DNA of 20,138 nucleotides from a virus: the IMG/VR virus record IMGVR_UViG_3300046005_001532, positions 1 to 20,138 of that record; one strand, 5' to 3'. Below are positions 1 to 20,138 of the stretch, one piece after another. The notes beneath the pieces are model-generated. The model was not told the origin of the DNA and ran no database searches. It saw only the letters and a list, made by a program, of their open reading frames with translations. The position numbers and the translations under genes were made by a program. Position 1 is the first letter of the stretch; each line of letters begins with the position of its first letter.

Positions 1-49
1 GAGAGAAAAGAGATCGCGCACGACCCACCACTTATTTAGTTGTAAAATC

Positions 50-82
50 AAGAGGTTATCTGTGACGGAGGCCTCTTTTTTT
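50..82 (+). terminator. Rightward intrinsic terminator-like hairpin at left edge
   Basis: AAGAGG (50-55) can pair with CCTCTT (72-77) across a 16-nt loop, and the descending arm runs into seven T (76-82). The loop is long, so the hairpin is only moderately convincing. It points into the phage and would end a host transcript reading toward the integrase. An overlapping alternative pairing, TGACGG (63-68) with CCGTCA (87-92), also exists. Bases 1-49 contain nothing I recognise; a phage attachment site could lie between here and the integrase stop codon but no tRNA 3' end or obvious core was identified. Confidence 0.5.
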
Positions 83-127
83 ATGCCCGTCATAAAAGCA
101 CTAACGGGATTTTAGCGGACTTAGTTT

Positions 128-1192
128 TCAAATCACTCTCCTTATTAATGTTAATTCGGGTTTTCGAGTCTCGCAAAGTAGTTCTACACAATCAATTAAC
201 CGGTTAATCTCAACCTTAGAATAATGGGTTGTGATTCGTCCAGCATGATGACCGAGTAAATCCTGTCTATCCTCAAAACCAACTCCAGCAGCTCTAAGTC
301 TCATGCCAAAGGTATGACGAAGATCATGCACCCTGACCAGCTTAAGACCAACTACTTCTCTTGCTCTTCTCCATGCTCTATTTGTCATCCTATCTAGTTT
401 ACGACCTTGATAGTCAAAGACGTATTCTGATTTATTGTTTCTCCTTCCTGCTACGATTGACCGTGCTACTGAGTTCAATGGCACAATACGTTCGCGCTTA
501 TTCTTAGTTCGGGCTTCATCAATAATAAAGACAGTCGTATCAAGACCACTGACTCTACATTCATCCGTCCATTTCATTGCACAAATTTCCTGATCCCGAA
601 GTCCGGTATTGAGTGCAAATAACACCATTTCTGATAAATAGCCTGGCAGTTCCTTTAATAAAAGTTCCTGCTCAGTCCAACTAATCGGTCTTGGTTTTCT
701 CTCAATGCCATCAACTAAAGGCATCATCGGTACATTATCAAGCCAAGGTTTACCATTTTCATCGCGCCACTTGGCAGCAGAAAGTTTTAATACCCGTCTG
801 ACCGATGCCATGTCACGATTTAATGTGCCTGCACTAATGCCAGCTTTCTTTCTGTCACTGATAAACTCATCAAATACACCAGAGTGTATCTTAGACAGTT
901 CAATATGCCCGATGTAAGGCATTATCTTGTCTAAGCTAATGATGTCTCTATCCAGTGATGTTTTATGACCGTATTCATCAAGGTAACGTGCTGCTGCCAC
1001 ATTAAATTCACGATCAATTTTTTCACCATACACTTTGACTTGACGGTATTGCTCAACCAGTTTTGCTAAGAAGCGTTCTGCTTGCTCAAGTTCCGTTTCT
1101 CCCGTGCTTTTTCGTATGTGGACACCGCTGATAACTTTGTCAACGTGCCATATTTCGCCTTGTTTTCGAAGGCCAGGTGTTCTTTTTGCCAT
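128..1192 (-). CDS. int: Tyrosine recombinase / phage integrase
   Basis: Site-specific recombinase of the lambda-integrase superfamily, 354 aa, expected to insert and excise the prophage between attP and attB. An N-terminal arm-binding region (about 1-60) is followed by a SAM-like core-binding domain (about 60-150) and the catalytic domain (about 165-335). The catalytic set is complete: R199 in the TGLRD motif, H289 and R292 in VHDLRHTF, H315 in DLLGHH, and nucleophile Y324 in TTHYSK. The ATG start has a good Shine-Dalgarno, AAAGGAGA, eight bases upstream. It is the last gene of the leftward operon, next to the presumed attachment site, and its first 127 bases overlap the end of the upstream excisionase-like gene in another frame, which suggests coupled translation. 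Family assignment is very secure; the target site is not known. Confidence 0.97.
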   Translation of the reverse strand: MAKRTPGLRKQGEIWHVDKVISGVHIRKSTGETELEQAERFLAKLVEQYRQVKVYGEKIDREFNVAAARYLDEYGHKTSLDRDIISLDKIMPYIGHIELSKIHSGVFDEFISDRKKAGISAGTLNRDMASVRRVLKLSAAKWRDENGKPWLDNVPMMPLVDGIERKPRPISWTEQELLLKELPGYLSEMVLFALNTGLRDQEICAMKWTDECRVSGLDTTVFIIDEARTKNKRERIVPLNSVARSIVAGRRNNKSEYVFDYQGRKLDRMTNRAWRRAREVVGLKLVRVHDLRHTFGMRLRAAGVGFEDRQDLLGHHAGRITTHYSKVEINRLIDCVELLCETRKPELTLIRRVI

Positions 1193-1398
1193 GTTTGTTT
1201 CTCCTTTGCTGGCTTTCCGTTAGCCTGTTTATGGTGTTCCCACCAAGCATCTAAGTCAAGACGATCAAAAGAAATCATTTTGGCAGCGTCTTGTACCTCA
1301 ACAAGAAAAGGACGAACATGCTCATTAAAATGAGGTAAAGACATGCCTAAATAGGCAGGCGCTTGTCCAGCTCTAATAACTCTAGGCTCTATTTTCAT
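1066..1398 (-). CDS. Excisionase-like DNA-binding protein next to integrase
   Basis: 110-aa protein whose N-terminal half (AGQAPAYLGMS around residues 10-20, then FDRLDLDAWW around 44-53) has the pattern of winged-helix MerR/AlpA/Xis-type DNA-binding proteins, which read a helix-turn-helix followed by a predicted position for a conserved aromatic. Proteins of this type are regularly encoded directly upstream of tyrosine integrases, and I infer a role as recombination directionality factor or regulator of int. The tail is basic (AKEKQ, KNK, REKRN). Two ATG codons are in tandem; the second (1398) is 6 bases from GGAG and is preferred over the first (1401). The 3' end overlaps int by 127 bases, an unusually long out-of-frame overlap. 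Excisionase function is inferred from context, not proven by motif. Confidence 0.75.
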   Translation of the reverse strand: MKIEPRVIRAGQAPAYLGMSLPHFNEHVRPFLVEVQDAAKMISFDRLDLDAWWEHHKQANGKPAKEKQTWQKEHLAFENKAKYGTLTKLSAVSTYEKAREKRNLSKQNAS

Positions 1399-1744
1399 CA
1401 TCTACTCCAATGCCGTGTTCTTTTTCTATTTGTCTAACTAACTCAACAAACCCTTTCCATTCTTTCTTTAATAATATCTCGCATACATTTTCATCGGTTA
1501 AAGGATCACGTTTTGGTGATGCGTAGAGTGGTCTAATGTTTATTTGATGTGCATTAGCAGTAGGTTTATCTATACTAACAACATCTAACCACCCTCCAGC
1601 CGTGTGTTTTTTCCACATCCAAGCCACAGGCTCTTGCTCAGTCTGCTCAGGTTGGGCGAGGATCGCTTCTACTTCACAACTTAACTCATGATTTAACCAA
1701 CCTGTATTTAAAATCTTTTCCAACAACTCTCTTTCTTTAGTCAC
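1382..1744 (-). CDS. Small phage protein with PVAW...PLYA pattern
   Basis: Acidic 120-aa protein of unknown function. It carries QEPVAWMW near its middle and RPLYASPKRDPLTDEN some 40 residues later, a pattern found again and again in small accessory proteins of lambdoid and related phages, whose function is not established. A longer reading from TTG at 1753 is possible, but the AGAGG ribosome-binding site sits directly on that codon, whereas it is nine bases from the GTG at 1744, so GTG is chosen. The start overlaps the stop of the upstream 55-residue gene by eight bases and the end overlaps the excisionase-like gene by 17 bases, typical of this operon. No membrane segment is visible. Confidence 0.7.
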   Translation of the reverse strand: MTKERELLEKILNTGWLNHELSCEVEAILAQPEQTEQEPVAWMWKKHTAGGWLDVVSIDKPTANAHQINIRPLYASPKRDPLTDENVCEILLKKEWKGFVELVRQIEKEHGIGVDDENRA

Positions 1745-1904
1745 AAATATCAACCTCTAAACTTGCTGAAAAGTGAATGACATTGCCGGCCTCATTCTTG
1801 CAATAGCTGTACATACCATCCACATTCTCTAAAAAATAAACCGTGTTGGATTCATCACCTTGAATAGTAAAAAAGGTGTCTCTGGGTAAGTTATAGAGTT
1901 TCAT
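1737..1904 (-). CDS. Small phage protein, 55 aa
   Basis: Unrecognised 55-aa protein beginning MKLYNLPRDT and ending EVDICD. It is too short to appear in ordinary ORF lists but is well supported by context: its ATG overlaps the TGA of the upstream HNH gene (ATGA), AAAGAGAG lies just upstream as ribosome-binding site, and its stop overlaps the GTG start of the next gene. The sequence alternates hydrophobic and polar residues (FFTIQG, TVYFLENVDG, MYSYCK, NVIHFSA), which suggests a small all-beta fold. No known domain can be assigned. It is likely an accessory protein made in early lytic growth with the rest of the left operon. Confidence 0.7.
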   Translation of the reverse strand: MKLYNLPRDTFFTIQGDESNTVYFLENVDGMYSYCKNEAGNVIHFSASLEVDICD

Positions 1905-2479
1905 GGAACTCTCTTTGCGGCTTGTTCCAGTCTTACCAAGTTAATTAATGCCATTCTGATTTCTGGTGATTGTTTACTATATTTTTCGTGTCGATTTAAC
2001 ACAGCTAATTCTCCTCGTGTCACCATTTGCAAATTCTCTATGCTGCAATCCAACTTGTTGTCACCGATAAATATCACCAGATCACCTTTTGCTATGGGTC
2101 CGTTTACTGCCTGCCAAACTAAGCGATGTTTAGCTTCCCACTTCCTTGGCTCGGCCACCTTAACTTCCAAGTAACCATCTTTAGTTATTCGTTCTGAACC
2201 TACTGGAAGAGTATTAAATGGGTGATTGCCTTTTTTAAAAGTCGTAGAACTTTTACCATTAACGCCTTTTAAGCCGGTGTTCCAAGGCTTATTACCTTGT
2301 GTAAATCCGGTGTTTTTATGCTTAAAGCCACGACTTTTGCAGGCGTTAGTAAGCTGGTGTGTTATCAAATTAAGACCAAATGTCTGGTTAAAGCGGGCGA
2401 CTATCTCAACATTATTAAGCTCATAACGGTTTGCTTTTAACCAGGCTATTTGTTCAGGCTGCCACTTATGCCCTTTCAT
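1901..2479 (-). CDS. HNH endonuclease (HNH_3-type), phage moron
   Basis: 192-aa protein with a C-terminal HNH_3-type nuclease fold: HRLVWQAVNGPI (from about residue 118), then DLVIFIGDNKLD and SIENLQMV (to about 154), i.e. the His, Asp/Asn and Asn positions of the family. The N-terminal part (KWQPEQIAWLKANR, then NNVEIVARFNQTFG) looks like a SANT/HTH-type DNA-binding segment often joined to such nucleases. These are free-standing homing-type or nicking endonucleases common in phages; the actual target is unknown. A longer start (2536) would overlap the upstream gene by 71 bases, so the ATG at 2479 with a 14-base overlap is preferred, although its Shine-Dalgarno is weak. The middle region is rich in Gly, Asn and Lys, probably a linker. 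Confidence 0.82.
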   Translation of the reverse strand: MKGHKWQPEQIAWLKANRYELNNVEIVARFNQTFGLNLITHQLTNACKSRGFKHKNTGFTQGNKPWNTGLKGVNGKSSTTFKKGNHPFNTLPVGSERITKDGYLEVKVAEPRKWEAKHRLVWQAVNGPIAKGDLVIFIGDNKLDCSIENLQMVTRGELAVLNRHEKYSKQSPEIRMALINLVRLEQAAKRVP

Positions 2480-2699
2480 TTTCAAGCATCTTTGGCAAGT
2501 CTTTAACGCTACCCATGTTTTTTTGCACTGTGACAATATCGAGGGCTAGTTTAGAGTTGGAAATAATGTCACGGGCAATAGAACTAACCGCTTTGCTACG
2601 TTCAATTTCAGCGCTTAAGTAGTCATCGCCTACCGTATCATCGGTGAGTCTTACTAATTGATCGAACAACACATCATTCAGCTTGCTTAAGTTATTCAT
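2466..2699 (-). CDS. Small conserved phage protein, 77 aa
   Basis: 77-aa, largely helical protein (MNNLSKLNDVLFDQL ... AEIERSKAVSSIARDIISNSKLALDIV). Its layout matches a widespread phage family of unknown function in which an N-terminal NDVLF-type helix is followed by an EIERAKAV-type helix and a second helix containing ANA/NSKLAL. The start ATG overlaps the TGA of the upstream HTH gene (ATGA), and the end overlaps the HNH gene by 14 bases. It is read as part of the PL operon. No catalytic motif is visible; a small adaptor or regulatory role is only a guess. Confidence 0.8.
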   Translation of the reverse strand: MNNLSKLNDVLFDQLVRLTDDTVGDDYLSAEIERSKAVSSIARDIISNSKLALDIVTVQKNMGSVKDLPKMLENERA

Positions 2700-3052
2700 A
2701 CATCCCCTTTTATTCTTATTATTTGAGTCATTGGTCGAGAAAGGCGCGAACGCATACGTTTTATTTCGTAGCGTCTACGTATGTGCATAGGTTCAAAGTG
2801 ACCAGCAAAAATTTGTTGGAAAGTGACTTGTCCCGTTGCGCCCAATTTTTTTCTATTTCTGGCATAAATCCAATGCAAGATAGTTTCTCTATCGTAATAC
2901 TTGGCTTGTTTTCCTCTTTTAACGCCTAACGAGTCAAATGTGATGGACGCGCAAGGTAACTGTCCTCGATCATCCATAACGCCTACATGCTGCGCAGTTA
3001 CGTTTAGCAATTCACCAACTTCACGTCTTGAAATTAATTTTGCTCTATCCAT
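2696..3052 (-). CDS. Helix-turn-helix protein, excisionase/MerR-like
   Basis: 118-aa basic protein. Residues 6-30 (LISRREVGELLNVTAQHVGVMDDRG) form a clear MerR/excisionase-type helix-turn-helix, followed by KQAKYYDRETILHWI, the usual strand and helix of that fold. The tail is rich in arginine (HIRRRYEIKRMRSRLSR), consistent with nucleic-acid binding. It starts ten bases after the SSB stop with a TAGGAG ribosome-binding site, and its stop overlaps the next ATG. It may be a second recombination directionality factor or an early regulator; the sequence cannot distinguish these. Two excisionase-like proteins in one left operon is noteworthy. Confidence 0.75.
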   Translation of the reverse strand: MDRAKLISRREVGELLNVTAQHVGVMDDRGQLPCASITFDSLGVKRGKQAKYYDRETILHWIYARNRKKLGATGQVTFQQIFAGHFEPMHIRRRYEIKRMRSRLSRPMTQIIRIKGDV

Positions 3053-3061
3053 TGCGGACTC

Positions 3062-3451
3062 CTAGAATGGGATATCATCGTTAAATTCATCAGCAGCTTG
3101 TTTAGGTGGAGCAGGACGTTGTTGCGCTGATCCGTCTTTCCTGCCACCAACTAAATCAATAATATTGGCATTGAGTTCAAGGCTGAACTTGGTTGTGCCG
3201 TCATTGGCTTTGTATTCACTTTGGGTAAGCTCACCTGAAACAAATACTGTCTGGCCTTTTTTTAAGTAGTCTTTTAAATTACCTTCAGCCCGTTTGCCAA
3301 ACAAAACAACACGCACCCAATTAGTCTTTTGTTTGTCACCAAAGCCAACATTATTAGCTACGGTAACATTCAAAACAGCAACACCAGATGGTGCATATCT
3401 CACTTCAGCATCACTGCCGACAGTGCCGGTAAAACTAAAAACATTGCTCAT
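3062..3451 (-). CDS. ssb: Single-stranded DNA-binding protein
   Basis: 129-aa SSB of the bacterial OB-fold family. The N-terminal 100 residues contain the expected pattern (FTGTVGSDAEVRYAPSG, VANNV, TNWVRVVLFGKRAE, LKKGQTVFVSGEL, FSLELNANIIDLVGG). A short Gln/Pro linker follows, and the protein ends in DDIPF, the acidic tip that recruits host SSB-interacting proteins. It binds ssDNA during phage replication and recombination and sits in the same operon as an Erf annealing protein and an exonuclease, a standard phage recombination set. It is shorter than host SSB (about 170 aa) only in the linker. The ATG overlaps the upstream stop (ATGA). Confidence 0.96.
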   Translation of the reverse strand: MSNVFSFTGTVGSDAEVRYAPSGVAVLNVTVANNVGFGDKQKTNWVRVVLFGKRAEGNLKDYLKKGQTVFVSGELTQSEYKANDGTTKFSLELNANIIDLVGGRKDGSAQQRPAPPKQAADEFNDDIPF

Positions 3452-3642
3452 TTATATTCCTCCCTAAAAGTTTCTGAAAAGTTCAAGTTAATTAGTCGTT
3501 CAGCATTGGTGCGCGAAAAACTAAAACCTGTCATTACTAAATCAATAATAATTTCTTGTATGCCTAAGTTTGCTTTGTTGACCAATACAGTCATCAGCGT
3601 TTCTTCTTCAGGCTCATAAAATGATTCGTCTATCTCGTTCAT
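3448..3642 (-). CDS. Small acidic phage protein, 64 aa
   Basis: 64-aa protein of unknown function with a very acidic first 15 residues (MNEIDESFYEPEEET), then an amphipathic helix (LVNKANLGIQEIIIDLVMTGFSFSRTNAERLI). Good ribosome-binding site GTGAGG and ATGA coupling to ssb. No homologue recognised. An acidic N-terminus with a helical core next to ssb would fit a small regulator of host nucleic-acid enzymes, but this is speculation. Confidence 0.65.
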   Translation of the reverse strand: MNEIDESFYEPEEETLMTVLVNKANLGIQEIIIDLVMTGFSFSRTNAERLINLNFSETFREEYK

Positions 3643-3654
3643 AAATCCTCACTT

Positions 3655-4353
3655 TCATATTAAGCATGGAGCTACTGCAAAGTTCATTCTGTTATAGAGT
3701 TCTCGGCATTTTTCAACATCTTGCTTGTTGTATTCAGCGATTTCTTCAATACGACCATCCAGCCAATAGTCATAGACTTTACTGCCGTCAATGTCGCCTT
3801 TTCCTTCCATGCCAAATGCTTTGCTGAGTGCATCTAAGCTACCGATCCCTGAGTATTGCCCTGTTCCAGTCCAAGCTACTTTTGTGTCAAACACTTTTGA
3901 GTCCCAAGGCTTTGCCTCATACGGAATATGCACAGTTGGTCTAACACCGAGCATGACGCAGCGTTGCCACAAAAATCTCAAATCAAATCCTGTAATGTAA
4001 TGCCCTGACCAAGTAGAGATATGGACCTTTTGACCATACTTATCAGTCAGCTCATTAATATCAACAAAGAATGATCTGAGCAATCCAGCTTCATTGTCAT
4101 CAGACCGGTAATTCACATTAACTGGACCATCATCCAGCGCCCAGGCTATTGAGATAATTTCGCCCAATGCGCCATCAAATGACTGTTTACGATGTATCTC
4201 ATTGGCTGCATCATCAGCTTTTTCGGCATACCACTTATCAATCGTGGCCTGCACTGACATAGTGGCAGGCGGTTTGATGTTTTCGCGTATAGCTTCAACT
4301 ACACCATCAGCTTGGCTAGGGATGGTTTCCAGATCAATAAATAAACAAGACAT
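3655..4353 (-). CDS. 3'-5' exonuclease, DnaQ-like (DEDD) fold
   Basis: 232-aa exonuclease of the RNase H-like DEDD superfamily, resembling the predicted 3'-5' exonucleases (DNA_pol_B_exo2-like) found with ssb and recombinases in phages. Motif I is FIDLET (D7, E9), motif II is ITGFDLRFL (D124) and motif III is YNKQDVEKC (D212), so all four metal ligands are present. In most relatives an Asn precedes motif II (HN..GFD); here the sequence is HYITGFD, with Tyr in that place. It probably processes DNA ends during recombination with the Erf protein. The ATG is two bases after the stop of the HNH-like gene, with no strong Shine-Dalgarno, so translation is likely coupled. Confidence 0.88.
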   Translation of the reverse strand: MSCLFIDLETIPSQADGVVEAIRENIKPPATMSVQATIDKWYAEKADDAANEIHRKQSFDGALGEIISIAWALDDGPVNVNYRSDDNEAGLLRSFFVDINELTDKYGQKVHISTWSGHYITGFDLRFLWQRCVMLGVRPTVHIPYEAKPWDSKVFDTKVAWTGTGQYSGIGSLDALSKAFGMEGKGDIDGSKVYDYWLDGRIEEIAEYNKQDVEKCRELYNRMNFAVAPCLI

Positions 4354-4355
4354 AA

Positions 4356-4844
4356 TTAGTAGGCTCTAGGTAATTGAGTTAATGATCTGTTAATATCCCA
4401 TCCGCTCCATAAGCGCCTATTAACAATGTTGTAGGCTATTCCAAATAATTCACACCACTCAGCCAATGGCCTCTCTACTCCATCAAGTATGAATTTTTTT
4501 GTTATTGCTCTGTTTCTTGCCTGCTCTGTTTTTGTTGACCATTTGCAGTTTTCTGGCGTGTAATCTTTTAAACCATCAATCCTATCAATAGTGTGTGTTG
4601 ATGTTGGCTTTAGCCCCATATCATCAATAAATGATTGAGGAGAATTAAGCCATCTATCGCAAACAATTACCCCTTTACCGCCATAGTATTCAAATGTCTT
4701 GTTTTTTGGGTTATAACATCTGTCCTTCATAAGCTGCCAAGATGTATATTCTGGAGTTCCTTTTAATCCTTTTTTTACCTTGTTAGGTATCCCTTTGCGA
4801 CTCCCACCCCTAGGAAGCGCCTTCTTTTCTTCTATCATGCTCAT
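4356..4844 (-). CDS. HNH-like phage protein of the YGGKG..CDRWL family
   Basis: 162-aa protein belonging to a recurrent phage family marked by YTSWQLMKDRCYNPKN, YYGGKGVIVCDRWL, IDRIDGLKDYTPENCKWST and EQARNRA. The second half of this pattern looks like a divergent HNH/beta-beta-alpha metal nuclease module in which the first His is replaced, and members are often annotated as HNH or homing-endonuclease-like. The C-terminal 45 residues (LAEWCELFGIAYNIVNRRLWSGWDINRSL) form a small helical repeat that in this family is thought to bind DNA. It lies between erf and the exonuclease and probably is a mobile insertion. Starts by ATGA overlap with erf. Function is inferred, not shown. Confidence 0.72.
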   Translation of the reverse strand: MSMIEEKKALPRGGSRKGIPNKVKKGLKGTPEYTSWQLMKDRCYNPKNKTFEYYGGKGVIVCDRWLNSPQSFIDDMGLKPTSTHTIDRIDGLKDYTPENCKWSTKTEQARNRAITKKFILDGVERPLAEWCELFGIAYNIVNRRLWSGWDINRSLTQLPRAY

Positions 4845-5368
4845 GCTGCTACCTCGGTTAATTTGGCTTTCATTTCGTCTTTAATCTCAACGAAACTAGG
4901 TTGCATTGGCTTGGGTATCATTTGCCAAACAGACACCAGTTCTTGAACACTCTCTGCTGTTTTAAGCAAGTATTTATAGTCAAATGTTTTTTCCTCTCCG
5001 GTTGCTGCGTCCAGCGCGTCATGCTCGACAATCTCAAGCGCTGATTGCCATAAGTAACGCCTTTGGTAAGTTTGCACAGCGCCTAAGTTTTGCACGTCAT
5101 GACATCCTTTAAGCGAGGCTGATGACATCGGAGAAGTAATAGTTATCTTGCCGTCTCCTTCATGCTCAAAGATATTTAGCTCTGCCAGCTCTACACCAAA
5201 GCTGATAATGCCAGTTAAGCCAACATCATTAAAAATGGCTTGAATCTGTGGCAGGTAATCACCTAACTCAAAGTAAGAGTATTTAGCAAAAGCATTAACA
5301 CCGGATTTATTAAGTGGTGTTGCTTGCAAGCGTATTCTGGCCTCTTGCAGTTTTTTATAAATAGTCAT
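4841..5368 (-). CDS. erf: ERF-family single-strand annealing protein
   Basis: 175-aa recombinase of the ERF superfamily (P22 Erf-like), which anneals complementary single strands in phage recombination and genome circularisation. The N-terminal KLQEARIRLQATPLNKSGVNAFAKYSYFELGD segment and the signature G-A-V-Q-T-Y-Q-R-R-Y-L-W-Q with EHDALDA near residue 110-120 are the typical ERF core. It is somewhat shorter than P22 Erf (about 200 aa). Tandem ATG codons lie after AGAGG; the second (5368) has the better six-base spacing. Its start lies within the end of the upstream 52-residue gene. Together with SSB and the DnaQ-like exonuclease downstream it makes a complete homologous recombination module. 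Confidence 0.92.
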   Translation of the reverse strand: MTIYKKLQEARIRLQATPLNKSGVNAFAKYSYFELGDYLPQIQAIFNDVGLTGIISFGVELAELNIFEHEGDGKITITSPMSSASLKGCHDVQNLGAVQTYQRRYLWQSALEIVEHDALDAATGEEKTFDYKYLLKTAESVQELVSVWQMIPKPMQPSFVEIKDEMKAKLTEVAA

Positions 5369-5513
5369 CATAAACCTCTGTATAATGTGTTTGGGTTTCT
5401 GTATTGGCGTACAGATTCCCGTATTCGTTTAGATAATGTTTATTTGTGAATCTTGGCTCGCGGTGGTTATCAAAGTCAGCCTTAGCCAAGATTTGCATAA
5501 TCCATCTAATCAT
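5355..5513 (-). CDS. Small phage protein, 52 aa
   Basis: Unrecognised 52-aa protein, MIRWIMQILA at its start and YTEVYDDYL at its end, missed by length-limited gene finders. Evidence that it is real: the ATG overlaps the TGA of the upstream gene (ATGA), the frame is open through a stretch that would otherwise be a rare gap in the operon, and its stop falls just inside the erf start, giving a coupled junction. The sequence has an amphipathic helical start followed by a Tyr/Asn/Glu-rich acidic tail. No function can be assigned. Confidence 0.65.
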   Translation of the reverse strand: MIRWIMQILAKADFDNHREPRFTNKHYLNEYGNLYANTETQTHYTEVYDDYL

Positions 5514-5692
5514 TTAATTAACTCCTCGATCTGGCAATTCTCAGTCAGATACAAAGTGATTTCGTTCACGTCACCTTTTTTATCAACAGCAGTTACACGC
5601 ATAAAGCGAATGAGTGAATCATCTGGCATGAATAGGTTTTCTTGCTTGAATGTCAGGTCTTGTATGTGATGAATTGATACTGAAGTTGACAT
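5510..5692 (-). CDS. Small phage protein, 60 aa
   Basis: 60-aa protein of unknown function. Start by TAATG overlap with the stop of the membrane-protein gene and end by ATGA overlap with the 52-residue gene. The sequence contains LIRFMRVTAVDKKGDVNEITLYLTE, an alternating pattern suggesting a small beta-sheet, followed by a short terminal helix. No known motif seen. Confidence 0.68.
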   Translation of the reverse strand: MSTSVSIHHIQDLTFKQENLFMPDDSLIRFMRVTAVDKKGDVNEITLYLTENCQIEELIK

Positions 5693-5982
5693 TATTCATT
5701 CCCCCAAGCATCTACAAGCGACATGGGCGAGATCGGCATTGCATTGCCATCTTCAGCCTTAGCTTGGGTGGTGGTTAGGAACATTGATAAGAGCAACAAG
5801 ATGCCAGCAATAATAGCGATCAGGAATTTAGCATCGCTGACAGCCTGAGCATCTATGTAAAAGTGTTCTTCGTATTCTTCAACAATCACACGCTCTGGTT
5901 TAAATACTTTCTTAGCTTGTTCTTTGATGAAGTCTTGACGTTGCTTAGATGCAAAGTCTTTTACTGGATAGTGAATAGCCAT
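5692..5982 (-). CDS. Single-pass membrane protein, first gene of the left operon
   Basis: 96-aa protein of unknown function. The N-terminal 50 residues are basic and soluble (MAIHYPVKDF, KEQAKKVFKPERV, EEYEEHF) and are followed by one strong membrane segment at about 53-69 (FLIAIIAGILLLLSMFL) and a short polar tail; Lys before the segment predicts an inside N-terminus. The ATG at 5982 has a good CGGAGAA ribosome-binding site; a longer upstream frame reaching about 6048 lacks one. It is the first gene expressed after the structured PL leader, the position of lambda genes that act on the host early in infection. A superinfection-exclusion role is possible but unproven. Confidence 0.75.
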   Translation of the reverse strand: MAIHYPVKDFASKQRQDFIKEQAKKVFKPERVIVEEYEEHFYIDAQAVSDAKFLIAIIAGILLLLSMFLTTTQAKAEDGNAMPISPMSLVDAWGNE

Positions 5983-6453
5983 GTTTATTTCTCCGATAAT
6001 TATTATTGATTGCCATGCTCTCAATGGCTTCCCAGCGTTACCACACAAGCGAATGTGTTGAACAGGTAAGATGTATTCATAAGACTGCCTACCAAGACAG
6101 CAAGCCTCTCACAACAATCTATCGAGATAGACAGTCTTATAAACCCCAGACACTTAGCCGGTCTGGGTTAGCAATTACGGCAGTTATGTTAATTAGGTGA
6201 TTACTGCACCGGACTTATTACAGAGCCGGTGGACTCTGGCCGTAAATTCTTCTCCCAAAAAGACCCTCACCGAAATGAGGGTTGAATGTGCCGTTTAGGC
6301 GAGGAGTAACCCTTCGAGGTTATAAGGCTTGGCACGAAAGGCTACCCCCGTAGAACTAACATACCAAGTCTTATAAAGACGATTTCCTGCTAAGGTCTAT
6401 CGGAGTATTTCACCGGCCTTGCAATCCTTCTACGTGGATTATCCGTTTCGTTG
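5983..6453 (-). ncRNA. Structured untranslated leader of the PL operon (predicted)
   Basis: About 470 bases without a credible gene between the predicted PL start (near 6453) and the first left-operon gene. It holds a dense series of perfect pairings: TTCTACG 6428-6434 with CGTAGAA 6349-6355 (closing a domain of about 90 nt); CCCTCA/TGAGGG at 6264-6281; CACCGG 6207-6212 with CCGGTG 6226-6231; CCCAGAC 6145-6151 with GTCTGGG 6161-6167; CAGTCTT 6132-6138 with AAGACTG 6081-6087, enclosing TCTATC/GATAGA at 6118-6131. This density is far beyond the surrounding coding DNA. I infer a leader RNA acting in termination/antitermination, comparable in position to lambda nutL or HK022 putL but much larger. 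It resembles no RNA family I recognise. Confidence 0.6.
6256..6282 (-). terminator. Intrinsic terminator inside the PL leader
   Basis: On the leftward strand a seven-base-pair stem (core CCCTCA with TGAGGG, six-base loop TTTCGG) is followed by TCTTTTT, a good rho-independent terminator. The opposite strand lacks a T run, so it is directional. It lies about 190 nt after the predicted PL start and upstream of all left-operon genes, so it would block the operon unless transcription is made terminator-resistant. Confidence 0.7.
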
Positions 6454-6459
6454 GATGTA

Positions 6460-6487
6460 ATGATACAGTAATGTATCAATTAATCAA
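6460..6487 (-). promoter_or_regulatory. Predicted PL promoter
   Basis: On the leftward strand TTGATT (6487-6482) and TATCAT (6465-6460) are separated by 16 bases, placing a start near 6453. Both boxes lie inside the operator palindromes OL1 and OL2, so repressor or Cro bound there would occlude RNA polymerase. It would drive the leader and the recombination/integration genes. Confidence 0.7.
6461..6478. promoter_or_regulatory. Operator OL1
   Basis: Perfect inverted repeat TGATACA-GTAA-TGTATCA overlapping the PL -10 box. It matches OR1 at 8282-8299 in 16 of 18 positions when read on the appropriate strand, identifying it as a binding site of the CI/Cro pair. Confidence 0.8.
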
Positions 6488-6502
6488 TACATTTATGTAT
6501 TA
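6485..6502. promoter_or_regulatory. Operator OL2
   Basis: Inverted repeat with arms AATACAT (6486-6492) and ATGTATT (6495-6501), overlapping the PL -35 box and centred 24 bases from OL1. Same half-site family as OR2 (AATACAT-CA-ATGTATT). Confidence 0.75.
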
Positions 6503-6571
6503 TTTTAAACAAAATAAACCCTATCAATGTAAGATATTAATTAATAACGGGATTTATTTTTCGACAGGCAC

Positions 6572-6595
6572 AAAAAAACCGCAGTTAAGCGGTTT
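6572..6595 (-). terminator. Terminator of the cI-Panacea operon
   Basis: On the leftward strand AAACCGC, loop TTAACT, GCGGTTT, running into a T tract (seven A on the plus strand, 6572-6578). A strong rho-independent terminator 18 bases after the last immunity-region gene; it separates lysogenic transcription from PL. The AT-rich stretch 6503-6571 between it and PL has no recognisable gene. Confidence 0.88.
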
Positions 6596-6613
6596 GGTGT
6601 GGATTTGGTGGGG

Positions 6614-7072
6614 TTATTTTTCTAATGAAGAAATAATGCGATCTTTTTTGTCTCTACTAATGGTTTTTGCCAATACAACTGATTTTATTATTTGCTCTTT
6701 AATTTGTAGAGTTATATTTCCTTTTATTGCTGATGGTTCAGATAATAATGATTTGATAACATCTTCGCGTTTTAAAGGAAATATTTCATGACACGCAATA
6801 TATGAGTCATGATTTAAAAAACTATGGTCAACCGCTTTAATTGGGACTTGGCAATCAAGCAAATGTTGTTTATTTTTTATAAATTTATTTATATCTGAGT
6901 TTATTAAAAATGTGAAATACTCAGGATCTTCTATTGATACCAGTATGAGATATTTGGATTTCGTAATATTCGGGAATTTTATTTCAAGCTTTACTACGCA
7001 ACCAGGCTTAAGTGCTGTTTCTATATGATCTCGTTTTAAGTCGCTAGGGAAGTGATCTCCAAGTGACACCAT
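6614..7072 (-). CDS. Probable toxin/effector partner of Panacea protein
   Basis: 152-aa protein with no certain domain. The first 100 residues contain GCVVKLEIKFPNITKSKYLILVS, YFTFLINSDINKFI, LLDCQVPIKAVDHSFL and HDSYIACHEIFPL, an all-beta pattern that resembles the SH3-like barrel of PemK/MazF-type proteins (GDVV..., LIVS..., then a conserved DSYI-x-C). The C-terminal 50 residues are helical (IKEQIIKSVVLAKTISRDKKDRIISSL). It starts three bases after the Panacea gene stop (TGA TCT ATG) without a clear Shine-Dalgarno, so it is probably translated only by coupling to the antitoxin, as expected for a TA operon. The fold and the toxin role are inferred from pattern and neighbourhood; it could instead be an exclusion protein. 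Confidence 0.6.
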   Translation of the reverse strand: MVSLGDHFPSDLKRDHIETALKPGCVVKLEIKFPNITKSKYLILVSIEDPEYFTFLINSDINKFIKNKQHLLDCQVPIKAVDHSFLNHDSYIACHEIFPLKREDVIKSLLSEPSAIKGNITLQIKEQIIKSVVLAKTISRDKKDRIISSLEK

Positions 7073-7075
7073 AGA

Positions 7076-7603
7076 TCAATTAGCGTGAATGTAGTTTAGA
7101 ATTTCTCTAGAATTTGGCAGTGTAGATACGATAGCGTCAATACTAATATAATTGCTCTGATGTACACTTTTCCATGCACTGTCATGAGTAATATCTGTTA
7201 ACTGTCCGAATGTTTTAAGCCCGTAAATTGTTATTGTTTGTAAAATACATTCTGTTTCAGATTCCGATAGTAAGTCAGCATCATACTGTCGTTTTGGAAT
7301 AATATTTCTACCGTAAGAAACTGAAATTGCTTCTTTAATAAGATCATCCCAGTCCGTATCTATAGAAAATTTGTTATCAGCTACCTTCATCATATTGTAA
7401 ATAGCTGATGGAACAGGACCATATTCCAGCGCCAAATAACTATCACCACAAATTAAGCGACCATATTCTTGCAGATGCAATTTATCTGAAAGATAAAGCA
7501 ATTTTGATATACTATGAAGTGTAGGATTTTTTAAATTACGGGCAATAAAAACAATAACTTCAAGAGCCTTTTCTCTATCAAAATGCTTTATATGAACCGC
7601 CAT
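7076..7603 (-). CDS. Panacea (SocA-like, DUF4065) domain protein, likely antitoxin
   Basis: 175-aa protein of the Panacea/SocA family, formerly DUF4065, known to act as antitoxins (PanA) that neutralise many unrelated toxins and to appear in phage GepA proteins. Diagnostic segments: LHSISKLLYLSDKLHLQEYGRL (29-50), the strongly conserved EYGPVPSAIYNMMK (60-73), a SESE segment (113-116) and LTDITHDSAWKSV (135-147) with the conserved His and Trp. Ribosome-binding site AAAGG is eight bases before ATG. It is followed after three bases by an unknown 152-aa gene that I take to be its partner. The pair lies downstream of cI, the position of rexAB in lambda. Family assignment secure; antitoxin function by family knowledge. 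Confidence 0.88.
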   Translation of the reverse strand: MAVHIKHFDREKALEVIVFIARNLKNPTLHSISKLLYLSDKLHLQEYGRLICGDSYLALEYGPVPSAIYNMMKVADNKFSIDTDWDDLIKEAISVSYGRNIIPKRQYDADLLSESETECILQTITIYGLKTFGQLTDITHDSAWKSVHQSNYISIDAIVSTLPNSREILNYIHAN

Positions 7604-7662
7604 CTTATATACCTTTAATTAATTTTGTGAACGATGTGATATTAATCAGTTCTTGTGTATCT

Positions 7663-7691
7663 AGTATAACTTATCTATCTTTTTTATTCAG
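7663..7691 (-). promoter_or_regulatory. Weak candidate promoter for the Panacea pair
   Basis: Leftward TATACT (7668-7663) has a 17-base spacer to CTGAAT (7691-7686), a poor -35 box. It would give the Panacea operon its own transcription besides read-through from PRM. The -10 is good but the call is tentative. Confidence 0.35.
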
Positions 7692-7708
7692 CGGATCAAT
7701 AATTACAT

Positions 7709-7858
7709 TCAGGTAAGTGTGCTGCCATAGTCCTCCTTTGTAACCGCGTCTTTTTTTTGTGAATCTTCAATATCCCTTTTTACTGCATCACAAAATGGCT
7801 TATCTGCTGCTTGATTCTGTCGTCTTTTATAAGCAGATAAGGGATCATGCAGGTTCAC
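7709..7858 (-). CDS. Short ORF after cI, or frame-shifted repressor tail (49 aa)
   Basis: A frame open for 49 codons from a GTG overlapping the cI stop (GTGA). It encodes a charged, soluble peptide (NLHDPLSAYKRRQNQ, VKRDIEDSQKKDAVTKEDYG). The start follows a run of ten G that could serve as ribosome-binding site, so translational coupling is plausible. Alternatively, one extra G in the run would fuse this frame to cI and give a 172-aa repressor; the frame could therefore be a C-terminal segment separated by a slippage event or a sequencing error. I recognise no domain. A second, tiny frame starts at an AGGAGG near 7735 but codes only ten residues and is not called. Confidence 0.45.
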   Translation of the reverse strand: MNLHDPLSAYKRRQNQAADKPFCDAVKRDIEDSQKKDAVTKEDYGSTLT

Positions 7859-8226
7859 CCCCCCCCCACATTTTCCGGTCGAGCTGTCAAGGGTTTATTT
7901 ACAGGTTTTTGAGATAATTCTGGTTGAGCTTGGACAAGTGTATTAACCATTTGCTCAATTAGTTTTCTATTTTCTTCATTCAGCTTTTCAATATTTTCAT
8001 AAAGCGGAACTGGAGCATCAATTTCTTCAAACCCTCTTAAAGCTGCTTCTGTTATCCCAAGACCTTTTGCAAGTTTTCTTACTGTATCAGCTCGTGGATC
8101 ACCAATTTTACCTTTTAAAAATCTTTGTATAGTTGGTTGTGGAACTCCAGATTTACTAGATAAATCATAGGCGTTCCAGCTTTTCAGCATCATTTCTTTT
8201 TCAAGATTAGTTCTTAATGTAGTCAT
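7855..8226 (-). CDS. cI: CI-like phage repressor (HTH only, no peptidase domain)
   Basis: 123-aa XRE-family protein. Residues about 14-62 form the lambda-repressor-like helix-turn-helix (NAYDLSSKSGVPQPTIQRFLKG, then DTVRKLAKGLGITEAALRG), followed by a helix rich in Glu/Asn (ENIEKLNEENRKLIEQMVNTLVQ), probably for dimerisation, and a short polar tail. There is no S24/LexA-type autoprotease domain, so RecA-dependent cleavage is not expected. The chosen ATG (8226) lies exactly where transcription from PRM should begin; an upstream frame to 8319 runs through the operators and is rejected. It is divergent from cro across three operators, the standard position of CI. The C terminus ends in Gly codons encoded by a G10 run. 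Confidence 0.85.
   Translation of the reverse strand: MTTLRTNLEKEMMLKSWNAYDLSSKSGVPQPTIQRFLKGKIGDPRADTVRKLAKGLGITEAALRGFEEIDAPVPLYENIEKLNEENRKLIEQMVNTLVQAQPELSQKPVNKPLTARPENVGGG
7858..7867. repeat. Homopolymer run of ten C (G10 in the cI sense)
   Basis: Ten consecutive C on the plus strand form the last codons of cI. Runs of this length are prone to slippage. A change of +1 would join cI to the following 49-codon frame. Confidence 0.95.
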
Positions 8227-8232
8227 TACACA

Positions 8233-8261
8233 AGTATGCATATTTGTATCATCTAAATCAA
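8233..8261 (-). promoter_or_regulatory. Predicted PRM promoter of cI
   Basis: On the leftward strand TTGATT (8261-8256) and CATACT (8238-8233) have an ideal 17-base spacer. Six bases after the -10 comes the A of the cI ATG (8226), so the transcript should be leaderless, as for lambda cI from PRM. The -35 touches OR2 and the -10 and spacer are covered by OR3. Confidence 0.72.
8234..8251. promoter_or_regulatory. Operator OR3 (imperfect)
   Basis: Contains the exact half-site TGTATCA (8245-8251) with a degenerate partner. It overlaps the PRM -10 and spacer and is centred 26 bases from OR2, so a bound protein would shut off cI. Weaker match than OR1 and OR2. Confidence 0.55.
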
Positions 8262-8277
8262 ATACATCAATGTATTG
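8260..8277. promoter_or_regulatory. Operator OR2
   Basis: Perfect inverted repeat AATACAT-CA-ATGTATT (8261-8276) located between, and touching, the -35 boxes of PRM and PR; nearly the same as OL2. Repressor here could both block PR and contact polymerase at PRM. Confidence 0.78.
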
Positions 8278-8303
8278 ACGTTGATACATTAGTGTATTAT
8301 TAT
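8275..8303 (+). promoter_or_regulatory. Predicted PR promoter of cro and the right operon
   Basis: TTGACG (8275-8280), 17-base spacer, TATTAT (8298-8303): a near-consensus sigma-70 promoter. Expected start is about 8310, two bases before the cro ATG. OR1 fills the spacer and OR2 overlaps the -35. Confidence 0.85.
8282..8299. promoter_or_regulatory. Operator OR1
   Basis: TGATACA-TTAG-TGTATTA, the closest relative of OL1 (TGATACA-TTAC-TGTATCA on the leftward strand). Centred 22 bases from OR2 and lying in the PR spacer and -10. Confidence 0.8.
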
Positions 8304-8311
8304 TGCATCCC

Positions 8312-8500
8312 ATGAACATACAAAAAATCCTTTCAAGTATTAAAGAAACAGGTATCAGCGATTCAAAGATTGCTGCTCTAGTTGGAACTTCTCAGCCTCA
8401 AATATTCAGAATACGAAAAGGACAAAGTCCAAAGTATGAATTAGGAGAAAAGATAGGAAGTCTTGCTAAAGAAATCTGTCCCGACATTTTTGGAAAATAA
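8312..8500 (+). CDS. cro: Cro-like repressor
   Basis: 62-aa HTH protein, divergent from cI across the operators. Residues about 14-40 (GISDSKIAALVGTSQPQIFRIRKG) form the helix-turn-helix; the size is typical for Cro (60-70 aa). It is expected to bind the same operators and to repress PRM and later PL/PR in lytic growth. The ATG at 8312 is used rather than an in-frame TTG at 8303, which lies in the PR -10. No Shine-Dalgarno is present and the predicted transcript start is only two bases upstream, so translation would be leaderless or almost so. It is followed directly (TAA ATG) by a ribbon-helix-helix gene. Confidence 0.85.
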   Translation: MNIQKILSSIKETGISDSKIAALVGTSQPQIFRIRKGQSPKYELGEKIGSLAKEICPDIFGK

Positions 8501-8692
8501 ATGGCACTCGACTACGAAATAAAAACTTCAGTTGATGAGGACACCCATGACAACGCTCTAGTTACTGCCAGATCGTACGGCTTTAAGACTCGCGCGGAGT
8601 GGGTACGCTGGTTAATAGAGAGAGAGTTGGCATGGGCAGTTCCACAACTACATATTAACCGCATACCTGGTGTTGTGAAAGGGCGAGAGTAA
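8501..8692 (+). CDS. Ribbon-helix-helix regulator, 63 aa
   Basis: 63-aa protein with the Arc/MetJ-type ribbon-helix-helix plan: beta strand YEIKTSVDED, helix THDNALVTARSYG, turn FKTRAEW, second helix VRWLIERELAWAV. Such proteins bind DNA as dimers through the strand. It starts immediately after the cro stop codon with GGAAAA upstream, so it belongs to the PR transcript. Its position is that of cII in lambda, but it is unrelated in fold; an early regulator of establishment or of late transcription is a reasonable inference. Confidence 0.75.
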   Translation: MALDYEIKTSVDEDTHDNALVTARSYGFKTRAEWVRWLIERELAWAVPQLHINRIPGVVKGRE

Positions 8693-8749
8693 GGCTTTAT
8701 TCGTCTGCAAAATAAATTGAACTTTTTGAAAAGTAGTCTAGCGGAAATT

Positions 8750-8947
8750 ATGAGCGAACAGAAAAGAAACATTGCAGGGGATAAGAGAGCAGCAAGTTTA
8801 TCTCTGCGTCCTCGTAAAGCTCAAACCAATACGTTTGGTAGAGGATTTGAGTTATCGCCTAAAGCAACAGAGATGGACATTATTGAAAACCAGCGCAGAC
8901 ATGTTTGTTTTCAATCAAAGTTTGGACGATTTGTAAGAAATAAGTAG
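8750..8947 (+). CDS. Small basic protein, possible N-like RNA binder (65 aa)
   Basis: 65-aa, strongly basic protein. The N-terminal 30 residues carry many Arg/Lys (EQKRN, GDKRAAS, LRPRKAQ), followed by a conserved-looking FGRGFELS segment and a basic C-terminus (NQRRH, KFGRFVRNK). Start ATG at 8750 with GCGGAAA upstream is preferred to an in-frame TTG at 8717. It is the last gene before the structured right leader. Small Arg-rich proteins encoded next to nut-type RNA are often antiterminators such as lambda N, and that is my working hypothesis; the sequence has no clear match to N and coding status is itself moderately certain. Confidence 0.55.
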   Translation: MSEQKRNIAGDKRAASLSLRPRKAQTNTFGRGFELSPKATEMDIIENQRRHVCFQSKFGRFVRNK

Positions 8948-9033
8948 TGCTTCAACTAAGACTTGGACGCTAAAAAACAATCAGAAGATTCAGGCTAAAA
9001 ACGGGTTCGGTCTGGTTGTGAGGTGAGGGAAGA

Positions 9034-9132
9034 ATGCACAAGCCCTTAACGGTGGGAATCATCCCAATGATAGCTGTAAATCGTATCGAAGAACGGAACC
9101 TCGGCCTAATAGCTAAGGGTGATCCGGTTTAG
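9034..9132 (+). CDS. Possible 32-residue leader peptide
   Basis: An ATG preceded by a strong GTGAGGGA Shine-Dalgarno opens a 32-codon frame (MHKPLTVGIIPMIAVNRIEE ... GDPV). It lies inside the structured leader. It may be a translated leader peptide that controls folding of the RNA, or chance. Low confidence because the bases also form hairpins. Confidence 0.25.
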   Translation: MHKPLTVGIIPMIAVNRIEERNLGLIAKGDPV

Positions 9133-9395
9133 ATAGTCAGCTAATCAGAATGGACGACCAGAGCCGAGTGAGGCATCTGCCATAGGTGTTAAGTCTGGTC
9201 AGCGGCAACAGAATATGTCTAGAGGATTGCCGTCCTGAGTGCTGTGACACTCTAAGTAGATTCGTTCTATCCGATCATTTGGGTAGGGGAATCTTTACCC
9301 CGAATACTGACAAACACTAAGGCAAGTTAATTCAGCCCTAACCAAGAGAGTGTAAGTGTTTTATATCAAATTTAAACTGATTTTAATCAACATGG

Positions 9396-9413
9396 TTAGG
9401 GTAATTACCCTAA
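9396..9413. promoter_or_regulatory. Perfect 18-base palindrome abutting the ribosome-binding site
   Basis: TTAGGGTAATTACCCTAA, its right arm overlapping the AAAGGA Shine-Dalgarno (9412-9417) of the gene at 9427. As RNA it is a hairpin that could hide the site; as DNA it could be an operator. The upstream flank (9360-9390) is very AT-rich. Confidence 0.65.
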
Positions 9414-9426
9414 AGGAAACCGGCTA

Positions 9427-9876
9427 ATGAGAGTAGCAATAACCACAAGTACAGGCGTTAAATTCATTGAGGATGTGTCATCTATTGTTTCGGAAGCAAA
9501 TAAAAAAAGACTTTCTGCACTGCCATTTAATCAACAAGTGGCGCGTCTTGACTCCTTTCTTGCTTACGGTGAATTAAGAAAAAAAGTATCAGATTTTGAG
9601 GTGTACAAAGATAAAAACGGTAATGTTGGTGGTGATCCTAAGTGGATAGTTATCGCTTTTAACAAAATGGTTCAAAAACACTTTGGATTTTCTGTGACTA
9701 ATGAAATGACAGAATTTCAAACCAGGTCAATTTCAAATGTAAGGCGTGTTGTGCAATCAATTATTGAGCTAGGTGTTGAGCAGGAATTAACACGAAAAGA
9801 AGTTAGAGAAAGGATGTGGTCTGCAGTAGAAATATTAGGGAATCAATACAAACAAACACAGGGATTAATGCAATGA
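9427..9876 (+). CDS. Unknown phage protein, 149 aa
   Basis: 149-aa protein not recognised. It reads as mixed alpha/beta at the start (MRVAITTSTGVKFIEDVSSIV) and mostly helical afterwards (NKMVQKHFGFSVTNEMTEFQTRSISNVRRVVQSIIELGVEQ, VRERMWSAVEILGNQ). It is the first gene after the structured leader, with AAAGGA as ribosome-binding site, and its stop overlaps the next ATG (ATGA), so the two form a unit in front of the helicase. The place is where lambdoid phages keep replication-initiation genes; no initiator motif is seen. Coding status is secure, function unknown. Confidence 0.8.
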   Translation: MRVAITTSTGVKFIEDVSSIVSEANKKRLSALPFNQQVARLDSFLAYGELRKKVSDFEVYKDKNGNVGGDPKWIVIAFNKMVQKHFGFSVTNEMTEFQTRSISNVRRVVQSIIELGVEQELTRKEVRERMWSAVEILGNQYKQTQGLMQ

Positions 9877-10877
9877 GTCAGTTAGTCATATTGCCAGATA
9901 TGAATCTGGAAGAAGCCACCGCCAAGCATCAAGAGTTAAAAGCAATACATGGTGTTGCACGATCAATGCTTTTAGAAATGCGTGACCGTAAAGGCTGGAA
10001 GGCATTGGGTTATTCATCGTTTGAAGATTATGGCGATAAAGAGTGGGGATATAAAACATCTTATCTTTATGGGATAACGAAAGCCGCTGAAATTCAAAAG
10101 GTTATAGAAAATTCCGCAATTGCGGAAAAACAAATACCTGAAGGTCAGCTACGACCACTATCACAAGTCCCCGATGACATTAAGAAGCAAATCTGGGATC
10201 AGGTTAATGAAGAAAACAAGGTTGTTACTGCCAAGCTGATTGAACAAGCCATTGCTAAATATAAAGCTGATTTGCTGGGTAGGGATGATCTACTCGAGAA
10301 AGTAAGAAAGCAACGCGATGACTGGAAAGGAGCGAGTGAAGCAAAAATTAACCAACTTACCAGCAAGCTCAATACAGTAGAAGAAGATAAGCAAAAAGCG
10401 ATTAACGAAGCCATTATTTTAGAACGAAAAAACATGCAATCAGCTCTTGATTTAAAGAAATCTGATGCTGAAAAGTTACGCCTGGATATGGTGGCGCTTA
10501 AGAAATTACATGAAAAAACAGTGGATGAAAAGGTTAATGCAAAATTAAGCCAAATGCAGATCGAGATTAATCAAAAGCAATATCAGATTGATTCATCAGA
10601 AAAACGCATTAACGCCTTGAAGCTCCAAGAAATGGAAATGGAACAGACATTTGGAAAAATTAGCCGCCACAAAAAAGCCATTGCAGAAATTCAAAACCTT
10701 ATCGAACTGATGTTCATTCCTTATGGAGGAATATTAGAGGATCAGGAATGGGATGTGCCAAGTGAGATTATTTCAGAGTGGAACAAGATAGAGAGGTCAT
10801 TACAGAGTGCATTAAGTACAACAAGCGGTATCTGCTCAAATCTGCATCAACCCGTATTAAGAGTCATAAACGAATAG
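9873..10877 (+). CDS. Coiled-coil DNA-binding-like protein, 334 aa
   Basis: 334-aa protein. Residues about 20-110 (LLEMRDRKGWKALGYSSFEDYGDKEWGYKTSYLYGITKAAEIQ ... IPEGQLRPLSQVP) match a recurring N-terminal module of phage and plasmid proteins in which a GW-x2-LGYSSFEDY helix precedes an HTH-like segment that selects a tyrosine at KTSYLY and ends with QLRPL; it is reminiscent of ParB-type HTH regions. Residues about 150-275 are a long charged coiled coil (KINQLTSKLNTVEEDKQK ... SSEKRINALKLQEMEME). A short helical C-terminus follows. It may organise DNA or help initiate replication with the downstream helicase. Start by ATGA overlap at 9873; an earlier in-frame start would overlap the previous gene by 60 bases. 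Confidence 0.78.
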   Translation: MSQLVILPDMNLEEATAKHQELKAIHGVARSMLLEMRDRKGWKALGYSSFEDYGDKEWGYKTSYLYGITKAAEIQKVIENSAIAEKQIPEGQLRPLSQVPDDIKKQIWDQVNEENKVVTAKLIEQAIAKYKADLLGRDDLLEKVRKQRDDWKGASEAKINQLTSKLNTVEEDKQKAINEAIILERKNMQSALDLKKSDAEKLRLDMVALKKLHEKTVDEKVNAKLSQMQIEINQKQYQIDSSEKRINALKLQEMEMEQTFGKISRHKKAIAEIQNLIELMFIPYGGILEDQEWDVPSEIISEWNKIERSLQSALSTTSGICSNLHQPVLRVINE

Positions 10878-10884
10878 ATATGAA

Positions 10885-10923
10885 AAAGCCCACTGAAACC
10901 GGCAAAAGTTAGACGTGGGCTTT
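10885..10923 (-). terminator. Nine-base-pair hairpin, leftward terminator-like
   Basis: AAAGCCCAC (10885-10893) and GTGGGCTTT (10915-10923) pair perfectly around a 21-base loop. On the minus strand the stem is followed by TTTTT, on the plus strand only by TTTAC. It thus looks like a terminator for antisense, leftward transcription within the rightward operon, and probably only weakly affects rightward reading. Confidence 0.55.
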
Positions 10924-10953
10924 ACTGAACTTAACCAGCAAGAGTAATTATAC

Positions 10954-12441
10954 ATGAATTTACAGGAATTATTAAGAGAATATCAGCAAGTACAAAATGA
11001 TGCCATAAGAGCATCAGCCATGCTGGGCAATAGACGGATTATATCGTGTGCGCCTACCGGTAGCGGTAAGAGCATCATGATTGGCGAGTTAGTAGCCTCT
11101 TTATTGGAGAAGAAGTCTGGTACTCAGCGTGTTGTGATTGTGTTACCAAGACGGTCATTAGTGAAGCAACTAAGTGATTCATTCACTGGTTGGGGCATTA
11201 ATCATGGCGTAGTAATGAGCGGAGTTAAGCCGTTTCTTATGCCTAGATGCCAGATAGTGAGTATTGATACATATACGTCAAGGATGGCTGCTGAAACATT
11301 GAAGTTTATAGAAGGTGATTGTCTCATTGTTGATGAGATGCACTTGCAGTTTACACCTAAGAAGCTGGAATTATTTGCTCGTTATCCGTTTGTTATAGGT
11401 TTCTCAGCGACACCGGTAGCACCTAATAAGCAAAGTTTAGGATTATTTTACGATGCGATTGTTGAGACAGTAACCTTAAAACAGCTCACAAAAGATAACT
11501 ATTTATCACCATTGAAATATTACGCCCGTCCTGATATTGATTTAAGTGGATTAAAACTCGGTAAGGATGGTGACTGGCGAGAGTCACAGCTCGGTGATGT
11601 GATGGACAAGCCTAAGCTGATCGGTGACATATTTGATAACTGGAAAAGACTTGCAGAAAACAAAAGTACCGTGATATTTGCCAGTTCTCAGTCTCATGCT
11701 AGGCATATCTGTGATGAATTTAACAGTCATGGTTATTCAGCCGAATATGTTGATTGCAATACACCAGACGAACAACGGCAGGAAATGTTTGACAGAGTTC
11801 GTGCTGGTAAAACTAGGGTTATTGTGAATGTTGGCATCGTTTCAGTCGGGATCGACATACCTAATTTGGAATGTGTGGTTTTAGCCCGTCCTACACGCAA
11901 GATAGCGATGTATTTACAGTGCTTGGGAAGAGTTACACGAATCTGCAAGGGTAAGACTCACGGTATTGTTATAGATCACGCTGGCATTATAGAAAGACTT
12001 GGATTTGCAACCGATGATTTTGAATGGTCACTCGATGGCAAAGAGTCAGTCGAGGATCGGAATAAAAAGACAAAAGAAGAAAAGAAAGAGCCAAAAGACA
12101 TTATATGTGGTGACTGTGGAACGGTCTTCAGATCAAGACGTTCATGCCCAAACTGTGGCTATGAGTCTATTCCACAAGGCATGCCAGTACCGATACATCA
12201 GGCAGACTTAAAAGAAGTCGTCAAGATTAAATCTGTTGATAAAAAGACGTTTTATGCCGAGCTTCTAGGGTATGCAAAACAGAACGGTAAAAGCAGTAAG
12301 TTTGCCCTGGCTATTTTCAGAAAGAAGTTTAACGAATGGCCACACGGAAAGAACAGCGCACAACCGTTACCGCCTAGCCAAGAGACGATTGGTTATATCA
12401 AGCATAGTCATATTGCTTTTGCTAAGAGGGCAGCAGCGTGA
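10954..12441 (+). CDS. SF2 DEAD/DEAH-type helicase with C-terminal zinc ribbon
   Basis: 495-aa ATP-dependent helicase of superfamily 2. Walker A APTGSGKS (33-40), Walker B IVDEMH (125-130), motif III SATP (151-154), the second RecA-like domain with VIFASSQSHA (240-249) and motif VI QCLGRVTRICKGK (322-334) with arginine finger. A four-cysteine zinc ribbon, CGDC (385-388) and CPNC (398-401), follows after a Lys/Glu linker. Phages with this gene use it as replicative or origin-melting helicase; here it overlaps the primase gene at a GTGA junction, which supports a role in genome replication. The absence of a DnaB- or DnaC-type loader in the window is consistent with that. Confidence 0.93.
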   Translation: MNLQELLREYQQVQNDAIRASAMLGNRRIISCAPTGSGKSIMIGELVASLLEKKSGTQRVVIVLPRRSLVKQLSDSFTGWGINHGVVMSGVKPFLMPRCQIVSIDTYTSRMAAETLKFIEGDCLIVDEMHLQFTPKKLELFARYPFVIGFSATPVAPNKQSLGLFYDAIVETVTLKQLTKDNYLSPLKYYARPDIDLSGLKLGKDGDWRESQLGDVMDKPKLIGDIFDNWKRLAENKSTVIFASSQSHARHICDEFNSHGYSAEYVDCNTPDEQRQEMFDRVRAGKTRVIVNVGIVSVGIDIPNLECVVLARPTRKIAMYLQCLGRVTRICKGKTHGIVIDHAGIIERLGFATDDFEWSLDGKESVEDRNKKTKEEKKEPKDIICGDCGTVFRSRRSCPNCGYESIPQGMPVPIHQADLKEVVKIKSVDKKTFYAELLGYAKQNGKSSKFALAIFRKKFNEWPHGKNSAQPLPPSQETIGYIKHSHIAFAKRAAA

Positions 12442-13388
12442 GAGTTGATATCAAGCAAGAATGTGCAGGTCGCTGGAGTGGTGTTTTAACTAATTTGGGC
12501 ATCGATGCAAGGTTATTTAATGGCAAGCATCAGCCCTGCTTATTTTGTGGCGGTAAAGACAGAGCCAGATGGGATAGAGCCAAAGAGTTTTATTTTTGCC
12601 AGCAATGTGGACACAAACAACCGATTGACATGGCTATTGAACACACCGGACTGTCATTTAAAGAAACAACTAACTTAATCAGGCCAACTGTTATGACTAC
12701 ACCGCTCCAGATCGTTAAGCCTGCCGATACACAACAAGCAGAGGCAAGAATACGTAGGATTCATGCAGGGTTAAAACATATCACGCCTGACACAGCCACT
12801 TTTTTGTATCTTGCAAAACGAGGTATATCAGTTTTACCCGATGCTGATTGCTACGAACATCCTAGTTTAGATTACTGGGAGGATGGCGTTAAAACCGGCA
12901 CGTATCCAGCAATGGTATCGGTGTTTAGAACGCCAACAGGAGAAGTGGCAACCTATCACATCACTTACCTTACAAATGACGGTGAGAAAGCACCGGTAAA
13001 GATAGCAAGAAAGATATTGCCGGTCATGCGTCCAATGGTAGGTAGTGCTATTAGGTTGTTTGAGGCTGAAGAAGTGCTGGCTATATCAGAAGGCATAGAA
13101 ACCGCGTTATCAGTTAGACAGGATCAAGGTATTCATTGTTGGGCAGCTGGATCCGCACAAGCAATGGTCAATATCGTGATTCCTGAGAGCGTAAAAGTCG
13201 TATGGATTTATGCCGATGCAGATGAGAGTTTTACTGGCCAGAAAGCCGCTTATGACTTAGCAAATAGGTTAAAGGTAAAAGAGGGCAAAACCGTTCGAGT
13301 AGTTACTTTAGTCAATCAAGAAACCGTTGAAGATTATGGACGTAAATGCGATTACAACGATTACGTCATTATGAAAGCGGCTTCCTGA
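12438..13388 (+). CDS. DNA primase with zinc ribbon and Toprim domain
   Basis: 316-aa primase. N-terminal Prim_Zn_Ribbon: C34 and C37 (CLFCGGKDRARW), C54 and C57 (FYFCQQCG). The C-terminal half has a Toprim_3-like fold: E218 in ISEGIETAL, the DxD pair D260/D262 in IYADADE, and a terminal CDYNDY segment like the DxND of related phage primases. It lays down primers for phage DNA synthesis together with the upstream helicase. The GTG start overlaps the helicase stop (GTGA), so the two proteins are translationally coupled. Related proteins are often about 300-350 aa in plasmid- and phage-encoded helicase/primase pairs, consistent with a full-length gene. Confidence 0.92.
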   Translation: MRVDIKQECAGRWSGVLTNLGIDARLFNGKHQPCLFCGGKDRARWDRAKEFYFCQQCGHKQPIDMAIEHTGLSFKETTNLIRPTVMTTPLQIVKPADTQQAEARIRRIHAGLKHITPDTATFLYLAKRGISVLPDADCYEHPSLDYWEDGVKTGTYPAMVSVFRTPTGEVATYHITYLTNDGEKAPVKIARKILPVMRPMVGSAIRLFEAEEVLAISEGIETALSVRQDQGIHCWAAGSAQAMVNIVIPESVKVVWIYADADESFTGQKAAYDLANRLKVKEGKTVRVVTLVNQETVEDYGRKCDYNDYVIMKAAS

Positions 13389-13394
13389 CTGAAA

Positions 13395-13538
13395 ATGCAC
13401 GAGTTTACAGAGATGATAGAAAACACATTTGGCATACAAGCTAAAGCCATGAAGCATAAAGACACGTTAATTATGCATGAAGGTAAGTTTCAACAAAAAC
13501 GCAATATGACTGTTCCTAAATCGAGGGTTAGCTGGTGA
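13395..13538 (+). CDS. Small basic phage protein, 47 aa
   Basis: 47-aa protein MHEFTEMIEN ... FQQKRNMTVPKSRVSW, in the same operon six bases after the primase stop. Too short for usual gene calling, but an open, coding-like frame between two tight genes. Basic C-terminal half. No domain recognised. Its stop is two bases from the convergent antitoxin stop. Confidence 0.55.
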   Translation: MHEFTEMIENTFGIQAKAMKHKDTLIMHEGKFQQKRNMTVPKSRVSW

Positions 13539-13540
13539 AA

Positions 13541-13819
13541 TTAAGACACAATCAATTTACAGCCCAATGCTTCAACAATTTTGGTGATGGTATCAAAGCG
13601 TGGATTGCCATCATCAGAAAGCGATTTGTAAAGACTGGCTCTAGTTACTCCAGCTTGCTTTGCAACCTCTGTCATTCCCTTAGCTCTGGCAGCGGTAGAT
13701 AAAGCATGAATAAAGTCAGACATATCACCAGAGTTAGCAGATTCTTTGAGAAACAATTTAATGTCTTGATCCGTTTTAAGGTAATCAGCAACATCAAAAG
13801 GAGTAATGATTTCTTTCAT
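13541..13819 (-). CDS. higA: HigA-type antitoxin (HI1420 family)
   Basis: 92-aa antitoxin of the probable addiction-module antidote family typified by HI1420. N-terminal EIITPFDVADYLKTDQDIKLFL is characteristic; residues about 48-92 (KGMTEVAKQAGVTRASLYKSLSDDGNPRFDTITKIVEALGCKL) are the XRE-type HTH that autoregulates the operon. It follows the toxin gene after three bases, the toxin-first order usual for this family, and both are read against the surrounding early operon. It should bind and neutralise the downstream-partnered RelE-like toxin. Confidence 0.92.
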   Translation of the reverse strand: MKEIITPFDVADYLKTDQDIKLFLKESANSGDMSDFIHALSTAARAKGMTEVAKQAGVTRASLYKSLSDDGNPRFDTITKIVEALGCKLIVS

Positions 13820-13822
13820 AAT

Positions 13823-14122
13823 TTAAGTCTCAAGGTTATTCAAAATAGTTCTAGCCTTTTCAATATCACGGCTTTGGCTAGATTTATTGCCACCTGCCAA
13901 CAGCAATACAACTTCATTGCCTTTGATTGTGTAATAGATACGAATACCAGCACCAAAAACAAATTTCAATTCAAACAAATGACAAGACAGTGGTTTGAAA
14001 TCGCCAAAATTACCATTGCTGACGCGATCCAGTCGAGTAAGAACCTTGCTAATAGTTACAGGGTCTTTAAGGCTGTTCATCCAAGTGCTAAATGTTTGAG
14101 TGCTTTGCAGTTCATATTTCAT
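13823..14122 (-). CDS. higB: RelE/HigB-type toxin (HI1419 family)
   Basis: 99-aa toxin of the RelE/ParE superfamily, HI1419-type. Features: YELQSTQTFSTWMNSLKDP at the start, the family core GNFGDFKPLSCHLFELKFVFGAGIRIYYTIKGNEVVLLLAGGNKSSQSRDIEKA, with R, Y and K residues in the places used by such mRNA interferases. The ATG at 14122 gives the usual family length; a frame starting at 14149 runs into the promoter and is rejected. The transcript predicted from its promoter begins on this ATG, i.e. leaderless. Whether it acts on mRNA cannot be told from the sequence. Confidence 0.92.
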   Translation of the reverse strand: MKYELQSTQTFSTWMNSLKDPVTISKVLTRLDRVSNGNFGDFKPLSCHLFELKFVFGAGIRIYYTIKGNEVVLLLAGGNKSSQSRDIEKARTILNNLET

Positions 14123-14128
14123 AGATAT

Positions 14129-14156
14129 ATTGTATCCTGTAAGAAACAAATGTCAA
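14129..14156 (-). promoter_or_regulatory. Promoter of the higBA pair
   Basis: On the leftward strand a perfect TTGACA (14156-14151), a 16-base spacer and TACAAT (14134-14129). The expected start falls on or beside the toxin ATG at 14122, leaving no leader for a ribosome-binding site. Confidence 0.78.
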
Positions 14157-14169
14157 GAATAATTGGCGC

Positions 14170-14595
14170 ATGAAAGACACTTTTGTAATTGATGAACGAG
14201 GTGCTTTTCATGCACAGAAAACCATAGGTGATTTACCAACTGATGGAAGCATGATGGTTACGATTCAGAAAGTAACACGAACACTGGCTCATAACGCGGT
14301 GCAATGGCCTATTTTAAACGCATTTAGCCAACAACTGCTGTGGCCGGTCAATGGTGCTATGTGCAAACTCACAGGCGAAGAGTGGAAAGATATTCTAACA
14401 GCCGCTTATCGACAAGAAACAGGACGCATTGCTCAAGGATTAGATGGTGGAATGGTCATGTTAGGACACAAAACAAGGGAGTTTAAAAAAGATGAATGGC
14501 CAGATTGGATGGCGTTTTTAGAATCTGTAGCAGCAGATCGAGGTGTCAAAGTGCCTATGTCAAAAAGACAATATGAGTCTATGGGTTATGAGTAA
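14170..14595 (+). CDS. ninB: NinB recombination protein
   Basis: 141-aa NinB (Orf) family protein, a recombination mediator that in lambda can replace RecFOR functions at SSB-coated DNA. The signature RTLAHNAVQWPILNAFSQQL, LTGEEWKDILTAAYRQE and GLDGGMVMLGHKTREF, then a helix ending DRGVKV, is all present and the length matches. It resumes the rightward operon after the inverted toxin-antitoxin insert; the ATG at 14170 has no good Shine-Dalgarno. It works logically with Erf and SSB from the left operon. Confidence 0.93.
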   Translation: MKDTFVIDERGAFHAQKTIGDLPTDGSMMVTIQKVTRTLAHNAVQWPILNAFSQQLLWPVNGAMCKLTGEEWKDILTAAYRQETGRIAQGLDGGMVMLGHKTREFKKDEWPDWMAFLESVAADRGVKVPMSKRQYESMGYE

Positions 14596-14869
14596 ATTAC
14601 GAGATAGCGCTAGAGGGCAAAACTGCTTAGTTAGATTGCCTGGCATATGTAATTTTAATCCGGAAACAGTGGTATTGGCTCATTTAGGTGGAGGCGGTAT
14701 GGCATTGAAGAAACATGACATACAAGGTGCATTTTGCTGTAGCAGTTGCCATGACGAGATAGATAGAAGGACACGGCTATTTGACAAGGATTATGCAGAA
14801 TTGGCTCACAGGCAGGGTGTGGAAAGAACGCAGAACTATTGGATAGAGCATGGCTTACTCAAAGTATAA
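14588..14869 (+). CDS. YbcO-like putative nuclease (DUF1364)
   Basis: 93-aa protein of the DUF1364/YbcO family of lambdoid phages. Characteristic segments: LRDSARGQNCLVRLPGICNFNPETVVLAHL, then FCCSSCHDEIDRRTRLFD and ARTQ-like ERTQNYWIEHGLLKV. Cysteines C15, C23 and the CSSCHD segment suggest a zinc-bound HNH-like nuclease fold, as described for YbcO. Its ATG overlaps the end of ninB by eight bases. Chosen over an earlier in-frame ATG at 14543 that lies in ninB. Confidence 0.9.
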   Translation: MSKLRDSARGQNCLVRLPGICNFNPETVVLAHLGGGGMALKKHDIQGAFCCSSCHDEIDRRTRLFDKDYAELAHRQGVERTQNYWIEHGLLKV

Positions 14870-15191
14870 GAATTGCAAGACGCTCATCAACGGGCATGAG
14901 TTTGCCAGTAAAGCAGAAGCCAAGCGTTATGTAGAGTTACATGTATTAAGAAATGCTGGAGTTATATCTGAACTAAAACTGCAATCTAAATATGAACTGA
15001 TACCCAAGCAAAGGAGATCAGATGGAACAATGGAGCGAGCCTGTCATTACTTGGCTGATTTTGAATATATCGAGAATGGAAACTTGATAGTTGAAGATGT
15101 TAAGGGCGGTAAATCTACACCCGAATTTATTATTAAACGCAAGCTGATGTTGGATAAGTACGGCATCACAGTTAGAGAGATTAGAAAATGA
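14850..15191 (+). CDS. DUF1064 protein, predicted PD-(D/E)XK endonuclease
   Basis: 113-aa DUF1064 family member. The pattern FASKAEAKRYVELHVLRNAGVISELKLQSKYELI, YLADFEYIENGNLIVEDVKGG and KRKLMLDKYGI gives the PD-(D/E)XK-like E, D, E-x-K residues (E in SKAEA, D in ADFEY, and EDVKG). These phage proteins occupy the place of Holliday-junction resolvases such as RusA/Rap, and I infer that role. The ATG has GGATAGAG upstream and overlaps the YbcO-like gene by 20 bases. Confidence 0.88.
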   Translation: MAYSKYKNCKTLINGHEFASKAEAKRYVELHVLRNAGVISELKLQSKYELIPKQRRSDGTMERACHYLADFEYIENGNLIVEDVKGGKSTPEFIIKRKLMLDKYGITVREIRK

Positions 15192-15271
15192 TTGATTGGT
15201 TTGTTCTACCGTTTTACGCAACGATTTTATTTATGATTTATGTGATCTATTCATCATGGGGAGGGTGTTAA
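15188..15271 (+). CDS. 27-residue hydrophobic microprotein
   Basis: 27-aa membrane peptide (MIDWFVLPFYATILFMIYVI...), almost entirely one hydrophobic helix. It starts by ATGA overlap with the DUF1064 gene and ends by TAATG overlap with the next gene, the same coupling as its neighbours, which argues it is translated. No homologue recognised. Confidence 0.5.
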   Translation: MIDWFVLPFYATILFMIYVIYSSWGGC

Positions 15272-15453
15272 TGGATGACATGGACGAATTAAACAATAAT
15301 TATCTTTTTAATCAGTGCAGAAAATTATACAGGCGAAACCCAACGGATCAGGAAGAAACAGATTTCCATGACTTGTTTTGGAAGATAGTAGTAGAGGAAG
15401 GTTTATCACCTGATCCAGCTAGACATAAAGCATTTCTAAAGGTAATTACATGA
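15271..15453 (+). CDS. Small phage protein, 60 aa
   Basis: 60-aa acidic protein (MDDMDELNNNY ... FLKVIT) with a strong GGGGAGG ribosome-binding site 7 bases before the ATG. Contains a NPTDQEETDFHDLFWKIVVEEGLSPDPARHKAFLK helical part. An upstream in-frame ATG (15196) has no ribosome-binding site. Function unknown; early operon, just before another small coupled gene. Confidence 0.65.
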   Translation: MDDMDELNNNYLFNQCRKLYRRNPTDQEETDFHDLFWKIVVEEGLSPDPARHKAFLKVIT

Positions 15454-15674
15454 AGCATAGTCATTACTACAAAGATACTTCCCACCTAGATGGCATGGAT
15501 GTTTATCGCATACTCAAAGAATGGGAAGTAACTGATCCTTGTATTCAACACGCTATCAAGAAATTACTGTGTGCTGGTAAGCGAGGTGTTAAGGATGAAG
15601 AACAAGACGTGCAGGAAGCCATAGACACACTTGAGCGTTACAAAGGAATGAAAGCAGAGGACGAGTTAGCATGA
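15450..15674 (+). CDS. Conserved small phage protein, 74 aa
   Basis: 74-aa protein, HYYKDTSHLDGMDVYRILKEW at the start followed by DPCIQHAIKKLLCAGKRG and an acidic helix QDVQEAIDTLERY. The AIKKLL-x-AG-x-RG-x-KD pattern recurs in small phage proteins that have a DUF3310-like (nucleotide kinase-associated) helical layout. ATGA coupling at both ends. Exact function unknown. Confidence 0.78.
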   Translation: MKHSHYYKDTSHLDGMDVYRILKEWEVTDPCIQHAIKKLLCAGKRGVKDEEQDVQEAIDTLERYKGMKAEDELA

Positions 15675-15847
15675 CATGTTGGCCAATGCTTAAATTTCCA
15701 CCGGTCAATCTATTCAGCGCACCTGTTAGATCTTCGCATTGCAAACACACACACTGGGCAACTTATGTAAGCTGGAAAAAACGTACCTGTATAGATTGTG
15801 GATTGGAAAAGCCACTTTATGAACTTGAAATACAACATCAGAGGTAA
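15671..15847 (+). CDS. Small Cys/His-rich protein, 58 aa
   Basis: 58-aa protein. C24, H26 and H28 (SHCKHTH) with C40 and C43 (RTCIDCG) form a plausible zinc-binding site. Starts by ATGA overlap with the previous gene. Missed by length limits. No family recognised; a small nucleic-acid-binding or adaptor protein is possible. Confidence 0.6.
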   Translation: MTCWPMLKFPPVNLFSAPVRSSHCKHTHWATYVSWKKRTCIDCGLEKPLYELEIQHQR

Positions 15848-15850
15848 GGA

Positions 15851-15982
15851 ATGGATATGCAACTACTAGCAGGAGTGATTGCGCTTGCAATTTTTGTGAT
15901 AGGTGTTACCGGCTGCATAGTTAAATATGCACTGAAGGTATTTGATGACATATGGAAAGATGATGATAGCGAGTATTTTTAA
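15851..15982 (+). CDS. Small membrane protein, 43 aa
   Basis: 43-aa protein with one membrane segment (LLAGVIALAIFVIGVTGCIV, about 5-24) and an acidic tail (DDIWKDDDSEYF). GGTAAGGA lies right before the ATG. It ends at a TAATG junction with the next small gene. No homologue recognised. Positioned between the early and late blocks. Confidence 0.6.
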   Translation: MDMQLLAGVIALAIFVIGVTGCIVKYALKVFDDIWKDDDSEYF

Positions 15983-16089
15983 TGGCACTTAAAACAACTA
16001 ATAAGAATCGTAAAAAGAATATAAAGTTTAAAGCAGACGAAAGTTCGTTTAAAACTGAAAATATTGCAAAAACACAAGATATGGTATAA
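15982..16089 (+). CDS. Small lysine-rich peptide, 35 aa
   Basis: 35-aa peptide, very basic at its N-terminal half (KTTNKNRKKNIKFK), TAATG-coupled to the previous gene. Last gene before the late promoter, where lambdoid phages keep the late regulator Q, but too short to be Q. An RNA- or DNA-binding peptide is a guess; it may not be expressed. Confidence 0.42.
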   Translation: MALKTTNKNRKKNIKFKADESSFKTENIAKTQDMV

Positions 16090-16090
16090 T
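16064..16090 (+). promoter_or_regulatory. Promoter of the lysozyme/terminase block (extended -10)
   Basis: TATAAT (16085-16090) is preceded by TGG, a perfect extended -10. The best -35 is TTGCAA (16064-16069) at a short 15-base spacing. Expected start is near 16097, giving a 26-base leader for the lysozyme gene. The block ATATGGTATAAT is repeated before the holin-like gene. Confidence 0.65.
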
Positions 16091-16122
16091 TAACTTAAAT
16101 TTACTACTACATATAGTGTTTT

Positions 16123-16587
16123 ATGGATAAATTGATTGGGCAATTAAAGCGTCACGAAGGTTTCCGAAGTCGTATGTATTTATGTACCGCTGGCAAGGAA
16201 ACCATCGGATACGGTTATAACCTGAAAGCTAACCCTCTGCACTTAAGTAGCCTAGAGATCAGCAATGCCTACAAGAACGGCATTAATGAAGTCGAAGCAG
16301 AAAGAATACTAAAGCTCATGATATCTAAATGCATAGATCAGTTAGAAGAAGCCATACCTTTCATCAATAAACTCGATACGGTAAGACAAGACATATTAAT
16401 CAACATGTGCTTCAACATGGGATTAGTCGGATTACTTAAATTCAAGAAAACATTGCAGCTTATTGAAGCTGGGGACTATGCAAAGGCCTCAGTCGAAATG
16501 TTAGCAAGCAAATGGTCAAAAGATGTCGGCAACAGAGCGCTGGAGTTATCAACACAAATGAAGTCTGGGGTTTATGCTAACGCCTAA
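16123..16587 (+). CDS. Endolysin, T4-type lysozyme (GH24)
   Basis: 154-aa muramidase. The catalytic triad region is E12-x8-C21-x5-T27 (RHEGFRSRMYLCTAGKETIGYGYNL): the Glu and Thr of T4 lysozyme with Cys in the place of Asp, as in many lambdoid endolysins. The rest (DILINMCFNMGLVGLLKFKKTLQLI, ASKWSKDVGNRA) fits GH24. There is no signal peptide or SAR segment, so export should depend on a holin. Unusually it lies upstream of the terminase genes, separated from the holin-like gene at 18268. Overlaps terS by 14 bases. Confidence 0.92.
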   Translation: MDKLIGQLKRHEGFRSRMYLCTAGKETIGYGYNLKANPLHLSSLEISNAYKNGINEVEAERILKLMISKCIDQLEEAIPFINKLDTVRQDILINMCFNMGLVGLLKFKKTLQLIEAGDYAKASVEMLASKWSKDVGNRALELSTQMKSGVYANA

Positions 16588-16948
16588 GCAGGAAGTATTC
16601 TGTCAAGCATTAGCAGGAGGCAAAACACAGACCGATGCTTACAGAGAAGGGTTTAATGTAAGGCCAGCAACTAAACCTGAAACAACTCAAAATAAAGCCC
16701 ATCAACTTATGAAAAAGGACGAGGTTAGGGCTAGGGTTGCTGAACTCAAGGCTCAACTGTCTGAAAAGCTACTTTGGACAAGAGAAGATTCACTCAAGAC
16801 GCTCATAGCTGTCATTAATGCACCGGATAACGCTGGCAATATTATCTCGTCAGTTCAAGCTATTAATAAGATGCAAGGGTTTGATGCAGCTGAGAAGCAT
16901 GAGCTAACTGGCAACCTTAATGTGACGATTACAATTCGTGGTCGATAA
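16574..16948 (+). CDS. terS: Terminase small subunit
   Basis: 124-aa TerS, terminase_2-like. N-terminal HTH (LTPKQEVFCQALAGGKTQTDAYREGFNV, then NKAHQLMKKDEVRARVAEL) recognises the pac site; a helical oligomerisation part follows (LWTREDSLKTLIAVI) and a C-terminal beta tail (GNLNVTITIRGR). It overlaps both the lysozyme (14 bases) and terL (11 bases) genes. It should recruit TerL to phage DNA for headful packaging. Confidence 0.9.
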   Translation: MLTPKQEVFCQALAGGKTQTDAYREGFNVRPATKPETTQNKAHQLMKKDEVRARVAELKAQLSEKLLWTREDSLKTLIAVINAPDNAGNIISSVQAINKMQGFDAAEKHELTGNLNVTITIRGR

Positions 16949-18206
16949 CCTCAATTTAGATTTAGAGATACCTAATGCGCTGATCCCGTTCACGCAACCT
17001 AAGCGTTACAAGATTGCTTATGGTGGTCGTGGTAGCGGTAAGAGCTGGACAGTAGCACGATTACTTATTATCAAAGCCATTGAAGCTCCTATCCGTATGC
17101 TTTGCGCCAGAGAGACACAAAACTCTATTCAAGAGTCAGTTCACTTCCTACTTAAGAAACAAATTGAAGATATGGGGCTGGCTCAATTCTTCACTGTGCA
17201 GCAAACACGAATAACTTGCGTTAATGGCTCAGAATTTGTATTTGCTGGTATAAGGCAACAATCAGTCGTTAATCTAAAGTCATTTGAATCCTGCTCGATA
17301 TGCTGGGTTGAAGAGGCTCAGGTCGTAACTAAGAAATCATGGGATGCTTTAGTACCAACTATTCGTTCACCAGGCTCTGAGATTTGGATAACTTTTAACC
17401 CTGAACTAGATACAGACGAAACCTACCAGCGTTTTGTACTTAATCAATCTGATAACTCACTCGTTATAAAGGTCAACTGGTCAGATAATATTTGGTTTCC
17501 TGATGAGTTAGAGCAAGAGCGTATTGACTGGCTTAAGCGTGATCCAGAAGGATACAAGACGGTTTGGGGTGGTGAATGTCGCCCTGCTGTCGAGGGTGCT
17601 ATTTACGCACAAGAGATTACTAAGTTACTACTAGAGAAACGCCAAGGACGTGCGCCTTACGATCCGCTGCTCAAGGTTCACACGGTCTGGGATTTAGGGT
17701 GGAACGACTCAATGAGTATAGCGATGGTGCAACGCTCTGGTTCGGGTGAGGTAAGGGTTATTGATTACATAGAGGATAGTCACAGAACGCTAGATAGTTA
17801 TGTCGATGAACTAAAGAACAAGTCCTATAACTGGGGAACGGATTACATTCCGCATGATGGTCGAAGCCGTGACTTTAAGTCGGGCAAGTCTACTGAGGAG
17901 ATGTTGCAAGCCTTTGGTCGCTCAGTATTTGTGTTAGGTCGTGATGACATCGAGGAAGGCATTAAATCAGCCCGTATGATGTTCGGCAGAGTATGGATAG
18001 ATGATAAGGCATCTCAGCTATTAAACCAGCTTAAACGCTACCGACGAACGCAGAATCAAAGCACTGGGACATTTGGTGCGCCACTGCATGATGATAGTTC
18101 ACATGGGGCTGACTGCTTCCGTTATATCGCTATGGCAGAACAGCATATGACGAATGATACTTGGGGATCCGGTAAGCTTAAGTATCCGTCCTTAAATTAC
18201 AACTGA
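16938..18206 (+). CDS. terL: Terminase large subunit
   Basis: 422-aa packaging ATPase and nuclease of the PBSX/P22-related terminase_3 class. Walker A GGRGSGKS (29-36), Walker B hydrophobic-VEE (ICWVEEAQ, 121-128), coupling motif TFNP (152-155). The C-terminal RNase H-like nuclease has D252 (TVWDLGW), D276 (VIDYIED), D307 (PHD) and D392 in HGAD, typical metal ligands. GTG start within the terS end. Length is standard. It cuts and pumps DNA through the portal encoded downstream. Confidence 0.96.
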   Translation: MVDNLNLDLEIPNALIPFTQPKRYKIAYGGRGSGKSWTVARLLIIKAIEAPIRMLCARETQNSIQESVHFLLKKQIEDMGLAQFFTVQQTRITCVNGSEFVFAGIRQQSVVNLKSFESCSICWVEEAQVVTKKSWDALVPTIRSPGSEIWITFNPELDTDETYQRFVLNQSDNSLVIKVNWSDNIWFPDELEQERIDWLKRDPEGYKTVWGGECRPAVEGAIYAQEITKLLLEKRQGRAPYDPLLKVHTVWDLGWNDSMSIAMVQRSGSGEVRVIDYIEDSHRTLDSYVDELKNKSYNWGTDYIPHDGRSRDFKSGKSTEEMLQAFGRSVFVLGRDDIEEGIKSARMMFGRVWIDDKASQLLNQLKRYRRTQNQSTGTFGAPLHDDSSHGADCFRYIAMAEQHMTNDTWGSGKLKYPSLNYN

Positions 18207-18214
18207 TATATGTT

Positions 18215-18226
18215 ATGTTATAACAT
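18215..18226. promoter_or_regulatory. Perfect 12-base palindrome upstream of the holin promoter
   Basis: ATGTTATAACAT lies just upstream of the extended -10, where an upstream regulator could bind. Could equally be chance in AT-rich DNA. Confidence 0.35.
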
Positions 18227-18234
18227 TGCAAATA

Positions 18235-18243
18235 TGGTATAAT
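18235..18243 (+). promoter_or_regulatory. Extended -10 promoter of the holin-like gene
   Basis: TGG-TATAAT, identical over 12 bases (ATATGGTATAAT) to the promoter before the lysozyme. No good -35 box. Expected start near 18250, about 18 bases before the ATG at 18268. It may set a timing for lysis separate from terminase transcription. Confidence 0.6.
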
Positions 18244-18267
18244 CTGCACAAATGGAAAGGGGTGACT

Positions 18268-18441
18268 ATGAATTATATTTTCAACCGTTTGAAAGAACCA
18301 TCTACTTGGCGAGGCGTTATCTGGTGCTTGTCTGCCTTTGGTGTCTATCATTTCTCTGATGACCAGACCGCTGCTATTACTGCATTAGGTATGGCGGTAG
18401 CGGGTGGAGCAGGTATCTTGTCACCGGACAAGCGGTTATAA
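18268..18441 (+). CDS. Holin-like small membrane protein
   Basis: 57-aa protein. The start NRLKEPSTWRGVIWCLSAFGVY and the later AAITALGMAVAGGAGILSPDK are typical of small phage holins/holin-like proteins that have a conserved EPSTWRG motif and two hydrophobic segments (about 15-28 and 34-50). The ATG has GGAAAGGGGTG upstream, very strong. Such proteins form the membrane lesion that releases the endolysin. It lies between terL and the portal, not next to the endolysin. Confidence 0.75.
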   Translation: MNYIFNRLKEPSTWRGVIWCLSAFGVYHFSDDQTAAITALGMAVAGGAGILSPDKRL

Positions 18442-18465
18442 AAGAGCTTATTGTCGGGAGACAAC

Positions 18466-18669
18466 ATGAGTGAAGCAGATATATTGATGCCGGTAGTTGG
18501 CATGTTAATGTCAGTTCTAATTGTCGTTATTGGCTGGATGGGCAACAAACTCCATGAGCGCTTAGGCGAGATAAACGAAACACTGGCAACAATAGACAGA
18601 GATTTACGTCACGAATTATCAAGACTAGATACCAGAGTATCGGTTATTGAAAGCAAGGTCAGCAAATGA
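18466..18669 (+). CDS. Membrane-anchored coiled-coil protein, 67 aa
   Basis: 67-aa protein with one N-terminal membrane segment (about 7-26, ILMPVVGMLMSVLIVVIGWM) followed by a charged coiled coil (LGEINETLATIDRDLRHELSRLDTRVSVIESKV). This plan is seen in XhlA-like or inner-membrane spanin-like lysis accessories. GGGAG lies before the ATG at 18466; a TTG at 18451 is less likely. It is ATGA-coupled to the portal gene. The lysis role is inferred from the adjacent holin-like gene. Confidence 0.68.
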   Translation: MSEADILMPVVGMLMSVLIVVIGWMGNKLHERLGEINETLATIDRDLRHELSRLDTRVSVIESKVSK

Positions 18670-20138
18670 GCAAGATGACTGACGACAAGCTCAAAGCACT
18701 TACTGACCAAGAGATCAAACAATCACTTGGTTACGGCTCAGGTGAGCTGACTAAGAACCGTCAGAAAGCCCTCGAATATTACTACGCAAAGCCTATTGGC
18801 GATCTAGCGCCTCCTTCTATCGATGGACGTTCAGCGGTGGTTGATACCTCTGTGATGGATACAGTCGAGTGGATGCTGCCAAGTCTGCTCAAGATATTTG
18901 CAGGCGGTGACAAAGTAGTCGAGTTTCAAGCTAAGTCTGAGCAGTTTGAAGAGCAAGAAGATCATATTACTGAGTATATTGGTCGTCATGTGTTTTATGT
19001 GCAAAACAAAGGCTTCCAAATCCTACACACTTGGTTTAAGGACGCACTCCTAGCCAAGAATGGAATTGTAAAAGTCTGGTGGGATAAAACCACTGATGAA
19101 GCCCGTGAAGATTATGTCGGTCTTGATGACATAGAGCTAGGCATGTTATTGCAAGATAAGCACGTTGAGCCTATCGAGCATACAGCCTATCCAGATCAAC
19201 TGACTGGTCAACAGATGCTACATGATATATCTGTTAAGCGTGTCGTTGATAAAGGCTACTGCTGTATAGAAAACGTCCCACCTGAAGAATTCCTTATCTC
19301 ACGCAGAGCCAAGAACTGCGAAGACTCACCGTTTGTAGCACACCGATTCGAACGCACCATAGGCGAGCTAAAAGAGGCTGGCTACGACAATGTTGATAAC
19401 CTAAGCTCTGATGAGAATGACGGGGCTTTCGGCTCTGAGCGAGTTTCTCGTAAGATGCAGAATGATGAATCACCGTATCTGGGTGGTCGTGGTAGTCAAG
19501 AGAATGGCGATCCTGCTTCTCGTGTGGTCTGGGTGACTGAGTGCTACTTAAAGGTAGACTATGATGGTGACGGCATACAAGAATGGCGGAAAGTTGTTCG
19601 TGCTGGTAATCAGATACTTGAGAACGTCGAGTGTGACGGTCAACCATTCATATCATTAACACCAATCCCAATCCCACATCAGTTCTTTGGTCTATCCATC
19701 GCTGACCTTTCTATGGAAGCACAACGCACTAAGACTTCCTTAATGCGTGCCTTGATTGATAACTTGTACTTAACAGTCAACGGTAGGACATGGGCATTAG
19801 AAGGTCAGGTTAATCTTGACGATCTATTAACGTCACGTCCGGGCGGTATTGTTCGTGTTAAATCACCGGGCGCTGTCGGTCCTATGCAGGCAGGTGGTGG
19901 CGATCTAACGTCAGCGATGTCAATGCTGGACTATGTCGACACCCAACGAGGCAACCGTACCGGTTTCACCGCAGAAACTCAGGGCGGTAACATGAACGCA
20001 GTCAATCATACTGCCACCGGCATGAACATTGTCACGAATCGTGCTGACATGCGGATTGAGTTGATAGCCCGTAATTTCGCTGAAAATGGCGTTAAGAGCC
20101 TATTTATTAAGATATTGGAGTTAGTATCCAAGTCTTCT
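18666..20138 (+). CDS. Portal protein, P22-like (3' end cut by window)
   Basis: Open for 491 codons from the ATG at 18666 to the window edge with no stop; P22-type portals are about 600-730 aa, so the C-terminal part is missing. Recognisable parts: an N-terminal domain with SKMTDDKLKALTDQEIKQSL, RSAVVDTSVMDTVEWMLPSL, NGIVKVWWDK, then ENVPPEEFLISRRAKNCEDS, HRFERTIGEL, TECYLKVDYDGDGIQEWRK, PHQFFGLSIADL and the stem/wing helices after ALIDNLYLTVNGR. The portal forms the dodecameric ring through which terminase packages DNA, with a podovirus-like head. Start by ATGA overlap with the coiled-coil gene. An anti-sense frame at 19294-19647 is a shadow. Confidence 0.93.
   Translation, partial: MSKMTDDKLKALTDQEIKQSLGYGSGELTKNRQKALEYYYAKPIGDLAPPSIDGRSAVVDTSVMDTVEWMLPSLLKIFAGGDKVVEFQAKSEQFEEQEDHITEYIGRHVFYVQNKGFQILHTWFKDALLAKNGIVKVWWDKTTDEAREDYVGLDDIELGMLLQDKHVEPIEHTAYPDQLTGQQMLHDISVKRVVDKGYCCIENVPPEEFLISRRAKNCEDSPFVAHRFERTIGELKEAGYDNVDNLSSDENDGAFGSERVSRKMQNDESPYLGGRGSQENGDPASRVVWVTECYLKVDYDGDGIQEWRKVVRAGNQILENVECDGQPFISLTPIPIPHQFFGLSIADLSMEAQRTKTSLMRALIDNLYLTVNGRTWALEGQVNLDDLLTSRPGGIVRVKSPGAVGPMQAGGGDLTSAMSMLDYVDTQRGNRTGFTAETQGGNMNAVNHTATGMNIVTNRADMRIELIARNFAENGVKSLFIKILELVSKSS

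Follow-up and report, generated by a model that had tools for sequence, protein, structure and literature searches.

The left operon of this phage raises the question of what is carried by the roughly 470 nucleotides (positions 5983-6453) that separate its first gene from a PL-type promoter. Positions refer throughout to the window, that is, the whole stretch of 20,138 nucleotides that was analysed, an IMG/VR virus contig with a lambdoid layout. Its leftward genes encoded an integrase, HNH proteins, an SSB, an exonuclease and Erf; a repressor gene came next, followed rightward by genes for a Cro-type protein, a helicase, a primase, NinB and a terminase. Two free-standing HNH endonuclease genes lay within the left operon (4356-4844 and 1901-2536, minus strand), and HNH-like genes of relatives occupied other positions within it. 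A Gp49/RelE-like toxin gene and an HI1420-type antidote gene (13541-14149, minus strand) were oriented opposite to the surrounding right operon.

Promoter and operators of the left operon

The interval was bordered by the following features:

5692-5982, minus strand: first gene of the left operon (96 aa, without family match; GGAG at 5991-5994)
6460-6487, minus strand: very probable PL promoter (-35 TTGATT at 6487-6482, 16 nt, -10 TATCAT at 6465-6460; +1 at about 6453)
6461-6478, minus strand: operator palindrome TGATACATTACTGTATCA, overlapping PL (second copy at PR, 8282-8299)
6486-6501, no strand assigned: second operator palindrome AATACATTTATGTATT, beside PL (second copy at PR, 8261-8276)

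As a bare pattern, TTGATT-16-TATCAT was unremarkable, shuffled sequences yielding as many; a promoter-like sequence was also present at the matching position in relatives. The palindromes were more informative. TGATACATTACTGTATCA and AATACATTTATGTATT each matched exactly one further site of the window, in both cases at the cro-side promoter PR, and nothing in shuffles, while the PL palindromes of L006, L007, L024 and L030 had partners near their own right promoters. Because both palindromes recur solely at PR and the partners in relatives also lie near the right promoter, the promoter upstream of the leader is very probably an operator-controlled PL; the start predicted by an earlier, sequence-only reading of this DNA thus belongs to a promoter that is real in its context. 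Most relatives displayed different palindromes at this place and are therefore phages of different immunities. Repressors varied among them as well as operators.

Other observations concerned the same control region. Just upstream of PL, an intrinsic terminator (6576-6595, minus strand), found at the same place in relatives, would end a leftward repressor-side transcript. The predicted PR start (8303-8315, plus strand) lay a few bases from the ATG of the Cro-type gene (8312), whose mRNA may be leaderless. Within the repressor gene, a run of ten C (7858-7867) marked a frameshift between two minus-strand ORFs (7855-8319 and 7709-7858) that form one ORF in L007, L022 and L024; slippage, phase variation or a sequencing error may account for it.

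Relatives of the leader

Relatives of the leader were encountered in about a dozen IMG/VR contigs. Six contigs (group A, L002-L007), several of which recurred under other locus numbers, were reached via the neighbouring 96-aa protein, and four more distant ones (sister group B, L021-L024) via an Erf alignment; DNA patterns led to L029, L030, L037/L042 and L126. Distinct leaders were few, and the evidence gathered below is entirely comparative.

No relative was detected in named phage records, plasmids or E. coli genomes, nor in 369 genomes of one bacterial class searched with the Erf protein. Nothing resembling the leader was present in three named phages that carry Erf (L013-L015), and all 41 hits of a 17-base pattern in GTDB species genomes were unrelated on inspection. 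The RNA had been described beforehand as matching no recognised family; the Rfam search suggested as a check agreed, since no family (riboswitches, EAR, GOLLD, ROOL and others) reached its gathering threshold and sub-threshold matches up to E = 10 were chance-like. A literature search returned a paper on the structure of put and no description of this leader element.

A non-coding RNA conserved from its predicted first nucleotide

The object of this analysis was delimited by folding and by alignments with relatives:

5983-6453, minus strand: entire structured leader RNA (~470 nt)

As initially claimed, these ~470 bases were devoid of a gene: stops closed all three sense frames and no sense-strand ORF spanned the leader. 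A protein-coding explanation was ruled out by these closed frames and by the indels among homologues, mostly of 1-2 nt. Compared with shuffles, the leftward strand displayed folding z-scores of -3.61 in the window, -5.70 in L007 and -4.94 in L024, the opposite strand of the window scoring -2.52. Covariation had been proposed as a check, and compensatory changes were found in four structures, namely the pseudoknot, hairpin 2, the long 3' hairpin and the small 3' hairpin. Together with the better-than-shuffled folding of three leaders, they uphold the description of a large structured RNA at the head of the PL transcript.

The pseudoknot and the 3' hairpin included U-G pairs, which would be A-C if read on the other strand. 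These pairs and the compensatory changes support the leftward RNA as the functional strand. A DNA-only element (origin, att or packaging site) is unlikely, given that compensatory changes and U-G pairs in a pseudoknot indicate RNA.

Conservation was sharply bounded. Mean identity over the 55 pairs formed by 11 leaders was 50% (minimum 30%) in the 40 nt preceding +1 and 98% (minimum 92.5%) in the first 40 nt of the RNA; when members of groups A and B were compared with the window, identity at fourfold-degenerate sites in three genes of the left operon was 42-79%. The conservation boundary coincided with the predicted transcription start, as would be expected for an RNA needed whatever the immunity type. 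Mosaic exchange can add to this pattern; alone it would not put the boundary at +1.

Architecture of the leader

From +1 towards the first gene, the leader was composed of the following elements:

6388-6453, minus strand: nearly invariant 5' element (~66 nt) with hairpins 1 and 2; covariance model R1 found one per phage
6423-6440, minus strand: predicted hairpin 1, AATCC-ACGTAGAA-GGATT (stem invariant, covariation impossible)
6389-6422, minus strand: hairpin 2, GCAAGG...CCTTaGC (upper stem 6401-6415; one compensatory change)
6374-6381, minus strand: linker CGTCTTTA (group B: boxA-like CGCTCTTTG at the matching place)
6320-6376, minus strand: hairpin 3 (arms 6364-6376 and 6320-6332; an unrelated hairpin instead in group B)
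6349-6355, minus strand: hairpin 3 loop, complementary to the hairpin 1 loop (6428-6434); kissing loops, group A only
6257-6282, minus strand: intrinsic terminator with U-tract (hairpin 6263-6282; terminator of unrelated sequence in group B)
6207-6238, minus strand: H-type pseudoknot (11 pairs kept, five with changes on both sides)
6145-6167, minus strand: hairpin CCCAGAC-CGGCTAAGT-GTCTGGG (group A only)
6076-6143, minus strand: long 3' hairpin, common to groups A and B
6043-6058, minus strand: small hairpin ACACA...TGTGT preceding the first gene (compensatory changes at two pairs)

This organisation was modular. Shared beyond group A were only the 5' element, the 3' part and the presence of a terminator, and the middle was exchanged between phages: behind the terminator, group A carried the pseudoknot, group B passed straight to the 3' hairpin, and L042/L126 displayed another module of ~290 nt.

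The 5' element was composed of two adjacent predicted stem-loops in which all alignment cells were paired (98 out of 98 for hairpin 2, with one double change). For hairpin 1, as for the lower stem of hairpin 2, invariance leaves the pairing predicted rather than confirmed; the element alone was no more stable than its shuffles (z = 0.24). Most of it was gone from L029 (10328-10402, plus strand), by an apparent deletion between CCGTAG repeats. This contig still had the terminator, the 3' hairpin and the Erf operon, plus an extra 93-aa gene; it may come from a defective phage, result from faulty assembly or be an exception that occurs naturally.

A long-range helix between 6428-6434 and 6349-6355 had been put forward earlier. 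Perfect over 7 bp in the window, it connects the loops of hairpins 1 and 3. A complement to this 7-mer anywhere in the leader arose in 2.7% of shuffles and is not very rare; in relatives the complement grew to 10 nt (0.03%), with CCCCGTAGAA there versus CCACGTAGAA in the window. The helix is real as a complementarity of two hairpin loops (putative kissing loops), but its conservation was confined to the close group A. Group B had no partner loop, and its hairpin-1 bases were complementary to the 3' arm of the terminator. Both the kissing loops of group A and this pairing of group B could be meaningful. Two further contacts, one between CTCCGATA (6398-6405) and the Shine-Dalgarno region (5991-5998), reported by folding programs, and one of CTTAGC with GCTAAG, were discarded, being chance-expected at this length and absent in group B.

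The rho-independent terminator announced about 190 nt past the predicted PL start was recovered at about +172 to +197 (6263-6282 plus U-tract). In group A it reads ACCCTCATTTCGGTGAGGGT-CTTTTT (eight pairs, -10.9 kcal/mol) and in group B GCTCCGTAGCGATACGGGGC-TTTTTT (eight pairs, -11.8 kcal/mol), at a matching place with unrelated sequences. No promoter clearly above chance level was found between the terminator and the first gene; the best candidate, near 6000, was weak and its -35 was not conserved in L003. The left operon showed no other convincing terminators, so the sequence does not demand a "processive" action.

Beyond the terminator, the pseudoknot was paired in 33 out of 33 cells, slid controls reaching 36-48% without double changes; it existed in essentially two sequence versions, so this counts as one well-marked comparison. 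MFE folds missed it, since the program cannot draw pseudoknots. The long 3' hairpin was 97.8% paired, with one double change and one pair lost on both sides, and the small 3' hairpin was paired in all 25 cells, with double changes at two pairs.

A non-coding stretch in the right operon

A second gene-free stretch of ~480 nt (8948-9426, plus strand) followed three small genes of the right operon. L022/L024 shared 406 nt of this stretch at 86% identity, despite stops in every frame. The corresponding place was occupied by largely different non-coding sequences of 370-430 nt in L003 and L006/L007. Folding z-scores were -0.70 in the window and -2.26 for the L007 counterpart. This stretch was not similar to the left leader, and the right-hand regions had no Rfam match; the left and right non-coding regions were rejected as a pair of sites, as they shared no significant sequence. 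Directly before the stretch, the right operon of each inspected member encoded a basic protein of 64 aa (8753-8947, plus strand; QKRNIAGDKRAASL...RGFEL). The protein had no Pfam or PHROG match and is a possible candidate for an RNA-binding or antitermination protein.

Comparison with known leader RNAs

To our knowledge, the put group is the main phage RNA that gives terminator-resistant RNA polymerase without a dedicated protein; such factor-independent antitermination goes through the zinc-binding domain of the beta' subunit. HK022 putL is ~70 nt long, is composed of two stem-loops just downstream of PL and needs no dedicated protein (PMC9378689). The 5' element resembled it in beginning at or just after the +1 of PL, where conservation starts, in having about 70 nt and two adjacent predicted stem-loops, and in lying in a repressor-controlled early operon with a terminator behind it. 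In contrast to these likenesses, there was no sequence similarity (best E = 0.54, whereas putL against putR gave 1.8e-6 as a positive control in the same test), and model R1, whose E-values are rough, found nothing in the HK022 locus (L047). HK022 possesses both putL and putR, but in the right operon of this phage R1 detected nothing that would duplicate the 5' element. Moreover, the element belongs to a ~470-nt leader with a pseudoknot and more hairpins, and its action on RNA polymerase is putative. It was not assigned to put because its sequence is unlike and the right-hand copy is missing.

EAR and other leader RNAs curated in Rfam combine a structured 5' leader with a pseudoknot in a terminator context. 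The present leader shared these traits but reached none of the gathering thresholds. The immunity leaders of P4-type phages rely on RNA structure and premature termination early in a transcript, and this leader is likewise early, structured and provided with a terminator; unlike them, it belongs to a phage family with repressor genes and paired operators, and no seq/CI-RNA-like repeats were noticed on superficial inspection.

Proposed function and alternative explanations

With moderate confidence, we propose that this leader RNA, with which the PL transcript begins, acts in cis and would control transcription elongation past its own terminator. An antitermination or attenuation role fits its anatomy. 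The operator-controlled transcript would present the ~66-nt two-hairpin element first, then a hairpin, the terminator, the pseudoknot, two conserved hairpins and the first gene. On emerging from RNA polymerase, the 5' element may fold and render the enzyme, unaided or assisted by factors of host or phage, insensitive to the terminator, which would allow transcription of the recombination and integrase genes; when the element is unformed or lacks a partner, the transcript would stop at ~190 nt. The part behind the terminator probably protects the read-through RNA or times its translation. Since the operon genes lie beyond the terminator and no clear second promoter was found in between, something must let the polymerase pass, and the 5' element appears to be the strongest conserved candidate.

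Conservation from +1, compensatory changes, a terminator in both groups, the lack of a clear internal promoter and the position, similar to that of HK022 putL, all support control of elongation. Points against it are the missing right-operon copy, the missing further terminators in the left operon and the unremarkable stability of the 5' element (z = 0.24). L029, with this element mostly deleted and its operon intact, argues against a strict need for it, unless the phage is defective or misassembled.

A sub-form of this explanation differs in its partner. Lambda nut sites, which work with the N protein, are RNA sites encoded in the leader of the early left operon, and a nut-like, factor-dependent antitermination would use the linker between hairpins 2 and 3 as boxA and the hairpins as boxB, a phage protein and host Nus factors modifying the polymerase. 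The location in an early left leader, CGCTCTTTG at the homologous place in group B and the small basic protein (8753-8947) present in every member inspected, as a candidate partner, would suit it. However, the CGTCTTTA of the window is one base short of boxA, the strict pattern is absent from its leader, no matching site was found in the right operon, the 64-aa protein is without family match, and no recognisable N or N-like family was found among the proteins scanned. We consider this version unlikely. The leader was not assigned to nut, because the boxA-like linker occurs in group B and not strictly in the window; most likely it is an analogue of put and nut, assigned to neither.

Rather unlikely, in our opinion, is a local attenuator resembling a riboswitch, in which alternative pairings among AACCTC, GAAGGGTT, AACCCTC and GAGGGT (6321-6263) would make or break this terminator on a signal, without a lasting change of the polymerase. 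Four alternating complementary segments indeed lie just before or in the terminator, including a hairpin AACCTCGAAGGGTT at 6308-6321; no other strong terminator follows downstream, and the complementarity of hairpin 1 to the terminator's 3' arm in group B would agree with such switching. Yet the alternating segments are missing in group B, no Rfam ligand family matched, and conservation peaks at +1, ~110 nt upstream of the terminator. There is no conserved leader peptide either: attenuation by a peptide was rejected, as MLVLRG in hairpin 3 was conserved solely in group A.

A trans-acting small RNA, with the terminated product of ~165-197 nt as the functional molecule and read-through as incidental, is improbable. 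Small RNAs are usually built in this way, compact and structured, with a promoter and a terminator of their own, but the conserved structure extends past the terminator, the middle of the short RNA differs between groups A and B, and the same-direction operon genes need read-through unless a second promoter exists. Finally, a 5' UTR through which the mRNA would be stabilised or processed, or the first gene translated, without a role in termination, is very improbable: the conserved long 3' hairpin and the small hairpin near the first gene would suit it, but it leaves unexplained why both groups retain an intrinsic terminator, though of unrelated sequence, and why an invariant element starts at +1.

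Significance for temperate phages

Control of elongation could extend to a stronger statement, which we put forward only tentatively and hold to be doubtful: the leader may belong to a novel class of antiterminator RNA in phages, one without relation to put and nut, in which a two-hairpin element at +1 modifies RNA polymerase without a phage protein, within a modular leader of ~470 nt with exchangeable terminator, pseudoknot and hairpin modules. If true, a second, unrelated RNA at a put-like position, with its own terminator as a built-in read-out, would help to define the RNA features to which the polymerase responds. A ready comparison set is provided by the natural variants, namely groups A and B, the swapped 3' modules and the L029 deletion. 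Even if the leader acted by ordinary attenuation, it would represent an uncatalogued family of structured RNAs of temperate phages, with good covariation in its pseudoknot.

Follow-up and report, generated by a model that had tools for sequence, protein, structure and literature searches.

Comparative evidence for a large structured RNA, present as four sequence types, in the early operon of a temperate phage

What occupies the 480 bases without genes between the small gene p65 and the cargo and replication genes of the phage DNA analysed here? This stretch of DNA, 'the window', is an IMG/VR virus record of 20,138 bases with no near relative among GenBank phages, and its source is an unclassified temperate phage. 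The left arm, which is read leftwards, carries the genes for integrase, SSB, an Erf-like protein and others. A CI-like repressor gene (7855-8319, minus strand) is followed by the cro-like, RHH and p65 genes (8303-8947), with p65 itself (8750-8947, plus strand) being a small conserved gene of unknown family. Behind the gap lie two plus-strand cargo genes of unknown function, o149 (9427-9876) and o335 (9870-10877), then the replication genes for a helicase (10954-12441) and a primase (12438-13388), also on the plus strand, and finally later genes. The gap itself is real, i.e. 8948-9426 contains no open reading frame of at least 50 amino acids. Two features elsewhere in the window are recorded here in passing: a run of about ten C residues (7859-7869) inside the 3' end of the CI-like gene, which was not seen in the relative L005 and is a possible slippage site or assembly error; and a minus-strand gene pair at 13541-14149, encoding a 92-amino-acid HTH protein and a 108-amino-acid protein, which by eye only looks like a toxin-antitoxin pair of the HigBA type.

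The initial annotation had read the gap as a structured leader with six hairpins and three mutually exclusive structures at its 3' end: a stem AAACACT/AGTGTTT (9312-9318/9355-9361), a pairing of CCCTAACC (9336-9343) with GGTTAGGG (9394-9401), and a perfect palindrome TTAGGGTAATTACCCTAA (9396-9413) adjoining the Shine-Dalgarno-like AAAGGA (9412-9417) before the ATG at 9427. All these sequences are present at these positions. The six hairpins and the low folding energy, however, are not unusual for such a sequence: the region as a whole has a z-score of -0.64, with 22 of 100 shuffled sequences folding equally well, and 160-nt windows give a mean z of -0.40 within the region versus -0.41 in its neighbourhood. 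Folding energy was therefore dropped as evidence for a structured RNA, being no different from background, and only comparison with relatives could decide.

Relatives were found with the helicase, the Erf-like protein and a p65 profile as baits; for p65, only ten close sequences are available. Contigs found via the helicase share the window's sequence as far as the p65 stop codon, differ completely beyond it, and match again shortly before the helicase gene. An intact p65 gene is present in 14 contigs (the window included), and in all 14 a structured RNA follows directly after its stop codon, within a noncoding stretch of about 230-430 nt; p65 is always the gene directly upstream of the RNA. 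Scanning the whole viral collection for the core of the window's RNA type returned only contigs already known from p65. No relatives emerged with o149 as bait or from a single-sequence p65 search of bacterial genome contigs, and a DNA similarity search against phages, plasmids and E. coli gave nothing useful. By sequence, the RNAs fall into four types: A (window, L041, L042, L045 and L118), B (L005 and L006), C (L007, L008 and L116) and D (L044/L119, L120, L115 and L117).

The type A element (8946-9345, plus strand; 84-86% identity in L041, L042, L045 and L118) almost certainly encodes a genuine structured RNA, as judged from covariation. Its architecture comprises about 400 nt with two domains, 15 helices and a pseudoknot. 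In the alignment of the five type A sequences, 88 pairs are formed in 99.1% of cells. In 11 of these pairs both sides have changed with pairing retained; sliding the partners by 1-3 columns gives 0-1 such pairs, and shuffling the columns gives a mean of 4.7. The number of events behind these counts is small, as no more than three of the five sequences differ clearly from one another. Covariation is clearest in helices P6 (UAUC/GAUA, AGAC/GUCU, UACC/GGUA), P5 (UAGCUG/CAGCUA, UUAUUG/CAGUAA) and P1. On the plus strand, each sequence has 6-8 G-U pairs versus 0-1 A-C pairs, an excess which fits an RNA read in the direction of the genes.

Long arms make up the 5' domain. P1 (8946-8949/8968-8971 and 8951-8955/8963-8967), which shares one or two bases with the end of the p65 stop codon, has three of its nine pairs changed on both sides and is 100% paired. 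P2 (8977-8985/9011-9019) is paired in the window and L041, and in L118 only after one alignment gap was moved by hand; P3 (9026-9029/9043-9046) has one pair changed on both sides, and P4 (9053-9057/9062-9066) is invariant. The long arm of domain 1 (9068-9147) consists of P5 (9068-9076/9138-9147), P6 (9084-9087/9132-9135), P7 (9092-9096/9124-9129), P8 (9099-9101/9116-9118) and P9 (9103-9105/9112-9114); its 24 pairs are 100% paired in three sequences, with seven double changes versus 0-1 in slid controls. The 3' domain, whose core (9151-9300) is 98% identical within type A and by this identity alone silent on pairing, starts with a branched stem, P10 (9156-9162/9194-9200, with P10x, 9163-9165/9172-9174, and P10y, 9175-9178/9184-9187). 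The inner hairpin loop, that of P10y, is pseudoknotted to the strand just 5' of P10 (PK1, assigned by hand; AUGG at 9150-9153 with CCAU at 9180-9183 in the window, GUGG/CCAU in L041 and L118). Hairpins P11 (9203-9208/9227-9232), P12 (9237-9241/9248-9252) and P13 (outer part 9258-9263/9289-9294, inner part 9267-9272/9281-9286) follow, and at its 3' end the RNA runs into the ribosome-binding site of the next gene.

Comparison between types extends this picture. A covariance model of type A domain 2 matches type B at the corresponding place and over its full length (E-values in a 372-kb search were 2.5e-4 for L037 and 0.0066 for L005), and 18 of 37 pairs of the 3' domain are changed on both sides between A and B, versus 0-3 in slid controls, in an alignment that leans towards structure because it was fitted to the covariance model. 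From A to B, P10 changes from GACCAGA/UCUGGUC to GAUAUGC/GCAUAUC and P11 from CGGCAA/UUGCCG to CUUAGG/CCUAAG; thus, the fold of the 3' domain is common to both types, with most of the helix letters replaced. A counterpart of PK1 is found in type B (GUAGUG/CACUAC) and type C (UGGU/ACCA, UGGU/AUCA) and possibly in type D (CUGG/UCAG, UUGG/UCAA). The two-part 3' hairpin reads CUAUCC/GGGUAG within AGAUUC/GAAUCU in A, AACUC/GGGUU in B, and UACUCUA/UGGGGUA within ACCCUC/GGGGGU in C. Types C and D have another 5' pseudoknot in common, located around CACUUUAG, with different letters in both of its stems (GAGG/CCUC, GCCU/AGGC, CCGA/UCGG; CUAUCAG/CUGAUAG, GUCUGG/CCAGAU, UACCAGA/UUUGGUA). The arms of C and D were aligned by hand, which makes this comparison weaker than that of A with B. 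The type A domain 1 model found no credible match in type B, and the domain 2 model found none in type C, whose kinship with A therefore rests on the hand-aligned arms.

Covariation thus upholds the view of the region as a folded RNA rather than a plain spacer, and it is strong in 8946-9300, yet the covarying helices are different from the three pairings originally named. The pairing of CCCTAACC with GGTTAGGG is missing from five relatives (L115, L116, L117, L119 and L120), and elsewhere the distance between the two sequences ranges from about 50 to 185 nt, following the decay of a gene resembling Rmf/CrpP. In relatives CCCTAACC has nearer local partners (GGUUAU/AUAACC in L007; GGUU/AACC in L005, L041 and L118). 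The 7-bp stem at 9312-9318/9355-9361 is not kept, with overlapping pairings of 3-4 bp sometimes possible; a neighbouring pairing (ACAC/GUGU, ACAU/AUGU, UACA/UGUA, CACUC/GAGUG) could form in A and B and broke on the alignment as made. The palindrome is present in the window only and in none of ten relatives examined. It is the sole perfect palindrome of at least 18 bases in 20 kb, where we estimate that about 0.08 would be expected at equal base frequencies; it does not belong to the RNA family and may serve the o149 cargo module as an operator.

The sequence GGTTAGGG itself represents the last codons of the decayed Rmf/CrpP-like gene. In L118, an intact 57-codon gene of this kind (1535-1708; NCBIfam NF041886, E-value 3.4e-4, below the family cut-off) lies directly behind the RNA, internally deleted copies are found in L041, L042 and L045, and L007 and the window retain only the 3' part (YNKFKLIL and YIKFKLIL, respectively). 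In the window we take an open frame of 23 codons (9356-9427, plus strand), with a Shine-Dalgarno-like AAGAGAG and a stop codon overlapping the next ATG, to be the remnant of this gene. A reading of this frame as an attenuating leader peptide was dropped in view of the intact gene in L118 and the internally deleted copies in L041 and L045. The block of CCCUAACC and AAGAGAG (9336-9350, plus strand), which in L005 serves as the ribosome-binding site of an HTH-like gene of 97 amino acids, forms the 3' end of the RNA. In an unrelated 51-kb phage contig (L016, 8326-8345), a gene is immediately preceded by TTCAGCCCTAACCAAGAGAG, which agrees with the window's ribosome-binding block in all of its 20 bases. 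As a search pattern, CAGCCCTAACCAAGAG matched two unrelated contigs (L015 and L016) besides true relatives, and the KFKLIL region gave unrelated matches.

With which neighbouring gene does the RNA belong? Type A occurs with p65 proteins that are only 57% identical and with helicases that are 42% identical, one helicase type occurs with several RNA types, and the near-identical RNAs of L041, L042 and L045 go with different repressors. When compared with the left leader, repressor, p65 clade, cargo and helicase, RNA type showed no co-variation with any of them. The cargo behind the RNA can be o149-o335, an HTH-like gene (HTH97), Dam, a ParB-methyltransferase, an MT-A70 methyltransferase or the Rmf remnant, and in three contigs (L115, L116 and L117) no gene lies directly behind it, so that control of an adjacent gene cannot be its general role. 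With one RNA per relative, always in the same slot, and with types that by sequence recombine independently of every neighbour tested, the RNA is a module of its own. As an aside on the cargo, DNA methyltransferase genes in this slot (L007, 3379-4910; L041, 3122-4117, minus strand; L044, 1265-3567, minus strand; L118, 1743-3319; L120, 4500-6249) are each followed by a gene of 176-195 amino acids without a family match, some of which look nuclease-like by eye; if that reading holds, these would be restriction-modification pairs.

The position of the RNA in the early transcript follows from the predicted repressor operators (TGATACATTASTGTATYA) at 6461-6478 and 8282-8299, where the probable operator sequences are TGATACATTACTGTATCA and TGATACATTAGTGTATTA; left-arm operators vary among relatives. 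The early right transcript thus probably starts near 8300, which places the gap about 650 nt inside it. Hence, the idea of paired leaders opening both arms does not fit: on these predicted operators the left element is a true 5' leader, whereas the right one is intercistronic, about 650 nt past the right operator and behind cro, the RHH gene and p65. A model (R2) built from the type A 3' domain found no credible match in the left leader, and one kind of left leader is common to phages with type A (the window), B and C RNAs. The left leader (5980-6613, minus strand) has features of its own: it folds much more stably than expected by chance (z as low as -5.7), carries a terminator (6282-6263) present only in the window's clade, and has a middle part that is replaced or missing in relatives. 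For the right-hand RNA, no promoter or terminator of its own was found, and a search of the plus strand from 5600 to 20138 for sites like intrinsic terminators detected none. Before the helicase gene, a separate hairpin without a T run (10885-10923, GCCCAC/GTGGGC) recurs in all relatives examined, where its stem covaries (GCCGGT/ACCGGC, GCCCCA/TGGGGC, ACCCCA/TGGGGT) and its loop (around CCCGCAAAGAAAGTAA) is similar; it is possibly a protein-binding RNA element.

What such an RNA might do can be approached from its position. In phage lambda, nutR lies in the early right operon, behind cro and before the replication genes; nut is a short boxA-boxB element tied to the N protein. The present RNA has the same operon position, but no short boxA-boxB element was recognised in a non-systematic look and no N-like gene was identified. 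In put antitermination, the RNA works through the beta' zinc-binding domain of RNA polymerase. The put sites of phage HK022 are about 70 nt long with two stem-loops, putL resembles putR, putR lies about 270 nt past PR and no phage protein is needed (PMC9378689). The RNA described here likewise folds, belongs to the early transcript of a temperate phage and lies beyond the early right promoter; its free exchange among neighbours suggests that it needs no specific phage protein partner.

We tentatively favour a self-contained, cis-acting RNA in the nutR/putR position, because it combines with any neighbour, has no detectable promoter or terminator, and is kept even with no gene directly behind it. 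Lying within the predicted early right (lytic) transcript, it would act as a folded element of the nascent RNA and, together with a host partner, would help RNA polymerase through the long early operon by anti-Rho action or put-like antitermination; it might also protect the mRNA. Antitermination is here a proposal from comparison, and several findings speak against a put-like version of it: no plus-strand terminator-like site to be overcome was seen, and the RNA is about five times the size of put, has two domains and a pseudoknot, and does not resemble the left leader. With RNA polymerase as the partner, types A, B and C should be more alike in sequence; near-complete change of letters between types is odd for any constant partner.

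In a second reading, nearly as likely as the first, the RNA would be processed from the early transcript and act in trans on a host target in defence, translation or transcription, the types being alleles under selection by hosts that vary or by phages that compete. In keeping with this, the single locus has four types, whose members are almost identical in co-circulating sets but cannot be recognised from one type to another, and the nearby cargo often consists of DNA methyltransferases of several kinds. GOLLD offers a precedent, as a phage RNA in which the 3' region is conserved and the 5' region varies (PMC12286853). However, the RNA is present in every family member seen rather than patchily distributed, and no promoter or terminator of its own was found. 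In its strongest form, which we consider unlikely, this reading would make the RNAs an allelic series with the shape kept and nearly all letters replaced, in which selection by hosts or competing phages favours rare alleles and action in trans is allele-specific; if so, they would be an RNA counterpart of immunity or counter-defence alleles.

It is more improbable that the RNA switches translation or read-through of the next gene, as the initial annotation proposed for the replication operon, or serves as a riboswitch. In types A and B its 3' end does run into a Shine-Dalgarno sequence, next to which CCCUAACC can form a local pairing, but the genes downstream are wholly different or, in three contigs, not directly there, and no terminator was found. 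Homologues lacking the three exclusive pairings, which that annotation had itself named as evidence against the switch, turned up, leaving it unsupported. A role in replication, i.e. a folded single strand or a priming transcript at an origin beside helicase and primase, with types resembling incompatibility groups, has a rather slim chance of being right: the replication module lies directly downstream and type swapping would fit replicon specificity, whereas the hallmarks of an iteron-type origin are absent (no direct repeats and no AT-rich dip, with G+C at 38-50%), the plus-strand G-U bias fits an RNA, and a single helicase type goes with several RNA types. That the region is a mere spacer at a recombination hot spot with chance hairpins would agree with its background-level folding energy, but is practically negligible given 11 and 18 compensatory pairs versus 0-3 in slid controls.

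Among known RNAs, none of the 4227 families of Rfam 15 matched the window at gathering score, or 8700-9600 at E-values up to 5, and none matched 12 relatives at gathering score; a snoRNA match in L119, far below the Rfam threshold, is due to chance. GOLLD and ROOL are likewise large pseudoknotted RNAs of phages and prophages, but their Rfam models are among those without a match, they often lie near tRNA genes, of which none were found in the window, and GOLLD is at least twice the size of the present RNA, whose types moreover differ almost completely in sequence. Large structured phage RNAs are thus known, but within the incomplete coverage of our literature search, we found no description of such an RNA or of an exchangeable set with one architecture in an early operon.

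Overall, our data add a so far undescribed family of large structured RNAs, sited in the early lytic operon, a usual place for control elements in phages. Its shared architecture with little shared sequence explains why it was missed by sequence and Rfam searches, and similar RNAs may hide in other phages. Phages that otherwise differ have exchanged types, which provides a natural swap set for testing the role of such an RNA.
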